From the NCBI RefSeq assembly GCF_004212215.1, contig NZ_QVFV01000003.1, forward strand, positions 124,001-188,000: 64,000 nucleotides of DNA. Direction: 5' to 3'. Positions 1 through 64,000 of the stretch are shown piece by piece. A program made the position numbers and the translations under genes. Under the pieces are notes generated by a model. That model saw only the letters and a list, made by a program, of their open reading frames with translations. It was not told the origin of the DNA and ran no database searches. Source of the DNA: Leptolyngbya iicbica LK (GTDB lineage Bacteria > Cyanobacteriota > Cyanobacteriia > Phormidesmidales > Phormidesmidaceae). The first letter of the stretch is position 1. Each line of letters begins with the position of its first letter.

Positions 1-183
1 CAGTTTCTCCATCTACGCACTACGACCTACGAAAAAGCAAAGCAGGTTGCTTCTGGTTTTGACATCTATGCCCTTGAGGCTGATTGGCGGGAGGCCACAA
101 GAAAGAATGGGGTGACGCTTAAAGATCCCGATAGTGCCTTTCTTGCGTGGTGCCGGAAGGTCAAGCAGCGGCAGGTGGCCTAG
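1..183 (+). CDS. RepA-like plasmid replication initiator, C-terminal fragment (5' end outside window)
   Basis: Frame 1 is open from the first base to a TAG at 181-183, giving about 60 residues. The segment FDIYALEADWR followed about 20 residues later by PDSAFLAWCRK resembles the C-terminal end of plasmid RepA-type initiators, which commonly read (W/F)D(V/I)YALExxWR...PDAAFxxFCR. Such proteins bind iterons next to their own gene and recruit DnaA and helicase. The context agrees: a perfect DnaA box starts five bases after the stop and iterons follow at once. The N-terminal DNA-binding domains are not in the window, so the subfamily cannot be fixed. Confidence 0.6.
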   Translation, partial: QFLHLRTTTYEKAKQVASGFDIYALEADWREATRKNGVTLKDPDSAFLAWCRKVKQRQVA

Positions 184-211
184 GGCCTGTGGATAACTCG
201 AAATCACGCAC

Positions 212-294
212 GTACTATTACCCGCATCTTCTTCGGTCTATTACCCGCAGCAGTTTGTACTATTACCCGCAGGTGGTTTGGTCTATCACCCGCA
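212..294 (+). repeat. Iteron array, four copies
   Basis: Copies begin at 212, 235, 257 and 280, with consensus G(T/G)(A/T)CTAT(T/C)ACCCGCA. Starts are 23, 22 and 23 bp apart, close to two helical turns, so all copies face the same side of the DNA, as expected for initiator-binding iterons. Two versions alternate: GTACTATTACCCGCA and GGTCTATTACCCGCA (the last reads GGTCTATCACCCGCA). Confidence 0.85.
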
Positions 295-684
295 GAGAGG
301 GTCTTATTCGGTAGCAGTTTTAGGGGGTTAGCGGTCCTAAACTCTCTCTTAAACCTTATTAAACGATCTTCTTAACGGGGCGGCCCTTGTGGATAACTCC
401 GGAGGGAAGTGGCCCTATGAATCAACGGATCTTTTTTGAGTTTTTGAGAAGTAAGAGGGAGATTTAGATTACCGATGGAGGAGGTGATTGCGTGGGAAGA
501 GGGCGGAAGGGCTCATTTCGCCTTAGATTGAATGTTCTTTGGCGGTTAGCACAGAGGGGTAGGGGAAGCCACTTTTTTGCCATAGCGGCCATTCTGGGGC
601 TTCTGATGCGATTCTTAGCAGTTGTGGGGGGAGCGTGTCTCAAGGGGAGTGGCTGGAATTGCTCGGTATTGGTTCGCAATATTT

Positions 685-722
685 GTACTATTACCCGCAC
701 GCGATTTGGTCTATTACCCGCA
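685..722 (+). repeat. Iteron pair, distal group
   Basis: GTACTATTACCCGCA at 685-699 and GGTCTATTACCCGCA at 708-722 repeat the alternating versions and 23-bp phase of the first array about 400 bp downstream. A separated iteron group is typical of copy-number control (handcuffing) loci in iteron plasmids. Confidence 0.8.
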
Positions 723-825
723 GGCGGAAAGGGCCTAAACCCTCAAAAATTCTTATGTTTAGCTATTGACTTTGGAGAGAGTAACTCTGGAATCACTCAG
801 GCCACGGTTTTCTATGCTCTCATTT

Positions 826-840
826 GGTCTATTACCCGCA
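826..840 (+). repeat. Solitary iteron
   Basis: An exact GGTCTATTACCCGCA copy lies 118 bp after the start of the preceding one, a spacing unrelated to the 22-23 bp phase. It lies 35 bp beyond the 3' end of the convergent toxin-antitoxin operon. Confidence 0.75.
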
Positions 841-875
841 ATTGGTGGGGAGGCATCCTCGCAAGACAGGCAGCG

Positions 876-1154
876 CTATGAGTCTTTTAGGTGGTGCTTT
901 TTGTAGGACTCTAAGACTTCGTGCATAAGCGTCTGCGTGGGGACCTTTAGCTTTTGCGCACGCTGCTCAAACCACTGGTAGAGGTCAGGATCAAACGTCA
1001 TCGATTTAAGTTCTTTCGCTCTTCGCTTCGGGGTGATGACATCAGCATCTGCCCAGAAGGCTCGATCTGTACGCGGCGCATCGTCGTCGTACTGAATGTC
1101 TTCATCAGACATCGCTCTAAGACTCTTCAGTCGCTTTTGAGGTTCTTTCGCCAT
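876..1154 (-). CDS. BrnA-like ribbon-helix-helix antitoxin, third gene of a TA operon
   Basis: A protein of 92 residues. The segment SDEDIQYDDDAPRTDRAFW resembles the N-terminal part of BrnA antitoxins, and the C-terminal half (TFDPDLYQWFEQRAQKLKV, then a helical tail) fits a ribbon-helix-helix DNA-binding fold. The ATG overlaps the 3' end of the RelE/ParE-like toxin gene by 28 bp, so the two are translationally linked. BrnA normally follows a BrnT toxin, which is absent; the upstream toxin already has its own antitoxin. It may be a second repressor of the operon or an orphan antitoxin. The family call rests on motif resemblance only. Confidence 0.6.
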   Translation of the reverse strand: MAKEPQKRLKSLRAMSDEDIQYDDDAPRTDRAFWADADVITPKRRAKELKSMTFDPDLYQWFEQRAQKLKVPTQTLMHEVLESYKKHHLKDS

Positions 1155-1432
1155 GATGAAGGGTGTCGATGAAGGTGCATGACTGAAACAACGAGAATCG
1201 TTTCATCTTCGAGGATGGTGTAGATGATGCCGTAGGGAAACCTCCTTAGTCGGCAGCGGCGAATCTCATCTTCTAGTACTTTCCACGCTCTTGGATTAGC
1301 GAGGATCCGCTGAACGGTTTCATCTACTTCATCAAGAAATTCAACACCAAGTTCAGGTCGGTTTGACTCGTAGAACTGCGATGCCTCCTCAACCTCAAGG
1401 AGCGCGGGGGTAAGAAAGCGGTATTTCTTCAC
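1127..1432 (-). CDS. RelE/ParE-family type II toxin
   Basis: A protein of 101 residues. The end of the domain (GIIYTILEDETILVVSVMH, then LHRHP) is the typical beta-strand signature of RelE/ParE toxins, which act as ribosome-dependent mRNA endonucleases or gyrase poisons. An N-terminal helical hairpin (EVEEASQFYESNRPELGVEFLDEVDETVQ) also fits. The ATG overlaps the antitoxin stop by 4 bp (1429-1432), the tight coupling usual for TA pairs. Sequence alone does not separate RelE-like from ParE-like activity. It likely serves to retain the element. Confidence 0.85.
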   Translation of the reverse strand: MKKYRFLTPALLEVEEASQFYESNRPELGVEFLDEVDETVQRILANPRAWKVLEDEIRRCRLRRFPYGIIYTILEDETILVVSVMHLHRHPSSWRKNLKSD

Positions 1433-1656
1433 TGAGAGAGCTTTTCCCTAAGCTCAGTCAGTGCGATTTCGCCGTCAACCGCGTCGATGTCTCCAGCGTG
1501 GAAGGCTTTTAATCGGTCTTTTGATTCTTCCAGCCAGGCGCGATCAATTTCCTCCTGTGCCGCCGGGTCAAGGCTTTCAAGAAGGGCATCAATGAGCTGG
1601 GCTCTCTCAAACGGTGAGAGCTTTAGGGCTTCTTCTTTGAGGAGAATGCTATCCAT
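1429..1656 (-). CDS. Antitoxin of the addiction-module component family
   Basis: A protein of 75 residues. LSPFERAQLIDALLESLD is the hallmark of the short antitoxins described as putative addiction module component (TIGR02574-like), which pair with RelE/ParE toxins. It is the first gene of a minus-strand operon antitoxin-toxin-BrnA-like. A short acidic, helical protein of this size would wrap the toxin and probably autoregulate the promoter. No operator was identified upstream of 1656. Confidence 0.85.
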   Translation of the reverse strand: MDSILLKEEALKLSPFERAQLIDALLESLDPAAQEEIDRAWLEESKDRLKAFHAGDIDAVDGEIALTELREKLSQ

Positions 1657-1689
1657 ACCGCTATGGTACTCCGTACCTTGATAGTGAAG

Positions 1690-2355
1690 CTACTCTTTTG
1701 ACCTTCTCAGAATGCTTGGTCTCTCAGAGGCTGGAAGTCTTATCTGCGGAGATGAGCATTGATTCCTGGCAGTTACGTACTGTTCCTTGGATGGGGTAAG
1801 GAGTGTGACGCGAGGAAGTCCTGCCCGTTTTCTACGTCTATTTACCTGGCACAGAAGCTTTCGTTTTTGCGCCACCACCCCAGGGAAGTTGTAGAAGGGG
1901 AGGGTCTGAATCCGTCGTTCAACTTCTTCATGGGGACGTAGCTCTTTGCGTCTTATCAGTCGTTTTACACGACGCCAGACTCGGCGAGTCACCTGGATGT
2001 GTACTGTCTTCCCGCGAAGGCCTACTGAGTAGGCGCCAAGGTGGAGCGGAGTATCGCGGATGTCGTAGCTCCTCAGTTTCTCGAAAGTCTCGTGGTGACC
2101 CTCGGTGACGAGCAGGACGAAGGTGTGGTGCCAGCGAAGGTATTGCGCGATCGCTTGGCCTTGTCTTCTACGTCTTGTCCGCGTTGTTCGGCACGAGGTG
2201 ATTGAGTAAGTGCGGCGAAGCTTCTCATCGATCGCGAGTAAGTCTTTGCCTTCAGGAATTTCTCGCACCGCGTAGCGGTAGTAGCCGTAGCGAACGTAGT
2301 CAAAGGCGATTCGTCGCAGGAAGTCACCAAACGATCGCGGGATAGGGGAGACCAT
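1690..2355 (-). CDS. Arg-rich protein of unknown function
   Basis: A protein of 221 residues that I do not recognise. It is strongly basic, with clusters such as RTRRRRQGQ (about residue 58) and RRVWRRVKRLIRRKELRP (about 125-142), suggesting nucleic-acid binding. A clear Shine-Dalgarno (AGGAG) lies seven bases before the ATG on the minus strand, supporting this start. It stands alone between the TA operon and a minus-strand terminator at 2384-2419, so it needs its own promoter in the 28 bp between them or read-through. The position near the origin suggests a plasmid replication or maintenance role, but that is a guess. Confidence 0.6.
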   Translation of the reverse strand: MVSPIPRSFGDFLRRIAFDYVRYGYYRYAVREIPEGKDLLAIDEKLRRTYSITSCRTTRTRRRRQGQAIAQYLRWHHTFVLLVTEGHHETFEKLRSYDIRDTPLHLGAYSVGLRGKTVHIQVTRRVWRRVKRLIRRKELRPHEEVERRIQTLPFYNFPGVVAQKRKLLCQVNRRRKRAGLPRVTLLTPSKEQYVTARNQCSSPQIRLPASERPSILRRSKE

Positions 2356-2383
2356 GGGAGAACTCCTATTTGTTTTTCCTCAG

Positions 2384-2419
2384 AGTCAAAAAGGGACTGG
2401 TTGATAGGCTCAACCAGTC
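2384..2419 (-). terminator. Intrinsic terminator, minus strand
   Basis: A perfect 10-bp stem (GACTGGTTGA at 2395-2404 with TCAACCAGTC at 2410-2419, 5-base loop) is followed on the minus strand by CCCTTTTTGAC. It would end transcripts coming from above 2420, that is, from the side of the candidate structured RNA. The span 2420-2744 upstream of it holds no convincing gene, only a hairpin at 2575-2603 (GTTTTAG/CTAAAAC arms). Confidence 0.75.
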
Positions 2420-2744
2420 GAAAGCCGTTTTTCGATCCATCAGCACCGAGCTTTGACAGGAGCCGCACGCAGAACGCTCATCCTGCGGGCTACGCAGAAA
2501 GCGTTGGCGCGAGCTGTCTCCGTGCTCACGTTGCCGCCGGAACCACTCTCCAATAAGCTGCAACGTTCGTTGTCGTTTTAGAGGGTTACTTAAACCCTAA
2601 AACTTCGACTGTTATATGAAGAACCGGTTCGCGGCCTCGGATGCTGTCTTTCGTTGGTTGTTAGTGAGCTGTCTTATCGTTTGGTTTCGTCATCGAAACT
2701 CCTCCACGCTTACTAGATGTTGTTAGTGTTCAAAGACTGTGCTG

Positions 2745-3760
2745 ATTTACGAATGCCCCGTGTTTCAGAGGCATTCGTAAACCCATGACAATGAAGGGAT
2801 GACTACGTCATCGGTGTGAATTCCGTCGGAGCTTTCCTTGTCGGTTTGAGATGTACCGGTTACCAGCCGGTACCCGAATATGGATTGGACTGCCCAGCCC
2901 GCTCCACACGGCTTCTTCGAGTAGAAGCCCTTGTAGTTGCTCCACGCTCCCAGACCACCGCGTTTTGATCACCTCGTCATTACCCGACAAGGCACCGGCT
3001 TACCACGTCCGGCGGCGATGGTCCTTCCCCGATTAGTCGTCACGGTTGGAATTGAAAGTCTTGTCGCTAGGTGATTGCTATCACCAGGAGCTGCAGGCCG
3101 AGGGGTATCCCCTTTTCAATTTTCAGATTTCAGAAGGCAGAGAGCAGGAGCTCCTTCTTACTGACTTGCAGTCTTTTCGCACTCAGGCACAACTCTTTCA
3201 CTCCTTACCAGCAAGCGGTTTCCCGCCGTTCATCGTTGAGCTTTTCGCGTTGGCTGTATTGCAGCCATACCCGAGGATGTCATACCCCGGTCGCCACGGT
3301 TACCCGTGTGCGAACTCCCGACGCTGGCAGAGGTTACACGCCATGGATGGCTCTTTAGGCTATGTCCCCTCTGACGGATTTTCACCGTTTCCGTGATGAC
3401 GGCCAGGTCTCTTACTTTCAAAGAGACTTTTGGTCTGTCTCGGTCGCCCACTCTCTAGTGCGCTTTCGAGGTTACTGCTATGGGATAGAAGTAAGGGATT
3501 ACTCTTTATCGGCTTATTTTCTAGGAAAATCGGCCAAAATAAAGGATTACGTCTTACAGCCTCCCTCGTGCTGGACAAACGACTCTCATCGTATCCAGCG
3601 CTACGGATAACAGCACAATGCGTTCATGGTAATTTGAACGCGCCCCTTAGCCAGGATGGTAAGTCGCTGGTTTACCGGGGTGTGCCGTCACACCAATTAC
3701 GTAGCGGTCACCTTCGCCATGTTGGACGATTGGGGTGACACAGCCTTATGGAGGGAAGGG
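2745..3760 (-). ncRNA. Candidate large structured non-coding RNA
   Basis: About 1 kb without a credible ORF but packed with perfect inverted repeats: 2747-2758/2771-2782 (12 bp), 2799-2804/2808-2813, 2854-2859/2867-2872, 2910-2916/2923-2929, 3070-3075/3080-3085, 3215-3218/3223-3226, 3252-3256/3262-3266, 3295-3299/3304-3308, 3407-3412/3422-3427 and 3479-independent 3-prime partner 3679-3684 region (stem near 3679-3684/3689-3694). Read on the minus strand, two loops are GNRA tetraloops (GAAA closed by GCGG/CCGC at 3215-3226; GTAA closed by CACGG/CCGTG at 3295-3308); on the plus strand they are not, which favours minus-strand transcription. Size, density and mobile-element setting recall the large ornate RNAs GOLLD and ROOL, but I cannot match a consensus. 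Limits are approximate. A decayed group II intron is an alternative, though no intron-type domain V or encoded reverse transcriptase is visible. Confidence 0.45.
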
Positions 3761-4222
3761 TAATCTCAAGCTTTAAGTTGGTTGAAGTAAGAATCTGTGT
3801 TGGTTGTTGAAGTTACGGGAATTTCAATCGGTAGGGGAAATTTCTGTGCGTCAGGCAGCCGCGATCGGTGAGGTTGAAAAGGGCGGGAATACCCGTGATG
3901 GAAAAAGACAGCTCACAGGTATTCCCTGTGAAACCATTAGTAACTAACCGAGCAAAGCGTAGCAGGGAGAGTTACTGCTGCCAATAAGGAAATTTGTTTC
4001 GCTCTAGAAGCTTCGCCACAATTAACTGCTTGTAGATTCTCTAAGAAGCACCACAAAGAGTAGCTATAGAGATTTTTTTGAAGGTGATTTTTTTAGGTAG
4101 TTGAGGGAGGATAAAGAGTCTTTTGCATGAGTCTTCTCACCACAAAAAACTATACCCCGGGCGCGTGCAAAAGCAGAGGCGGCACCGGGGCTTACACTAA
4201 TAAGATACAGCGACAGAATTAG
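3761..4222. other. Gene-free spacer with further hairpins
   Basis: There is no ORF. Short hairpins occur at about 3886-3897 (CGGG/CCCG with loop AATA) and 3914-3930 (CACAGG/CCTGTG). Their arms also complement each other (GGGAATACC versus GGTATTCCC). Outer arms GGCAG near 3856 and CTGCC near 3980 could close the block. It may be the 5' part of the structured RNA or a separate small RNA. Two runs of seven Ts lie at 4073-4095. Nothing else was recognised. Confidence 0.4.
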
Positions 4223-4864
4223 GTGTTCAAGAAATTTTTATACTCACCTGAAATCCTTAGTTCTTTAGAAAAGACCCTGTCGACTCCTCGTCTCTCTACT
4301 TATAGAGGTGTTGTCGGTGGCGATGACGGTAAGGCGTTAGCGCTTTATGGTTGGAATACGGCAGTTTCGGCAGCACTTTATGTGCCGCTACAGGGGTTAG
4401 AGGTATCGCTTCGAAACACAGTAGCGGAGCAACTTACCGTGTTCAAAGGGGCAAATTGGTTTAATCAATTACCGCTCCGATCCGTAGAACACCAACAGAT
4501 AGCTGCTGCCCAGGCTGAACTTGCTAATCGAGGTCGTCCTTGTACGGCCTCTCGGCTCATTGCGGAGTTGTCCTTTGGGTTTTGGGTGGCACTGCTAGGA
4601 AAGTCGTACACACATTCACTCTGGATTCCCGCACTTAGAAAAGGTTTTGAGGCAAAGCTTGATAGACGACGCCTCTACGAGAAGCTTGACCATCTGCGGC
4701 GGCTTCGTAATCGCATTGCCCATCATGAGCCGATATTTCGAAGAGACTTACACGCTGACCATGCGAGTATTCTCACAGTCGTGGGGTGGATATGTTGCGA
4801 TACGAGACGGTGGCTTGAGCACCAGAGTGAGGTACTCGCTCTCCTTTCTGAGAAGCCTTGTTAG
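4223..4864 (+). CDS. Abi-like HEPN-domain protein
   Basis: A protein of 213 residues with a GTG start. The segment RLRNRIAHHEPIF (about residue 160-172) is the R-N-x(3-4)-H motif of HEPN domains as found in Abi-like proteins. HEPN proteins with this motif are typically RNases used in abortive infection or TA systems. The remainder is helical with conserved-looking aromatic segments (LYVPLQGLEVSLRNTVAEQL; ELSFGFWVALLG), also typical of Abi_2-like proteins. It is a single gene that converges tail-to-tail, 6 bp apart, with the toxin/immunity operon. No partner nucleotidyltransferase or antitoxin is adjacent, so it may act alone. Confidence 0.75.
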   Translation: MFKKFLYSPEILSSLEKTLSTPRLSTYRGVVGGDDGKALALYGWNTAVSAALYVPLQGLEVSLRNTVAEQLTVFKGANWFNQLPLRSVEHQQIAAAQAELANRGRPCTASRLIAELSFGFWVALLGKSYTHSLWIPALRKGFEAKLDRRRLYEKLDHLRRLRNRIAHHEPIFRRDLHADHASILTVVGWICCDTRRWLEHQSEVLALLSEKPC

Positions 4865-4870
4865 GAGCAG

Positions 4871-5239
4871 CTACTTGGTAGCCTTTTTGTAGAAGGGAAC
4901 ACCCGCCAGTTCTTCTTTCCGTTTTGCATAATCTACTTGTCGAAAGTGCGCGTCCTTTTTTTCGTGGAAGGTGGCGAGATTGTCGATGCGAAGGAGTTCT
5001 TTAAGTGTTGGGATGTCATGAGCAGTGAGCAGATTTATATCAGCCATCTCAAGCGTCCGAAGAATTTCAAGAGAGACTGACTCTTCATCTCCTTCCGTCC
5101 AGTCGTCGATAAACGTCTGCCACGTGTCGGTATCAAGGATCTCTTCTGCCCACGCCTTGATGGAGGCGACGTCAATTTCTCCCTTCTCCCACTTGGTGAG
5201 TTGCTGATGAATTGTTGTTCTCGATTTACTCTGTTTCAT
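4871..5239 (-). CDS. Unknown protein, third gene of the toxin/immunity operon
   Basis: A protein of 122 residues, acidic in the middle, that I do not recognise. It begins with a basic segment (MKQSKSRTTIHQQLTKWEKGEI) and is otherwise predicted helical, with no membrane segment. It follows the likely immunity gene by 44 bp on the same strand, so it may be a second immunity protein or a leftover from an earlier toxin cassette. Orphan immunity genes stacked behind toxin genes are common in polymorphic-toxin loci. Confidence 0.6.
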   Translation of the reverse strand: MKQSKSRTTIHQQLTKWEKGEIDVASIKAWAEEILDTDTWQTFIDDWTEGDEESVSLEILRTLEMADINLLTAHDIPTLKELLRIDNLATFHEKKDAHFRQVDYAKRKEELAGVPFYKKATK

Positions 5240-5283
5240 CTTGCCTTATGGAGAACTATTTCTGTTTTATGAGACTGCGTTTG

Positions 5284-5718
5284 CTATTGGCGGTATGGCT
5301 CAACACCGCACTGGTACAACCCGTGTTCTTTGATGAGAGATAGAGCTCGTTCTGAGACTATCAGTAGGTGGTCCTTAGAGATTCCAAAGTCGTCGACTCC
5401 CGTCTTTCCCTTAACTTTGAGCCAGGTAAATTCTGAGATATGCCTTCCCGCAGGATAGAACTGGTTGAAGGTTTCAGATTTGGTGACCTTCGCAGGAGCG
5501 AACGAACAGCCTGAAAACTTCATTGCTTCGATCGCCTCTCTAAGCTCTCTGGTGACGCAGTAGCATGGAAAAACCTCAATGAGAGCGCTCTCCATCCATG
5601 TATTGAACTCAATGTGTAGCGTCTCACTCTCAACTAAAGGAGGGTGTACCGAAGTATCGAGGTCTACATCGTCGGCGAGAGAGCCTGGGCATTCAGGGTC
5701 TAGAGAAAAGTACTTCAT
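5284..5718 (-). CDS. Probable immunity protein for the adjacent nuclease toxin
   Basis: A protein of 144 residues without signal peptide or membrane segment. The layout of hydrophobic strands ending in DDFGISKDHLLIVSERALSLI resembles cytoplasmic immunity proteins of polymorphic toxin systems (Imm11/Imm43-like, recalled by eye). It starts only 5 bp after the toxin stop on the same strand. In such systems the gene directly downstream of a toxin nearly always encodes its cognate inhibitor. A cytoplasmic location fits a DNase toxin. Confidence 0.65.
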   Translation of the reverse strand: MKYFSLDPECPGSLADDVDLDTSVHPPLVESETLHIEFNTWMESALIEVFPCYCVTRELREAIEAMKFSGCSFAPAKVTKSETFNQFYPAGRHISEFTWLKVKGKTGVDDFGISKDHLLIVSERALSLIKEHGLYQCGVEPYRQ

Positions 5719-5723
5719 GGTTG

Positions 5724-6506
5724 TTACCTTATGGGTGGGTTAAACAGATGCCCAAACAGGTCGTCAATTTGAGCCGCTTGCTGGATAAGGTCCTCCCGTG
5801 TGGGAGTTGGGTGACTCTTATAGAACCTCTTCCATATCTTTTGAATTTCACTAAGGTGCAGACTGTTATTAAGCTCCTTTGGAATGCCTCGTAGGTTCTG
5901 AAGTGAATGCATCTCTAGCTCGTCGATAAGGCCGGGATAGTTCTTTAGGACATTTCGCTCGATGGCATGATGTACCACTACCTTCCCCTCAAGATGAGGG
6001 AAAGCCTTAAAGAAGGTCTTCCGGTGGTCAAGCCTGAAAGCTACGCCAAGAGTTTCGTTGGTAAAGTCCTTGACTCCCTTTAGAGTCCGTCGAAATGAGA
6101 GGTGCTCGGCTTTACGGATGGTTTGGCTTGCCGATACCGCAAGGTTTGAAATGCCGTTCCAGATCCGTCCGGCTTTTTTGATGCCGCTTTTGACGAGCCC
6201 ACCAAGGGAAATAAGTCCAAGGGCTGTATCGACTGACTCGCCTGTCTTGAAGAATTCGGACTCTTTATCAACCCGGTTGATGAGCCCCAGCTTGTCGAGA
6301 GCCCAGCCGCCAATCCCTAAGGTGGCAGCATTGATGAGGAGGTATCCTGCTTCATCAGCTTGGTTATTGAATTCATCGAGCCAAGAGGGCTTAGGCTCCT
6401 CTGGTCGGGCCGATAGTTGGTAATGCGGACTCGCATCTAGTCCTGTATTGAAGCGTTCAGCGACAGGGGAGGGATGCCTTACTCCGTTCACTCTGACATC
6501 GGTCAC
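5724..6506 (-). CDS. Orphan polymorphic toxin with C-terminal HNH/EndoVII-type nuclease domain
   Basis: A protein of 260 residues with a GTG start. The N-terminal part has a hydrophobic pretoxin-like stretch (YLLINAATLGIGGWALDKLG, about residue 54-73). The last 90 residues contain VVVHHAIERNVLKNYPG, MHSLQNLRGIPKELNNSLH and IDDLFGHLFNPP, the pattern of the HNH/EndoVII toxin domains with paired histidines seen at the tips of RHS and CDI proteins. No delivery domains are attached, so this is a cut-down toxin module. The GTG overlaps the TGA of a decayed upstream gene by 4 bp, and an immunity gene follows 5 bp after its stop. Confidence 0.75.
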   Translation of the reverse strand: MTDVRVNGVRHPSPVAERFNTGLDASPHYQLSARPEEPKPSWLDEFNNQADEAGYLLINAATLGIGGWALDKLGLINRVDKESEFFKTGESVDTALGLISLGGLVKSGIKKAGRIWNGISNLAVSASQTIRKAEHLSFRRTLKGVKDFTNETLGVAFRLDHRKTFFKAFPHLEGKVVVHHAIERNVLKNYPGLIDELEMHSLQNLRGIPKELNNSLHLSEIQKIWKRFYKSHPTPTREDLIQQAAQIDDLFGHLFNPPIR

Positions 6507-6765
6507 GTTGTAGTTCCTTCGTTACCCAAGTGCGATCGCGACTTCTGGCACGTTGTCGCTATCGCATGAATCGTGTTGAAGGTTTCAAGAGTTTCCTGAT
6601 CAGTGAAGGATTTGTCGGCGAAAAGGTTAAGGGTCTGATTTTTCGCGAGTCTTTCTTGCTAGTCAGGGGTAGCAGGGACTGCAATCGCTGCCTTGTCTAA
6701 AATCTCGAAGCGAAGAGCAGTGACGGTAGAATTGTTGCGAATTGTCACTGACTGACCAAGATCAC
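6503..6765 (-). pseudogene. Remnant of a gene upstream of the toxin (truncated, in-frame stop)
   Basis: On the minus strand one frame reads SVTIRNNSTVTALRFEILDK, then AAIAVPATPD, a TAG, then QERLAKNQTLNLFADKSF and further normal-looking protein to a TGA at 6503-6505. Composition and continuity across the single stop suggest a once-functional gene. The 5' end is missing: a TGA precedes the readable part and no start is seen. The final TGA overlaps the toxin GTG by 4 bp, a native operon junction, so it was probably the partner gene of the toxin. Family not recognised. Confidence 0.5.
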
Positions 6766-6820
6766 TTGTTCAGAGAGGTGGATGCTATATCTGTAAGTAG
6801 TACATCCTGGAGATTTTCAC

Positions 6821-7261
6821 ATGTCAGCAAAGCAGCCGTCCTCTCAAAGTATTAGATTTGAAAATTCACAAGTTTCCAATCTTCAGTTAGGTGGAGTCGC
6901 CGGACGTGACCTCAATGTCACTCAGTATCAGGAAGTTGGTAACGATCATTCCGGTGACGAGGTGACTTCAGAGCAGGTTCTCACTTCTCTAAAGGAGATC
7001 GGCGAAATAATTGGCAGCTCTACTCTTTCAGAAGAATTGAAGAGCAAAGCCATTAGAAATATTGAAACGGCGCAAGACGAAGTGAGTTCTCAGAAACCTG
7101 ACAAGGAATTTGCTGTCAAGAATTTGCAAAAAATGACTCAGGTTTTGCAGAGTGCTGAGGGAACCGTGGAGGCTGGCACTAGTCTATGGGAAAAAGTAGT
7201 TCCACTTCTAAAAAACGCATTGCCATGGTTTGGAGTGGCGGCAGCAAGAATCTTTCTTTAG
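6821..7261 (+). CDS. Small protein with N-terminal GRDLNV-type repeat motif
   Basis: A protein of 146 residues with a GGAG ribosome-binding site about 9 bases before the ATG. The N-terminal part FENSQVSNLQLGGVAGRDLN alternates hydrophobic and polar residues in a beta-helix-like way; similar FxxSxVxNxxxGGxAGRDxxV openings appear in cyanobacterial proteins of unknown function. The middle is helical and charged, and the end (WEKVVPLLKNALPWFGVAAARIFL) is a hydrophobic helix that could insert in or lie on a membrane. The next gene has a related N-terminal motif, suggesting that the two act together. Confidence 0.6.
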   Translation: MSAKQPSSQSIRFENSQVSNLQLGGVAGRDLNVTQYQEVGNDHSGDEVTSEQVLTSLKEIGEIIGSSTLSEELKSKAIRNIETAQDEVSSQKPDKEFAVKNLQKMTQVLQSAEGTVEAGTSLWEKVVPLLKNALPWFGVAAARIFL

Positions 7262-7360
7262 GCTCCGTCATAGATTTTCTGCTGCTTAAAAGCCTAGCCA
7301 ATACGAACTTTATTCTGTCAGTCCACAATCCCTTGTCTTGAGACTCAGCGGTGAACGCCC

Positions 7361-8206
7361 GTGGCACATTTACCTGACTTGCCAGAAGATGCTGATGAGA
7401 ACGTCTCTGTCGATCAAAGTTTTACAGTCGAAAAAAGCGATATTTCTCATTCGATATTACCTGGCCAAGCCGGTAAGGATTTCAATCAAGTTGCTGGCAA
7501 TAAAGTAGAGAGGGATTTAAATCAATTCATTTACAATCTTGGAACTCTGGAGACTAGTAGTTCTAATTGGCAACAGCTGCGAGTTTCCCTGGAAAAAGCA
7601 AGTATTGAAAAAGCGCAGTTCGAAGAAAGTCTGAACCACGCACGCGAGTTGATCCGCAGAGCCAGAGCCAGACTTAACGAACTCTTGGAGATTGTAGACA
7701 CAAGAAAGGACAAGAAGGAGATCCTTCAATTAGTCCATGAAATACAAGATTTTCTCTCGGAGGAAGAAACTCTCGAAGACATCATCAGGGATGGAGTCTA
7801 TGATGCAGAAGCAGCTAGCTGGCTGTTCAGTAATCTAGAACGACTGAAGATATCTGCGACGGCAGCTATATTTTCGAGCAAAGTGCTCCCAGCTTTTAGA
7901 AGTGAGCAGGAAAGCCAACTTTCACTAGAAGTTCTTCAAGCCCGGTTCATGAAGACTATAGAAACCTATATAGGGTGGATATCCATCCATATAGATGCAG
8001 GAACTGACGCTCTAGAGATAGATCGGCCATTAAGGTCACAAATTCATTTGGACTTCGTAAATCAAGCTTATATTGATGCTTTCACATATGTGCTGTGTAA
8101 TGAAGTAAATCCAAACAAAGTTCAGTTATCATTAGAGGCTGCAAAGAGCATTCACAGCTACTTTAACCAATTTTTGATGTGCAGGAATTTTGAGAGAGAC
8201 ATCTAG
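7361..8206 (+). CDS. Helical protein with related GKDFNQ/ERDLNQ N-terminal motif
   Basis: A protein of 281 residues with a GTG start, 99 bp downstream of the previous gene. Residues about 22-60 (FTVEKSDISHSILPGQAGKD, then NQVAGNKVERDLNQF) echo the beta-repeat opening of its neighbour. Residues about 70-135 are a predicted coiled coil (LEKASIEKAQFEESLNHARE onward). The rest is helical with no enzymatic motif. I do not recognise the family. The shared N-terminus suggests a common docking module, possibly an effector-associated or assembly tag, attached to different tails. Confidence 0.6.
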   Translation: MAHLPDLPEDADENVSVDQSFTVEKSDISHSILPGQAGKDFNQVAGNKVERDLNQFIYNLGTLETSSSNWQQLRVSLEKASIEKAQFEESLNHARELIRRARARLNELLEIVDTRKDKKEILQLVHEIQDFLSEEETLEDIIRDGVYDAEAASWLFSNLERLKISATAAIFSSKVLPAFRSEQESQLSLEVLQARFMKTIETYIGWISIHIDAGTDALEIDRPLRSQIHLDFVNQAYIDAFTYVLCNEVNPNKVQLSLEAAKSIHSYFNQFLMCRNFERDI

Positions 8207-8213
8207 GCTAGAG

Positions 8214-8627
8214 TTAGTTTTGCTGAACTTCCTGGACTTGAGTTTGCTCAGTAAAGAAAGGAATTTTTTCGATCAAGATCTGACGAAACGGATAAATGAG
8301 AAAAATCACCAATCCAATAATAAAACACAAGAGCAATCTTCTCCAGTTGAGAATTATCAAGATCCTTGAGAGGAAGTTTCTCTTCCAGCACTTACAGTGA
8401 ATTCGCTTTACAGTCCACACTGTATCGCAAGGAACCCTTCGGATTAACATTCCAGTTAACAGTGGCACTTCAAAACATGCTGTTGACGAGTTTTTGCCTC
8501 CTTGATCAATTCTTGACTCAAGGTTTTTTACGAAATTTTTTAATCTCTTACTCCGTGTAGGCTGTGTATATCCTTGTGGGATTGGGTTGTCCCATTTGTC
8601 TCGATCCATACTCTTAAGGTCAGTCAA
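8214..8627 (-). CDS. Single-pass membrane protein with NPIPQGYTQPTR motif
   Basis: A protein of 137 residues, unrecognised. Residues about 13-27 contain DNPIPQGYTQPTRSKR; a strongly basic stretch follows, then one clear membrane segment (RLLLCFIIGLVIFLIYPF, about residue 96-113) and a short polar C-terminus. The gene converges with its neighbour: the stops are 7 bp apart. A second gene 135 bp upstream on the same strand (8762-8902) encodes a peptide with nearly the same motif, which argues that both are real and related. Confidence 0.6.
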   Translation of the reverse strand: MTDLKSMDRDKWDNPIPQGYTQPTRSKRLKNFVKNLESRIDQGGKNSSTACFEVPLLTGMLIRRVPCDTVWTVKRIHCKCWKRNFLSRILIILNWRRLLLCFIIGLVIFLIYPFRQILIEKIPFFTEQTQVQEVQQN

Positions 8628-8761
8628 TAAGGGTGTATGACTGTTTTTTCGGATATTGAACGAAACATCCGGAAATTTAACGATTGGATTAACAAAAATA
8701 GGGTATTGAAAATGGACTGAGTTCTGCCTCAGTCCACTAAGTTAGTCTGCAGGTGCTCGGA

Positions 8762-8902
8762 CTAGAAACGCTTGCTCCTCCTGGTTATTCTTCTCACCCG
8801 TTCTTGGCGAGTGGGCTGAGTGTAGCCTGGCGGGATTGGATTTTCGTCTCTAGGTCGAATCACGCTACGTAACCATCGAAAAAAACCGGCAATTCGTCTC
8901 AT
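8762..8902 (-). CDS. 46-residue basic peptide with NPIPPGYTQPTR motif
   Basis: A short ORF with ATG at 8902 and TAG at 8762. The minus-strand leader has AGAGGA about 6 bases before the ATG. The peptide starts MRRIAGFFRWLRSVIRP, continues ENPIPPGYTQPTRQERVRR and ends in a basic tail (RRITRRSKRF). The central motif is almost identical to residues 13-24 of the membrane protein encoded at 8214-8627, so the motif is conserved between two different contexts. An amphipathic basic helix at the start suggests membrane or nucleic-acid contact. No known family. Confidence 0.6.
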   Translation of the reverse strand: MRRIAGFFRWLRSVIRPRDENPIPPGYTQPTRQERVRRITRRSKRF

Positions 8903-9149
8903 TGATTCCTCTTTCCAGCTTGGTTTATAGGTCAGAGGTAGACACCCTGCCAGGTCAAGATATCAGTTCACGTGTACTATACAACTTCAAAGAGTCTCTT
9001 GGTTGTTTTTCTGAAATCGTTACATCTTCATCAAGCTGCCTGGCGGTCGAATGAATTGTCTCGATAGCGCATCTGCTATGGAATCTGCGCAAATAGCACT
9101 TTTGTTCTGACGTGTAGATTGCTCTAGATCACGTCACATTTTTATGGCG

Positions 9150-9541
9150 GTGCCCCCGCAACGCGGGGTCGGGCTCTTTTAAGGGCGTCGCTCCGCTTTG
9201 GTCCCACCAAGAGCGGGACGCCTTACGGCCCCTTACGGATCCGCGAGAATGACTTCAGGCTTGTGAGCCCTTCGGCTGCTTGCCACTGGCCTATTTTTCT
9301 TAAGGGGGCCATGCCCCCATCGGAGTCAAGGGACTCCACCATGAAATTTGGCTCCCCCCACTGCTACGCAGCGGGTACCCCCCAAATTTCATGGCGGAGC
9401 CTCCCCTGTGACACCGATTCCCCCGCCAACGCTCCCCTTGGGAGCGCTCGCCAGGAAAGCGAGCGCTCCGCATTCCAGTTTTTTTAACTGGAGGCAAAAA
9501 ACGAAAGTCGCCTTCGCGCTCACCGGATTAAGGGCGGCTTC
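9150..9541 (+). promoter_or_regulatory. Hairpin cluster upstream of ardA (candidate single-stranded promoter / leading-region element)
   Basis: This gene-free stretch is dominated by inverted repeats: 9184-9189 with matching arms ending near 9222, GGGGGC/GCCCCC at 9304-9318, GGAGTC/GACTCC at 9322-9337, a 13-bp stem at 9339-9351/9382-9394 (extending further with one mismatch), 11-bp arms at 9441-9451/9459-9469, CCAGTT/AACTGG at 9475-9491, and AAGTCGCC/GGCGGCTT at 9506-9540. In conjugative plasmids, ardA-type genes sit in the leading region and are first expressed from hairpins in the incoming single strand (Frpo/ssi elements). This cluster is well placed for such a role, but that is inference. 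Confidence 0.5.
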
Positions 9542-9560
9542 CTACAAGGGAAAATGAGCG

Positions 9561-10118
9561 ATGACAAATCTAGCGACCCAATTAAACGGGCAAGGAGACG
9601 AAGTTCCTGCAATCTATGTGGCGGATTTAGCGGACTACAACGGGGGGATTTTGCGCGGCAAGTGGATCGAGATTGACGAAGACACCACTGTTGAAGAACT
9701 CGAAGAGGAGATCGCCGAAATGCTCGCGGTGAAGGGGCATGAGGAATACGCGATTCATGACTACAGCAATTTCCCTGGAACCGGTGAGCTTGGAGAGTAT
9801 CCGAACCTAGGCACGGTAATTGAGGTGGCAGAGGCCGTTCATGAGCACGGGTATTCCTTGGTATCAGCGTTTCTTAGCTACTTCATGATCGATGAGTTGC
9901 CACGCCTTGAGGAGCGATTCCTAGGGATTCACGACAGCGTTGAAGATTACGCTCGGGAATATATTGACGACGGGGTTGATCTTGGGCCGTCGGTGGGGCT
10001 TCTCGCAAGCTACTTCGACTATGCCGCGTATGGACGAGATTTAGAGATTAACGGCGATATTGTGGCCCTCGACCTACTGAACAGTGGCGGTCAAGTCGCT
10101 ATCTTTCGCCCTGACTAA
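9561..10118 (+). CDS. ardA: ArdA-family antirestriction protein
   Basis: A protein of 185 residues, very acidic, of the usual ArdA length (about 165-190). Typical features are IYVADLADYNGGILRGKWIE at the start, a run of acidic residues in DEDTTVEELEEEIAEML, YAIHDYSNFP, and the signature FDYAAYGRDLEI near the C-terminus. ArdA mimics B-form DNA and blocks type I restriction enzymes, protecting incoming plasmid DNA. It is the first gene after a hairpin cluster, and its leader (9533-9549) is duplicated before the next gene. The same element carries its own type I system, so ArdA may need to act briefly or against foreign enzymes only. Confidence 0.9.
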   Translation: MTNLATQLNGQGDEVPAIYVADLADYNGGILRGKWIEIDEDTTVEELEEEIAEMLAVKGHEEYAIHDYSNFPGTGELGEYPNLGTVIEVAEAVHEHGYSLVSAFLSYFMIDELPRLEERFLGIHDSVEDYAREYIDDGVDLGPSVGLLASYFDYAAYGRDLEINGDIVALDLLNSGGQVAIFRPD

Positions 10119-10168
10119 TTCACCGAAATTTTGACGCCTCAGACCGAGGCAATTTCAGACATAAAAAA

Positions 10169-10216
10169 GGCCGCCCCCCACGCTACCAACGACAAGGGGC
10201 GGCCCTTCCTACAAGG
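10169..10216 (+). promoter_or_regulatory. Hairpin leader shared with ardA
   Basis: A 9-bp stem (GGCCGCCCC at 10169-10177, GGGGCGGCC at 10196-10204, 18-base loop) is followed by TTCCTACAAGG, which supplies the Shine-Dalgarno of the RadC-like gene. The ardA leader has the same plan: CGCC...GGCG hairpin then TTCCTACAAGG at 9540-9549. The A-run sits before the hairpin, so on the plus strand this is not a terminator. Confidence 0.6.
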
Positions 10217-10222
10217 AATACG

Positions 10223-10741
10223 ATGAGCAATACCGCAGAAAAGAAACTTGTTCAACAACTACCACTTCAATTCAGGAATGGAGCAGGGGAGACGCCGCAG
10301 GAACCGGTCACCCTGTTTCGGATACGAGAGACAGTGGTGAGGTATCGGACGCTGGCGAAGGTAAAAGAGCCGATCAAGACTGCCGAGGATATCGCCGCCC
10401 TGTTTCGCAAGCTTGCCCCAAATAACGTCCAAGAGCATGTGTGCTTATTCTGCCTTGATGGCAGTCACGCCGTCGTGAACTGCTCACGGGTATTTACCGG
10501 CACTGCGAATACCGCCACGTTACACCCACGCGAGATCTTCCAAATCGCGCATATCACTGGTGCGGTAGCCATCATCATTGCTCACAACCACCCTTCCGGA
10601 AATCTTATTGAGAGTTCCCAGGACAGAGCAATCACGAGGCGACTCAAAGAAGCTGGCGAGATTATGGGGATCCCGTTGCTTGATCACGTGATTGTGAGTG
10701 ACCACAGCTTTCAGTCTGCTGCTGCGAAAGGGTGGCTGTAA
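10223..10741 (+). CDS. RadC/JAB-domain protein (MPN+ metalloprotease fold)
   Basis: A protein of 172 residues. The second half carries the JAMM/MPN signature of the RadC family: HNHPSG at about residue 120-125, followed by D(R)AITRRLKEAG and LLDHVIVSD. RadC-domain proteins are frequent on plasmids and phages and are often listed as antirestriction or DNA-repair proteins, though their substrate is not established. It shares a leader element with ardA, so both are likely expressed together at entry. The N-terminal helix-hairpin-helix part of chromosomal RadC is missing or replaced. Confidence 0.85.
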   Translation: MSNTAEKKLVQQLPLQFRNGAGETPQEPVTLFRIRETVVRYRTLAKVKEPIKTAEDIAALFRKLAPNNVQEHVCLFCLDGSHAVVNCSRVFTGTANTATLHPREIFQIAHITGAVAIIIAHNHPSGNLIESSQDRAITRRLKEAGEIMGIPLLDHVIVSDHSFQSAAAKGWL

Positions 10742-10835
10742 AGCTTTAGGAATTGCGATCGCACTTTCTAGGTTGCCTATTGAGGTGAGCCTAGGTGGTG
10801 CGATCGCGTTCATTTTGCTTTGAAAATGAAGCGTC

Positions 10836-11072
10836 CTAATCCTGTTTAGGCGGGGCGGGTACGACTATGAGCTCTCCTCTGCCAATCTTTTCAAGCAGTC
10901 CGCCAATCCACGGTTTACTGCCCCATAGGCAGCCATATTGCGCGGCGATGCGCTCAATTTCAGCTTTTACCTCGTTATCAAGCCGTAAGTTGTAGGGCTT
11001 ACTTCCGGGCTTTTTAGGCTTCTTCCCTCGACCTTTTTCGAGGTTTTTTAGTGATGGGTTAGAGTTTCCCAT
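10836..11072 (-). CDS. Small basic protein, possible ribbon-helix-helix regulator
   Basis: A protein of 78 residues. The N-terminal third is Lys/Gly/Pro-rich (KNLEKGRGKKPKKPGSKP); then YNLRLDNEVKAEIERIAAQY fits the strand-helix start of an Arc/CopG-like fold. It ends in a hydrophobic and acidic tail. It stands alone on the minus strand between two plus-strand genes, a common position for a local repressor. The family is uncertain. Confidence 0.5.
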   Translation of the reverse strand: MGNSNPSLKNLEKGRGKKPKKPGSKPYNLRLDNEVKAEIERIAAQYGCLWGSKPWIGGLLEKIGRGELIVVPAPPKQD

Positions 11073-11174
11073 GCCGTACTTTGCTCTCTAATAGTAAAGA
11101 GCTTCGGGGATTTTATATCCAAAAACACTTTACTTTACCAGCTAAAAATTTCAATCTATCTCTACATTAAAGAA

Positions 11175-11264
11175 CCCCCTGACTGACAATGAGGTCAGCC
11201 AGGGGGCAAAAAACCAGACCGCTTCGGTACCGACTGGAAATCAATAACCGAAACGGCTTTTTGG
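11175..11264 (+). promoter_or_regulatory. Tandem-hairpin leader with attenuator-like terminator before the DUF6876 gene
   Basis: A first hairpin pairs CCCCCTG/CAGGGGG (11175-11181/11200-11206) and CTGAC/GTCAG inside it. A second pairs CCGCTTCGGT at 11219-11228 with ACCGAAACGG at 11247-11256 and is followed by CTTTTT, an intrinsic-terminator pattern ending 14 bases before the ATG at 11275. A terminator just before the start codon suggests attenuation, or simply the end of an upstream transcript. Confidence 0.45.
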
Positions 11265-11274
11265 CAGAGTAATT

Positions 11275-11718
11275 ATGACAACTGAATATGAAAAACCAAC
11301 CCTAAAAGAGGAAGACTTAGGCCATTTTCGCGGTACTTCGCAGTATTACCGCTATCCGGTGCCCTGGGTGCCGTTTCTCTACACTGACGGCGTTCAGTAC
11401 GTCGTGAGTAAGGGGGATGCTTATTGGATTCTTGACCTCATCGGGTCGTGGCAGGGTGAAAAGGAGGTGAAAGGGGATTCGATGCTCCAGCAGATTCAGT
11501 TCTGGACACTTACGGTAAATGAGGATAGGACGGCTGAGATGAAATGTGAGCGCGATTCAGGCGATGTTGCCGTGGTGCAAAAGATTAAGCTCACCGATTT
11601 TCCGCTTCCAAGGATTCGGTTTTATCTATGCCATATGTTTTGCTACTGGGAGTTTTCAGGGGAAGGGCCTCGCAGGAATGAAAATTACGGGGTGCTGACT
11701 CTCCCGAGTGAGAGATAA
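11275..11718 (+). CDS. DUF6876-family protein
   Basis: A protein of 147 residues of unknown role, found mainly on plasmids and phages. Recognisable segments are FRGTSQYYRYP, TDGVQYV, AYWILDLIGSWQ, MLQQIQFWTLTVNEDRTAEM and CERDSGDVAVVQKI. A second copy with the same segments lies on the opposite strand at 54541-54915. The hairpin leader and attenuator-like signal before it point to tight control. Two hairpins follow the stop (11751-11778 and the terminator at 11876-11902). Confidence 0.75.
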   Translation: MTTEYEKPTLKEEDLGHFRGTSQYYRYPVPWVPFLYTDGVQYVVSKGDAYWILDLIGSWQGEKEVKGDSMLQQIQFWTLTVNEDRTAEMKCERDSGDVAVVQKIKLTDFPLPRIRFYLCHMFCYWEFSGEGPRRNENYGVLTLPSER

Positions 11719-11875
11719 GCGAACGCGCTTAGGTAGTTTCGGAGGTCACCAGATCGCTGGTGGCCTCCTTGTAGATGGCGATTATCAGATTTGCGATCGC
11801 GTCCTCCCTTATCTTCTCTCCTTTAGTTGTGTTCTAACAGCGTTTCTCTGACTGCATCTTTCAAGATGATCCACC

Positions 11876-11902
11876 AGCTCATCTATATATATGAGCTTTT
11901 TT
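11876..11902 (+). terminator. Intrinsic terminator
   Basis: AGCTCAT at 11876-11882 pairs with ATGAGCT at 11891-11897 across an 8-base loop, followed by TTTTTT. The rest of 11719-12087 has no credible gene; another strong hairpin without a T-run lies at 11751-11778 (GGAGGTCACCAG and its near-complement). Confidence 0.7.
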
Positions 11903-12087
11903 GCCATCTATTTATCCAGTGCTCCCCCCTGGTTACTCAGTTGGGTACCCACTGGTACTTCCCAGTGCACCACTGGACATTTACCCACCTTTACTCAATT
12001 TACGGGCTGGGTCGGGACCCAGCGAAGAGGACTACACCTAGGCACTAAAGTGCAAAGTGGTACTTAACTTAGCGGCTGGGGTTTACG

Positions 12088-13170
12088 TCACCTTGCTTCA
12101 TCTGTTGGATGGGTTGGATTTATTACTTCAGGAAAGGCCTCAAAAAATGAGGGGAACTCTGCGAGAAATTCTTGAGACGACTCACTTCTGAGGAACGCAT
12201 GTAGGGTTTGCGCCTTCTCCCATTCATCATGAAGACCTTCAAAGTAGGTGTGGACAAGGCCACCAGGGGTATTTTGACAGAGTAGCTGTGGAAGTTCTTT
12301 CGATATCTTTTGATTCACCGAAGGGATGAGATAGCTTTTCTCGTTCGGGTTGCGTGGATCAACTATGTAGGCTCTCATCCGTAGCGCATTGGTGGTGATG
12401 CGGACTTGAAACTGCTCTGGAACAAACTGTCGCTCACCCTCTTGATGAAGGTACTTCATTAGCTGCAAGAGGCTGTAGATGGTGTCCTCGGTCTTCCGTT
12501 TCGCTTTTCTGATGTTGGTCCCTAGCTCCTGGGCGAGAAGTTCAAGACGTTCATCGGCTGTCGTGTCTAATACCAGGAACCTAAGGCTGACTCCATTGCA
12601 GAGGGCTTCGAAGAACTTCGTTTTTGGTGCGTCTAGGGACTCATCCAGTGTGTTGCCAAAGAACCAGACTTCATTTTCGGCACTACCAAGAACTCGAAAC
12701 ACCGTCTGATGCGAAGATTGTGGCACCATAAATGCGTCAGTAAATCCGTGATCCTGCACAGCTAGAGGATGTCTTGTATTTCTCGGCTTATCCTGATCAG
12801 GTAACTTTGAAACCCATTCAACGTAGGTGCAGTTGAGAAATAGTCGGCAAATTAGTTCCATTGTGGGTACCTCAACGCACAATGAACTCGAATCTAGAAA
12901 CTTCTTGAGGCCGTCGTTGGAGTTGGGAAGTGTAGATGGATCAAAGCCTGAAATATTTTCAGCTTTTTTCTTGAGTGCAGCCATCTTGATTTGGTAACCA
13001 CCTCGAACAGATACGTCTGGGTGACATATAATTGGATCCGCTGTGAACGCATTTCGTAGCTGGAGATAGGCGTTGCGGGTTAGATAGAATCGCGCTTTCG
13101 ACTTACGCCGATTAGTGGGCGTCACATCACTTTTGTTATTTTTCTTTACTTTCCTTTCGGGCATTTCCAA
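12088..13170 (-). CDS. PLD-like-domain protein of unknown function
   Basis: A protein of 360 residues. The first 40 residues are basic. From about residue 165 the segments FRVLGSAENEVWFFGNTL, LCNGVSLRFLVLDTTADERL, MRAYIVDPRNPNEKSYLIPS and LLCQNTPGGLVHTYFEGLHD follow the order seen in a group of bacterial proteins annotated as phospholipase-D-like or DUF5919-type, often of unknown role. I do not see HxKxxxxD catalytic motifs, so it may be inactive or of a different fold. It is a single gene; the upstream 332 bp (13171-13502) hold a leader for the divergent peptide gene. Confidence 0.6.
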   Translation of the reverse strand: MEMPERKVKKNNKSDVTPTNRRKSKARFYLTRNAYLQLRNAFTADPIICHPDVSVRGGYQIKMAALKKKAENISGFDPSTLPNSNDGLKKFLDSSSLCVEVPTMELICRLFLNCTYVEWVSKLPDQDKPRNTRHPLAVQDHGFTDAFMVPQSSHQTVFRVLGSAENEVWFFGNTLDESLDAPKTKFFEALCNGVSLRFLVLDTTADERLELLAQELGTNIRKAKRKTEDTIYSLLQLMKYLHQEGERQFVPEQFQVRITTNALRMRAYIVDPRNPNEKSYLIPSVNQKISKELPQLLCQNTPGGLVHTYFEGLHDEWEKAQTLHAFLRSESSQEFLAEFPSFFEAFPEVINPTHPTDEAR

Positions 13171-13502
13171 GTTGGGTCTAAGTTGACCCTTGTGTTTTCT
13201 AGGCTAACTGCCTCGGAACCTAGATTTTGTAGGGAATTCAAGAACTCTTCAAAAATTATTTACTCAATGTAAAAGCATTGTATAGAGAGTGTATGCAAGT
13301 TGGCGGTCCGCGTGGTCTGAGCAGTTCTACCTACTAGAAATTACGTAGAAAGATCGGTTATGGTTCGTTCTTAAGCGGAGTAAGTCATCCCCGACAGCGG
13401 GAGGGTGACGCTCCGAGAAGAGGTCTTGCTAACAGCGAGGCAAGTAGTTGTTTCTGTCGGTCCACTTGATTCACTGCGTAGTAAGAAAGGAGGGTTACTG
13501 CT

Positions 13503-13640
13503 ATGACTATTCGCAATCAGTCTAGTTATCAGCCGATGCCTTCCGTCGTGTGGGAGAGTGTATGTTGGTGTTCTGCTTTAGAGACTAAGCAGCACGCCAT
13601 GGGGGCTGCGCAGCGATGGGCTGGAGACAATCTAACTTGA
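13503..13640 (+). CDS. 45-residue peptide gene with leader and terminator
   Basis: The ATG at 13503 follows a strong Shine-Dalgarno (AAAGGAGGG, 13486-13494) and the ORF runs to TGA at 13638-13640, just before a terminator. The peptide has a Trp/Cys-rich centre (SVVWESVCWCSALETKQHAM) and ends in AAQRWAGDNLT. A complete signal set around so short an ORF supports a real gene. The upstream 130 bp contain paired segments (for example CTTGC...GCAAG near 13425-13444), so the leader may be structured. The function is unknown; a signalling or toxin-like peptide is possible. Confidence 0.6.
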   Translation: MTIRNQSSYQPMPSVVWESVCWCSALETKQHAMGAAQRWAGDNLT

Positions 13641-13644
13641 AATG

Positions 13645-13675
13645 AGAGAGGGGGCCACGTGTGTGCCCCCTCTCT
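13645..13675 (+). terminator. Strong hairpin after the peptide gene
   Basis: An 11-bp perfect stem (13645-13655 with 13665-13675, AGAGAGGGGGC arms) with a 9-base loop lies 5 bp after the peptide stop. The T-run after it is poor, so it may act as a weak terminator or mRNA 3' stabiliser. Confidence 0.6.
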
Positions 13676-13821
13676 GCGTTAGTAGGGCTTTGGTAGATAG
13701 GAAACACGCGGTGACCCTCTATTCAAAGGGTTGCCCATTGAAACACTTGAAGCTGAGCAGGGCTTGATTCGTAAAGCCTTATTGATGCTCAGCACCTGTC
13801 CACTTATCTCCAGGTCGCATC

Positions 13822-14157
13822 ATGAAAATACCTAAAAGCGAGGGACCGCCCAGGCGCGGTTCACGGAGTCGTTTATCTCAATTCCCGAGGAAAGGCACTA
13901 ATACCGCCGTCAAAACCTCCATCCGTATCCTCAGAAGAGCTTGGCGTTTATGCCAATTCTCACTGTTGGTTGCATTCGGCATTGGATGCTTTCGGGCAGG
14001 ATTTGAAGCGCACAGCAATGATTTCACCCGCCCCGTATTCGAACTCGTCTTTGGAATCGAAGACAGCCCCAAGTCAACCATCTTGAGGCTGCTCTTTAGC
14101 GACCGCGAGGGGGAATCTGACGAAGACAAAGAATCACCGAAGAAGGGAGGGCGATGA
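13822..14157 (+). CDS. Small single-pass membrane protein preceding the pseudokinase gene
   Basis: A protein of 111 residues: basic N-terminal half (RRGSRSRLSQFPRKG), one membrane segment (LCQFSLLVAFGIGCFRAGF, about residue 47-65), then an acidic C-terminal tail (REGESDEDKESPKKG). The stop at 14155-14157 is one base before the ATG of the next gene, so the pair is an operon. The next protein is also membrane-anchored; the two may form a complex. Family not recognised. Confidence 0.6.
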   Translation: MKIPKSEGPPRRGSRSRLSQFPRKGTNTAVKTSIRILRRAWRLCQFSLLVAFGIGCFRAGFEAHSNDFTRPVFELVFGIEDSPKSTILRLLFSDREGESDEDKESPKKGGR

Positions 14158-14158
14158 C

Positions 14159-15673
14159 ATGAAACTGCCACCAAAGAAGGTTCCGAATCCCTTTGCAATT
14201 GAGAAAGTCGGACCGGTTTACCCATATTTAGACCCTGGTAAATACGATATCTCGGAGGTACGTCAGGCACGCTGTGGAGCACAACGGTTCTACAACGTCA
14301 CAGAGCATTGGACGAAGCAGACATACTCGATTTTGGCCTATGACTGTAAGGAGATGTGTGCTGAAGAGCGTGAGCAGCTTAGACGGCAGATTGAGGCGCT
14401 CAAGCGTCTCTCACATCTCAATCTTCCCAAACTCATCGCAGTTCAGGAGCACCGGGGTAACTTTTACCTGGTGATGGAGCGCATCCTCGGGGAGCCCTTG
14501 TCAGCAGTGCAGCAGGCTCGCAGGATTCAAGTGGAGGAAGCCGTGCAAATTATCAAGGAAGCAGCGAAAGCGGTTAGCTACATGCACCTTGAAGGCAATC
14601 TCGGTCATGGCAACCTAAATCCTTGCAATATTTTTCTTATCCACAAAGGAGGAAGACTGCGCGTTAAGGTGGTGGGTCTTGATCACAGTCGTCTTGACGC
14701 TACTGCAGTCAAGTTCGCTTCGTCAGTGACGGGGAAACTTGGCTTTCTACCTAAGAGGCAGATTTGCGAACCTGACTTTCAATTTGCCTCAGATATTTTT
14801 GGGCTTGGGGTAACCGCGCTCAGCATGTTGGGCCAGATTCCACCTGATGATATCTACACGCACATTGATCTTGGTTCGGGAAAGGTTCGTTTCCCGAAAT
14901 CGCTGAATTCCCATTGGGAGATTCGACGATGGATCAGGAAAACCGTTTCCCTAAGCCAACCCTATTCCTCAGTAGGCGATGCCATTAAAGGGCTTGAGAG
15001 AAATAGAGACCTCAAGGTGAACATCTGGAAGTACCGATTCATCTACGGGACAGTCATTTTTGCTATGGCGGGGGGGATGTTTTGGTGGGCGAAGTCTCAC
15101 CAAGCGAGTTGGATTGCAGAGCTTGAAGAGAAAAACGAAGCTTTGGCGGCCCATGCTGAGGCTGTCTATGAAGCTGCACTTGAGCGGAAGAAGGAGCAAG
15201 AAGAGCAGGCTCGCATTAATGCCGATTATCAAAAGTTGATTCGGACCGGAAGTTGTGTTGGCTGCGATTTTGCTGGCCTTGACTTAAGAGGATTGGACTT
15301 CTCTGGGTATAACCTGCGAGGGGCTGACCTAAGTGGCTCATGGCTTACCGGTACCAGTTTTGAAGGGGCTGACCTCACCGGGGCAAACCTGAGCGAGGCG
15401 AGATTGGATAATGCCAATCTCAGACGCGCCAATTTGACTGATGCCGACCTTTCATCTGCAGACCTCAGAGGGGCGAGTGCGGTGCAAGCGTGCTTTGTGT
15501 CTGCGGATCTATCGGGCACGGACTTCCGCGCGGCGGATCTGGAGAATGCCTCGTTTGAGCGAGCCAATCCTGGGGATGCAAAGTTTGGCTGGAGCTCGGT
15601 TCGTAGGGGTGCAATCGATGCCACTGGTGAAGTGTGGTACGGCAAACATACAGCCCCTCCAGCATGTGACTAG
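14159..15673 (+). CDS. Membrane-anchored Ser/Thr pseudokinase with pentapeptide repeats
   Basis: A protein of 504 residues. Residues about 40-280 follow a protein-kinase layout (AYDCKEM for the lysine strand, LVMERILGEPL hinge, SYMHLEGNLGHGNLNPCNIFL for the catalytic loop). The catalytic HRD is HGN, and the DFG position reads VGLD, so the catalytic Asp is lost and phosphotransfer is unlikely. A membrane segment follows (FIYGTVIFAMAGGMFWWAKS, about 293-312), then a coiled coil and, from about 362 to 480, pentapeptide repeats of the A(D/N)Lxx type (GADLSGS, GADLTGANLSEARL). Pseudokinase-pentapeptide fusions are known in cyanobacteria with active kinases; here it is probably a scaffold. Confidence 0.8.
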   Translation: MKLPPKKVPNPFAIEKVGPVYPYLDPGKYDISEVRQARCGAQRFYNVTEHWTKQTYSILAYDCKEMCAEEREQLRRQIEALKRLSHLNLPKLIAVQEHRGNFYLVMERILGEPLSAVQQARRIQVEEAVQIIKEAAKAVSYMHLEGNLGHGNLNPCNIFLIHKGGRLRVKVVGLDHSRLDATAVKFASSVTGKLGFLPKRQICEPDFQFASDIFGLGVTALSMLGQIPPDDIYTHIDLGSGKVRFPKSLNSHWEIRRWIRKTVSLSQPYSSVGDAIKGLERNRDLKVNIWKYRFIYGTVIFAMAGGMFWWAKSHQASWIAELEEKNEALAAHAEAVYEAALERKKEQEEQARINADYQKLIRTGSCVGCDFAGLDLRGLDFSGYNLRGADLSGSWLTGTSFEGADLTGANLSEARLDNANLRRANLTDADLSSADLRGASAVQACFVSADLSGTDFRAADLENASFERANPGDAKFGWSSVRRGAIDATGEVWYGKHTAPPACD

Positions 15674-15684
15674 GTAAGCACTTT

Positions 15685-15729
15685 TTGAACGTTCAATGCT
15701 TTTAGACCCGGAGCATCATCCTCCGGGTC
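15685..15729. promoter_or_regulatory. Palindrome pair before the mobilisation genes (operator or oriT candidate)
   Basis: A 12-bp palindrome TTGAACGTTCAA (15685-15696) is followed by a 9-bp inverted repeat (GACCCGGAG at 15705-15713 and CTCCGGGTC at 15721-15729). Relaxase operons usually carry their oriT and accessory-protein operators directly upstream, where such repeats are expected. A nick site cannot be named from sequence. Confidence 0.45.
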
Positions 15730-15767
15730 CTATTCCACATATCGAATTTGTCGAGTTTGGTCTATCG

Positions 15768-16166
15768 ATGATGGTCGAATCAATCGATCACTACGCATCT
15801 AACACAGGAAGTGGGAGCGCGGCGAAGACTCTTACGCTTTCGCTCAAACTGCTCTCGCCATATGCCGATCGCCTTCAGCAGGCAGCAGAGTTGGCTGATA
15901 TTTCAAATACCAAAATGGCGCAGAGGCTAGTGGTGCATGGGCTAGAGCATCCTGACCAAGAAGCGCTCCTGCAAAATATTGATTCTCTGACAGCAGAAAT
16001 TATTGATTTGCGCCATGAGTATCAAAAACTCCAGGTTGAAATAGAAGGGCTAAGAGTCGCCACCTATCTCACGACCGAGTTGCTGCTCGTGTTAATTGGT
16101 GATCTAAGCCCAGAAGAAGCCCACCAGGTCATGCAAGAAGTGCTTGCTGAAGGGGATGGGGAGTGA
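15768..16166 (+). CDS. Relaxosome accessory protein (putative)
   Basis: A protein of 132 residues from the ATG at 15768; an upstream ATG at 15696 is possible but would place the palindromes inside the gene. The segment LTLSLKLLSPYADRLQQAAELADIS fits a DNA-binding helical module, followed by a coiled coil (DSLTAEIIDLRHEYQKLQVEIEGLR) and an acidic tail. The stop overlaps the alternative GTG of the relaxase gene, so they are coupled. TrwA/MobC-like accessory factors occupy this place in MobF operons. Family membership is inferred from position and architecture. Confidence 0.55.
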   Translation: MMVESIDHYASNTGSGSAAKTLTLSLKLLSPYADRLQQAAELADISNTKMAQRLVVHGLEHPDQEALLQNIDSLTAEIIDLRHEYQKLQVEIEGLRVATYLTTELLLVLIGDLSPEEAHQVMQEVLAEGDGE

Positions 16167-16240
16167 TGATTGAAGCCTGGTTTCTATTTGGTTCTGGAAA
16201 TAATCCTTTCATCGCGTTCTTTCTGGTCGGCATCGCCAGT

Positions 16241-17992
16241 ATGAGAGTCATCGGGGATGGGAGTGGATACATGGCGTATCTGACGAACGCTCCGGAGCAT
16301 TACTACACCTTGGGAGCTGAAGAAGGTGAGGATGCGATCCTAGATGCGAGGAAAGTTGGCACCTGGCTGGGTCTAGGGGCAAAGCGGCTTGGCATCGAGC
16401 GCCAAGCGATCGTCAGAGGAGACGTCACTGCTGAAGCGCTTTTTCACGGCGCTCATCCAGTAACTGGCGAGCTATTACGAAAAGGGGCACACACCACCGT
16501 TGAGTATCGCGATCCTCGCACGGGGGAGATGAAGATACGAAAATCGCGGGCAGGCTTCGATATTGTCCTTTCAGGTGACAAAAGCATCGATGTGTTGTTT
16601 GCGCTGGGGCCGACCTCGGTAAGGCGCAAAATTATCATTGCCTATGACCGAGCGACAGACGAGATCGTCAAATATCTCAACCGGGAGATTGGCTACACCC
16701 GAACTGGTGCTGGCGGCAAGGGGCCAACGGAGAAGATGGACCTGATCTATGGCAAGTTCCTCCATTTCACCAACAGGCTGTCTGAGCCCAAGGTTCACGT
16801 CCATCTATTTACCTTTAATACGGGACTACGAGAGGACGGTAGTGGTGGCACGCTCGATTCTGAACGAGTTCTCAAGGGCAACTTCAAATTTGAGATTGGG
16901 CAGCGGTTTCGTAACGCCTTAGCACGCCATTTTTGTCAGGAGTTTAGAGAGTACGGCCTTACCCTGGACCCATACCAAATTAAGAATGGCACAGGCTACC
17001 GGGTAAGAGGGGTGCCTCAAGCGCTGTGTGATGACTTTAGTACGCGCCACTTTGATATTCAAAAACGGATTGAGGGAAAAGACTTAACCTCAGGTCGGCG
17101 ACACGCCGAAGTCCTTAAATCACGCCCCGAGAAGCCAAAATTCATCAATCTACGTGACCTGCACCAGGAGTGGGCCAAAGTTGGCCAGAAGCATGAGTTT
17201 GATGCCAAGGCATTTTTCGAGGAATCACGTAAACAGCACCAAACGCGAATTAACTACGAAGTGCTGGTTTCAATCATTCAGGACCAGGCATCGGGTGATA
17301 CGGTATGGGGCGCTACGTTTGCTGCATTGGAAGCGGAAACCCTACCTGAGGTCAACGCAGCTCGGGAAGTCCGAAAGTTAGTTCGTATTGGTGACAATCC
17401 CTTCAAGCACGAGGAGCCTGATTCCAAGAAAGTCAGGAGAGACTATTTCGCTGGGAGAGCGGATTCTGGCGCGGTCGAGACAGCACGCGAGCTGAAGGTG
17501 AAGCAGTGGTGGCGACAAGGTTGGCAGCGACGATCGCCAGAGGAGCACATTGCAGCATTAAGCGACCAGCTCGCCTCTGCGATCGAGCAATCGAAAAAGC
17601 GAAACCAGTGGTTTAAGGTCAAATTCGTTGGCCTCTACCTGACTGGGGCAATCAGCTTTAAGACCTACAGCAAGTACATGCACGGAAAGGGGTTGCCGAG
17701 AACGCTCTTGGGGATTGAGTGGCAGTACTGGACTGGCGGGATCAAGCAGAGCCAACGGATCGTGCTTCGGGTTGCGCACGGCTATGAGGCCCCAACGTTT
17801 GGGGTTCCAAAGTCACGTCTTGCCATTAATTTCGCGAGAGCGATCAACCAAATTACTGAGACGCAACGGCTGTTGCTGCTGAAGAAGGTTGAACAGCGTA
17901 AACAGCATCAACGCAAGCAGAGTATTGCGCGGATACGGAAGCGTCTTGAGCGGGGTCGGTTCTTTACGAGGGAACAGGGTCATGAAAGGTAG
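16241..17992 (+). CDS. MobF (TrwC-like) relaxase lacking the helicase domain
   Basis: A protein of about 583 residues from the ATG at 16241; a GTG at 16163 overlapping the previous stop and an ATG at 16271 with a GGGAG are alternatives. I chose 16241 because GDGSGYMAYLTNAPEHYYT aligns with the MobF N-terminus, where the YY pair supplies the nicking tyrosines. SGDKSIDVLFAL matches the MobF motif SxxKSVSxLxAL, and VHVHLFTFN gives the metal-binding His cluster (about residue 190). MobF relaxases usually continue into a RecD-like helicase; none is present here, so unwinding must come from elsewhere. It cuts and pilots the strand during transfer. Confidence 0.85.
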   Translation: MRVIGDGSGYMAYLTNAPEHYYTLGAEEGEDAILDARKVGTWLGLGAKRLGIERQAIVRGDVTAEALFHGAHPVTGELLRKGAHTTVEYRDPRTGEMKIRKSRAGFDIVLSGDKSIDVLFALGPTSVRRKIIIAYDRATDEIVKYLNREIGYTRTGAGGKGPTEKMDLIYGKFLHFTNRLSEPKVHVHLFTFNTGLREDGSGGTLDSERVLKGNFKFEIGQRFRNALARHFCQEFREYGLTLDPYQIKNGTGYRVRGVPQALCDDFSTRHFDIQKRIEGKDLTSGRRHAEVLKSRPEKPKFINLRDLHQEWAKVGQKHEFDAKAFFEESRKQHQTRINYEVLVSIIQDQASGDTVWGATFAALEAETLPEVNAAREVRKLVRIGDNPFKHEEPDSKKVRRDYFAGRADSGAVETARELKVKQWWRQGWQRRSPEEHIAALSDQLASAIEQSKKRNQWFKVKFVGLYLTGAISFKTYSKYMHGKGLPRTLLGIEWQYWTGGIKQSQRIVLRVAHGYEAPTFGVPKSRLAINFARAINQITETQRLLLLKKVEQRKQHQRKQSIARIRKRLERGRFFTREQGHER

Positions 17993-18728
17993 AAAGAATC
18001 GCAGTCTGCCGGTTGGAGTGCAGGCTGTCTTAACAGTGATGCATTGGTTGTGGAGGGCTTTTCAGATCCTCGATGCAGTGGTGGTTCGCCTGTTGCGGGG
18101 GGTAATCAGGACTGTCTACTTACCGTTAGCGATCGCCGTGTGTTCGGTGGGAGCCTATTTGTTTGCCGATAGGCTTGCCCCATACCTGGTGGATCTTACG
18201 ATCGGCAGTTTTCTTGAAGGGGTCAGTCTCAGCGTTTGGGAGCGAGTTTGCCGCTGGTCACTGGCGATTACCTTCGCTGGGGTGGGGTGGATTGGCTACA
18301 AGCGACATCAAGAACTCTCAAAGCTTCGATCGCAGCACGAATTTACCTTTGGCCGATATCGAGAACTCTTTGCCACGCCAGGCAGCCGCATCACCGATTT
18401 TCTGTGGGCCTACTTGGTGGCCACCTTACAGGTGAATGTCCCAGTGGGCCTAATGATCTTCATCATCTTTGTCGCGCCGTTTCTGATTACTGAGAACTGG
18501 CTATTTCGTTTCTTCCTGGTCTTTTTTCTGATGAGCGGTATGGGGACTTTTCTCAACGCAGGAGCAGCGGTGTTGATGGAGACGTTTCGGCCACGGCGAT
18601 TGGAAGCAGAGGTACAGGGTGCAGGCCAAATAAAAGATGAGCTTGAAAAGCAGTATCAGCAGTATCTCGCTGAGAAGGAGACGCGCGAAAGAGCTAATGA
18701 TTCGGAGCTTAGAAACAATGATTGGTAG
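17982..18728 (+). CDS. Multi-pass membrane protein of the mobilisation operon
   Basis: A protein of 248 residues from the ATG at 17982 (GAGGGA just upstream), overlapping the relaxase gene by 11 bp. Hydrophobic segments: VYLPLAIAVCSVGAYLFA, WSLAITFAGVGWIGY, VGLMIFIIFVAPFLI and FRFFLVFFLMSGMGTFL. The C-terminus is a charged helix (ELEKQYQQYLAEKETRERAN). It overlaps the coupling-protein gene as well, so relaxase, membrane protein and coupling protein are translationally linked. It may anchor the coupling protein, whose own membrane segments are absent. Confidence 0.7.
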   Translation: MKGRKNRSLPVGVQAVLTVMHWLWRAFQILDAVVVRLLRGVIRTVYLPLAIAVCSVGAYLFADRLAPYLVDLTIGSFLEGVSLSVWERVCRWSLAITFAGVGWIGYKRHQELSKLRSQHEFTFGRYRELFATPGSRITDFLWAYLVATLQVNVPVGLMIFIIFVAPFLITENWLFRFFLVFFLMSGMGTFLNAGAAVLMETFRPRRLEAEVQGAGQIKDELEKQYQQYLAEKETRERANDSELRNNDW

Positions 18729-20349
18729 ATTCCGACCGACACCGGGAGAGGCGGCGAGGCGATCGCTGCATCAAAGGCGTGAGATATCAGAAAGCGATCA
18801 CAGGGTGGGCTCATATGGGAGAGGACCGCTAATCTCTCTGGCTGGGCATCGAGTCGGGCTCGATAGCTTAGACCACACCATGTATATGGCGACTAGTGGA
18901 TCGGGGAAAAACCTGCTTGCAGGGCCGATGATCCGATCGATGGTGGAAACGTGTACTGATGACCCGACCCGGCGGATGCTGATTGTTGAAGCGAAGGGGC
19001 AGATCACTCAGGCTCTTGAGGGAATGGGGGCGAAGTATGACCTAATTACCCTGTCATCGAAACATGGGTACTCACCTGATTTTGCCAAGGATTTTGATAC
19101 CTACACACGACAGGTGCAGCTTGCCTACAACTTGGTGCCAAGGCTAGACGGCAATAACGCCTTTTTTAGGAATGGTGCGAGGGGACTTCTGGTTGCCGGG
19201 GCGGTATCGATTCACCAGATTACTGGTGGGGAGTGGGGAGTTGATGACCTCGTTAATTTCTCGACAGAAGGGCAAAAGATTGTTCAGGCCATTCTGAAAC
19301 GAACAAAGATTGGGCGGCGATTTCTTAGAATCCTTGACAGCACCCGTGATGCAACGACGCTCTATAAGCTCCGTACTGAGCTGTTTACCCATATGGAGCC
19401 ATTGATGACGGCTGCTGCTAAGTATCAGGTGTCAGATGCGCTTAGTGTGATCGATTTTTGGGAGGGAAAAACTGAAGCGCCAATTCTAGTTATTAAGGTC
19501 AATCCTGAACATCTTGATGCGGAGCGGGCAGCCGTCTCGGCACTGTTACAGCGGTCGTTTGAGCACATTATGTCGCTCACTCCGCCGGTAGACCCGAGAG
19601 ATCTGCGGAAAGATAAGCTAATCCTGCTCGATGACGCGGGCTTCTACCGCCGTATCCCCAAGTTCCTTGAGGCGACAGAGCTTATCAGAGGCAACGGTGG
19701 GCTGCTGATAGCGCTTAACCAGAGTGTGGAGAGTTTGCGCAGTCGGACTTCATATGGAGATGAGGCCGATGGATTGCTCGCGAACTTCCCCAACCTAGTG
19801 ATGTTGCTCAGTGCCTCACCGATCACGGCGAAGTGGTTTTCGAGCCGGTTCGGGCAGATCGAACGGGTGAGGCTGTCGTTAAGTAGGAGTTTCGGCAAAG
19901 AGGGGGTGCAGTGGAGAGCGGATGAGCGCCGGTCGGTTGAGAATCTGGTCTTCGATCGAGAGTTCCTCAATATGACGCCACCTTCTCCAGAGAGTGGGGT
20001 GACCTGTTATCTCAAAACCCAAGCCTTTGGGGAAGAACTGAAGAAAGTCATCCCATGGGAGCAGATTATCGAGCGCACTCCTCCGACAGCGTATGTCGAT
20101 TTTTCACCGTTACCGTCATCACTCCAGGAGCCTGCTGACTGGGATATGGCGCGGCTTGAGTTTCTCTGTCTTGGGAAGCGGCTAGAAGATGAGGTTGAAA
20201 GTCAAGTGAGCAGTTCGTTTGGGAGCTCTTTAGATGAGTTTGAAACAGCGCTTCGGCGCATTGTGTTTGACATTGGCTTCGACATGATTGAGCGCCTGGT
20301 GGACCCCGAAACGGGGCAAGTGTCAGGCACGAGCGGAAGTAAGTCCTAA
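18697..20349 (+). CDS. VirD4/TraD-type coupling protein (T4CP)
   Basis: A protein of 550 residues from the ATG at 18697; ATG 18718 is also possible. P-loop ATSGSGKNLL (about residue 64-73) and Walker B LILLDDAG (about 310) with a following arginine-rich segment are typical of VirD4/TraG/TraD ATPases. The motif LIVEAKGQIT matches the conserved strand after Walker A. T4CPs bring the relaxase-DNA complex to the secretion channel. The N-terminal transmembrane pair of classic VirD4 is missing; the separate membrane protein encoded just upstream could supply it. No VirB genes follow. Confidence 0.8.
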   Translation: MIRSLETMIGRFRPTPGEAARRSLHQRREISESDHRVGSYGRGPLISLAGHRVGLDSLDHTMYMATSGSGKNLLAGPMIRSMVETCTDDPTRRMLIVEAKGQITQALEGMGAKYDLITLSSKHGYSPDFAKDFDTYTRQVQLAYNLVPRLDGNNAFFRNGARGLLVAGAVSIHQITGGEWGVDDLVNFSTEGQKIVQAILKRTKIGRRFLRILDSTRDATTLYKLRTELFTHMEPLMTAAAKYQVSDALSVIDFWEGKTEAPILVIKVNPEHLDAERAAVSALLQRSFEHIMSLTPPVDPRDLRKDKLILLDDAGFYRRIPKFLEATELIRGNGGLLIALNQSVESLRSRTSYGDEADGLLANFPNLVMLLSASPITAKWFSSRFGQIERVRLSLSRSFGKEGVQWRADERRSVENLVFDREFLNMTPPSPESGVTCYLKTQAFGEELKKVIPWEQIIERTPPTAYVDFSPLPSSLQEPADWDMARLEFLCLGKRLEDEVESQVSSSFGSSLDEFETALRRIVFDIGFDMIERLVDPETGQVSGTSGSKS

Positions 20350-20472
20350 GCAGTAGCGAGGCCGCTACAAGATTCAAGCAACCAAAAAGTTCACGAATAA
20401 AGAGTTTCCGAAGCTTATCGGGGTGCCGAGGAACGTGATTTTGCCTTATCCATTGGCAAGGAGAAAACAGTG

Positions 20473-21132
20473 ATGCAGAAGAAGCCGCGTAATTACCACT
20501 TTGATCCGACCCACCAGTACACAAAGAAAGCCATAGAGGAGCTTACAGGACTTTCAAAAAACGTAGTCTCAGCTGGATTAGAAGCTGCTGGGCTTTCGAC
20601 GAGTCGACGCAGTTATTTAGGCCAGGAGCTGCTGGAACGATTTGTCCCGGTTCGGCGGTTGATTGAGAACGGCATGACGTATGAGCAAATTCAGGAGATG
20701 CAGCGGATGCGTCATGCGGCAAGTCGAGATGAGGAAGGCACATCTGATTCGATGTATGACGAGAATGGCGATTTGGGCGATTTTGACCAGGCCGTTGGTC
20801 GTGGGATGGCGCAGATGGTGTATGGCGTTGCAGAAGCGGCTGCTGATGATCTCGTTGAAGTGATGCCGCAGCTTGTGGGATTAGCACTTAGCAAGGTTGC
20901 ACGTGACGGCAAGCTTGATGCGGCGTTTAAGCGAGGGCTACGGGAGCATTTCGCCAACCGGCGAAAGATTGACCTGGGGTTAGGGGGAGCTGTTGAGGTA
21001 CCAGCACGATCTTTGGGGGCCAGTGATGGTGAACAAGCTAATCGGGCTCAAGCTTCACCACATTCACCTGAGCATGATGGGAACGCGAGTCAAGAAAGCG
21101 TTGAAGTGACTGAGGAGGAAGGGGAAGGGTGA
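20473..21132 (+). CDS. Helix-turn-helix protein, MerR-like N-terminus
   Basis: A protein of 219 residues; ATG at 20473 with AAGGAG upstream. AIEELTGLSKNVVSAGLEAAGLSTSRRSYLG followed by RRLIENGMTYEQIQEMQRM resembles a MerR-type winged helix-turn-helix with its following helix. The middle is helical (GRGMAQMVYGVAEAAADDLVEVM) and the tail is low-complexity acidic. It follows the coupling protein by 123 bp on the same strand and probably regulates or partitions the element. Family not certain. Confidence 0.6.
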   Translation: MQKKPRNYHFDPTHQYTKKAIEELTGLSKNVVSAGLEAAGLSTSRRSYLGQELLERFVPVRRLIENGMTYEQIQEMQRMRHAASRDEEGTSDSMYDENGDLGDFDQAVGRGMAQMVYGVAEAAADDLVEVMPQLVGLALSKVARDGKLDAAFKRGLREHFANRRKIDLGLGGAVEVPARSLGASDGEQANRAQASPHSPEHDGNASQESVEVTEEEGEG

Positions 21133-21289
21133 CCCCTTGGTGATTGTTTGTATCTCCGAGTGGGTTGCACTGCAATAAAGAGCACAGCGCAGTGCCTTGT
21201 AGAGAGGCCTTTGTTGCGAGAGACCACAGTGTGGGTGAGGGGGAAATCAAAGTGGTTTGTACTAGGCAGATAGCTTGCAGGGTGAGTCG

Positions 21290-21541
21290 ATGGAACACAA
21301 AACCCAAAAGCGCCGCAGGAAGGCGTATTCAACGGATAGATTTTTACCGGTTTCCGAGGCTACTCCGGTGTTGACAGAGCAGCTTGGGCGAGGCTGGAGT
21401 CGAGATTCCATTAAACGGAAGATTGCAGAAGGTGCGCCCTTCCAGTGGATTGCTGGGATTCACTATATCCGTCTGCACGGGCAACTTCGGGCAATTAATG
21501 TCGATGCCGTGTTGCGCGAGATCGTAACGTACTCCGGTTAG
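21290..21541 (+). CDS. Small DNA-binding protein, excisionase-like
   Basis: A protein of 83 residues from the ATG at 21290. LGRGWSRDSIKRKIAEGAPFQWIAGIHYIRLHGQLRAINVDAVLRE has the size and layout of winged-helix excisionase-type proteins (helix, turn with W/K residues, GxHYxR beta hairpin). Such proteins direct integrase toward excision; a tyrosine integrase is at the far end of the element (56935-58029). It could equally be a transfer-gene regulator. 236 bp follow without a gene; they hold a TTCG-loop hairpin near 21716-21731. Confidence 0.5.
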   Translation: MEHKTQKRRRKAYSTDRFLPVSEATPVLTEQLGRGWSRDSIKRKIAEGAPFQWIAGIHYIRLHGQLRAINVDAVLREIVTYSG

Positions 21542-21777
21542 CCCTGGTGTTGAGAAAAGGGGTTTTTGAAGCGCAAGGGTGGCAGCAAATCCAGTTCTTT
21601 GATGTGATCAGGACTCGCGAGTGTTGTCTGATCGCAAGTCGTATTTTCCAAGTAGTGCAATTAGGTCAGGGGCAGAAGTGAGCTTTGCGTGAAGCGGCAG
21701 AGCTCAGAAGGAGAGACCGTTTCGACGGTTTCTAGGTTTGGCGTACACAGTTTTAGTTGAGTTGAGGTTTTTTAGTC

Positions 21778-22434
21778 ATGACTGAGATGCGTTGCATTGA
21801 AATCGTGCCGCCATCAGTTGGTGCTGGCAAAGTGGGAGTCATTATCCACGGGGAGTTTAGCCGGACTCCACTGTGGTTTGGCGAGGCGACCTATTCTGAA
21901 GTGTTTGAGGCTTCGGGAAGGCAGCTTCTTCATCGAGACGATGAAGATGGTGTCTATGAGGCGATGTATGGTCCGATCGATGGCTTTCCGCTTTGGGCGT
22001 TGCATGGTGAAGCAGACTGTACCTCTCACATCTACTACTTCGATGATGAGCGGGTACTCCAGGGGGTCGCTTTGGAGCCTGTCAGGGGCATTTCGGTAAA
22101 GGTCGGGGATCTCGTGATGGAGCCCTATTACCTTGAGCGGCGAAATGATGGGTATCAGTACCCTATCTTTGACACGTTAGTGGTCAAGGCTCGCAGTTAT
22201 CTTGACCAGTGTTTGGAAGGAGATCGTCTGCTGCTTAAGTATCGTGGGCTCTACCGGCAAGCGGGGATCTTCTTTGCTGGCGGGGCTGAGAATGCAGACC
22301 TGCTCTACAGTTTGGGATGTTTCTCGCAGGAGTGGCTTAGCGTACCTCTTGAAGCGCTGGGGTGGACGAATTATCTGCGGGAGCGAGAGGAGCGACGGTT
22401 GGTCGGGGTGGGCTGGGAAGCACAGCCGTTTTGA
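21778..22434 (+). CDS. Unknown protein, 218 residues
   Basis: I do not recognise this family. The protein is acidic, soluble, rich in aromatic residues and predicted mainly beta (GVIIHGEFSRTPLWFGEATYSE; GFPLWALHGEADCTSHIYYF). No catalytic motif is seen. The T-rich sequence GGTTTTTTAGTC before the ATG has no clear Shine-Dalgarno. It precedes the DNA methylase gene by 96 bp on the same strand. Confidence 0.55.
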   Translation: MTEMRCIEIVPPSVGAGKVGVIIHGEFSRTPLWFGEATYSEVFEASGRQLLHRDDEDGVYEAMYGPIDGFPLWALHGEADCTSHIYYFDDERVLQGVALEPVRGISVKVGDLVMEPYYLERRNDGYQYPIFDTLVVKARSYLDQCLEGDRLLLKYRGLYRQAGIFFAGGAENADLLYSLGCFSQEWLSVPLEALGWTNYLREREERRLVGVGWEAQPF

Positions 22435-22530
22435 GGGTTGGTTTCAGGGAGGGTGCCAGAGGTGCTCTCCCTTGGGGACCAGGATTTACGAAGGGTTGCG
22501 GTCTTTTCCTTCTGTGTTGTGTTTTCGGCC

Positions 22531-23376
22531 ATGGCGAGAAATTTCAGGCAGCTGTCTTTGCTGCCGGTGTCCCCTCGTCCTTTTGTGAAGTGGGCTGGGG
22601 GAAAGGGGCAGTTACTTCCAGAACTTGTGGCGCGGGTGCCACAGCAATTTAACCGTTACTTTGAGCCATTTTTAGGTGGTGCGGCGCTTTTCTTTCATCT
22701 TCAGCCGCAGCAGGCGGTGCTATCGGATAGCAATCCAGATCTGATCAACCTCTATCGGGTGATTCGAGACCAGGTTGAGGAGTTGATTGAAGACTTGGGT
22801 CGGCACGTCTATGACCGGGAGTATTACTATCGTTTGCGGCAGGTAGATCGAACCCCTGAGTATGGGCAGTGGACGGTGGTACAGCGGGCAAGTCGTTTTA
22901 TCTATTTGAATAAGACTTGCTACAACGGCCTCTATCGGGTGAATTCCAGAGGTGAGTTTAATGTGCCCTTTGGGCGCTACAAGAATCCGACCATCCTGGA
23001 TGAGGAGAACTTGAGGGCGTGTCATGCGGCCCTTCAGGGAGTGACCGTAAAGTGTCGCGACTTTCGTGAAACGTGTCGGCAGCTCGGGGAGGGGGATTTT
23101 GTATACTTTGACCCACCCTATATGCCAGTGAGTACGACGGCGAGCTTCACTGGCTACACGCGAGAAGGATTTGGGGAGAGGATGCAGGAAAAATTGGCTT
23201 CATTATGCCGGGAGCTTGATCGGCGTGGGGTGAGATTTATGGCGTCAAACTCTGATACCCCTTTGATGAGGGAGCTTTATCAGGGGTTCAATGTAGAGGT
23301 GGTTTACGCTGCTCGCCCGATTAACAGTCAGGGGCGGAAGCGGGGGAGGGTGCCGGAGGTGGTGGTGAGGAATTAG
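22531..23376 (+). CDS. Dam-type (D12 class) adenine-N6 DNA methyltransferase
   Basis: A protein of 281 residues from the ATG at 22531 (MARNFRQLSLLPV). FVKWAGGKGQLLPEL is motif X/AdoMet binding, FEPFLGGAALFFHLQ is motif I, and VYFDPPYMPVS is the catalytic DPPY motif. The order X-I-...-IV and length match the D12/Dam class; the usual target is GATC, though that must be tested. There is no matching restriction enzyme next to it, so it is a solitary methylase. On a mobile element it could protect against GATC-cutting enzymes. Confidence 0.9.
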   Translation: MARNFRQLSLLPVSPRPFVKWAGGKGQLLPELVARVPQQFNRYFEPFLGGAALFFHLQPQQAVLSDSNPDLINLYRVIRDQVEELIEDLGRHVYDREYYYRLRQVDRTPEYGQWTVVQRASRFIYLNKTCYNGLYRVNSRGEFNVPFGRYKNPTILDEENLRACHAALQGVTVKCRDFRETCRQLGEGDFVYFDPPYMPVSTTASFTGYTREGFGERMQEKLASLCRELDRRGVRFMASNSDTPLMRELYQGFNVEVVYAARPINSQGRKRGRVPEVVVRN

Positions 23377-23654
23377 GGTTCCGCCGCTAATATGCTCGGA
23401 TAGAAGGCCGGGCCTGCACAGCTTTATGATCTACAAGTACTGTCATTCAACAAAGAGGAGTACCCTGGCAGCCTCAAGGAAGCACCAATCTCATGATTGG
23501 CCTCACAATGGGGGTACTTAAACCGCTAGCAGCCTCTGCCACCCAAGCTTTCAAGTTTGTGTCTGCCAGCCAGCCCAAAACCGGATTTGCTTCAGAAATC
23601 AAAGCCTCACAACCACTCTTTTCAAAACAGTATCAGTCCTACTGCGTATTTTTC

Positions 23655-23683
23655 TTGACGCTGAGAACTAGCGTTGCTATAGT
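23655..23683 (+). promoter_or_regulatory. Sigma70-type promoter for the nuclease gene
   Basis: TTGACG at 23655-23660 and TATAGT at 23678-23683 are separated by exactly 17 bp. The ATG of the next gene is at 23750. An imperfect repeat flanks the promoter: CCTACTGCGT followed by a T-run and TTGA occurs at about 23638-23658 and again at 23713-23733, possibly an operator pair. The rest of 23377-23749 shows no supported gene. Confidence 0.65.
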
Positions 23684-23749
23684 CGAGCTATCCAATTTGG
23701 ATCAGTAGCGACCCTACTGCGTTGTTTTTTTTGAGGTGAAGTTCATAAC

Positions 23750-24607
23750 ATGGTTGCGCAAAAACGGAAACTTGGGGTCTATGCCCCAACTGAACGAAAT
23801 GGTCGGTCCAACATTTATCAGCTTCAGCTGGTTGTTGGGAACGGGCCACAGCAGTTGAGTTACCAGCGCTGGCAAGATGGCAATCCTGCCTACTACTTTG
23901 GCAGGGGTAGCTCGGATGACCGTGCCTTTAGCTTCTCGGCTATTAAGTCACAGGTCACTCCAATTCTGGATCCTGATGCTGAGCAAGCACTCAAAAATTG
24001 GGAAAAGCGAGTTGGAAAAGATGAGGCCGATCGCATTCGTAATGAATCGATCGCAGCTGGCAAGATGGGCCACAACATGTTGGAGCGTTGGAACCGAGGT
24101 CAAACCCCTGGTCCCTTCCCGATGAATATGGGTGGCTACGTCAAGGCCTTAAAGGATGGCATCTTCCCTTATTTGCGGCGTTCAACTCCCCCACTGTCGG
24201 TAATTGATCAGGAACGCAACGAAGTAACCCTCTCAGAGGTGTTCGTTGCTGACTTTGAAGAGCAATTCATTGGCCGGTTTGACCTGGTTACTGAGATCGC
24301 GGCTTCACCGTTCGATGGTGCAAGAGTGTTGTTAGAGCTTAAGGGTAGCCGCAACGAAAAGTCTTTGGAGCATAAGCTTCCGCACATTGTGCAAGCTACA
24401 GCATACCTAACGACTTACAACAAAATCGCTGCTGCTTTCCCTGAGCAAATTGCTCCACTAGATGGGATCGCCATGGCGTACATGTATAGCTCTGGAATCG
24501 GCGAAATGATGCCAATTTTAGGGGAGGAGCTCCAGGAGTACATTGAAGAATGGCAGGGATGGCTTACCTGCTTCCAAAGCCTTCGCGGGGCTAAGGATGC
24601 TGCCTAA
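23750..24607 (+). CDS. PD-(D/E)XK nuclease, MGME1/phage-exonuclease-like
   Basis: A protein of 285 residues. RIRNESIAAGKMGHNMLERW (about residue 93-112) matches the RxxSxxxGxxxHxxLE entry motif of RecB/MGME1-like exonucleases; IGRFDLVTEI (about 185) and VLLELKGSR (about 201-209) give the D...ExK catalytic core, and HIVQATAYLTTYN the following helix. Such enzymes degrade or process single- or double-stranded ends in recombination and repair. It has its own good promoter and is monocistronic; a GGCGTCC/GGGACGCC hairpin follows the stop at about 24636-24654. Confidence 0.75.
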   Translation: MVAQKRKLGVYAPTERNGRSNIYQLQLVVGNGPQQLSYQRWQDGNPAYYFGRGSSDDRAFSFSAIKSQVTPILDPDAEQALKNWEKRVGKDEADRIRNESIAAGKMGHNMLERWNRGQTPGPFPMNMGGYVKALKDGIFPYLRRSTPPLSVIDQERNEVTLSEVFVADFEEQFIGRFDLVTEIAASPFDGARVLLELKGSRNEKSLEHKLPHIVQATAYLTTYNKIAAAFPEQIAPLDGIAMAYMYSSGIGEMMPILGEELQEYIEEWQGWLTCFQSLRGAKDAA

Positions 24608-24780
24608 TCACTAGGTCGTTTCTTGATCGGGCGTCCTACGTGGGGCGTGGGACGCCTGGCCAATCTCAGGAATGTAAACCTGGCGCTCTATATCAATATT
24701 AGATGATTTTTTGGATGAACATGACCGTACTAGAGGGTCCGGGAGATGTTCGATAACACACAAACAAGTGGTGCAAATCG

Positions 24781-25365
24781 ATGACTACCGTTCATTCGCT
24801 GCAGGATCTTGGGCATCTACGCAGCGGCTATCAGTATCGCTCTGCTAAAGACCTAGAGTCTGGCGAGCCTTATCAAGCAGTACAGTTAGGTGTGCTCGCA
24901 GCGAATGGCGAGCTTGATTGGTCTAGTTTAGAACCTATGCGGTTTGAAGGCGACCCCAAGCAGTATCTCCTCCGAACAGGGGACGTCCTGTTTCCCTTAC
25001 GTGGAGGTCGAACCGCAGCGGTGGCGATTAAGAATCCACCTGAAGATGCTTTCGTTGTTGGGCATTGGGCAATTCTGACGCCAGATTCTGCAAAAGCTGA
25101 TGGTACTTATCTCGCCTGGTACTGGAATCATCCTGCAATATGCAAGCGGCGCGAATATGAGATGAGCAAGGGAAGCAACATTCAATTCATCTCAATGCGT
25201 GACTGTCGAAGCTTCAAGGTGCAGTTACCCCCACTTGAACGTCAACGGCAAGTCGCTAGAGTTGCCGAACTTTGGCAACAAGAACAGAAGCTCACCGGTC
25301 GGCTTGAAGAATTGAAGGACAAACTGATTAACGCGGCGACGATGCAGGCCGCAATTGAGGAATAG
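24781..25365 (+). CDS. HsdS-like protein with a single target-recognition domain
   Basis: A protein of 194 residues. RTGDVLFPLRGG, IRKNP-like AIKNPPEDAFVVGHWAILTP and the closing helix LPPLERQRQVARVAELWQQEQ are standard for one half of a type I specificity subunit (one TRD plus one conserved coiled coil). It stands 8 bp before hsdM, and a full two-TRD hsdS lies after hsdM. Half-size S proteins can dimerise to recognise a palindromic site. Here it might give the methylase a second specificity, or be an old subunit. The Shine-Dalgarno is weak. Confidence 0.75.
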   Translation: MTTVHSLQDLGHLRSGYQYRSAKDLESGEPYQAVQLGVLAANGELDWSSLEPMRFEGDPKQYLLRTGDVLFPLRGGRTAAVAIKNPPEDAFVVGHWAILTPDSAKADGTYLAWYWNHPAICKRREYEMSKGSNIQFISMRDCRSFKVQLPPLERQRQVARVAELWQQEQKLTGRLEELKDKLINAATMQAAIEE

Positions 25366-25373
25366 GAGGGAGG

Positions 25374-26879
25374 ATGACGATGGCACAGATGACGCAGCAG
25401 GACATTAATGGTGTGGTTTGGAGGGCGTGCGACACCTTCCGAGGCACGATCGACCCGGCCCAGTACAAAGACTACATCCTGGTGATGCTCTTCCTGAAGT
25501 ATCTGACCGATCTCAGGAATGACAAGCGGGAGGAATATCGCAAGAAATACAAAGGAGACGAAACCCGTGTGGAACGGGCGATGAGCCGGGAGCGGTTTGT
25601 GCTGCCTGAAAAGGCTGACTTTGACTATCTCTATGACAACCGCGAAAGCAAGCGCGGCGAAAAGTCGATCGGGGAGCTAATTGATGAAGCCTTAGCCGCG
25701 ATTGAAGATGCCAACAAGGAAAAACTGGACGGCGTGTTTCGGAACATTAGCTTCAACAGCGAGGCTAATTTTGGCGAGACTAAGGAACGGAATACTCGAT
25801 TGCAGCATCTGCTGGAGGACTTCCACGACCTAGATTTACGTCCATCCCAAATTGGCAACCGAGATGTGATCGGGGATGCCTACGAATATCTGATTGGTCA
25901 GTTTGCAGCGGATAGCGGCAAGAAAGGCGGGGAGTTCTACACGCCACCGGAGGTGTCTACGCTGCTGGCTCGGATTGTGGCTCCGAAATCTGGAGACCGC
26001 ATCTATGACCCGTGTTGTGGGTCAGGCTCTCTGCTGATTCGGGCAGCCAAAGAGGTGCCGGATGGCAACGTAGCGCTGTTTGGTCAGGAGATGAATGCTG
26101 GAACCTGGGCGCTCTGCCGGATGAACATGTTTCTGCACGGGTTCGATGGGGCAGAGATTGAGCGCGGGGATACGATTCGGAATCCTAAGCGAATCAAGGA
26201 TGATGCTCTGGAGAAGTTCAATGTGGTTGTTGCTAATCCACCATTCTCGCTCGATAAGTGGGGCGCGGATAAAGCTGCTAATGATCCGTGGCAGCGGTTT
26301 CTACGCGGAGTGCCGCCAAAGGGAAGAGGGGACTTTGCTTTCATCCTACACATGATTGCTTCAATGACAGCTACGGATGGTCGGATCGGGGTAGTCGTGC
26401 CGCATGGTGTGCTATTTCGTGGTGGCTCGGAAGGTAAGATACGTCGAAAATTGATTGAGGAGAACTTGCTGGAAGGTGTGGTTGGCCTACCTGCCAACTT
26501 ATTTTTTGGAACAGGGATACCAGCAGTATTATTGTTTTTTAATCGCGCAAAGAAAGATAAAAAAGTCTTCTTTATTGATGCTGGTCAAGAGTTTGAGGAA
26601 GGAAAAAACCAAAATCGATTGCGCGGCCAGGATATCGAGAAAATTATCGAGACCTGGAATGCCCGAAAGAGTGTTGAAAAATACAGCCTTTTGGTCTCTC
26701 CAGAAGAAATCGAAGAGAATGACTTCAACCTCAATATATCACTCTACGTTGATACGTTTGAGGAGGAAGAAGAAATCGATATTGGAGCGGTTCAAGGAGA
26801 AATTGTTCAATTAGAAGTCACACTTGAAAATACGCGCAAAGAACTGGCTTTAGCTCTAGAAGGCTTAGGAATCAGATGA
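25374..26879 (+). CDS. hsdM: Type I restriction-modification DNA methyltransferase subunit HsdM
   Basis: A protein of 501 residues, the usual size. AQMTQQDINGVVWRACDTFRG opens the N-terminal HsdM domain; YDPCCGSGSLLIRA is AdoMet motif I and VVANPPFSLDKWG is the catalytic NPPF motif for adenine-N6 methylation. The start has a strong GGAGGGAGG. The stop overlaps hsdS by 4 bp. Together with S it methylates the host's sites; with R it forms the restriction complex. Confidence 0.95.
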   Translation: MTMAQMTQQDINGVVWRACDTFRGTIDPAQYKDYILVMLFLKYLTDLRNDKREEYRKKYKGDETRVERAMSRERFVLPEKADFDYLYDNRESKRGEKSIGELIDEALAAIEDANKEKLDGVFRNISFNSEANFGETKERNTRLQHLLEDFHDLDLRPSQIGNRDVIGDAYEYLIGQFAADSGKKGGEFYTPPEVSTLLARIVAPKSGDRIYDPCCGSGSLLIRAAKEVPDGNVALFGQEMNAGTWALCRMNMFLHGFDGAEIERGDTIRNPKRIKDDALEKFNVVVANPPFSLDKWGADKAANDPWQRFLRGVPPKGRGDFAFILHMIASMTATDGRIGVVVPHGVLFRGGSEGKIRRKLIEENLLEGVVGLPANLFFGTGIPAVLLFFNRAKKDKKVFFIDAGQEFEEGKNQNRLRGQDIEKIIETWNARKSVEKYSLLVSPEEIEENDFNLNISLYVDTFEEEEEIDIGAVQGEIVQLEVTLENTRKELALALEGLGIR

Positions 26880-28126
26880 TCGAAGAGTGGGAACTGATGC
26901 AGATACGCGATTGGGGAACGGTGGATGCTGGGCGTCAGCGTTCATTTAAGATCACAGCAGGAACGATGCGCCCCTATCTACGTGTTGCCAATGTTTTTGA
27001 TGGATTTATTGATACATCCGATGTATTGCAGATGCCTTTTTCGAATAAAGAGTTTGAGAAATATAAGCTGATTCCTGGAGACATATTACTCAATGAAGGA
27101 CAGAGTTTAGAGCTCATTGGTCGATCTTCTATTTATCAGGGAGATCCTCCAGACTGTGCTTTCCAGAACACGCTTGTGCGATTTAGACCAGGCCCCAAAT
27201 GTGACGTGGAGTTTGCCCATTTGCTGTTTCAGCATCTGCAATACACTGGCAAGCTATCTGCAGTCGCTAAACAGACTACATCCATTGCACATTTAGGAGT
27301 TAATCGATTCGCTGACTTATGGATTAAGGTTCCTAATATTGAGGAGCAACGAAGGATTTCTAACATTCTCATTAAATGGAATAGAGCGATCGCCCTCACC
27401 GAAAAACTTATCGCAGTCAAGCGCCGCCTCAAACAAGGGCTGATGCAACAGCTTCTCACAGGTAAGCGGCGATTCCTAGGGTTTGAAAATGATGGATCAA
27501 AACAGGAAATTCAGATAGGAGAAGTGCCCTCTGATTGGAAGGCTGTGAAGATCGGCAAAGTTGCACATGAAATATCTGAACGTGCTGCGCCAGAAGGAAC
27601 ACCAGTTTTATCATGTACAAAATATGACGGACTCGTTTCTTCATTAGAGTATTTCGGAAGGCAGGTATTCGGAAATAACCTGGACAACTACAAAGTTGTA
27701 AAGCGTAAGCAATTTGCCTACGCAACAAATCATATTGAGGAAGGCTCAATCGGCCTACTGCGTGACTTTGATGTTGGGCTGGTAAGCCCTATGTATACCG
27801 TTTTCGGGTTGACCACCGAAATGGTCGATCCAGAGTTCCTATTCGCGGTTCTGAAAACCGAGACGTACCGCCGCCTATTTGAGGCGCTCACCTCTGCTTC
27901 CGTGAACCGTAGAGGCAGCTTACGGTGGCCTGTTTTCTCAAAGATTGTTGTAGCTATCCCATCGTTACCGGAGCAGCAAAAGATCATGTCAGTTCTTAAG
28001 GCTGTTGACCGAGAAGTCGAGCTTCTGGAGGAGCAACTTCGGCTGCTGAAACTTCAGAAGCGCGGACTCATGCAGAAACTCCTGACCGGCGATATCCGAA
28101 TTCCCATACTTGATGATGCAGCATGA
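26876..28126 (+). CDS. hsdS: Type I specificity subunit HsdS, two recognition domains
   Basis: A protein of 416 residues with two repeated halves. The central conserved helix is VPNIEEQRRISNILIKWNRAIALTEKLIAVKRRLKQGLMQQLLTG and the distal one IPSLPEQQKIMSVLKAVDREVELLEEQLRLLKLQKRGLMQKLLTG (positions about 155-200 and 362-406). Each TRD precedes its helix. The site will be bipartite, but its bases cannot be read from sequence. Overlaps hsdM and hsdR by 4 bp each. Confidence 0.95.
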   Translation: MIEEWELMQIRDWGTVDAGRQRSFKITAGTMRPYLRVANVFDGFIDTSDVLQMPFSNKEFEKYKLIPGDILLNEGQSLELIGRSSIYQGDPPDCAFQNTLVRFRPGPKCDVEFAHLLFQHLQYTGKLSAVAKQTTSIAHLGVNRFADLWIKVPNIEEQRRISNILIKWNRAIALTEKLIAVKRRLKQGLMQQLLTGKRRFLGFENDGSKQEIQIGEVPSDWKAVKIGKVAHEISERAAPEGTPVLSCTKYDGLVSSLEYFGRQVFGNNLDNYKVVKRKQFAYATNHIEEGSIGLLRDFDVGLVSPMYTVFGLTTEMVDPEFLFAVLKTETYRRLFEALTSASVNRRGSLRWPVFSKIVVAIPSLPEQQKIMSVLKAVDREVELLEEQLRLLKLQKRGLMQKLLTGDIRIPILDDAA

Positions 28127-31100
28127 TTTCTTCCCCCTCCTTCATTCCCGAAACTACTCCTCCATTCACCGAGGATGACGTTTCCAAAATCCCTGCTGTA
28201 GCCCTGCTGATGAAGCTTGGCTATCAATACCTGCTGCCTAAAGAAACCCTAGAGTTGCGAGGAGGACGGCGCTCCAGCGTCATTCTGTTTGGTGTACTAG
28301 AGCAGCAGCTACGGAAAATGAACCGGATTCAGTTCCGGGGGGAGGATGTTCCGTTTACTGAAGGCAACATTGCCGAAGCGATCCGCGTGCTGCGGGATAT
28401 GGATGATGATGGACTGGTTCGTACAAACGAGAAACTCTGGGACCTGTTGAGGCTAGGGAAAGCCTTGCCTCAGACCATCCAGGGCGATACCAAGAGCTTT
28501 ACCCTGCACTATATCGACTGGGAGCGCCCGGAAAATAACGTCTACCACGTCACCGATGAGTTTGTCGTGGAGGCCAGCGGCACCACCGATACCCGCCGCC
28601 CCGACATCGTGCTGTTTGTGAACGGCATTCCCTTCAGCGTGATTGAGTGTAAGCGCCCTGGTTTACCCGCTGGACAAGACCCGATTGAAGAGGCTATCAG
28701 CCAACAGCTTCGCAACCAGCGCGATTCAGAGATTCCCCGGCTGTTTCACTATGCCCAACTGCTGCTCGCCCTGGCCATGAATGAGGCTAGCTACGGGGCC
28801 ACCGGCACTCCGATGAAATTCTGGTCAATCTGGAAAGAACGGGAACTTGATGAAGCCACCCTGGAGCGGACTGTTAATCAGCCCTTGGGGGCTGAGTTTC
28901 TGTCCCACTTCTTCACGTCCGATCAGCATCGCTTCAAGGGGACCACGCCAGAGCAAGCGCGGGAATGGTTTGAAACACTTCAAGCGGTGGGACGCTCTGT
29001 GACCGCCCAAGATCTTGCTCTCTATGCCCTCTGCCGCCCGAAACGGTTATTGGAGCTGGCTGACAGCTTCACCGTCTTTGATGCGGGTGAGCGGAAGATT
29101 GCCCGGTACCAGCAATACTTCTGTGTCAAACGCATCATGGAACGTATCCACAAGTTTGACTCGAATGGCTCTCGTAAAGGGGGAGTGGTTTGGCATACCC
29201 AGGGCAGTGGTAAGTCAATCACGATGGTGCTCTTGGCCGAGGCAATCGCCCGTGATCCGGTGATTAAAGATCCGAAGATTGTTCTGGTGACTGACCGGGT
29301 TGATTTGGACGATCAGATTTACCGCACCTTCGATCACTGTGGTTTGGAGCTGGTGCAGGCCAAAACCGGCAGACAATTGCGAGACCTATTAGAAGACCCT
29401 AAAGCTCGAATTATCACCACTCTGATCAATAAATTCCTGGCCAGCCGGGACGATCACAACGACGACCCTAATGTATTTGTGCTGATTGATGAAAGCCACC
29501 GGACTCAGTTCGGTACTTTGCATGTGGCCATGCGTCGGGCACTACCGAAAGCTTGTCTGATTGGCTTTACCGGGACGCCTATTCTCAAGAAAGAGAAGAA
29601 TACCGTAGCCCAGTTCGGGGGACTGATTGACACCTACACCATTGGTGAGGCGGTTCCAGATGGTGCGGTGGTGCCCTTGCTCTATGAAGGTCGCCATGTG
29701 CCCCAGGACGTTGACCGCAAGCAGATTGACCTGTGGTTTAAGCGGTACACGGCTGGGCTGACCGACCAGCAACGAGCGGATCTGAAGAAGAAGTTCTCTA
29801 CGGCAGAACAGCTCAACCAGACTGAGCAAAAGATTCGCGCGATCGCCTGGGATATCAGCTACCACTATTCAACGGAGTGGCAGGGGACAGGCTTCAAGGC
29901 TCAGCTAGTGACGCCATCCAAAGCGGCTGCATTGCTCTATAAACGCTTCTTAGATGAGTTTGGCTTGGTATCCAGCGAAGTGCTGATTTCCCCGCCGGAT
30001 ACCCGCGAGGGTAATACCGAAGTCAGTGAACTGCGAGACAGCACCCAACGGCCCAAAATCCAGGAGTTCTGGGAAAAATTGATGGAGCGGCATGGCGCTG
30101 AGGATAAGTACCAGAAAGACCTGATCAACCGCTTTAAGCACGGCGATGAACCGGAAATCATCATCGTGGTGGACAAGCTGCTGACTGGGTTCGATGCACC
30201 CCGGAATACGGTTCTCTACCTGACTCGCTCCTTGAAAGATCACCGGTTGCTTCAGGCGATCGCCCGTGTGAATCGGTTGTTCGATGGTAAAGACTTTGGC
30301 TATATCATCGACTACTACGGTGTCTTAAAGCGCCTGGGAGAAGCCCTCGACCTCTATGGCTCAATGGAGGAGGAGTTTGAAGAAGGAACCTTGGACGGCA
30401 TTCTAACGGATGTTTCCGAAGAGTGGCGGAAACTAGAGCAGCGGCATAGCGATGTTTGGGAGGTGTTCCAGGGAGTTCCAAACAAGCAGGATATGAATGC
30501 CTTGCTAACTCCACTGGCTGATGAGGAGTTACGTTCTAAGTTCTACGAGCGCCTGTCTCTGTTTGCCCGTACCCTCAAGATCGCACTGGCCAGCCTGGAG
30601 TTCTATGACCATACGTCAGATAAGAAGATTAAGCGATACAAGGCAGACCTGAAGTTCTTTGCGAATCTGAGAGCTGCCGCCGCACGCCTGTATGCAGAGC
30701 GGGTTGACTTTAAGCAGTACCAGGAATCGATTCAGAAACTCCTAGATACCCATGTTGGAACGGATGAGATTGAGACTGTAGTTGAGCCGGTCAATATCTT
30801 CGATAAGGAAGCCTTCCAAGCCGAAGTGGATGCTCAGGACTCCTCTGTCACGAAAGCGGAGATGATTGCCAACCGTACCAAACGTTCGATCACCGAGCGC
30901 TTAGAAGAAGACCCAGCCTTCTATATTCCGTTTTCTAAGATGCTCGATGACATCATCAAGAGCATCCGAGAGCAGCGCTTCGATGATGCCGATTCCTTGC
31001 TGAGAAGTGTCGAGGATATTCGGGATAAGGTTCGCGATCGTACAGGTGATGAGGTGCCGGAGCGTTTACGCGATCATGACGTAGCGAAAGCCTACTATGG

Positions 31101-31458
31101 CGTGGTGCAGGAGAACCTGGCTGGCATTAGTTCAATCTATCTACATCCAGATATTACGGAATTAGCCAGTGACTCTCATCAGGTTAAAGAATCTAGCGGT
31201 CAATATAAAACGCCTAGATCAGCAAAAGAGCCGTTGCAAGAGCTCAGCGCTGATATTGCTCTAAGCATTGAATCTATTGTGAATGAGCATCGTATGGTGA
31301 ATTGGATTCAGAACGTGGATACCCAGAATCGGATGAAAACCGCGATCGAGGATATGCTCTTTGACCTCCAGGACGAGTACGATTTTGAACTCGACTTCGA
31401 CACCATCGATATCATCCTGGAAAAATGCATTGATATAGCGCGGGTGCGGGTGCCATGA
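28123..31458 (+). CDS. hsdR: Type I restriction endonuclease subunit HsdR
   Basis: A protein of 1111 residues. Nuclease motif: RPDIVLFVNGIPFSVIECKRPG (D and ExK, about residue 162-183). Translocase: HTQGSGKSITMVLLAEA (Walker A, about 352-368), FVLIDESHRTQFG (DEAH-like DESH, about 450), and later superfamily 2 motifs DKLLTGFDAPRNTVLYL and LLQAIARVNR. It cuts unmethylated DNA after ATP-driven translocation. The long helical C-terminus contacts M2S. Intact, with no frameshift. Confidence 0.95.
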   Translation: MISSPSFIPETTPPFTEDDVSKIPAVALLMKLGYQYLLPKETLELRGGRRSSVILFGVLEQQLRKMNRIQFRGEDVPFTEGNIAEAIRVLRDMDDDGLVRTNEKLWDLLRLGKALPQTIQGDTKSFTLHYIDWERPENNVYHVTDEFVVEASGTTDTRRPDIVLFVNGIPFSVIECKRPGLPAGQDPIEEAISQQLRNQRDSEIPRLFHYAQLLLALAMNEASYGATGTPMKFWSIWKERELDEATLERTVNQPLGAEFLSHFFTSDQHRFKGTTPEQAREWFETLQAVGRSVTAQDLALYALCRPKRLLELADSFTVFDAGERKIARYQQYFCVKRIMERIHKFDSNGSRKGGVVWHTQGSGKSITMVLLAEAIARDPVIKDPKIVLVTDRVDLDDQIYRTFDHCGLELVQAKTGRQLRDLLEDPKARIITTLINKFLASRDDHNDDPNVFVLIDESHRTQFGTLHVAMRRALPKACLIGFTGTPILKKEKNTVAQFGGLIDTYTIGEAVPDGAVVPLLYEGRHVPQDVDRKQIDLWFKRYTAGLTDQQRADLKKKFSTAEQLNQTEQKIRAIAWDISYHYSTEWQGTGFKAQLVTPSKAAALLYKRFLDEFGLVSSEVLISPPDTREGNTEVSELRDSTQRPKIQEFWEKLMERHGAEDKYQKDLINRFKHGDEPEIIIVVDKLLTGFDAPRNTVLYLTRSLKDHRLLQAIARVNRLFDGKDFGYIIDYYGVLKRLGEALDLYGSMEEEFEEGTLDGILTDVSEEWRKLEQRHSDVWEVFQGVPNKQDMNALLTPLADEELRSKFYERLSLFARTLKIALASLEFYDHTSDKKIKRYKADLKFFANLRAAAARLYAERVDFKQYQESIQKLLDTHVGTDEIETVVEPVNIFDKEAFQAEVDAQDSSVTKAEMIANRTKRSITERLEEDPAFYIPFSKMLDDIIKSIREQRFDDADSLLRSVEDIRDKVRDRTGDEVPERLRDHDVAKAYYGVVQENLAGISSIYLHPDITELASDSHQVKESSGQYKTPRSAKEPLQELSADIALSIESIVNEHRMVNWIQNVDTQNRMKTAIEDMLFDLQDEYDFELDFDTIDIILEKCIDIARVRVP

Positions 31459-32180
31459 GTGAAGTAACGGTAGAGCAATACTCAATTCAGGGAAGAGGGA
31501 AACAGCTCAGCTACGATGTGCATCGGAGCGATCGCACGACGCTGGAAATCAGTGTGCATCCAGACGGAAGAGTAGCCGTCACGGCCCCTCATGATACTGC
31601 CCTCGAAAAAATTGAGGCGAAAGTCAGAAAACGGTTTCCCTGGATAGAGCGGAACCTCCGAGAGGTTGAGCAGCTCCCCCAGCCCCAGGCCCCTCGACAG
31701 TGGGTTTCTGGTGAAACACATCGCTACCTGGGGCGGCAATATCGCTTAAAGGTGGTGATCGGAGATAGGCCCTCCGTAAAGCTCAAGGGAGCCTTCTTTC
31801 ATGTCCTGGTGCCTGATAAGGCAGATGTGGATGCCATTCGTGAGGTGGTAGAAGCATGGTACCGAGACCATGCACGACCAATATTTGAGCAGCACCTAAG
31901 TCGATGTTTACGAGCAAGTAAGCCATTTCTGGGGATTGAGCAGGTGGATCTGGTTGTTCGGAAGATGAAGAGCCGGTGGGGGAGCTGTACTCCCACGGGG
32001 CGCATCGTTCTGAATCTTGATTTGATCAAAGCCCCGGTACAGTGCATTGACTACATCATCATGCACGAGCTTTGTCATCTGGCAGTTATGGATCACAGTG
32101 AAAAGTTCTGGAGCTTGTTATCAAAGTGTATGCCGGATTGGGAAAAGAGACGTTTGCTTCTGTCAAAAGTTGAGATATGA
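31455..32180 (+). CDS. YgjP-like (DUF45) metal-dependent protease/hydrolase
   Basis: A protein of 241 residues. MHELCHLAVMDHSEKFW contains HExxH with the downstream His of the SprT/WLM-like YgjP family; VVRKMKSRWGSCTPTGRIVLN is the family's other signature. It overlaps the hsdR stop by 4 bp. Genes of this family often follow hsdR in type I operons, though their role there is not settled; proteolytic control of HsdR is one idea. Confidence 0.85.
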   Translation: MSEVTVEQYSIQGRGKQLSYDVHRSDRTTLEISVHPDGRVAVTAPHDTALEKIEAKVRKRFPWIERNLREVEQLPQPQAPRQWVSGETHRYLGRQYRLKVVIGDRPSVKLKGAFFHVLVPDKADVDAIREVVEAWYRDHARPIFEQHLSRCLRASKPFLGIEQVDLVVRKMKSRWGSCTPTGRIVLNLDLIKAPVQCIDYIIMHELCHLAVMDHSEKFWSLLSKCMPDWEKRRLLLSKVEI

Positions 32181-32204
32181 ACCAAGTTTGTGAGGTGAAA
32201 ATAT

Positions 32205-34196
32205 ATGTGGTCTGATAACGAATCCGATGTTGATCTCTTAGGTTTTGACTACCTCACGAGTGCAATCACTTCGATTGTTGGTAATGAGTCTCTACTACCT
32301 GCCACGATAGGTGTTTATGGCGATTGGGGTAGTGGTAAATCCAGCCTACTTAAAAGAACTCAGGTTGAGCTAGAGAAAGACGATGATGTCTTAGTTCTCT
32401 CGTTTACGGGATGGTTGTTTGAAGGATATGAAGACGCCAAAACGGCTCTTATGGGGACTATTCTGGACGAGATCGTAGCGAAGCGGACCCTTGATAAAAA
32501 AGCTAAGCATCTCGTAGTTGGCTTGCTGAGGCGAATCAATTTTATGCAGGTGCTCGGGTCAGTCACTAAGCTAGGGGCTAAAGCTGGGCTAGCCTACGCG
32601 ACTGGTGGTTTAGCTGGATCAGGGATTAGTGGCACGCTCGATGCAGTGCAGGTGGCAGGGGAACTAGCAGACAAGGCGAAGGATCTCGATATAGATGGAC
32701 TCGATTTCGATAAATTCCTGAAAGAAGATCCCAATCAGAATTTACGGCGAGGAATCCGCGAATTCCGAAAAGACTTTGGTATCTTGCTAAAGGAAACAAA
32801 GATTAAGACATTAGTTGTCATCATTGACGACCTTGACCGTTGTAATCCAGATACCATTATCGAAACGCTGGAAGCGATAAAACTATTCCTTTTTGTTCCA
32901 AACACAGCTTTCATTCTTGGTGCTGATGAACGCCTCGTAAAATATGCTGTTCGGCGGCGATTTCCTGAATTGCCAGGTGAGCGAGCGGAAGTTGGACGCG
33001 ATTATCTAGAAAAATTAATTCAGTTTGATATTCGCATTCCTTCTCTAGGTCGATCAGAACTTGAAACTTACATCAACCTCCTCTTCTTTGAAAAGACAAA
33101 TAGCAGAGGTTCAGAAGCGTTTCAAAAAGCCCAGAGTTGTATTGCTGATAGTACTAACAACTCGCTCTTAGACGTTCGATTCAACTATGGGATAGCTCAA
33201 CAAATCCTTGATGGGCAGATACCAGGAGAACTGGCAGAGGACCTAATTATTGCGCAACGGATAGCACCAGTATTGGTGGTTGGCTTGAACGGCAACCCAC
33301 GCCAGTGTAAGCGGTTCCTGAACAAGCTAATGATGCGTGTCGAGATGGCTAAAGCTAAGAAGGTTGATTTAAAGCAGCGTGTGCTTGCCAAGTTGATGCT
33401 TCTAGAATACTTCAGTCCTCAGTTTTTTAAGCAGATTGCTGAGCTGCAAGCATTACAGCACGGACGTCCTAAAGAAATATCCCTGGCTGAGCTGAGGGTA
33501 AATCCTCCAAAGATTACTGAGGCTGATGACGATGAGTTGCCTGAGGAGGGTAACGATTCCAACGGATCAGAGTCGAAAGGGAAGAAACGATTTTCGCAAA
33601 AAGCAAAAGTATCCAGTGATAGTCCAGCAGGAAAAGTAGAGCCGTCTATTTCGGCCTGGATTTCCGATACCTGGATGAAGGCGTGGCTTGAAAGTAAACC
33701 CACATTGGCGAATGAGGATCTTCAACCTTACTTCTTCTTTTCTCGTGACACACTCCAAGGTGTACTCAATACTGCTTTACAACGAATGACACCGCAGGCA
33801 CAGGAGATGTTAAGCAGTCTATTTCAGAGCAGCGAGGCTGCCCGGAATAATGCTTTGAAGAAGGCAGGAGAATTGAGTCCAGGAGATGCTGCTGCTGTGT
33901 TCCAAGCCCTTTCTGAAAGGGCACGAGAAGAAGAAGATTTAGGGGATGAGTCTTCGGCATTTAACCGAATCTGTGATTGGGTAAGTTATCGAAATGAACT
34001 GTTCAATCAATTTGTAGCCTTTGTCAGGGGATATCCAGAAGCCTCTTTACCAGCAGCTATCGTTCTGCGCCTTGAAAAGCTTGGGAAAGAGCAAGAAACT
34101 CTGGAGCCAGTGAAGGAACTATTTCAACAGTGGGCTGATAGTACTGGTTCATCTCAAGTAAAGGTAGCTGCTGCAAGTAGATTAAAGAGCCTCTAA
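32205..34196 (+). CDS. qatA: QatA: KAP-family P-loop ATPase of the QatABCD antiphage system
   Basis: A protein of 663 residues. Walker A GVYGDWGSGKSSLLKRTQ (about residue 38-55), Walker B TLVVIIDDLDRCNPDTIIETLEAIKLFLF (about 205-233), and ADERLVKYAVRRRF mark a KAP NTPase. A hydrophobic stretch between them (LGAKAGLAYATGGLAGSGIS, about 122-141) is typical of KAP insertions. It lies 24 bp after the YgjP gene and is followed in order by QatB- and QatC-like genes, which is what identifies it as QatA rather than a generic KAP ATPase. How Qat stops phage is not known in detail. Confidence 0.85.
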   Translation: MWSDNESDVDLLGFDYLTSAITSIVGNESLLPATIGVYGDWGSGKSSLLKRTQVELEKDDDVLVLSFTGWLFEGYEDAKTALMGTILDEIVAKRTLDKKAKHLVVGLLRRINFMQVLGSVTKLGAKAGLAYATGGLAGSGISGTLDAVQVAGELADKAKDLDIDGLDFDKFLKEDPNQNLRRGIREFRKDFGILLKETKIKTLVVIIDDLDRCNPDTIIETLEAIKLFLFVPNTAFILGADERLVKYAVRRRFPELPGERAEVGRDYLEKLIQFDIRIPSLGRSELETYINLLFFEKTNSRGSEAFQKAQSCIADSTNNSLLDVRFNYGIAQQILDGQIPGELAEDLIIAQRIAPVLVVGLNGNPRQCKRFLNKLMMRVEMAKAKKVDLKQRVLAKLMLLEYFSPQFFKQIAELQALQHGRPKEISLAELRVNPPKITEADDDELPEEGNDSNGSESKGKKRFSQKAKVSSDSPAGKVEPSISAWISDTWMKAWLESKPTLANEDLQPYFFFSRDTLQGVLNTALQRMTPQAQEMLSSLFQSSEAARNNALKKAGELSPGDAAAVFQALSERAREEEDLGDESSAFNRICDWVSYRNELFNQFVAFVRGYPEASLPAAIVLRLEKLGKEQETLEPVKELFQQWADSTGSSQVKVAAASRLKSL

Positions 34197-34212
34197 TTCA
34201 CAGGAGTAGGGT

Positions 34213-35103
34213 GTGGGAACGTCAAAATCCTATGATGGACCGAAAGATAGGACACCTCTTCTACCGCCCTGGGCGTTTCCAGATACCGGTAATGGAGCGG
34301 AGCCGTCACCCGAATCGCCAGACAGTTCCTTACCCAACCAACCCGCAGAGGAGCAACCTTCGGAAAAACCACCGGTTGATCAGCCTTCCCCTTCCACAGA
34401 GCCGCCTCAGGCAATACCAGGTAACAGCTGGCGTTCAGCGAAAATAAGTTTGGGGAAAACGGTAACTGGTGGCAGGAGCAGGGCTTCTCTTGCAGGATCT
34501 GGGCGCAAATATGTTGGCGCTCTAGGCGGTGCGAGACGGGCCTCCAATACATCTCGTGCTGGTAGAGCTTCCACCGCTCGCCTGGGGCAGTTTTTATCGA
34601 GCGTCGGCTCACGAGGACTCAACGAAACGCTCCAAAGCTTTGGGTTGTCATCTTTTATTGGAAAAGATTCTGAGTCAATTTTTACCGCGATTTCTAACGC
34701 CCTTGCTCCAGCTGGTGCTTCCAGAGAAGAAGCGATCGCCCGTAGGGCTGTTAATGAGGCTCTTGAGGTTCTATACGAGCAAGTTCTTCTTGCTGATGGG
34801 GATCTCACTAAACTTGACCAGATGGGAACTCAGGAGATTGCCCAAGCCCTCCAGGCATCAGTGAGTAGCTACATCTATCAGCGTTGGTTAGCTGAGCTGG
34901 AAGTCGTACTTGAGAAGAAAGCCATCTCTGCGAACCAAGCAGTTCGCTATGAGCGGGATATGCGGGTGTATATCCAGGAATGCGTAGAACTGGATATGCA
35001 AGGTATTGACGTATTGAATATGGATTGGAACGGTCAAGCAGGTCAGCAGTTTATCGACAAAATATTTACGGAAGCATATAGGATTCTGGAGGACAGCCAA
35101 TGA
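34213..35103 (+). CDS. qatB: QatB-like protein
   Basis: A protein of 296 residues, GTG start with AGGAG 6 bases before. The first 75 residues are Pro/Ser-rich and disordered (SLPNQPAEEQPSEKPPVDQP), followed by a basic Gly/Ser/Arg stretch (TGGRSRASLAGSGRKYVGAL) and a helical C-terminal domain. QatB has no assigned activity; the call comes from its position between QatA and QatC. The stop overlaps qatC by 4 bp. Confidence 0.75.
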   Translation: MGTSKSYDGPKDRTPLLPPWAFPDTGNGAEPSPESPDSSLPNQPAEEQPSEKPPVDQPSPSTEPPQAIPGNSWRSAKISLGKTVTGGRSRASLAGSGRKYVGALGGARRASNTSRAGRASTARLGQFLSSVGSRGLNETLQSFGLSSFIGKDSESIFTAISNALAPAGASREEAIARRAVNEALEVLYEQVLLADGDLTKLDQMGTQEIAQALQASVSSYIYQRWLAELEVVLEKKAISANQAVRYERDMRVYIQECVELDMQGIDVLNMDWNGQAGQQFIDKIFTEAYRILEDSQ

Positions 35104-36419
35104 GGTGGCATCTGATAGTAAGAATAGGATCTGCGGACTTTTATACTCCAACCGTAGCCTCAAATGAACCACGAGTAATAGTTTCGATTGATAACCCTGG
35201 TGACACCTTTGCGATTGGAAACAATCTCCTCAAAGAAGTTGAAAGTCGAGCGTCGTTGAATCCGTCATCTTTAGCGGTTGACTTGGTAAACTTTGCAATT
35301 GCTATCTATACGGCGGATCTTAAGATCGCCCGGTCTCTAAGCGAAGATCGTTGGACCCGCGACTTAGTAGTTCACCTGCCGGTAGTGAACTTAGATGCAT
35401 GGACAGGAAGTCGGGAACTAGCACAAGAAATGCTGAGTTTCCTGACTGGTGATCGCTGGGATATTCGCTTCAGGCAACATGAGTGTTATGAGAAGTGGTA
35501 TGTAGCTAGCTCGGATGCTCCTACAGTAGATGTTGTTAGCCTTCTCTCTGGTGGACTTGATTCGCTTGTTGGAGCAATTGATCTCCTAGAGGAAGGGAGG
35601 AATGTAGCTTTTATAAGTCACTATGGTGCTGGAATGACAAAGTCATTTCAGGATGATGTCCTGAGAGCACTAGAGAAAGAATACGGTAGTCTCATTACCC
35701 CTTACAGTTTCTATGTGCAACCACCCAAAAAGCGAACTGGTTCGGGTGAGCCTTCTATGCGATCGCGCTCAATCCTATTCCTTTCATTGGGTACGTTTGT
35801 GGCTAGTTTATTCTCAGAAAAGATACCTCTTGTGGTCGCAGAGAACGGGTTAATTTCACTGAATGTACCTCTCACGAGTGCTCGAATCGGAAGTCTTAGT
35901 ACACGAACAACCCATCCTCATTTCATTGCCCTCTACCGGAAGCTACTTGACTCTATTGGTCTAGACAATCCCGTTGAGTTACCGTACCGATTTCAGACCA
36001 AAGGAGAAATGTTTGAACAGGTTCGTAATCCTGAGGTTTTGAAAAGACTGGTGCCAGTTACAATGTCTTGCTCTCATCCTGAAAGCGGACGCTATCTCGG
36101 GAAAAAACCAGGTAACCACTGTGGCTACTGCGTTCCCTGCATTATCCGTCGAGCTTCACTAGCGGCTGTTGGACTAGACAACGATAACTGCAATATCGAC
36201 ATCCTTACCGAAGCACCAGCGTATGATACGGATCGGGGCAGGGATTTTCGTGCTTTTCAGATGGTAATTGAACGCCACAAAGCATCTGGCTCAAAAGTCT
36301 CTCTATTTGACGTCCTGGAATCGGGGCCTTTACCGCCAGATGATATCAAAGAGTATGTTGCAATGTATTCGCGAGGTATAGATGAAGTAGGTCAATTTCT
36401 TGAGCCGACACTTTCTTGA
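35100..36419 (+). CDS. qatC: QatC: QueC-like PP-loop protein of the Qat system
   Basis: A protein of 439 residues. VVSLLSGGLDSLVGAIDLLEEG (about residue 144-165) is the PP-loop ATP pyrophosphatase motif SGGxDS of QueC-type enzymes; NHCGYCVPCIIRRA (about 340-353) with an upstream Cys (TMSCSHPE) provides the zinc site. QueC makes 7-cyano-7-deazaguanine, so QatC may modify a base or nucleic acid. It is the last plus-strand gene of a roughly 11.6-kb unit running from 24781. Confidence 0.85.
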   Translation: MRWHLIVRIGSADFYTPTVASNEPRVIVSIDNPGDTFAIGNNLLKEVESRASLNPSSLAVDLVNFAIAIYTADLKIARSLSEDRWTRDLVVHLPVVNLDAWTGSRELAQEMLSFLTGDRWDIRFRQHECYEKWYVASSDAPTVDVVSLLSGGLDSLVGAIDLLEEGRNVAFISHYGAGMTKSFQDDVLRALEKEYGSLITPYSFYVQPPKKRTGSGEPSMRSRSILFLSLGTFVASLFSEKIPLVVAENGLISLNVPLTSARIGSLSTRTTHPHFIALYRKLLDSIGLDNPVELPYRFQTKGEMFEQVRNPEVLKRLVPVTMSCSHPESGRYLGKKPGNHCGYCVPCIIRRASLAAVGLDNDNCNIDILTEAPAYDTDRGRDFRAFQMVIERHKASGSKVSLFDVLESGPLPPDDIKEYVAMYSRGIDEVGQFLEPTLS

Positions 36420-36436
36420 CGATCTTGATAGTGATT

Positions 36437-37183
36437 TTATGAAAGTAGATTTTTAAGATTATTCCTTACAATTAGAGCGGCTGAAGTTTCGTCAGTAGAC
36501 CATATAGAAGCCAACTTCTCTATTACTTTTCCAATGTCCTTAGGGGACATGATCGATTTTCCAGTCTTAATAAAAGGTCCGTCTGATTCTGTTAGAATTT
36601 TATCCTGTGGTATGCGTTCAATTAATTTTATCTTCTGAGGAGAAGTGAGCATTTTGATGTTGACCGAAAAGTAACACCCTGTTTCGACTGCAAGCGATGC
36701 TTCTTTAGTGGAGCCTGTAAACCAATGCAGAACCGCTCTGCCTTTGTGGGGTGGCAAATGAGTTCCGATTAGTTCAATGACTTCACGGGCTGCTCGACGG
36801 CTATGTATGGTTAATATTTTCCCTCCCGATTGAGCACAAAGACGTAAGATTTTTTGAAATATCTTTCGCTGAATGTCTAGCGAGTCTGAATACCCTGATG
36901 CACCATCGAGACCAACTTCTCCTATGTATCTAGTTTCAGATAAATACTGCTCAAAGAGATTTAGTTCGTTCCCATATGCATGGGCTAGTTGAGGGTGTAG
37001 TCCCAAAGCAACCCTGACATGCTGACAGTCTTGAGCAAATAGCTGGTTTTGCCTCCATACTCTTGGAGCATTTGTGACGGTAAGAGTCTTAATACCAAGC
37101 TCTTCACATTCCCTTAGAAGTTCTAAATGATTCGGGAATAAGTCGAGATGGCAATGAAAATCGACTAGCTTCCTATGTTCCAA
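36437..37183 (-). CDS. qatD: QatD: TatD-like metal-dependent hydrolase, inverted relative to qatABC
   Basis: A protein of 248 residues. VDFHCHLDLFP (metal-binding HxH), VALGLHPQ, YIGEVGLDG, ILTIHSRRA, VLHWFTGS and LTESDGPFI follow the TatD nuclease motif order. In described QatABCD loci the four genes run in one direction; here qatD faces qatC, stops 17 bp apart, and lies 11 bp after a YhcG-type nuclease gene on the minus strand. It may therefore be expressed apart from the other three. The alternative, a TatD unrelated to Qat, is unlikely given adjacency. Confidence 0.8.
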   Translation of the reverse strand: MEHRKLVDFHCHLDLFPNHLELLRECEELGIKTLTVTNAPRVWRQNQLFAQDCQHVRVALGLHPQLAHAYGNELNLFEQYLSETRYIGEVGLDGASGYSDSLDIQRKIFQKILRLCAQSGGKILTIHSRRAAREVIELIGTHLPPHKGRAVLHWFTGSTKEASLAVETGCYFSVNIKMLTSPQKIKLIERIPQDKILTESDGPFIKTGKSIMSPKDIGKVIEKLASIWSTDETSAALIVRNNLKNLLS

Positions 37184-37194
37184 AATCAGTATTC

Positions 37195-38256
37195 CTATTT
37201 ACTATCTGTATTGTCTTCAATCTTTTCAGTTGCCGTACTCAACTCCATCTCCAACTGTTCCACCGTGGGTAGGTTTTTCTGAATATCGGGCGGGAGCTGT
37301 GATTGAACTTGGTAAGTCGAAACGCCAATCGGTTGCTGGCTACCCTGTAGGGCATACTCTACGATGGTGCGGTCCTTCGACTTACAGAGAATGATGCCGA
37401 TGGTGGGCTCATCGCGATCGCTCCGCATTTGGTTGTCCACTGCTGCTACATAGAAGCTCATTTGCCCAGAATATTGGGGCTCGAATTCCCCCATCTTGAG
37501 GTCGACCACCACGTAACAGTGGAGATGAACGTGATAGAAAAGGAGATCAAGCCGAAATTCCTTATCGCTGACGACGATAGGGTATTGACTTCCCAAGAAC
37601 GCAAAGCCAAGCCCCAACTCCATCAAGAAGTTCCGGATATGGTCGATCAGCCCTCGCTCGAGTTCTCGCTCATTGGCCCCTTCACTGATGGTGAGAAAGT
37701 CGAAGTGATATGGATCCTTCACTAACTGTTTGGCTAGGTCAGACTGAGGCTGGGGCAACGTGCGATCGAAGTTGGTGGCAGCACCTCCCTGGCGTCGATA
37801 AAGGTCGCTCTCAATCTGAATGACCAAGACATTGCGGCTCCAGCCGTTTTTGACGGTTTTTTGTGCGTACCAGAGCCTTGCCTCAGGGGCCTTTACCTTC
37901 TCCAGCAGAGCGATGTTGTGATACCAGGGAATTTGTGCAAGCACCCCTTGCACAATTGCCTCATCAGGATAAGCCTCAGCAAAGGTCCGCATATATTTGA
38001 GATTTCTTGAGGAGACCCCTTTGACCTCAGGGAACTCCCGCTTCAGGTCTTTGGCCAGCCGGTCAATGACCTTGCTCCCCCAGCCCCGTTCCTCCTGCCG
38101 AGCTAGGATTTCCTGTCCAATCTGCCAGTAGAGGAGGACCAGCTCCTGATTAACCGCCAGGGCAGCCTTAATCTGAGCAGTCCGGATCCGCTGCTTGAGA
38201 CCATTGAGGAATTCAGCGTAGTTGTCGTCGGGAAAAAGCGAGGTCTGTTTCGGCAT
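37195..38256 (-). CDS. YhcG-family PD-(D/E)XK nuclease (DUF1016)
   Basis: A protein of 353 residues. The N-terminal DUF1016 domain shows VLLYWQIGQEILARQEERGWG and VKGVSSRNLKYMRTFAEAYP; the C-terminal nuclease domain has FRLDLLFYHVHLHCYVVVDLK with the D...DxK core at about residue 240-262. YhcG proteins accompany restriction and defence loci and probably cleave DNA. It is first of a two-gene minus-strand unit with qatD. A plain cyanobacterial start with no strong Shine-Dalgarno. Confidence 0.85.
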   Translation of the reverse strand: MPKQTSLFPDDNYAEFLNGLKQRIRTAQIKAALAVNQELVLLYWQIGQEILARQEERGWGSKVIDRLAKDLKREFPEVKGVSSRNLKYMRTFAEAYPDEAIVQGVLAQIPWYHNIALLEKVKAPEARLWYAQKTVKNGWSRNVLVIQIESDLYRRQGGAATNFDRTLPQPQSDLAKQLVKDPYHFDFLTISEGANERELERGLIDHIRNFLMELGLGFAFLGSQYPIVVSDKEFRLDLLFYHVHLHCYVVVDLKMGEFEPQYSGQMSFYVAAVDNQMRSDRDEPTIGIILCKSKDRTIVEYALQGSQQPIGVSTYQVQSQLPPDIQKNLPTVEQLEMELSTATEKIEDNTDSK

Positions 38257-38360
38257 AGGAAAGACTATACCAGCGACGGGACAGGCGTTCTAACGATCGA
38301 CATCCCCACTATATCTGAAGGGGCGGAAAAGGCTGGGATAGGCTGATAAGAACGTGATGG

Positions 38361-39059
38361 TCACTTCTTGAGCTGTGCCACTTTTTCCCGATACATCGCC
38401 GCTTCTCGTGCTTCTTTGGTGAGTTTTTCTGAGAGGTCTTGCGATCGCGATCGCTCTCGATCCAGGTCTTTCTCTACCCGAGATAATTGCGCCTCAGCGG
38501 TCGCAGCCCGAGCGGTTTCCTGGACTACTCGCTCCGAAAGGGTATGCACCTGCTTTTCTAATTCAGCCCACCGAGATTTTGCCCCTTCGAGTTCTCCTCG
38601 AATCTGCTCTAGAACCTGGGAATGAGAATAGGCCTCTTGGGTGAGCTGGTCTCGTTCACTGCGGATGGTGGAGAGTTCTGACTCCAGGGTGGCGTTTTTA
38701 GCCTGTAGGGATTCCAGTTCTTGGAGTGCCTCTTTGACTTCTTCTTCAGACTCCTTGGTCTGTTCTGCCGCCAGTCGCTTAATGGCGCGGATTTCCTTTT
38801 GCGCCCAATCAGAAGCAGCTTTCCAGACCGCTCTGACCATCTGACTCCCAACTTCTCGAATTGGGGCAGGGATCTCCTCATCGCTTACGTTGTTTGATTT
38901 TTCGCGCTCTTCCTTCCGCCATTCCCTGAGGTGATTGGAAATGGTGGAGAAGGAGCCGCGATTTCCTAGCGCGGTTCGAATGGTGCTGACGGTGATTTTC
39001 CGGTCTTCAGCCTTGAACTGCTGGGCCAGCGTAAAGACTTCCTCCTTAGTGATGTACAT
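38361..39059 (-). CDS. KfrA-like plasmid DNA-binding coiled-coil protein
   Basis: A protein of 232 residues. The ATG at 39059 is chosen over an upstream one because AGAGGAG lies just before it. MYITKEEVFTLAQQFKAEDR and TVSTIRTALGNRGSFSTISNHLREW form the KfrA N-terminal helix-turn-helix; from about residue 100 onward is one long coiled coil (EEVKEALQELESLQAKNATLE onward). KfrA autoregulates and helps plasmid partition by forming extended structures. Three TACAGG repeats upstream may be its operator. Confidence 0.85.
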   Translation of the reverse strand: MYITKEEVFTLAQQFKAEDRKITVSTIRTALGNRGSFSTISNHLREWRKEEREKSNNVSDEEIPAPIREVGSQMVRAVWKAASDWAQKEIRAIKRLAAEQTKESEEEVKEALQELESLQAKNATLESELSTIRSERDQLTQEAYSHSQVLEQIRGELEGAKSRWAELEKQVHTLSERVVQETARAATAEAQLSRVEKDLDRERSRSQDLSEKLTKEAREAAMYREKVAQLKK

Positions 39060-39130
39060 GGCGGCTCCTCTGTCTGATTCCGTGAGAGGATACGCAGCCT
39101 CGCGTGGGGAGTCAATCAAAATTACGTAAA

Positions 39131-39168
39131 TACAGGTGTAGTACAGGCGTAATCTCGTAATTTACAGG
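39131..39168. promoter_or_regulatory. Phased TACAGG repeats, likely KfrA operator
   Basis: TACAGG occurs at 39131-39136, 39142-39147 and 39163-39168. Starts are 11 and 21 bp apart (one and two helical turns). The repeats lie between the divergent kfrA-like and recombinase genes, where an autoregulator would bind. The rest of 39169-39361 shows no gene. Confidence 0.5.
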
Positions 39169-39361
39169 TTTATTGAGAGTAGGCCCACGCCGATGGAGGG
39201 CCGCTAGGCAGCTGCTATTGGTCAGAGGAGCGCTCCCAGGCTCGGCTGTCAGCAATGAAATTTGCCCTTTCCGGGACACCCTTTCCATTACATAATGCCT
39301 CTTTATGTCATAGAAGAAATACGCCGAAATCCAGGCATATCAAGCTTTTGGCGGATCGCCC

Positions 39362-40342
39362 GTGAGTAACTTAATTCTCCCTAAGAGCAGCGCTCCGATG
39401 CTTCGAGGCGCAGAGTTTGTGCTGCCGCCGATTCTCCATCGCGCTGGCAAGCGAGCCACCTATCGTTACGTCGAGTTCTTCACCGCTGAGATTCGGAACC
39501 TGAATACGCGGCTCGCCTACTATCGAGCCCTAACTCAGTTCTTCGGCTGGCTGGAGGACTGCTATCCAGACCTCGGGATCCACCAGGTTAATTCCATCAT
39601 CATTGCGCACTACATCGAGATCCATCCGGGTTCGGCGCTGACGCGGAATCAGCACTTGTCGGCGATTAAATCACTGTTTCGGTGGCTGCAGGCTGATGGT
39701 GTGATTGTCGAAGACCCGGCGGTAGAGGTGCGAGGCGTGAAGCATCGGGCGAAGCAAGGCAAGACGCCTGTGCTGAGTGATGAAGAGATGGTGCAGCTTT
39801 TGAGCAGTATCGACACATCTAATGTGATGGGGCTGAGGGATCGCGCGCTGATCGCCACCATGTTCTTTAGCTTTGCCCGGATCGGGGCGGTGCTGGGGAT
39901 GAATGTGGGTGACTATTTCCCGAAGGGAAAGCGGTACTGGTTTCGGCTACATGAGAAAGGCGGCAAGTACCATGAGCTGCCTACCCACCATACGGCTGAA
40001 GAGTATCTGGATCAGTACCTTGACGCTGCGAGGCTGCGAGATATGAAGGACAATCCCCTCTTCCAGACAGCACCGGGGCGGAGTCGCAAGCTCTCGGGGA
40101 AGCGGCTGCAGCGGCAGGAGGCGTGGGCGATGGTGAAGCGGCGAGCGTTAGCAGCGGGGGTGAGTACGGAGGCATGCAACCATACGTTTCGGGCGTCGGG
40201 GATTACCAACTTTTTGCGGAATGGGGGGAGCCGAGATAATGCACAGAAGATTGCGGCCCATGAGGATATTCGAACGACGGCGTTGTATGACCGGCGGGAT
40301 GATGAGGTGAGTTTGGATGAGATTGAGAAAATAAGAATCTAG
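39362..40342 (+). CDS. XerC/D-like tyrosine recombinase
   Basis: A protein of 326 residues, GTG start. N-terminal SAM-like domain (NLNTRLAYYRALTQFFGWLED) and catalytic domain with Arg in MFFSFARIGAVLGM, Lys in RLHEKGGKYHELPTH, CNHTFRASGITNFL (HxxR), HEDIRTT (second His) and nucleophile Tyr in TTALYDRRDDE. It may resolve element multimers or move cassettes. The last 300 bp are duplicated at 41030-41329 downstream. Confidence 0.9.
   Translation: MSNLILPKSSAPMLRGAEFVLPPILHRAGKRATYRYVEFFTAEIRNLNTRLAYYRALTQFFGWLEDCYPDLGIHQVNSIIIAHYIEIHPGSALTRNQHLSAIKSLFRWLQADGVIVEDPAVEVRGVKHRAKQGKTPVLSDEEMVQLLSSIDTSNVMGLRDRALIATMFFSFARIGAVLGMNVGDYFPKGKRYWFRLHEKGGKYHELPTHHTAEEYLDQYLDAARLRDMKDNPLFQTAPGRSRKLSGKRLQRQEAWAMVKRRALAAGVSTEACNHTFRASGITNFLRNGGSRDNAQKIAAHEDIRTTALYDRRDDEVSLDEIEKIRI
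40043..40342 (+). repeat. Direct repeat, first copy (recombinase 3' end)
   Basis: These 300 bp correspond to 41030-41329 at a constant offset of 987 bp, with no insertion or deletion and only scattered substitutions, mainly near the ends (for example GAGAAAATAAGAATCTAG versus GAGAGAATTCGTCTGTAA). The two copies bracket the gene at 40421-41005. Confidence 0.9.
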
Positions 40343-40420
40343 ACGTAGTTAACTTGAGGCTCGACGAAATTTTCGGCGGCTTAATATAGAAACAGCAAAA
40401 TTCATCTACTTCTCTTTTAC

Positions 40421-41005
40421 GTGTCGAATGAAATGCTTTGCTATCCCTATTTGCTGAATAAAGATCTTCCCTTTTTTGTGATCGGCACCATCTTTTTAGT
40501 AATGGCTCATCGCTCGTCTAATCCAAAGTCATGGTGGAGTAATGGCAAATGGCAACTTCTCTTTGCAGCTATTGCTTCTTATCTTGGGGCTTTAATGTTT
40601 GGGTTATATCATTTCGAGATAAATGATGAAGGCATTCGAGTGAACGCCCCTCCTTTTTTTTCTGATTTTGCTGGCTGGAAAGAGATTGCCTACGTGGTTT
40701 ATTTAAACCTTGAAAAAGAGGATGCAAAGATATCTGCTCTCTCAAATAGGCTAGGACCTGTTAGAAAGCGACCCGTTTTATTATTTCTAGATCACAATGA
40801 ATGGAAGCTAGCTGCAATCCCGATATCGGCATTGAACCAATTACACAGACAGAGTCTCATCGATGCGCTAAATCGTTTTAACTCTAACTCCGAGGTTTTC
40901 TTTAGTCCAAAGGAATGGCAGACCTACATCATCAACAAATCTAAGTCGAATTGGGGGGATCAAATAGGGAAGCTAAAAGCTACTTTTGAAGACTCTCAGG
41001 ACTAA
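40421..41005 (+). CDS. Two-pass membrane protein with PH-like cytoplasmic part
   Basis: A protein of 194 residues, GTG at 40421 or ATG at 40433. Two membrane segments (LPFFVIGTIFLVMA and WQLLFAAIASYLGALMFGLY) are followed by a soluble beta-rich domain (FEINDEGIRVNAPPFFSDFAGWKEIAYVVY) that looks like bacterial PH-fold proteins. The gene is more A+T-rich than the flanking recombinase DNA, suggesting separate origin. Lying between two copies of a recombinase 3' end, it appears to be cargo. Confidence 0.6.
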   Translation: MSNEMLCYPYLLNKDLPFFVIGTIFLVMAHRSSNPKSWWSNGKWQLLFAAIASYLGALMFGLYHFEINDEGIRVNAPPFFSDFAGWKEIAYVVYLNLEKEDAKISALSNRLGPVRKRPVLLFLDHNEWKLAAIPISALNQLHRQSLIDALNRFNSNSEVFFSPKEWQTYIINKSKSNWGDQIGKLKATFEDSQD

Positions 41006-41023
41006 AGTCTTTCAGGAGCCCTT

Positions 41024-41329
41024 TTGATGATGAAGGACGGCCCCCTCTTCCAGACGGCACCGGGGCGGAGTCGCAAGCTCTCGGGAAAGCGGCTGCAGCG
41101 GCAGGAGGCGTGGGCGATGGTGAAGCGGCGAGCGTTAGCAGCGGGGGTGAGTACGGAGGCGTGCAACCACACGTTTCGGGCGTCGGGGATTACCAACTTT
41201 TTGCGGAATGGGGGGAGTCGGGATAATGCGCAGAAGATTGCGGCGCATGAGGATATTCGGACGACGGCGCTGTATGACCGGCGGGATGATGAGGTGAGTC
41301 TGGATGAGATAGAGAGAATTCGTCTGTAA
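41024..41329 (+). pseudogene. Truncated recombinase copy (C-terminal 100 residues)
   Basis: The frame begins MKDGPLFQTAPGRSRKLSGK and keeps HTFRASGITNFLRNGG and the nucleophile TTALYDRRDDEVSLDEI, but lacks the N-terminal domain and the catalytic Arg and Lys. It is a duplicated 3' end of the gene at 39362-40342, in the same frame and ending in its own stop. It cannot recombine alone, but its DNA could serve as the recombination target. Confidence 0.85.
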
Positions 41330-41400
41330 AGCTGCTAAGAAGATAAGTTTTCTGCTTCTTATTGACGTTCAGTATGTAATCCTTACATATCATATCCGAA

Positions 41401-42814
41401 GAGACTGTAACGCAAAGTGTGTATAGCTCGAGAGTAAGAGCGTTACCCATTTCTTTATTGCATTGCTATTAAGTCTTGAGCGGCTTCGAGCCTCCCCGGA
41501 AACATAATAGCGAGCTTGTTCATCAAGCTATCCCAGCCCTGTCTCTTCGTCCACTTCTTCGTGAAGTTTCTGATATTAAGGTAAAGGATCTTTATCGCTG
41601 CGGCGTCGTTTGGAAACACCTTGCGATTTGAAGTGTTCTTGCGCAGCTGCGCATTGAGACTTTCGATTGTATTGGTGGTGTAGATAGTCTTTCTGAGGCC
41701 AGCTGGATATTTGTAGAAAGTCGACAGTCGCTGCCAATTACGCTCCCACGAGGCGACTGAGAGCGGGTACTGCTCTCCCCATTGCTCTTTAAATTCGAGT
41801 AGCGCTAGTTCAGCCGCATTGAGCGTTGGTGAGGTGTAGATGGGCCTCATGGCGGCGCATATCTTCTTTCTGTCTTTGTAGGAAACAAACTTGGTAGCAT
41901 TACGAATCTGGTGAACGACACACAGCTGCACGTCTGTTTTGGGGTAGACGGCTTCTACCGCCTCTGGCAGCCCTTTAAGGCCGTCTCCGCACAAAATGAC
42001 GATATCTTTTAGTCCTCGTGCTTCTAAGTCTCCAAAGACTTTGAGCCAGAACTTAGCACCCTCTGTTTCCTCAACCCACAGGCCAAGCACTTCTTGTTTG
42101 CCGGTGCAGGAGACGCCGAGCACCACGTAAATGCACTTTTTTACCACAGCTCCAGCGTTGTTGCCGCTACGAATCGAGACCCGCAGACCGTCGACGTAGA
42201 CTACTGGATAGGCTCCCTCGAGGGGACGGCTCTGCCATTCTACAATCTCGGCCTGTACTGCCTCAGTCGCACGTGTGATGAATTGGGGCGACACTTCAAT
42301 ACCGTACATTTCTCCAAGGTGCTCTTCTATCTCACGAGTTGTCATACCTCGCGCATAGAGCGAGATAATCTTGTCGGTGAAATTGCCGACCGACTTCTCC
42401 CGTTTGGGGATTATCTGGGGGGAAAATGTGCTTTGACGATCGCGGGGTGTGGTGATCTCTACCTCGCCAAAGTCTCCTCGGATCCGTTTCTTACCCTTAC
42501 CATTTCGGCTGTTTGGTTCTGCCGACTCCTCCTTAGACTCCTGTTCGAGATGCTCCGACATCTCCGCCTCAAGCAGCGCCTGGTAGAGCTTCTGGACTAG
42601 GCCGGATACTGGATCGCCGTTCTTGTAGAGTTCTTTGGTACCCCCCGATTCCTGTACCTGCTTTAGGATCATGTCCGTCAGCTCGTCTGCTGCTCCGCCC
42701 TTGTTGTTGCGATTCTTCCTACCTGCCATAAGAGTTCCTCTCTCTTTTAAGAACTCTTACTCTCACAACTTATCCCTAGATCCTAGGGGGATACACACTT
42801 TCTGTTACAGTTCC
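41401..42814 (-). mobile_element. Complete IS256-family insertion sequence
   Basis: A 1414-bp element. Terminal inverted repeats of 24 bp (41401-41424 and 42791-42814) match at 20 positions and contain ACTGTAAC and AAAGTGTGTAT. The flanks carry an 8-bp target duplication TATCCGAA at 41393-41400 and 42815-42822. A single intact transposase gene lies inside. Perfect flanking duplication implies direct insertion at this place without later rearrangement. Confidence 0.95.
41455..42729 (-). CDS. IS256-family (Mutator-type) DDE transposase
   Basis: A protein of 424 residues. GDFGEVEITTPRDRQSTFSP, ERYDD-like ARGMTTREIEEHLGEMYG and YPVVYVDGLRVSIR (first catalytic Asp), LKDIVILCGDGLKGLPEAV (second Asp) and YTTNTIESLNAQLRKNTSNR (the Glu region) are the IS256 signatures. 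It appears intact. Moves the element by a copy-out/paste-in route typical of the family. Confidence 0.95.
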   Translation of the reverse strand: MAGRKNRNNKGGAADELTDMILKQVQESGGTKELYKNGDPVSGLVQKLYQALLEAEMSEHLEQESKEESAEPNSRNGKGKKRIRGDFGEVEITTPRDRQSTFSPQIIPKREKSVGNFTDKIISLYARGMTTREIEEHLGEMYGIEVSPQFITRATEAVQAEIVEWQSRPLEGAYPVVYVDGLRVSIRSGNNAGAVVKKCIYVVLGVSCTGKQEVLGLWVEETEGAKFWLKVFGDLEARGLKDIVILCGDGLKGLPEAVEAVYPKTDVQLCVVHQIRNATKFVSYKDRKKICAAMRPIYTSPTLNAAELALLEFKEQWGEQYPLSVASWERNWQRLSTFYKYPAGLRKTIYTTNTIESLNAQLRKNTSNRKVFPNDAAAIKILYLNIRNFTKKWTKRQGWDSLMNKLAIMFPGRLEAAQDLIAMQ

Positions 42815-42830
42815 TATCCGAATACAGACT

Positions 42831-43247
42831 TTATTGATTTATGCTGGCATTAAAACGACTTTTCCAAAGCCCATAGGAGATATTAACAGCTATCAGTAAA
42901 GTGATCGCGATATACCAATAGACTAGATTTAAGTCGCTGTAACCACAATCTCCATCTCGAACATCTATCCCAGTGTTCAAGACCTGCAAACGAAAAATCA
43001 GAATCAAGACAGCCCAAATTCCAGCGATAGACTTTTCATTAAATGCGATAAGAGAACACATTGCTAGTGGCAGAAGAAATAGGCCTAGCAAGGCCTTTAT
43101 TTTCTCAAACAACTCTTTGTTTTCTGCGAGAACTATTTGGTTGTCCCCAAAAAGAGAGCACGCATGAGCGCTTGAAGAAAAAGTTACAGATAAGAACATC
43201 AACCCGAGAATCGATGTCCAGATGGCAATGTCAGTTTGCTTTCTCAC
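42831..43247 (-). CDS. Multi-pass membrane protein, putative immunity protein for the RHS toxin
   Basis: A protein of 138 residues with four hydrophobic segments: IAIWTSILGLMFLSVTFS (may double as a signal), ALLGLFLLPLAMCSLIAF, IAGIWAVLILIFRLQVL and YWYIAITLLIAVNISYG. It follows the RHS stop by 30 bp on the same strand. The gene directly after an RHS toxin tip is usually its immunity gene; a membrane protein would suit a toxin acting at the envelope. An IS256 element is inserted 8 bp past its stop, leaving it intact. Family not recognised. Confidence 0.6.
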   Translation of the reverse strand: MRKQTDIAIWTSILGLMFLSVTFSSSAHACSLFGDNQIVLAENKELFEKIKALLGLFLLPLAMCSLIAFNEKSIAGIWAVLILIFRLQVLNTGIDVRDGDCGYSDLNLVYWYIAITLLIAVNISYGLWKSRFNASINQ

Positions 43248-43277
43248 TGCTATTGATGCAAAGTTTTGAAATTACTA

Positions 43278-46200
43278 TCAGATATTCCCAATTGTTGGTA
43301 TCAGATTGCCTAACGAAAGTGATTCAGCTTGCAGCCTGTAGTTGTCAGCATTTTCTACCGCAAGTTCAGGATGAGTTTTTGCAAGCTCTAAGGCTCGATA
43401 TTGATACTCATAATCTTTCGTGTTGTGTGCAAGGTGTGAAATTTCGTGAATGAAGACTCCTGTCTGAGAAAATTGTGTACTCAAGTTCCATAATCCTGAG
43501 CCAGGAACTGGTAAGACTGATGCCTGAGTAAACTGTTTTCCAATTGTGATTCGAGGTGCTAAAAAATTTCCGACGGCATCACCAGATACTTGTGCGACAG
43601 CATTCAAATCAGCATCGTATGTATACGTGAAGCCCCCACTCGATAGTGACCGATATATATTCTGCCATCCGTTTCTAACATGATTTTTTCTCACCTGATA
43701 GTCAGGAGAGAGGGGATTGCTATTCTGATCAAACCAGAAATCATAGGAAAATTCCCAAAAACCTCTTATCTTGCTTACAAGATTAAGAGCATAAGCTTCA
43801 GCTATTCTTGCGCCCTGGATTATCTGAGCAGGGCCATTGTCAGAATAGATATTGTAAGTAAGTGCAGCTAGTGAAGATACAACAGCTGCTGTGAGTAAAG
43901 ACTCGCTCACAGAAAAAAGCCCTGATGGATCTAGGTTATTCACAGGATTCGAATTTGCATAGATATATTTATTGAGGCTTAAAGGATTTTGGATAAAACC
44001 AAAGAACTCATCTCTGTTGTGAAATCTACCAGTATTAGGAGATAGATATCTTGCTCTCAGATAATCTAGCCCAATAGTCATATCTCTCTGTTCTCCCGCA
44101 AACAGATATGAGTTTTCGGTCTCTCCGATTTGCCTGATTACCTGACCAAAAGCATCGTAAATATATTGGTCAGTAGTTGCCCCAGACTCATTGCTCAAAG
44201 CTCGGGTACTTCCCAATCCATCTGCATGATAAAAACTCTTCTCCCCTTCCCGATTCTGAGAAATCAAGTCATTCCCATACACATAGGAAACCTTGATAAT
44301 TCCCCCCGGCGTATACTCCTCCAGCACCTGGGCATAGGGTCGGTTCGCATCAATTAAAAAGCGGGTTTCTTCCCCATTCACCGTCTGGCTGACGCGGATG
44401 CCGTTTTCGTTGTACTGGTTCACCACATCGATCTCGCCATCGCCATCGGTATCGGCTCCAATCAGGCGATTGTCGGCATTCCAGGTGTAGGTGATGGTGG
44501 TGCCGTCGGTGGTCTTACTCGTCGTGTTGCCGTTGTTGTCGTAGGTGTAGGTAGTGGCGACGCCATCGGTGGTGGCGGTGAGCAGGCGGTCGTTGTCGTC
44601 ATAGGTATAGAGGGTGGTGCCTGCGCCCGTGTCGGTGCGGCTCAGGCGATTGCCCACGGCATCATAGATGTATTCGATGGTGCGGGTGGGGCCAGTGCCG
44701 CCGGGGTCGGTGATGATTTCGGCGGTGAGGCGGTAGAGGTCGTCGTATTCGTAGTCCACCCGGCGACCGTCGTGTTCTTCCACCGCAGTACGGTTGCCCG
44801 TGTCATCCAGGGTATAGCGGAAGCTGGCGATTACCCCTTCCGGACCGCTGGTTTCGATGTAGACCAGGCGGTTCAGGTCATCGTATTCGCGAATTTCTAC
44901 TGTGCCGTTGGGGAACTCAGTGCGCTCCAGGTTGCCCACGGGGTTATAGGTGTAGGTGGTGATGCCCGCTTCCGAATCAGTGACGGTCTTCAGGCGATTT
45001 TGGGCATCAAAGCCGTATTCCGTAGTGCCAGAGGGAATCTGGACGCTGGTACGGTTTCCGGCGGCATCGTAGGTGTAGGCGATGGTGGTGCCATCAGGGT
45101 CGATGCGGCTGATCAAGCGATTGCGTTCATCGTACTGATAGGTGGTGGTGCCGCGGTCATCGGTGACGGTCTGGCGCAGACCGTTAGCGGTGTAGGTGTG
45201 GGTTTCATCGAACTCGGTGCCGGGAAGGTCTTTGGCGATCAGGCGGTTGCGATCGTCGTAGGTGTAGGTCTTGGTATCGCCATTAAAGTCCGTAGTGGAG
45301 CGCATATTACCCACGGCATCGTAGGTGCTGGTGGCGCGCTCACCCAGCGGCAGTTCGGTGGCGACGCGGCGACCGAGGCGATCGTATTCGTAGCGGGTGG
45401 TGTTACCGTTAGCGTCGGTCTGGGTAATCAGGTTGCCCTGTTCGTCGTAGGTGTATTCGGTGCGCTGATCTAGGGCATCCACCACGGCGGTGAGGCGACC
45501 CAGGGCATCGTATTCGTAGCGGGTGGTGAGACCGGCCTGATCGGTGCGAGCGGCGACCCGTCCGGCGTCGTCAAATTCCACTGAGGTGCTAGTACCGTCG
45601 GCATAGACCTGACCCACGGGACGCCCCAAGTCATCGTAGAGGAACTGGGTGATCTGGCCCAGGGCATCAGTCTGGGTGAGTTGCCGTCCGGCGGCATCGT
45701 AGGCGGTGGTAAAGCGGGGATTGTCGCTTAGGTCATCGGGCGTCTCATCCGGCAGGATGGTTTCAATTACTCGACCCGCAGCGTCATAGATAAACTCGGT
45801 GCGGTTGCCCAGTTCGTCGATTTCCGCCACCACACGACCGGCAGCATCGTACGCCGTCTGGGTGCGAGGATTGTCACTGTCGTCATTCGGTGTCGCATCG
45901 GGGTAGAGGGTGGCGATCTGACGACCAAGGGCATCGTAGATCATCACCGTGCGGCGACCCAGTTCGTCGATTTCCGCAATTACCTGGCCCTTGGCGTCAT
46001 ATTTCGTCTGGGTGCGGGGATTGTCGCTGTCGTCGTCGGGCGTGCTGTCGGGATAAATCGTGGCGATCAGCTGACCGCGATTGTCGTAGACGTACTTCGT
46101 GGAGCGACCGAGGGCGTCGATTTGTTCCACACGATTGCCCACGGCATCGTAAATCGTTTCGGTAACGCCACCCTCGGCATCAATGGTGCGAATCACCCGG

Positions 46201-49200
46201 CCTTCGTCGTCATACTCCATCTGAGTGACCAGGGTGCGGGTGGAGCCATCGGCCAGAGTCTGGGTGGTGGTTTCGCTGGTGCGGTTGCCGCTGGGGTCGT
46301 AGGTAAAGCTGGTGACGGTTCCCGCTGCGTCGGTCTGGCGGGTAATGTTGCCCAACGCATCATATTCAAAGCTCGTGGTGCCGGAGCCATCCTCCATGGC
46401 GGTTAGGTTACCGGAGGCATCGTAGCTAAAGCTCAGCAGGCCACTGGCCTGTCCCGCAATCTGGGTGAGATTGCCATTGGCATCGTAGGTATTGGTGATG
46501 GTCTGCCCGGTTGGGTCGGTGGTGGTGAGGACGTTGCCGTTATCGTCATAGGTGTAGCGGGTGGTGTTGCCCAGAGCATCGGTTTCCGTCAGCACGTTGC
46601 CGTCGGCATCGTAGGTCATGGTGGTGGTGTTGCCCAGCGGATCGGTCTCCGTGAGCATGTTGTTGTCGGCGTCGTAGGTGCGACGGGTGATACCCCCTAG
46701 CGCATCCACTTCGCTGACCACATTGCCCCGCTCGTCGTACTCGTAGGTGGTGACGTTACCGAGCTGGTCGCGCACCTGCTGGATGTCGTTGTCAGGGTCG
46801 TAGAGTAGTTCAACGGGATTGCCATCGGCGTCGATCATTCGCGTCAGGCGACCTTGGTCGTCGTATTCCGATCGCACCCCACTGCGACCCAGCGGATCGA
46901 TGATTTCTTCCAGGTAGTGGGCGCGATCGTCGTTGTAATCGAAGCGGGTGGTGTTGCCTTCGCGATCGGTCACGGCCACCAGATCACCCAGGGCGTCGTA
47001 CTCATAGGTGATGCGGTTGCCTTCGGGGTCAATTGCAGCCGTAATACGACCAGCGGCATCCCGCTCGAAGGTGACCTGCTGGCCGGTAGAGCTGGTGATG
47101 TCGCTGTCGGTAAAGGTGAGGGTGTTGTTGTTGCGATCGGTTACGCTCAGCAGATCACCGTCTTCAGCATCAATCTGATAGACGATGCCTTCTTTCGTTG
47201 TCAGCGTGTATTGACCATTCCCGATACCCGTATCGGCTGGGTTAAAAGGCAAACCTCCTGCAAAGGTATAGAATTCATCCCCTGATTTAACCAGGTCAAA
47301 GTTCGACACAGAGAGTGTGCTCGTCACCCCTGAATCGGAGACGAAAACAGGTTCGTAGACACCCAAGAAACTACCTTTTAGTCCTGGAGCTTTCCTGGGC
47401 TGGAAGGTAAATCCTTCACGCTCACCACCGGGCATGGTGAGGTACACACGGGTACCTTCCTTAAACGGCGCATAGTTACCGAATTCCTCGGCTCCGGTCG
47501 GAGCCACGCTGGTCCGCAGGTCCGTATCGCGGAATTCCATCCGCCAACCGTAGCCAAAGTCATCTGTGGTGGCTGAGGTGAGGCTATCGTAGGTGCGCGT
47601 TACCTGAATGGGGATGCCCGAAACTGGGATGGAGAGGTCAGTGAACGACAGCTGGAAGTTCCCGAGCTTTAGATCGCCAGCGACCTCTACTTGGGCTTCC
47701 ACAGTAGAGGTTAAGCCTCCCAAATCGGTCGCTGAGAGTCTCAGGAAGTAGCTGTCGTTTTGTAAGACTGACGTGTCAAACGTCCCAAGGAAACTATCAG
47801 TGACGACCTCGGTGCCGCTGGCAATTTCAATAAACTCTCCACCTGCTACCGGTGCGAGGGACAGGCTGTAGGAGAGTAAGTTGTCGTCGGTGACCGTGCC
47901 CAGAATGTCTTCTGGGGCAGTGAAGATTGTGCCATCAACAAGATTCGAGAAGCTTACGATCGGCGCTTCTGTGTCGGACGGATCAACGCCAAACACTTGG
48001 GCAGTGGACGTGCTGGTATTACCGGCTGCGTCAGTGGCAGTGACCAACAGGTTGAGCGCTCCGGTGGCGTCAATGGGTAAGGTGGCAAAGCCCTGAGCGT
48101 CCAGCGCAACCGGACTATCGTTGACCAGCAAGGTCAGAGATTCAACGCCAACATTGTCTGTGGCTTGGACTTGGACTGTCGCAGTCTCGCCGATGTCGAA
48201 CCGATCATCGGTGAGCAGCACCGCGACATTGGGTGCTTCCACATCCGCAGCTACTGAGACGGTATAGTCCTGGGTAGCGGTTGCCCCGAAGGCATCGGTA
48301 ACGGCGATACTCACCGCAAACTCCTGGCCAATATCTTCGGCGGTGGGAACCCAATTGAGACGGCCAAAGGTATCGAGCGTCATGCCTGCGGGACCATCGA
48401 CCAGACTAATGCTGATGGCATCATCATTAGGATCGGTTGCCAGTGGAATGTAGCTGTAGTTGCCACCGGCAGTAGCGGTGGTAATGGGAGTTGAGAGAAT
48501 GATGGGGGCATCGTTCCCCCGAACCAATAAGGGGAAACTCTGGCTGCCAGTGGCACCTAATCCATCTGAAACTACTACCTGAACTGACGTAGAACCCTCC
48601 TGCGCTATTTCTGGAGTCCACTGAATTACCCCAGTGGTTGGATCGATGGTCATGCCCTCAGGTGCATCGATGAGGTTAAACGTCAGCTCATCGCCCTCCG
48701 GATCAATGGCGTCTACGTCATAGCGGTACGTTTCGCCTGGAACTGCTCGAAAACCGGGTTGGGTGGTAATTGCTGGGGAGCTGTTGGGGAGGGTTGCCAG
48801 GACTGCAAGATTGAAGGTTTGTCTTGCTATACCTCCATTTCCGTCATTAGCCAATATCTCAATAGGTTGCAGCCCAGTCTGACTAGATGAAGGAGTCCAT
48901 TCAATCAGCCCCGTATCAGCGTCAATGGTCATTCCGGTAGGAGCATTGAGCAGACTAAAGGTGACCTCATCACCATTTAGATCGAAGGCTGTGGTCTCGT
49001 AGGAATAAGCCTGATTCGCAATCGCTTGGGTCGTCGGAACTGAGGTAATCGAGGGTGGAGTGTTTAGTCCCTGAACGGTGATTTCAAAGGTTTGGGTTTC
49101 CGATTGCTTTTGCCCATCTTCAACTCGGACGGTTACCTCATTTGAGCCAATCTGCTCTAGTGTCGGAATCCATTGGATGATCCCAGTTTTGGCATTAATC

Positions 49201-52200
49201 GTCATACCGGATGGAGCTTGTTCAAGGCTCCACCGAATGGGATCGCCATTTGGATCATTTGCACGCACCAGATACTCAAATAGCCTGCCAACTTGTGCAC
49301 TTGAAGGGACAATAGTGTCGATACGAGGTGCCACGTTCTCAATGGGCTCCCCGATAAGTTGATTGCCAAAGTCAACTCCTTCAATAATTTCCCCAGAGCC
49401 TACCTGGACGTTGTAGAAGCCTTGATTCGGGAAGGTCCGACTCAATCCTTCTGGAGTGATTTCTCGGACAACATACTCACCTGGCAGCAAAGCGGTAAAT
49501 CTAAAATTACCGCGTTCATTGACTTCGAGAGTATTTGGATCATCCTCTGTAGTCAGCTGGAAGGGCTCGTCGGCGTCAAGCTCTCCATCATTATCAATAT
49601 CGAGATAAACACCGACCCGAGAAAGGCCTGGCTCATCTTCAAATGTGGGGGAAAATCCTTGGACACTTACAATGCGATTGCCACCTCTAAAGGTTGAGAA
49701 TAAAAGGTCACCAGTAAATGGATCGATAAATGCACCTAGGGCTCCCGATAATCCTGGAAGAAATACCTTGCGTGATTCAACGATTGGATCGCCTTCAGCG
49801 TCTACTTCATAGGTGGCAATATTTCCTGAGGACCATTCCGAAATCAGCACACTTGGCTCATCAAAGCCTGGGGAACCGGGAGGCACATATGCAATCCCTT
49901 CTGGACCTCCTGGGAGTGTGGTTTCTAAAGAAACATCAATGATGTCATAGGTTCCTTGTCCATCTGCTTCTAGATCAATGTCATACCAATTCCCACCGCT
50001 CCACGTGACAAGCTTTAGAGAATCATCCTCTGCAATATAGTCAGGAACAAAGCTTAGACCTCCCACGGAGCGTGAAACCCCAAGAGGACCTAATCTAATA
50101 ACCTTGTCAGTTGTTGTACTCCCTGGCTTCGTCTGTCCTATCTGATTTAAGGGCCACCGTGCCGCAAATAGTACCCCTTCGTCGTTAAAGACTAGGCCAC
50201 CATCGTTGTTAGCACCTGCGGTGTAGAACGTTGCAGCATCCGAAAAGCCCACAATATGATTATTCGTATCTCTTATTAGTGGGACAGAATAAATTGCCCC
50301 AATGCCTTTGTTCGCATTACCGCCGATTAAGAGTGTATTTGGGTCATTAAAAGCTAATGTTAGTCCTCCGTAAGGAGCTGGAAGACCATCAACAGAGCCC
50401 AAATCATAGACCTCATAGTCGTCTGTGAATTCAGGCGATATAAACAGGCTATTTGAAGGTTCTAAAGTAGCCGAGGGCGTGTTCTCAATCTCAGCACTAT
50501 CCTTGACTCCATTACCGTTAAGGTCTTCCCAAACATGCCCTCTAATTTCGCCTAATGAGTTGCTGGGTAAATTTATTGTGTAGACCTGTGTAGCAATTCC
50601 GCCTCTGGTATCCTCAGCACGAACCGTGACAAGAGTTTCAGCCAAAGAACCTTGTTCCGGAATCCAGCTGATCACACCTGAGGCCGCGTCGATAGTCATT
50701 CCGGCAGGTGCTTCACTCAAGGAGTAGGTAATGTCATCTCCATCAGAATCTACAGCCTCTACGTCATATAAGTAACCGTCACTCAGTGACGCCAGTTGGG
50801 TTACTGGTTCACTTGTTATTACCGGAGCGCTGTTACCTAAATCTTGCTCTACCCAGATATCAAACTCCTGGATAGCAATCCCGCCTCGACCATCATCGAC
50901 CTGTATTGCAACACTGTGAAGACCACGTTGCTCTGCGACTGGTGTCCACTGAAGCTGACCGGTCACTTCATTGACAGACATACCATCTGGCCCAGAGAGC
51001 AAGGTGTAAGCGAGGACGTCACTATCTGCATCATTTGCATCAGCGTCATAGCTATAGGGCATATTGACGTTGCCATAGATACTAGGCGCTGTGATGAAGT
51101 TGGGCGGTCGGTTTGGAATCTCATCCAAAACCGATAGTGAAAACGTCTGGAGATCGACTCCACCCCGGCTATCTGTGACTTCCAACGTGACAGAGTAAGT
51201 GCCTTTATCTTCCGTGGTGGTGGTCCAACTGATTTCCCCAGTGTTCGGGTCTATCACCATCCCCTCTGGACCCGACAACATCGCGTAAGTGAGCTGATCG
51301 CTATCCGCATCAATGGCATCCGCATCGTAGCCATACGCCTCTCCCGCGCTCACCTCAATATTGGGTGTAGAGACGAACTCTGGTGCTTGATTTAGGGAGC
51401 CAAAGACAACGACGTCAAATGACTTTTCGTCCGTGAGGTTACCTCCTACTCCGCTATTGCCCCGATCATCAATGGTGGCAGTGATGACAGCGGTGCCGGT
51501 AAAGTCAGCAGTACTTGTGTAGCTAAGCGTGGCAAGCGCTGCATTAATATTCGCCAACCTCCCCGTAAAGACGATTTCCCTGTCATCAGTGCCATCCCCA
51601 ACCGTGAAGTTCAAACCAAATTGGTTGGTGAGGGTGAAGAGACCGCTCGTGGTGGCAAGGCGAAACTCCATCTGATTAGAGCCTGCATCGACGTCGCTGA
51701 CAGCGATGCCGTTTAGAGCTAAAGGAATATCGCCGAGTGTGACTTGAGCGTTGGGAACTGTAAGAGTCGGTGCATCGTTGACTGGGGTAATCTCAAGCTT
51801 TGTCGTATGGAAAGCGATACCGCCTTGCCCATCTTTGGCAACATAGCCAAAGCTTCCAGCATTACCGTTGGCATCTGGCTGGGGCACAAATACTAGAGCT
51901 TGCAACTCATCAAGCGTGAGGATTTGGCGAGCCGTAACAGGTGTGCCATCCGGAAGCTCGATCCGTCCCAATTTAGGATCTGGAATCGATGTGACGGAGA
52001 TCGTCAACGTATCTCCGTCAGCGTCAAGCGGGAGCACTAGGTTCAGAGGCGAGGCACTACTGTCCTCATCTACAATCAGCGTTTTATTCGATTCGAGTGC
52101 GGGTGAAGTATTGGTCGATGAGACGTTGATAAGAATCGTGGCGTTATCCGTTAACGCTCCCCCAGCCCCCGTATTACCCAAATCACTGACTGAAACCACT

Positions 52201-54191
52201 AACCTATCTTGTCCAGCAAAGTTGCTGGCACCCTGATAGGCCAGGGTGTTTAAGGCGTTATTGAGATCAGCCAGGTTGCCTTCAACCGTCAGGCGTAGGC
52301 TATTACCGTTAATGCCTTCAAGGAAGGTCAAGCCTTTGGTTTCATCAAGGCCAATACTTCCGTGCTCAACTTCGAGCGTAACCTGAAGGTTTCCATGCGC
52401 TACATCGACGTCACTAATGCTAATGCCACTAATGTTGAGAGTCGTGTTTTCAGAGATGCGCTGAAGTCCCGGAGTTGTCAGAGTCGGGGCGTCGTTGACC
52501 GGGGTAATGGTGAGGGAGATTGTCTGGGTCGCAGTGCCGCCATTGCCATCTTCGACAATGTATTGGAAGGTGCCTGCTGGGCCGTTTGCATTAGCTTGGG
52601 GCACAAATTGCAGGGTTTCAAGTTCTGCAAGGGAGAGTATTTGGCCAGTTGAGACCGCTGTGCCATCTTGTCGCTGAATAGCTCCTAAAGACGCATCGGG
52701 TGTGTTCGTAACCGTAATGAATAACGCATCACCATCCGGATCAGTTGCAGGGATAATCCCTAGCGAAGTCGGTGAGCTGTCTTCCGCAACTGTGATCAAG
52801 CGGTCAGGCTCAGCGATAGGTGGGGCATTTGTAGGCGCACTAAGCTTGTCAAATTCAAACCGAAATACGAGATCGTCGTAATCGCGATCGCCCCCACCAG
52901 TCAAGTCTTCCCAGGCGTAGTGGCCAGTGGGTAACTGCTTGAGGTGCTCAAAGGTATCGGGATTGGTATTGTGCAGAGAGAAGAATGCTATGGGTCCCTT
53001 CCCTATCTCATTGTTGGGATTTTTCTCTAGGAACCTCTCAACAGAAGCATTTTGGATGAGATACCAACCAAAGTAGGTATCACCCGGCAACTCGATATCG
53101 GCGATCGCGCCCTCAGTCTGTTCTTGCGAGAAGATTCCCCGTCGCCGTTCTGAAGCAAGGGCTGCTTCAGCATATCCTTCATCATCAGGCAGTAAAGAGC
53201 CGATGCGCCCTTCGGCGTCATCGACTAAGAAAAGACCTAATTCGTTGTTGTAACCTGCTTCTCTTTCGGTCCAGTAGAAACGGGCTGAGACCGCTTGTCC
53301 TGACTCACCTGGAGTTTTTTCTAGGAATCCATCTGACGAGTGAGGTGGCTCTGCAGCCCCGAGGGAGACCTCAAAGACCACATCATCAAAATCGCGATCT
53401 CCACCACCGGTCAGATCTTCCCACGCAAAGCGCCATGCTCCATCGGTAAGGGCTTGCGTCTTAAGGTGGTCAAAATCATCTGGATTTGCATCGTTTAGGG
53501 AGAAGAACGCTTGTGGTCGCTTGCCCAGCTGATTCTCAGCGTTCTTTTCCAGCCAGGTTTCAGTTGATTGATCTTGAACTAGATAAAACGCGAGGCGATC
53601 GCCCCCATTAAACGTAAATGTTTTTTTAGCCCCAACGGTTTCACCGCTAGAAAAAATTACCTGTTGCGTATCGGAGGTAAGAGCCGATAAGGCGTACCCG
53701 ACTTCATCAGGGGAGAGTTCACCGATGGTGGCGCTTTCATCAATCAGGAAAAAAACCACTTCGTTGTTATATGCTGCCTCTCGTTCAGTCCACTCAAAGG
53801 TGACAGTCACAGCATCATCTGGACTGCCAGGTATGACGAGGACTTCGCTCAAACCACCATGAGTCAACCAATCCTCATTCGAAGATGGAGAGATCGTGAA
53901 GGGGCTATTGGCTGACGGTAGATGGAGGTCTTGAGTATGTACCGAGTTGCCTTTCAGTAGAGCTAACTCATTGAGGGCATGATAGGATGCCCCTGCATGA
54001 TTGCGTGGTTCCAGGTATGGAAATAATGTCGATCCTTCAGTACCCGAAATACCCCAATACTCCTCTGAAGTACCGATAGCACCCGACTGGTAGCTCTTCA
54101 CCTCACCAATATTCGTTAGGTCAGAGGGATCGGGTACGCCAGGAATCAAAGAACCATGGGGTTCCTGGAAGAAAAGCTCTGAATGCTCCAT
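43278..54191 (-). CDS. Giant RHS/YD-repeat protein with DUF4114 and Ig-like repeats and a metallopeptidase toxin tip
   Basis: About 3637 residues from the ATG at 54191 (a TTG at 54203 is possible). Order: two DUF4114 domains (about 100-450; YNNEVVFFLIDE, WEDLTGGGDRDFDDVVF), tandem cadherin-like repeats ending in TITPVNDAPTL, many He_PIG Ig-like repeats (NxPPxF...Y.YDxxAxDxDxD), SdrD-B-like parts (GHVWEDLNGNGVKDSAEIEN), an RHS entry (LKLGNFQLSFTDLSIPVSG, about 2185), over 30 YD repeats (about 2400-3300) and the RHS core end (YLSPNTGRFHNRDEF to NLDPSG, about 3425). The last 215 residues are a separate tip with GVFIHEISHLAHNTKDYEYQ: HExxH then an NTKDYEY resembling the GTxDxxYG of aspzincin (M35) peptidases. 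No signal peptide is evident; DUF4114 proteins are usually exported by type I secretion. Likely contact- or surface-delivered toxin. Confidence 0.85.
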   Translation of the reverse strand: MEHSELFFQEPHGSLIPGVPDPSDLTNIGEVKSYQSGAIGTSEEYWGISGTEGSTLFPYLEPRNHAGASYHALNELALLKGNSVHTQDLHLPSANSPFTISPSSNEDWLTHGGLSEVLVIPGSPDDAVTVTFEWTEREAAYNNEVVFFLIDESATIGELSPDEVGYALSALTSDTQQVIFSSGETVGAKKTFTFNGGDRLAFYLVQDQSTETWLEKNAENQLGKRPQAFFSLNDANPDDFDHLKTQALTDGAWRFAWEDLTGGGDRDFDDVVFEVSLGAAEPPHSSDGFLEKTPGESGQAVSARFYWTEREAGYNNELGLFLVDDAEGRIGSLLPDDEGYAEAALASERRRGIFSQEQTEGAIADIELPGDTYFGWYLIQNASVERFLEKNPNNEIGKGPIAFFSLHNTNPDTFEHLKQLPTGHYAWEDLTGGGDRDYDDLVFRFEFDKLSAPTNAPPIAEPDRLITVAEDSSPTSLGIIPATDPDGDALFITVTNTPDASLGAIQRQDGTAVSTGQILSLAELETLQFVPQANANGPAGTFQYIVEDGNGGTATQTISLTITPVNDAPTLTTPGLQRISENTTLNISGISISDVDVAHGNLQVTLEVEHGSIGLDETKGLTFLEGINGNSLRLTVEGNLADLNNALNTLAYQGASNFAGQDRLVVSVSDLGNTGAGGALTDNATILINVSSTNTSPALESNKTLIVDEDSSASPLNLVLPLDADGDTLTISVTSIPDPKLGRIELPDGTPVTARQILTLDELQALVFVPQPDANGNAGSFGYVAKDGQGGIAFHTTKLEITPVNDAPTLTVPNAQVTLGDIPLALNGIAVSDVDAGSNQMEFRLATTSGLFTLTNQFGLNFTVGDGTDDREIVFTGRLANINAALATLSYTSTADFTGTAVITATIDDRGNSGVGGNLTDEKSFDVVVFGSLNQAPEFVSTPNIEVSAGEAYGYDADAIDADSDQLTYAMLSGPEGMVIDPNTGEISWTTTTEDKGTYSVTLEVTDSRGGVDLQTFSLSVLDEIPNRPPNFITAPSIYGNVNMPYSYDADANDADSDVLAYTLLSGPDGMSVNEVTGQLQWTPVAEQRGLHSVAIQVDDGRGGIAIQEFDIWVEQDLGNSAPVITSEPVTQLASLSDGYLYDVEAVDSDGDDITYSLSEAPAGMTIDAASGVISWIPEQGSLAETLVTVRAEDTRGGIATQVYTINLPSNSLGEIRGHVWEDLNGNGVKDSAEIENTPSATLEPSNSLFISPEFTDDYEVYDLGSVDGLPAPYGGLTLAFNDPNTLLIGGNANKGIGAIYSVPLIRDTNNHIVGFSDAATFYTAGANNDGGLVFNDEGVLFAARWPLNQIGQTKPGSTTTDKVIRLGPLGVSRSVGGLSFVPDYIAEDDSLKLVTWSGGNWYDIDLEADGQGTYDIIDVSLETTLPGGPEGIAYVPPGSPGFDEPSVLISEWSSGNIATYEVDAEGDPIVESRKVFLPGLSGALGAFIDPFTGDLLFSTFRGGNRIVSVQGFSPTFEDEPGLSRVGVYLDIDNDGELDADEPFQLTTEDDPNTLEVNERGNFRFTALLPGEYVVREITPEGLSRTFPNQGFYNVQVGSGEIIEGVDFGNQLIGEPIENVAPRIDTIVPSSAQVGRLFEYLVRANDPNGDPIRWSLEQAPSGMTINAKTGIIQWIPTLEQIGSNEVTVRVEDGQKQSETQTFEITVQGLNTPPSITSVPTTQAIANQAYSYETTAFDLNGDEVTFSLLNAPTGMTIDADTGLIEWTPSSSQTGLQPIEILANDGNGGIARQTFNLAVLATLPNSSPAITTQPGFRAVPGETYRYDVDAIDPEGDELTFNLIDAPEGMTIDPTTGVIQWTPEIAQEGSTSVQVVVSDGLGATGSQSFPLLVRGNDAPIILSTPITTATAGGNYSYIPLATDPNDDAISISLVDGPAGMTLDTFGRLNWVPTAEDIGQEFAVSIAVTDAFGATATQDYTVSVAADVEAPNVAVLLTDDRFDIGETATVQVQATDNVGVESLTLLVNDSPVALDAQGFATLPIDATGALNLLVTATDAAGNTSTSTAQVFGVDPSDTEAPIVSFSNLVDGTIFTAPEDILGTVTDDNLLSYSLSLAPVAGGEFIEIASGTEVVTDSFLGTFDTSVLQNDSYFLRLSATDLGGLTSTVEAQVEVAGDLKLGNFQLSFTDLSIPVSGIPIQVTRTYDSLTSATTDDFGYGWRMEFRDTDLRTSVAPTGAEEFGNYAPFKEGTRVYLTMPGGEREGFTFQPRKAPGLKGSFLGVYEPVFVSDSGVTSTLSVSNFDLVKSGDEFYTFAGGLPFNPADTGIGNGQYTLTTKEGIVYQIDAEDGDLLSVTDRNNNTLTFTDSDITSSTGQQVTFERDAAGRITAAIDPEGNRITYEYDALGDLVAVTDREGNTTRFDYNDDRAHYLEEIIDPLGRSGVRSEYDDQGRLTRMIDADGNPVELLYDPDNDIQQVRDQLGNVTTYEYDERGNVVSEVDALGGITRRTYDADNNMLTETDPLGNTTTMTYDADGNVLTETDALGNTTRYTYDDNGNVLTTTDPTGQTITNTYDANGNLTQIAGQASGLLSFSYDASGNLTAMEDGSGTTSFEYDALGNITRQTDAAGTVTSFTYDPSGNRTSETTTQTLADGSTRTLVTQMEYDDEGRVIRTIDAEGGVTETIYDAVGNRVEQIDALGRSTKYVYDNRGQLIATIYPDSTPDDDSDNPRTQTKYDAKGQVIAEIDELGRRTVMIYDALGRQIATLYPDATPNDDSDNPRTQTAYDAAGRVVAEIDELGNRTEFIYDAAGRVIETILPDETPDDLSDNPRFTTAYDAAGRQLTQTDALGQITQFLYDDLGRPVGQVYADGTSTSVEFDDAGRVAARTDQAGLTTRYEYDALGRLTAVVDALDQRTEYTYDEQGNLITQTDANGNTTRYEYDRLGRRVATELPLGERATSTYDAVGNMRSTTDFNGDTKTYTYDDRNRLIAKDLPGTEFDETHTYTANGLRQTVTDDRGTTTYQYDERNRLISRIDPDGTTIAYTYDAAGNRTSVQIPSGTTEYGFDAQNRLKTVTDSEAGITTYTYNPVGNLERTEFPNGTVEIREYDDLNRLVYIETSGPEGVIASFRYTLDDTGNRTAVEEHDGRRVDYEYDDLYRLTAEIITDPGGTGPTRTIEYIYDAVGNRLSRTDTGAGTTLYTYDDNDRLLTATTDGVATTYTYDNNGNTTSKTTDGTTITYTWNADNRLIGADTDGDGEIDVVNQYNENGIRVSQTVNGEETRFLIDANRPYAQVLEEYTPGGIIKVSYVYGNDLISQNREGEKSFYHADGLGSTRALSNESGATTDQYIYDAFGQVIRQIGETENSYLFAGEQRDMTIGLDYLRARYLSPNTGRFHNRDEFFGFIQNPLSLNKYIYANSNPVNNLDPSGLFSVSESLLTAAVVSSLAALTYNIYSDNGPAQIIQGARIAEAYALNLVSKIRGFWEFSYDFWFDQNSNPLSPDYQVRKNHVRNGWQNIYRSLSSGGFTYTYDADLNAVAQVSGDAVGNFLAPRITIGKQFTQASVLPVPGSGLWNLSTQFSQTGVFIHEISHLAHNTKDYEYQYRALELAKTHPELAVENADNYRLQAESLSLGNLIPTIGNI

Positions 54192-54540
54192 CCTGTATGA
54201 CAACGGTGTAACCGCTGAGTGATAATTTCTCGCACACGCATGAAATTATTCAAGTGAAGTTCATTGCATCCGTATAATCCCTGGGAACCATTAACTTTTT
54301 CTCGTGAAATTTACGGAGACCATTATTTTTTTGAATTTCCGGTAAAGCAGATGTTAGAGAAACTGTTCATCCATACCTAATTGTGTTGCTGGCTGCCAAA
54401 TGCTTAAGTTTGATACCGGGAGAAGATCACAGATCTTATTCAAGGTTTAGTCACCGAATTCCTAAAGCCAATCTGTCATGCAGAGAAACGCCAAGAATCA
54501 CCTCAACGAACCTGCATGAACTGTCGCCTGTGAGACTCGC

Positions 54541-54915
54541 TTAGTACTCCGAGGGCAGCAGAATCACTCCATCTTGAAAGTAAAGCCGTAGCTTTTTGAG
54601 CGGAAAGTCAGTGAACGGGATCCTTTGCGTGACGACAATGTCCTCAGAATCCCGCTCGCAGATTAGCTGCGCTGAGCGATCGTCGTTGACCGTCAACGTC
54701 CAGAACTGAATCTGCTGGAGCATCGGATCTTGATAAATCCTCGGATGTAACTGCCAGATGGCAATCACATCGATGAGCCAGTACGCTCTGCCCCGTTCCG
54801 CCATGTAGTGCACCCCATCGGTAATCAGCACACCAAGTGGGTGCTGATAGTACTGTGAGGTACCCGTAAATTGGGAAAGCTCACCTTCAGAAAGCGAATA
54901 ACCTGCGTCCTCCAT
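54541..54915 (-). CDS. DUF6876-family protein, second copy
   Basis: A protein of 124 residues. FTGTSQYYQHPLG, TDGVHYM, AYWLIDVIAIWQ, MLQQIQFWTLTVNDDRSAQL and CERDSEDIVVTQRIPFTDFPL match, block by block, the protein at 11275-11718. The two are paralogues within one element, with this copy lacking about 20 C-terminal residues. Function unknown. The span 54192-54540 between it and the RHS gene has no gene; it should hold the RHS promoter, but no convincing -35/-10 pair was seen. Confidence 0.75.
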   Translation of the reverse strand: MEDAGYSLSEGELSQFTGTSQYYQHPLGVLITDGVHYMAERGRAYWLIDVIAIWQLHPRIYQDPMLQQIQFWTLTVNDDRSAQLICERDSEDIVVTQRIPFTDFPLKKLRLYFQDGVILLPSEY

Positions 54916-55192
54916 AGCAACAATGACCTCTCAACTTCAGGATTCTCCTGCAAGGAAAGGCTTGTGTGGTCTTGCCCAGGAGTAAAACCTTTAGGCCGTG
55001 TACCCTGCATGACACGTTGACCCAAAGCAGGACTCTTTCTACCCGTTCTAATTGCGTTGATTCGGTAAAATTCCAGGAAATATGACCCGGTTCAAGAGAA
55101 AAGTTTTGAATGTCCTGCAGCATCGGTCTTACCATCTCTCTACAAAGTAATAGTTGAAAAGTTGCTGCGATCGCTTAAGGGTCAACTTTCCC

Positions 55193-55690
55193 ATGGTCAT
55201 GAACCTATCCATTGCGGACTTAACTGCGCTCATCATGGTCGTCTTTACCTTCGTAACGACCGTAGCCAATATCCTTCTTTGGATTTCGACTCGCAGGACG
55301 GTCACTATTCTGCTCGATCAGGTAAGACATCAGATCGCAAGTGGCTACAGCCAGGCGCAGCACTCAGTCATTGATGCCCATCGGGACCTCTTCTTTGGCA
55401 TTCTCAATAACCCAACGCTTCGTGAGGCCTTTACTCAGGCCAATGGGCTTGACCTGAAAGATTGGGAGTTACAGAAAGTCAGCGAATTTCTCGTAAATCA
55501 GGTTCTCATAGGTTTTCTAAATTTTAAGAACGGGATCATTAGCGGTGTCCACTTTGATGGGTTTACGCGGGATGCACGGGATGTCTTTGCTTATCCATCG
55601 ATACGGTCCCACTGGAAGAAGATGCGATCAGTTCATTCTGAGGATTTTCGGCACTTTGTAGAGACCAAGCTTCTGTTCGAAGAGCCGTAA
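55193..55690 (+). CDS. Membrane-anchored protein of unknown function
   Basis: A protein of 165 residues from the ATG at 55193. One N-terminal membrane segment (LTALIMVVFTFVTTVANILLWI), then a soluble helical domain (QAQHSVIDAHRDLFFGILNN, then DWELQKVSEFLVNQVLIGFLN and HWKKMRSVHSEDFRHFVE). The layout resembles the DUF6082-like membrane proteins found widely in bacteria, but I cannot confirm this. A terminator follows at 55701-55731. Confidence 0.6.
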   Translation: MVMNLSIADLTALIMVVFTFVTTVANILLWISTRRTVTILLDQVRHQIASGYSQAQHSVIDAHRDLFFGILNNPTLREAFTQANGLDLKDWELQKVSEFLVNQVLIGFLNFKNGIISGVHFDGFTRDARDVFAYPSIRSHWKKMRSVHSEDFRHFVETKLLFEEP

Positions 55691-55700
55691 AAATTGAACA

Positions 55701-55731
55701 GCCCCAAGCGTCATATCGCCTAGGGCTTTTT
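55701..55731 (+). terminator. Intrinsic terminator
   Basis: GCCC and AAGCG arms (55701-55710) pair with CGC(C)T and GGGC (55717-55726) and are followed by TTTTT, 10 bases after the preceding stop. Confidence 0.65.
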
Positions 55732-55759
55732 GCAGAATAGATGCTGGATCGCCAACTTT

Positions 55760-55963
55760 CTAGAAAGCCTTCAGATACGAAAGTATCTCAGGTGCAATTT
55801 GCACTACTTCCTCATCATCAGAGACTGAAATCGTCTCTCTCGTCTGGGAAGAAAGCTTTTGGCCCTGAACAAACACATTCCCTGTTTCATCAGAGTAGAG
55901 CGTCGGACACATGCCACTGTTACAGGGGCTCAAGATCACGGTTAGTTTCTGGGATTCAGACAT
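55760..55963 (-). CDS. Small acidic protein of unknown function
   Basis: A protein of 67 residues beginning MSESQKLTVILSPCNSGMCP and continuing TLYSDETGNVFVQGQ. Similar short proteins with a PC(N/D)...CPT(L/I)Y motif and VFVQG strand occur in cyanobacteria, usually without assigned role. The upstream AAGGT(A)TG gives a fair Shine-Dalgarno. A single gene. Confidence 0.6.
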   Translation of the reverse strand: MSESQKLTVILSPCNSGMCPTLYSDETGNVFVQGQKLSSQTRETISVSDDEEVVQIAPEILSYLKAF

Positions 55964-56135
55964 AAGACATACCTTCCTTATAGAGCGGAAACTACCTCGT
56001 AGCCATCTCCTCCACCACCGGGGAAAGTTTGATACTCGTCCCCCGCATGGAACCTATATTATCTTTTTGGAAGCCAGTGGATGCCACCTTATGCCAATTG
56101 CTCATTTTTCTTAATACGAGGCTTAGAGAGATACG

Positions 56136-56333
56136 ATGAGTGAGGATTTTGTATCTCAATGGTTTCTAGTGACGCAGCGGGACAGGATTTCAATTGACGT
56201 GAGTGATCTCAGAGAAGCGGTCGAGTCATGCCGGGATGATGTGGCTTGGAGTGAACTGCCCTTAGCGGCAAAGCTTCGAGTGTTGATAAAGGAGCGACTC
56301 GCTGAGCTAGAAGGACACAAAGACTCAAAGTAG
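56136..56333 (+). CDS. Small helical protein of unknown function
   Basis: A protein of 65 residues. MSEDFVSQWFLVTQRDRISI, then a helical segment with LAAKLRVLIKERLAELEGH at the end. AGAGAG precedes the ATG. Similar short proteins accompany plasmid or phage genes in cyanobacteria; no function is known to me. Confidence 0.55.
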   Translation: MSEDFVSQWFLVTQRDRISIDVSDLREAVESCRDDVAWSELPLAAKLRVLIKERLAELEGHKDSK

Positions 56334-56446
56334 CTCTTGCAGGTCACTCCCCTACCCTGCTTTTTTGGCAGCGGCTACGAGGAGTGGCCTGCTCGTAAGG
56401 ATTTGGCCGAACAAGACAATGCTTCCACAGTCAGCAAAAAATGATT

Positions 56447-56887
56447 CTATGAGGTGGCGACGAGGGACCCGCCAACTACGATCAGCAAGGCACCGATGAG
56501 AAGCTTTATCGAGTTGACATCTTGCCACTCAGAAAAGACAAAGAGCCCGATTATGACGGCGACCAAGGTGTTCATGTTGTAGAGGGGAACCAATCGCGCG
56601 ATGGGAGTTCCGTAGTTGGTGAGAGCAATCGCCACCATACCAGCAGCAAGCGCCCAGCAACTGCCAACAAGCACCGTAAAGAATCCCGAGCGAAACGATA
56701 ACGCCCTCTCAGGCAAAGCAAGGCAAAAGAGCAGCCCTACCGTTGCGATCGCTAAACCATTAATCGTGAGATAAAAACCGGTACTGATGCCGATCTGAGT
56801 CGCTGGGCGGGAAAAGACAGCCGAGAGTCCAAAAAAGATGGCTGGAAAGAGCCCACCGATAATGAGGCCGAGGGTTTGAGGGGACAT
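56447..56887 (-). CDS. Small EamA/DMT-type membrane transporter
   Basis: A protein of 146 residues from the ATG at 56887, which has AAAGGA upstream. Five hydrophobic segments, among them LGLIIGGLFPAIFFGLSAVFS, LTINGLAIATVGLLFCLAL, LVGSCWALAAGMVAIAL and KLLIGALLIVVGGSLVAT, with the EamA-like signature VPLYNMNTLVAVIIGLFVFSEW. It is half the length of a full EamA carrier, so it probably dimerises. Substrate unknown. It lies 47 bp after the integrase stop on the same strand. Confidence 0.75.
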   Translation of the reverse strand: MSPQTLGLIIGGLFPAIFFGLSAVFSRPATQIGISTGFYLTINGLAIATVGLLFCLALPERALSFRSGFFTVLVGSCWALAAGMVAIALTNYGTPIARLVPLYNMNTLVAVIIGLFVFSEWQDVNSIKLLIGALLIVVGGSLVATS

Positions 56888-56934
56888 GGGGGTATTCCTT
56901 TTGGTAAAGAGGCATTTCGATCTTCCCAATATTT

Positions 56935-58029
56935 CTAGACCCCAGGAGCCTTGGGTCCCTTCTCAATGGCTTCCTTATAGGCTTCAAGGCTTTGCGCTGC
57001 TTTGATCCACCGATTGTAGGTGCGAAGATGCAGGTCAGCTGAGTGACCAGCCATTGCAGCACTTACCGGGATTGGCTGCTTAAAGACTACCGAGGCGCGA
57101 ATGCACCAGGCGTGACGCAGGGTGTAGGGCGTGAATGGGATCTTGAGACGCTTAAATGCCCTAGCAGTGCGCTCACCATAGATGGCGCGATCGCCGACCT
57201 TATCGGTCACCTTGGGAAGAGTCCCTTTCCAGGGCTCCCACTGCTGTGCCCACTCTGGGTAAAACGGCATGACCCCATCACGCGGCCCTGTCTTTCCCTC
57301 CAGTACCTGACAATCGTAGGGAGGTTTTGGGTTGATGACACAGAACCAACACTCATGGTCCCTTAGTCCATAGATAGTCATCCGAGTTGCCACTAAACGC
57401 CACTGTGGATTCTCGATGGTGGTAATAATTTTTGCTATCTCATCATCCGGCGGGATATCGAGGGCATTTACCCGACGAGTGTATTTACCTCGGTATTGAT
57501 TGAGGTTTACGTCTAATGAGGCAAACTCAGCAAAACGGTTGAGTATCTGCACACAGAGTTGCCTAGCGCGGCTATCAGGAGGGCGATGAGAGACTGTCTC
57601 TTTGAGAATCTTGGCGGAGAGTTTCTTGTCACTGGGTAACCAACGAAGGCCCATTTGCCACTCCCCACGGTGCCATTTTTTCTGGGTCGCTGGAGTATTG
57701 CCATTGATAGCGAACCAGTGACGCTTGTACCGCTCTATCCAGGCTCCACAGGTATCCAGGTCAGTCATTATCCAGTCTTGCCAGTCAAACGTCCCCCGCC
57801 CTATCTGTGCCCATACCTCATGAGCTTTAAGCTCTGCGGTTTTTAAGCCATACGGAGTGTCATCAATTCCAAGAGCAAGGTAAGTTTGCCTGGGTTTTGT
57901 TTGCCCTGGTTTCGGTGGGAAGGTGCCGCGAAGTGAAAGCTTTTGTGATCTTGCTTCCACTTTAAGCCGGATGCCAGCCTCTTTGAGGCGAGCATTAATC
58001 TCTTCGGGTGAATCAGCCGGTCGAGGCAT
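56935..58029 (-). CDS. int: Tyrosine integrase at a tRNA-Thr
   Basis: A protein of 364 residues from the ATG at 58029, where MPRPADSPEEINARLKEAGI matches the usual start of cyanobacterial integrases; an ATG at 58071 adds 14 residues. The catalytic domain has ATRMTIYGLRDHECW (Arg), TPYTLRHAWCIRASV (HxxR), MAGHSADLHLRTYNRW (His and Tyr). The gene is downstream of the tRNA, reading away from it, the standard place for an element that integrates into a tRNA 3' end. A direct repeat TTTAGCACAA, twice with 2-bp spacing, lies just before the start and may bind integrase or a regulator. Confidence 0.9.
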   Translation of the reverse strand: MPRPADSPEEINARLKEAGIRLKVEARSQKLSLRGTFPPKPGQTKPRQTYLALGIDDTPYGLKTAELKAHEVWAQIGRGTFDWQDWIMTDLDTCGAWIERYKRHWFAINGNTPATQKKWHRGEWQMGLRWLPSDKKLSAKILKETVSHRPPDSRARQLCVQILNRFAEFASLDVNLNQYRGKYTRRVNALDIPPDDEIAKIITTIENPQWRLVATRMTIYGLRDHECWFCVINPKPPYDCQVLEGKTGPRDGVMPFYPEWAQQWEPWKGTLPKVTDKVGDRAIYGERTARAFKRLKIPFTPYTLRHAWCIRASVVFKQPIPVSAAMAGHSADLHLRTYNRWIKAAQSLEAYKEAIEKGPKAPGV

Positions 58030-58150
58030 TGTGCTAAATCTTGTGCTAAATTCATGCCTATTTTCGCGCATCCATAAGTAGGTTTGTGTAGAAATGCGTA
58101 GCTATGAGCACCCCAAGGGGGGCTCAAAACGCTTATATGGGTGGACATGC

Positions 58151-58181
58151 AAAACCCCCAAAGCCTTAAGCTTCAGGGGTT
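58151..58181 (-). terminator. Terminator of tRNA-Thr
   Basis: Read on the minus strand: AAACCCC, TGAAGC, short loop, GCTT and GGGG, then GTTTT. It lies 10 bp past the tRNA 3' end. Confidence 0.7.
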
Positions 58182-58190
58182 TCAGAGAAA

Positions 58191-58240
58191 AGCTGGTGAC
58201 AGGACTCGAACCTGCGACCGGCTGATTACAAATCAGCAGC
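58191..58240. other. Candidate attachment site (att) in the tRNA-Thr 3' half
   Basis: Tyrosine integrases next to a tRNA 3' end usually recombine in the T arm or anticodon arm and restore the gene from the incoming copy. The other att copy was not found in this window, so the far end of the element lies left of position 1. Confidence 0.55.
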
Positions 58241-58263
58241 TCTACCAACTGAGCTACACCAGC
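58191..58263 (-). tRNA. tRNA-Thr (anticodon UGU)
   Basis: 73 bases forming a full cloverleaf: acceptor GCTGGTG/CACCAGC, D arm GCTCAGTTGGTAGAGC, anticodon arm CTGAT-TTGTAAT-CAG with anticodon TGT, T arm with GGTTCGAGTCC, discriminator U. CCA is not encoded. The integrase faces its 3' end, so the 3' half is the probable attachment site. Confidence 0.95.
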
Positions 58264-58327
58264 ACACTGGACAACTAGCATATCAAACTCGCTGTCCGAT
58301 ATCAGAGAAAATTTTGGAGAAAATCAA

Positions 58328-58975
58328 TTACGCCTTGCTATTTTCGATCGCCCACCGCGCCAACTCCGTGCGGTTATGGAGTCCGGTTTTGCCGAGCATA
58401 TTGCTGACGTGGCTTTCGATCGTGCGTTGGCTGACTTGCAGCTCTTCAGCGATTTCGCGGTTAGCCATGCCCCGAGCCACGAACTGAACGACTTTAAGTT
58501 CAGTCGGGGTGAGTTCGACATCAAAGGGCACGCTGATGGTGGGTGTCGTAGAGCCACCGCGCGACTGTTGACGAATCAGGCGAGACGCTTGTTTAAGGGA
58601 TGACTCAACTTGAGCGACCAGCTCTTCGGGTTCAAACGGCTTGACCATGTAAACGTCAGCCCCGGTATTCAGACCTTTGACACGGTCTTGACTTTGCCCC
58701 TTGGCGGAGAGGAACAGTACCGGAATCCACTCGGTTTCGGGATTGTCGCGGACGTGCTCGACAAAGGCGTAGCCATCCATCTCAGGCATCATGACATCAC
58801 AAATGATCATGTCGGGGCTGTTGCCATTTAGGACGTCAAGCGCCTCACGACCATTTTCTGCGGTGATGACACTGTAGCCACGAAACTCTAGATAGTCCTT
58901 CACTAGCAAGATCAAGTTGGGGTCATCATCAATGAGCAGTAATGTCTTCTGATCCCCCGCATTTCCGTCTTTCAT
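58328..58975 (-). CDS. NarL/LuxR-type response regulator, Ycf29-like
   Basis: A protein of 215 residues. Receiver domain: LLLIDDDPNL (acidic pocket), MIICDVMMPEMDGYAFV (phosphorylated Asp at about 56), LFLSAKGQ and YMVKPFEPEEL (conserved Lys). C-terminal LuxR-type helix-turn-helix: LTPTELKVVQFVARGMANRE then QVSQRTIESHVSNMLGKTGL. The receiver segment DRVKGLNTGADVYMVKPFEP is characteristic of the cyanobacterial/plastid Ycf29 group. The partner kinase is not adjacent. Confidence 0.9.
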   Translation of the reverse strand: MKDGNAGDQKTLLLIDDDPNLILLVKDYLEFRGYSVITAENGREALDVLNGNSPDMIICDVMMPEMDGYAFVEHVRDNPETEWIPVLFLSAKGQSQDRVKGLNTGADVYMVKPFEPEELVAQVESSLKQASRLIRQQSRGGSTTPTISVPFDVELTPTELKVVQFVARGMANREIAEELQVSQRTIESHVSNMLGKTGLHNRTELARWAIENSKA

Positions 58976-59150
58976 GCTGACCTGCTTACGTAAAAATGTG
59001 ATGTCTGTTAATGCTCTTACAGGTTACCCATTCTCACGGGATCCGCTACGTACAACGCGAAAAATTACTGAATTTACTGACTTTGTATCGTTAAGTTACG
59101 TCCGGATGGAACGTAAAAAGTCCCTTTCAGACGTTGGCGGCCCCGCAATT

Positions 59151-59582
59151 CTACGGAGTCTCGACGGTGTTTGCAACGACGGGTAGGGCATGGGTCACGA
59201 GGACGTAGTCTTTGACGACCTGGCCGTTGAGCAGATGCTCTTGAATAATGCGCTCAATGACAGCAGGCGTAGCGCTGTGGTACCAAACCCCCTCGGGATA
59301 TATCAGCAAAATGGGGCCTTGCTGACAGACGCGCAGGCAGTTGGCTTTGGTGCGAAAGGTGCAGGTGGGCCGCTCTGGGCTGGGGGTATCGAGGCCCAGC
59401 TCTTTGAGGCGCTGCTTGAGGTAGTTCCAAGCGGTGAGGCTCGCGGCTTTGTCGCAGCACTTGGGTTTTGTCTGGTCGGCACAGATGAAGATGTGGCGAT
59501 CGATCGCGTTTAAATGCAAAGCCGAGACGGTGGCGGCGAGTGCCGTCAGATCCGCAGGGCTAGGGGCAGGCAACGACGACAT
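59151..59582 (-). CDS. Thioredoxin-like (2Fe-2S) ferredoxin
   Basis: A protein of 143 residues. Four Cys in the pattern of thioredoxin-fold [2Fe-2S] ferredoxins: [13 protein letters not shown] (about residue 32-44) and [23 protein letters not shown] (about 80-102). It starts 3 bp after the minE stop and so is co-transcribed with minD-minE. Its redox partner is unknown. Confidence 0.85.
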
Positions 59583-59585
59583 GGG

Positions 59586-59963
59586 CTAGGACTCAATGGG
59601 CGTATCAACAGTGGGTGTGGAGGCGTCGTTAGCGGCAGTTGAGTTGGTTGCGGTGGCAGACTCAGTGGCTGTGTCTGGGCTGGCTTCCGGCTGTGACCGA
59701 ATGCGTCGAATCGGCAAATTGGCAATCAATGCGGTCATGCGATCGTCATTTTCGAGGGCAAATTCGAGGCCATCGGTGTCAATTTCGACGTAGCGCGACA
59801 CGACTTCAATGATTTCTTGCCGCATTTTTTCGACCATTTCGGGTGATAGGTCGGTGCGATCGTGGGCTAGGACAAATTGCAATCGACGTTTGACCGCTGA
59901 TCGGCTAGTTTCAGTCCGATCGCGATTTAAGAGTCGATCTAACAGTTCACTCAACATGGGCAA
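59586..59963 (-). CDS. minE: Cell division topological specificity factor MinE
   Basis: A protein of 125 residues. [20 protein letters not shown] and [10 protein letters not shown] (anti-MinCD part) and [15 protein letters not shown] are standard MinE segments. The C-terminal 30 residues are an extra Ala/Thr/Ser-rich tail, so it is longer than the usual 85-95 residues. It follows minD by 36 bp. Stimulates MinD ATPase and sets the pole-to-pole pattern. Confidence 0.95.
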
Positions 59964-59999
59964 TTCGCAAAGACAGTTGGGTCATTCAGCGCCACAAGT

Positions 60000-60800
60000 T
60001 TAACCCCGAAATAACCGACGAACGCGGGAAAATAAATCGTCGTGGGGCGCGGAAAGATCGAGGAAAGAGACTTTTTCTCCCAGGAGCCGTCGTGCCACGT
60101 TGGAAAAAGCGACCCCCGCGAGGGAAAGTTTTTTCTCTAAAACTAAGGGTTCGCCTTTGTTGGTGGAGACGATGACGCGCTCATCATCGGGAATGACGCC
60201 TAACAGGGGAATCGCCAAAATATCCTGGACATCTTGCACTGACATCATTTGGTCTTCTTGCACCATGGCTGGTTTGAGTCGATTAATGATCAGGCGTTTC
60301 GTTTTAATGTCGTTGGCTTCGAGCAGGCCGATGACGCGGTCAGCATCACGAACGGCGGAAATTTCGGGGGTGGTGACGACGATCGCTTCTTTGGCTGCGG
60401 CGATCGCATTGCGAAAGCCGCCTTCAATGCCTGCCGGACAGTCGATGAAGACAAAATCAAATCCAGCGGCTGACAATTTCGACACCAGTTCGATCATTTG
60501 TTCGGGTGTGATCGCCTCTTTCGAGCGGTTTTGCGCGGCGGGCAACAATGCCAAATTGGGCTGACGCTTATCTTTGACCAGGGCTTGCTCAAGCCGACAA
60601 TCGCCCGCCAACACGTCTAAAGCGGTAAAGACAATGCGGTTTTCGAGGCCCAGCAGCAAATCAAGATTGCGCAACCCAAAGTCAGCATCAATCACAGCAA
60701 TGCGCTGTCCCTGTTGGGCCAGGGCCATGCCCAAATTGGCGGTGCAAGTGGTTTTGCCAACGCCACCTTTGCCAGAGGTCAGTACAACAACGCGGGTCAT
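60000..60800 (-). CDS. minD: Septum site-determining ATPase MinD
   Basis: A protein of 266 residues. VVVLTSGKGGVGKTTCTANLG is the deviant Walker A; IAVIDADFGLRNLDLLLG and FVFIDCPAGIEGGF follow; the C-terminal amphipathic helix is DDLFSRVRRLFRG. It binds membranes as an ATP dimer and recruits MinC. No minC lies upstream. Confidence 0.97.
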   Translation of the reverse strand: MTRVVVLTSGKGGVGKTTCTANLGMALAQQGQRIAVIDADFGLRNLDLLLGLENRIVFTALDVLAGDCRLEQALVKDKRQPNLALLPAAQNRSKEAITPEQMIELVSKLSAAGFDFVFIDCPAGIEGGFRNAIAAAKEAIVVTTPEISAVRDADRVIGLLEANDIKTKRLIINRLKPAMVQEDQMMSVQDVQDILAIPLLGVIPDDERVIVSTNKGEPLVLEKKLSLAGVAFSNVARRLLGEKVSFLDLSAPHDDLFSRVRRLFRG

Positions 60801-61027
60801 AAAACGTCGAGTGGATGTCTGCGAAAAGTCTACTACGGCTCAGGCCGGTACAGCGATCGCCGCACTAGACCAAGTTCTGCTTGATTATGCCTTACTGTGT
60901 CCCGGTTGCTGCATCCGTCGCCTAACTTTCTTGGGATGATGTTAACGACATGGGCGGGATTGGGGCTGATGAGATGTCGGCCTAGACTCGGCGCGATGGT
61001 GACCATCCAACGTTCTCGAATGGCTCT

Positions 61028-61864
61028 TTACGAGGCGTCATCTGCCTGCGGCTGGGAGGGCGTGGCGAATACCGGCGACTCAATCCACAGATATTTTGAG
61101 AGGCCATAGACGCAAGCGTAGAATGGCCCGGTGTCGAGTAGCGCAGCCACGAGCTTGAAGGCGTAGCCGTAGGCAATAAATAGAAAGAGTTGCGGCCACA
61201 GAGCTTGAGCGGGATCAATGGGCAGCACCCCCGCAAAAAAATGGGTGATCAGGACCACGGCAGACGTATCGACCAGTTGGCTCAGCAGCGTGGAGCCGTT
61301 GTTGCGCAACCATAAATATTTGCCTTGGGTTAGGTTTTTCCAAAAGTGGAAGAGCTGGACATCGACGAACTGGGCGGTGAGGTAGGCACACATTGAGGCA
61401 AAGACGGTGCCAAAGGTGAGGGCGCGAATCTCAAAAAAGACGGGCAGGCGATCGGCGGCGTCGCGCACAATTTCGCCGGTGGCGGGATCAGTGGCCTCGA
61501 ACCCGGGCAATACGCCCCCTAACCACACGATGAAAAAGACCCAAACATTCAACAGCAGCCCCACCCAGACAACTTGGTTGGCCCGTCGCTGCCCATACAG
61601 CTCTGACAACAGATCGGTACACAAAAAGGTGAGGGGATAGGGGAGTGCGCCTACCGCCACGGTGATATCGAGCCCGTGATAGCTAAAGATTTTGACAAAG
61701 CGGCTGATGCCCAGAATATTCAACATGCCGAGCGTGCCGAGAAAGAGGCCCGACAGGATGAGAAATACGATCGCGCGTCGTTCTTGAATATGGCCCGGAA
61801 CTGTCGCATCGGGCACCGCATCAAAAACCGCGAGATCGTCAGACACTGGAGCAGTTGAGGACAT
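61028..61864 (-). CDS. Queuosine precursor transporter (YhhQ/VUT family)
   Basis: A protein of 278 residues from the ATG at 61864 (MSSTAPVSDD), since the upstream extension is not membrane-like. Segments include IVFLILSGLFLGTLGMLNIL, VAVGALPYPLTFLCTDLLSELYG (a VUT signature), VVWVGLLLNVWVFFIVW, FGTVFASMCAYLTAQFVDVQLFHFW and LLSQLVDTSAVVLITHFFAG. Imports preQ bases for queuosine in tRNA. Interesting beside the QueC-like QatC in the mobile part, but the two are unrelated. Confidence 0.85.
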   Translation of the reverse strand: MSSTAPVSDDLAVFDAVPDATVPGHIQERRAIVFLILSGLFLGTLGMLNILGISRFVKIFSYHGLDITVAVGALPYPLTFLCTDLLSELYGQRRANQVVWVGLLLNVWVFFIVWLGGVLPGFEATDPATGEIVRDAADRLPVFFEIRALTFGTVFASMCAYLTAQFVDVQLFHFWKNLTQGKYLWLRNNGSTLLSQLVDTSAVVLITHFFAGVLPIDPAQALWPQLFLFIAYGYAFKLVAALLDTGPFYACVYGLSKYLWIESPVFATPSQPQADDAS

Positions 61865-62124
61865 CGTTTTGTCGCACTGGGCAACCCAGGCAAAATGGGC
61901 GCAGAGAGTAGGGCAAGCGCTGGCCAACAGGCGGCGATCGCGCACTTCCAAACCACAATTCACCCTAGCGTAAAGCCTGACCCGGTCGGGCTGTAGGGCC
62001 TCATAATCTCTCTATCGATGACATTGGTTGTGTTGATGTGGCGGACGGGAAAGCGATCGCGCCCGGTGGGTGTGGCCCTGCGCCATAATGCAGACAAGTA
62101 TGTTGCAGCGGGTTCAAAATCGTT

Positions 62125-62922
62125 ATGGTTGCTCAACTTCCCACAGTGCCGATACTGGCCCATCAAGACCTAGACATTCAGTGGGAACCCCTGCCAGATG
62201 ACTACGTGTTACCAGATGATCCTGTGGAAAATCTCCAGCAACCGCTCTTAGCTGCTGCTCTCACTGATGCGCTGGGGGCAGCGGGATGGATTCGGCCTGA
62301 GATGCTGATTGCGTCTAATTTTGGGTTGGTCGCAACGGTGGCGGGCAAAACCGTTGTCAAGGCTCCCGATTGGCTTTACGTGCCTCAGGTGCAACCCGTG
62401 GCGGAGTCGGTGATTCGCCGCAGCTATACCCCCCATGCCGAAGGCGCTGCAGTCGCGATCGTGATGGAGTTTTTGTCAGAAACGGAAACGGGCGAATATT
62501 CTGTCCGTCCGGTTTACCCATACGGCAAGCTGTTCTTTTACCAGCGCATTTTGCAGGTACCCACCTACGTATTATTTGACCCGGCTTCAGTAACGCTCCA
62601 AGTCTTTCGGCTAGAGGGTGAGACCTATCAAGCGACTGAGCCGGATGCCCAGGGGCGTTTTTGGCTCCCAGAGATGCAGCTCTTTTTGGGCATTTGGCAG
62701 GGCACTCGCTTGGGCACGACTACGCACTGGCTCCGCTGGTGGGATGCTGACGGTAATCTCCTGTTATGGAGCAGCGAACAAGCGGAAGAAGCACGGAAGC
62801 AAGCTGAACAAGCGCAACAACAAGCTGAACAGGCACAGCAACAAGCTGAGCAAGAGCGAGATCGCGCTGACCAACTGGCGGCAAAACTGCGAGACTTGGG
62901 CGTTGATCCTGAACAACTTTGA
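62125..62922 (+). CDS. Uma2-family (DUF820) PD-(D/E)XK-like nuclease
   Basis: A protein of 265 residues. Uma2 core: ASNFGLVATVAGKTVVKAPDWLYVP (Asp of the fold), AVAIVMEFLSETETGEY (E), YPYGKLFFYQRILQVPTYVLFDP. The C-terminus is a heptad-rich coiled coil built of repeats QAEQAQQQ, ending LRDLGVDPEQL. Such genes are numerous in cyanobacteria and of uncertain role. Confidence 0.9.
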   Translation: MVAQLPTVPILAHQDLDIQWEPLPDDYVLPDDPVENLQQPLLAAALTDALGAAGWIRPEMLIASNFGLVATVAGKTVVKAPDWLYVPQVQPVAESVIRRSYTPHAEGAAVAIVMEFLSETETGEYSVRPVYPYGKLFFYQRILQVPTYVLFDPASVTLQVFRLEGETYQATEPDAQGRFWLPEMQLFLGIWQGTRLGTTTHWLRWWDADGNLLLWSSEQAEEARKQAEQAQQQAEQAQQQAEQERDRADQLAAKLRDLGVDPEQL

Positions 62923-63013
62923 CTCTGCTTGGGATGCATCTCGCCGTAGATCATAGGGCCACGATTGTGGGGGGAGGTGGTTGTCGATAACGGCGAGCCA
63001 GGCATTGTGCCAG

Positions 63014-63901
63014 CTATAGTCGCGATGGTGTACAGCGCCCCATATTGGGAGGGATCAAGTCAAAACAGCCTTCAGTTTGATTCCAGACAAACATTTCGGT
63101 GTCATTGGTCGAGCGCCAGTGCTTATCTTCTGGCGGGTGACCAAACCGGAAATGGAGGGTGACCAACGGTTGATCAGAGCGGTTGGCAATTTGGTGGCCA
63201 TGGCGGCGATCAATCGCGACCACATCCCCCGCTCGGTAAATCTCTGAAGGTCCTTCATAGCGACGAGCAGGCTCAAACCCTTCAAATGGGACATTTTCCT
63301 CCCAATGATCTGGAGGGACAAACCAATGGGTCATCTCACCTCGGATAACCTGAATGGCATCTAGAGCCAGACCGTGATGATGCACACCGACCTCTTGCCC
63401 CGGCATCCAGCTAATGACGTAAACGACCAGTGACCAGGTGCGGCAGACCAATTGGCGTTTATAGAACTGCTCATCAAACAGCACGTAACGGTCTAAAAAT
63501 GACTCATCCAGCGTGATTTGCTCGACCCAGTGGTGAAATGTCTGCACATCGACACTGTGAGGCGGCACGGACTCAACCTGACGAATCAGGCTGCTCAGCA
63601 TGAAGCTATTGGCGATCGCCTCGGCGTCGATCACTTTTTGCCCTTGGGCCAAGCTTTGGTCGATCACGCGATCGGCCTGCCGTAGCCAGTAAGACGAGAG
63701 ATTTTGTGGCAGTCCCAACAGTTTGCGACTCAGTCCTAACCCATACAAACGGCGAGTCGCGCAATACTGCTTGACCTGATGAAACTCTTCGGTGGTCAGA
63801 GTATTGCCTTCATAGTCCTCCGTTGCCTGCAGCGGTTCTGTGGTGCAGTCGGCGGGGGGCTGTCCCTGCCACCGAGTCCAGGCTTCTTCAATCAAAATCA
63901 T
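63014..63901 (-). CDS. Cysteine-dioxygenase-like cupin protein
   Basis: A protein of 295 residues from the ATG at 63901. VGVHHHGLALDAIQVIRGEM (cupin motif 1 with clustered His) and AGDVVAIDRRHGHQIANRSD (motif 2) are in the order found in cysteine dioxygenase and related thiol dioxygenases. The N-terminal part is helical. Substrate cannot be read from sequence. Starts in 64,000 flank are not visible, so the upstream neighbour is unknown. Confidence 0.75.
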   Translation of the reverse strand: MILIEEAWTRWQGQPPADCTTEPLQATEDYEGNTLTTEEFHQVKQYCATRRLYGLGLSRKLLGLPQNLSSYWLRQADRVIDQSLAQGQKVIDAEAIANSFMLSSLIRQVESVPPHSVDVQTFHHWVEQITLDESFLDRYVLFDEQFYKRQLVCRTWSLVVYVISWMPGQEVGVHHHGLALDAIQVIRGEMTHWFVPPDHWEENVPFEGFEPARRYEGPSEIYRAGDVVAIDRRHGHQIANRSDQPLVTLHFRFGHPPEDKHWRSTNDTEMFVWNQTEGCFDLIPPNMGRCTPSRL

Positions 63902-64000
63902 GCCTGAAGCTTTAATCAGGGCGCAAAAATACCGTAAGGATTGGATTAACCGCCACAATCGCGATCGGCCATCCTGTTTTAATTGATTGTCAATTTCCCA

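Follow-up and report, generated by a model that had tools for sequence, protein, structure and literature searches.

A predicted minus-strand circularly permuted group II ribozyme beside an acpG homolog on a cyanobacterial plasmid-like replicon

In the literature searched, circularly permuted (CP) group II ribozymes, also called "T-large" RNA, are known from one 2021 study (Roth et al. 2021, iScience; PMC8637638). The main text of that study describes RNAs in which domains 5 and 6 (D5-D6) lie upstream of domain 1 (D1), and in which a 3′ motif (NU) and a 5′ motif (GGGCG) bound a segment of 15 to 86 nt that is excised as a circle. Five members formed branched RNA and the circularized intervening segment in vitro, and in one case sequencing established both the D6 adenosine branch and the exact positions of the junctions (PMC8637638). 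Features given for the class include a P2-D2 loop-loop pseudoknot that is unique to it, a D5 triad of AGC with an unpaired A and a UN bulge, and a protein, AcpG, reported beside the RNAs (PMC8637638). The hosts named in the main text are Thermus, Firmicutes, Proteobacteria, and a hot-spring metagenome; the word "cyanobacteria" is absent from that text, and the supplement may hold a cyanobacterial entry.

We analyzed a 64,000-nt stretch of a Leptolyngbya iicbica LK contig, referred to here as the window. It very probably carries, on its minus strand, a CP group II ribozyme beside the usual partner gene of the class, acpG, on a plasmid-like cyanobacterial replicon. The locus is a further member of this rare and recently described class and not a new class. 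An earlier, sequence-only reading had marked positions 2745 to 3760 as a candidate large ornate RNA, and its boundaries needed little correction: in an alignment of 8 homologs the whole element spans 2744 to 3743 (minus strand, ends approximate), starting at about 3743 and ending somewhere between 2822 and 2744. Read on the minus strand, the domain order is P2-D5-D6-3′ splice site-circle-5′ splice site-D1-D2-D3-3′ hairpin. D5-D6 (3601 to 3480) lies 5′ of D1 (start at 3449; EBS1 at 3145 to 3139) on the same strand, and a group II 3′ domain upstream of D1 sequence is the hallmark of the CP class. As in other members, there is no internal open reading frame (ORF), and acpG is nearby. With Rfam 15 at the gathering threshold, a tRNA was the sole match in the 64-kb window, and the ribozyme block had none. 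A relaxed search matched the group II domain V/VI family (RF00029) at 3603 to 3480 on the minus strand (33.7 bits; E = 2.4e-4). A good group II intron match had been proposed as evidence against a large ornate RNA, and it was obtained only in part: domain V/VI is recognizable, but its score is below the family cut-off of 40 bits and the domain order is permuted.

Inverted repeats are dense at the place marked by the earlier reading, with 25 pairs between 2300 and 4250, including perfect 12-bp arms. The minus strand folded at -394 kcal/mol, whereas its dinucleotide shuffles averaged -324 kcal/mol (SD, 7.5; z = -9.4), and the plus strand was likewise below its shuffles (z = -10.1); because both strands fold far below shuffles, the strand call had to come from homologs. 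The consensus fold of 8 aligned sequences reached -180.4 kcal/mol on the minus strand but -119.2 kcal/mol on the plus strand (reverse complement), and 40 column-shuffled alignments averaged -45.9 kcal/mol (SD, 5.2), placing the minus-strand consensus at a z of -25.8. The proposal of a large, ornate noncoding RNA on the minus strand is thereby borne out, with the strand signal coming from the alignment and not from single-sequence folding. Covariation in homologs, which had been suggested as a check, was plentiful, with compensatory double changes in 98 of 171 consensus pairs (8 homologs). Four of the eight aligned copies are close relatives (the Nodosilinea group), so counting sequences exaggerates the number of independent changes; the lineages separate enough to matter number five.

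A 3′ terminal hairpin (UUUACGAAUGCC/GGCAUUCGUAAA; 2746 to 2782, minus strand) has perfect 12-bp arms (2746 to 2757 and 2770 to 2781) and is retained only in the closest relative, L003. The minus-strand terminator pattern noted earlier is real: between the ribozyme and acpG, an intrinsic-terminator-like hairpin (2395 to 2419, minus strand) has a 10-bp stem (arms 2395 to 2404 and 2410 to 2419) and a T-rich tail, CCTTTTTGAC. A second terminator-like hairpin lies just upstream of the ribozyme on the minus strand, at 3912 to 3932. A simple promoter scan found no sigma-70-like promoter at the locus.

The splice layout predicted for the window is CCCAU, then 30 nt, then GGGCG, as in described members of the class. 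The NU and GGGCG motifs bound a predicted 30-nt circle, AGCAGUAACCUCGAAAGCGCACUAGAGAGU (3450 to 3479, minus strand; the joined "exons"), which ends in IBS1 (3456 to 3450). Applied to Polaromonas naphthalenivorans pPNAP05, the same rule gave 32 nt, which is the published length (PMC8637638); relatives gave 15 to 31 nt, and Leptolyngbya gave 12 nt, slightly below the published range. The predicted 5′ splice site, GGGCG (at 3449), and the start of D1 (GGGCGACCGAGACAG; 3435 to 3449, minus strand) form the most conserved stretch measured, with 91% mean identity in 8 homologs. The EBS1 hairpin, GAAGG-AGCUCCUGCUCUCUG-CCUUC (3133 to 3157, minus strand), presents EBS1, GCUCUCU (3145 to 3139), which pairs at 7/7 positions with the last seven circle bases, AGAGAGU (IBS1). 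This pairing is better than in the relatives, and at least 5 contiguous pairs were present in each of 5 lineages. Own-lineage EBS1-IBS1 pairing totaled 28 over five lineages whose sequences differ, unmatched by any other of the 120 permutations, a result that is supportive rather than blind because the register was chosen by eye from the conserved loop frame. With IBS1 left aside, the circle is less conserved than any other segment measured, at 22% identity between the window and L003 versus 57 to 100% elsewhere; across all eight copies the identity is 29%, over a short variable stretch of uncertain alignment.

The pseudoknot peculiar to the class has a clear counterpart. The P2 hairpin, GCGUUCA-AAUUACCA-UGAACGC (3620 to 3641, minus strand), has the loop UUACCA (3632 to 3627), and a D2-like hairpin, CCGG-ACGUGGUAAG-CCGG (2995 to 3012, minus strand), has the complementary loop UGGUAA (3005 to 3000), giving 6 bp in the window and 5 to 6 bp in each of 5 elements compared. 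The pairing covaries across lineages, and four of the 5 elements differ in loop sequence: AGCCA/UGGCU in Nodosilinea, UAGCUA/UAGCUA in Calothrix, and a UGCCA/UGGCA core in pPNAP05. Each P2 loop forms 5 to 6 bp with its own partner and at most 4 with that of another lineage, except between the window and L003, which have a common D2 loop. When the pairing was sought in the Leptolyngbya copy, no clear counterpart was found.

The two ends of the RNA are joined by a helix between UCCGU, before D5 (3603 to 3607, minus strand), and ACGGA, after the D3 base motif (2822 to 2826, minus strand). Compensatory changes were seen in 3 of its 5 pairs (alignment columns 147 to 151 with 1052 to 1056), and the two sides vary in concert (GUCGU/ACGAC in Leptolyngbya, CCCUU/GAGGG in Calothrix, and ACGGU/ACCGU in pPNAP05); the Nodosilinea copies keep 4 of the 5 pairs in the form tested. 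This helix unites the RNA ends at the place where an ordinary intron has domain 4, between D3 and D5, and the permutation appears to have broken the intron open at the loop in which the protein gene usually sits.

D5 (3568 to 3601, minus strand), located by the subthreshold RF00029 match and by covariation, has a CGC triad (3600 to 3598) with its first base unpaired (a C-A opposition), a UU bulge, and a GAGA tetraloop (3587 to 3584); the triad in the Nodosilinea copies is AGC. That tetraloop is one of the GNRA loops that the earlier reading had placed on the minus strand. In the consensus structure, D6 (3480 to 3565, minus strand) ends in CUAUCCCAU at the predicted 3′ splice site and contains a bulged adenosine, A3486, which is the predicted branch point; this base has no partner there and is the same in all 8 copies. 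A conserved D1 core motif, GAAAAGCUCAACGAUG (3231 to 3246, minus strand), was found in the alignment and also read in pPNAP05, with GAAWAGCUCAA present in all copies. The D3 base carries an E-loop-like motif, GGAAAGCUCCGACGG (2823 to 2837, minus strand), of which GAAAGC..GA is conserved in 7 of the 8 aligned copies; pTT8 and pPNAP05 have a similar ACCGAAAGCCUGGACCG. A δ-δ′ pairing, judged by eye, fits only some copies.

A covariance model built from six cyanobacterial sequences only recovered the published pPNAP05 element (E = 1.6e-7). With filters off, it also found an element beside an AcpG gene in Sulfuriferula (E = 3.8e-13) and AcpG-adjacent elements in Azotobacter, Paraburkholderia, and an E. 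coli plasmid, while the pTT8 element was matched more weakly (E = 0.0029), at the expected site. Compared with the RNAs of Roth et al., the window element has the same domain order, NU and GGGCG motifs, branch adenosine, EBS1-IBS1 pairing, and P2-D2 pseudoknot, the same lack of an internal ORF, a similar length (~900 to 1,000 nt), a plasmid location near a replication origin, and an adjacent acpG; it differs in its cyanobacterial host and in having a CGC rather than an AGC triad. With canonical group II introns it shares the D5/D6 fold, the bulged branch adenosine, and the D1 exon-binding loop, but its domains are permuted, its splice sites are internal and in reverse order, and it has no intron-encoded reverse transcriptase. 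A canonical group II intron was rejected as the identity of the block: the D1-to-D6 order with outer splice sites is absent, and the Rfam score is below the cut-off. A covariance model spanning D5 to the 5′ splice site would be easily built, and annotation pipelines could then stop leaving such loci blank.

Several other explanations of the block were weighed. ORFs of 72 to 116 amino acids overlap it, as they might in a decayed protein-coding gene, but relative to the nearest relative (80% identical), 13 of 14 indels are not multiples of three, and substitutions have no codon phase (68/61/57). The earlier statement that the block contains no credible ORF is thus upheld, and with the strong compensatory base changes added, gene decay, which had been listed as a possible refutation, is ruled out for practical purposes. 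An RNA of a new large ornate class, or a divergent GOLLD or ROOL, had been suggested by the sequence-only reading; size, structure density, and plasmid location are indeed similar, GOLLD and ROOL being large structured RNAs of mobile elements. We now give this suggestion almost no credence, since GOLLD, ROOL, OLE, and HEARO had no match at the gathering threshold in the 64 kb or at E values up to 5 in 2300 to 4250, no sequence or structure match to these families appeared at any threshold tried, and the landmarks of CP group II RNAs are present. Remnants of two ordinary group II introns lying side by side, a D5-D6 tail and then a D1 head, would also place a group II 3′ domain before a 5′ domain, and the Rfam match is to the ordinary family. 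Such a coincidence is very improbable: the same order recurs in 8 cyanobacterial loci, in pPNAP05, and in pTT8, the pseudoknot found only in CP RNAs is present, the last bases of the intervening 30 nt match EBS1 of the D1 that follows, and the genome has no reverse transcriptase or other domain V.

The remaining explanation accepts the anatomy but not the activity. The C opposite A at the first triad position is what might be seen in a CP group II element that has inherited its architecture and lost splicing, but some canonical group II introns also have a CGC triad. Moreover, every pairing tested is kept through compensatory change, EBS1 and IBS1 match better in the window than in its relatives, and acpG has an open frame and is found with the RNA in every one of the 8 cases, so we consider loss of activity unlikely and retain the reading of the block as a CP group II ribozyme.

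The next gene on the ribozyme strand (1693 to 2355, minus strand; 221 amino acids, with AGGAG in front) is predicted to encode a diverged AcpG homolog. Its product matched a hidden Markov model (HMM) of 7 proteobacterial AcpG proteins at 41 bits (hmmsearch), and hhalign aligned a profile of three cyanobacterial homologs with the proteobacterial AcpG profile at 97.4% probability (E = 1.5e-11) over ~170 residues. Compared directly with the Thermus set by itself, the profile matched weakly (46% probability), and BLAST to Thermus TTHC007 was not significant (E = 46; best cyanobacterial homolog, E = 0.07), so the proteobacterial profiles were needed. Like members of the TTHC007 family, the gene adjoins a CP group II RNA and its product matches the proteobacterial members by profile, but the protein is shorter (221 versus about 260 amino acids) and has diverged beyond the reach of BLAST with the Thermus protein. 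Its AlphaFold model was poor (mean pLDDT, 49.9). An AcpG homolog was present in all 7 of the other RNA-bearing genomes or records, near the RNA in the loci read, and among 386 sampled cyanobacteria both an AcpG homolog and a strong RNA match were confined to the window's own genome. An AcpG homolog is also carried by E. coli plasmids of about 28 to 35 kb; the one read has a CP group II-like D5-D6 at 2084 to 2205 (minus strand) and acpG at 2498 to 3190 of the extracted locus, L056.

A full-length relative, 80% identical, is present in another cyanobacterium, and the host belongs to the same family as one of the Nodosilinea genomes. A nucleotide search of plasmids returned only plasmid5 of Calothrix sp. 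NIES-4101, and the copy on Leptolyngbya boryana pLBX was reached via the neighboring protein. Calothrix plasmid5 carries two CP elements ~2.1 kb apart (846 to 1300 and 2878 to 3812 of the extracted locus, L005); the first seems truncated within D1, and acpG follows the second only. An exact-pattern scan of one genome per species (84,980 prokaryote species) hit five contigs, each from a cyanobacterium (Calothrix, filamentous cyanobacterium CCT1, Phormidium tenue FACHB-1052, Nodosilinea sp. LEGE 06152, and Nodosilinea nodulosa PCC 7104), which is no measure of the reach of the class because the pattern was drawn from cyanobacterial copies. A search of phage records and viral contigs gave no match. 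Weak covariance-model matches in 14 other cyanobacteria (22 to 43 bits) were set aside, those read being the ends of ordinary group II introns (GAGCCG..., ...CTACCCGAC) and not CP elements.

Three aspects of the locus are new. The host phylum, Cyanobacteriota, lies beyond the hosts named in the main text of Roth et al., to which cyanobacteria can now be added. The host genome (99.99% complete) has the ribozyme in single copy, and a search of it found neither an RVT_1 reverse transcriptase nor a further group II domain V, making it a CP host genome without a reverse transcriptase or another group II intron. The circle is the least conserved segment of the ribozyme. RVT_1 was absent from 3 of the 6 CP-bearing cyanobacterial genomes searched (the window's and two of the five others), so a resident group II reverse transcriptase or maturase is not required; such hosts narrow the possible roles of the class.

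By homology to the members tested in vitro, a mechanism can be proposed for the window RNA. D5 would dock into D1 while the P2 and D2 loops kiss. The 2′-OH of A3486 would then attack the 5′ splice site (U3450/G3449), guided by EBS1-IBS1, and the freed 3′-OH of U3450 would attack the 3′ splice site (U3480/A3479). The predicted products are a 30-nt circle (3479 to 3450) and a branched, T-shaped RNA whose D5-D6 and D1-D3 arms are tied together. Since the circle is least conserved while its guide pairing covaries, its sequence is disfavored as the effector. The circle sequence is free to drift, whereas the ribozyme and the EBS1-IBS1 match are kept; on that basis we tentatively suggest that the useful product is the branched, possibly still catalytic RNA (or splicing itself), serving the plasmid with the help of AcpG, a role that is possible but has less than even chances; AcpG might aid the folding or action of the branched RNA, and the plasmid would gain. 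A bolder and doubtful version is that the CP RNA and AcpG form a two-part plasmid system independent of reverse transcriptase, in which back-splicing discards an arbitrary circle and frees EBS1, IBS1-like RNA or DNA becomes the in-trans target of the T-shaped branched ribozyme, and AcpG is a dedicated cofactor, for plasmid maintenance or competition.

The mobile-replicon setting implied by the earlier reading was recovered. An RPA-type replication initiator (PF10134; 2.7e-64) lies just outside the window start and ends at window position 180 to 183, followed by iteron-like repeats at 209 to 864 (core CTATTACCCGCA, listed 5 times in the repeat table), together a predicted plasmid origin. A ParA-like ORF, named from its sequence only, is nearby, and a TrwC relaxase and, after it, a TrwB/TraG-like coupling protein are encoded at 16163 to 20349. 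Given the initiator, iterons, ParA-like ORF, relaxase, and coupling protein, the 451,727-bp contig is most likely a mobilizable plasmid. The CP element of pPNAP05 was published as near the plasmid origin (PMC8637638), and the location of the window ribozyme fits this. The window also contains a toxin-antitoxin-like cassette beside acpG (879 to 1656, minus strand), with a ParE-family toxin (PF05016), an Unstab_antitox protein (PF09720), and a weakly matching BrnA-like antitoxin. A complete type I restriction-modification operon (HsdM, HsdS, and HsdR; 25374 to 31458) is followed by a KAP P-loop NTPase (32205 to 34193), and a 3,641-amino-acid ORF (43278 to 54203, minus strand) over imperfect 63-nt and 49-nt repeats perhaps encodes a YD/RHS-repeat protein.
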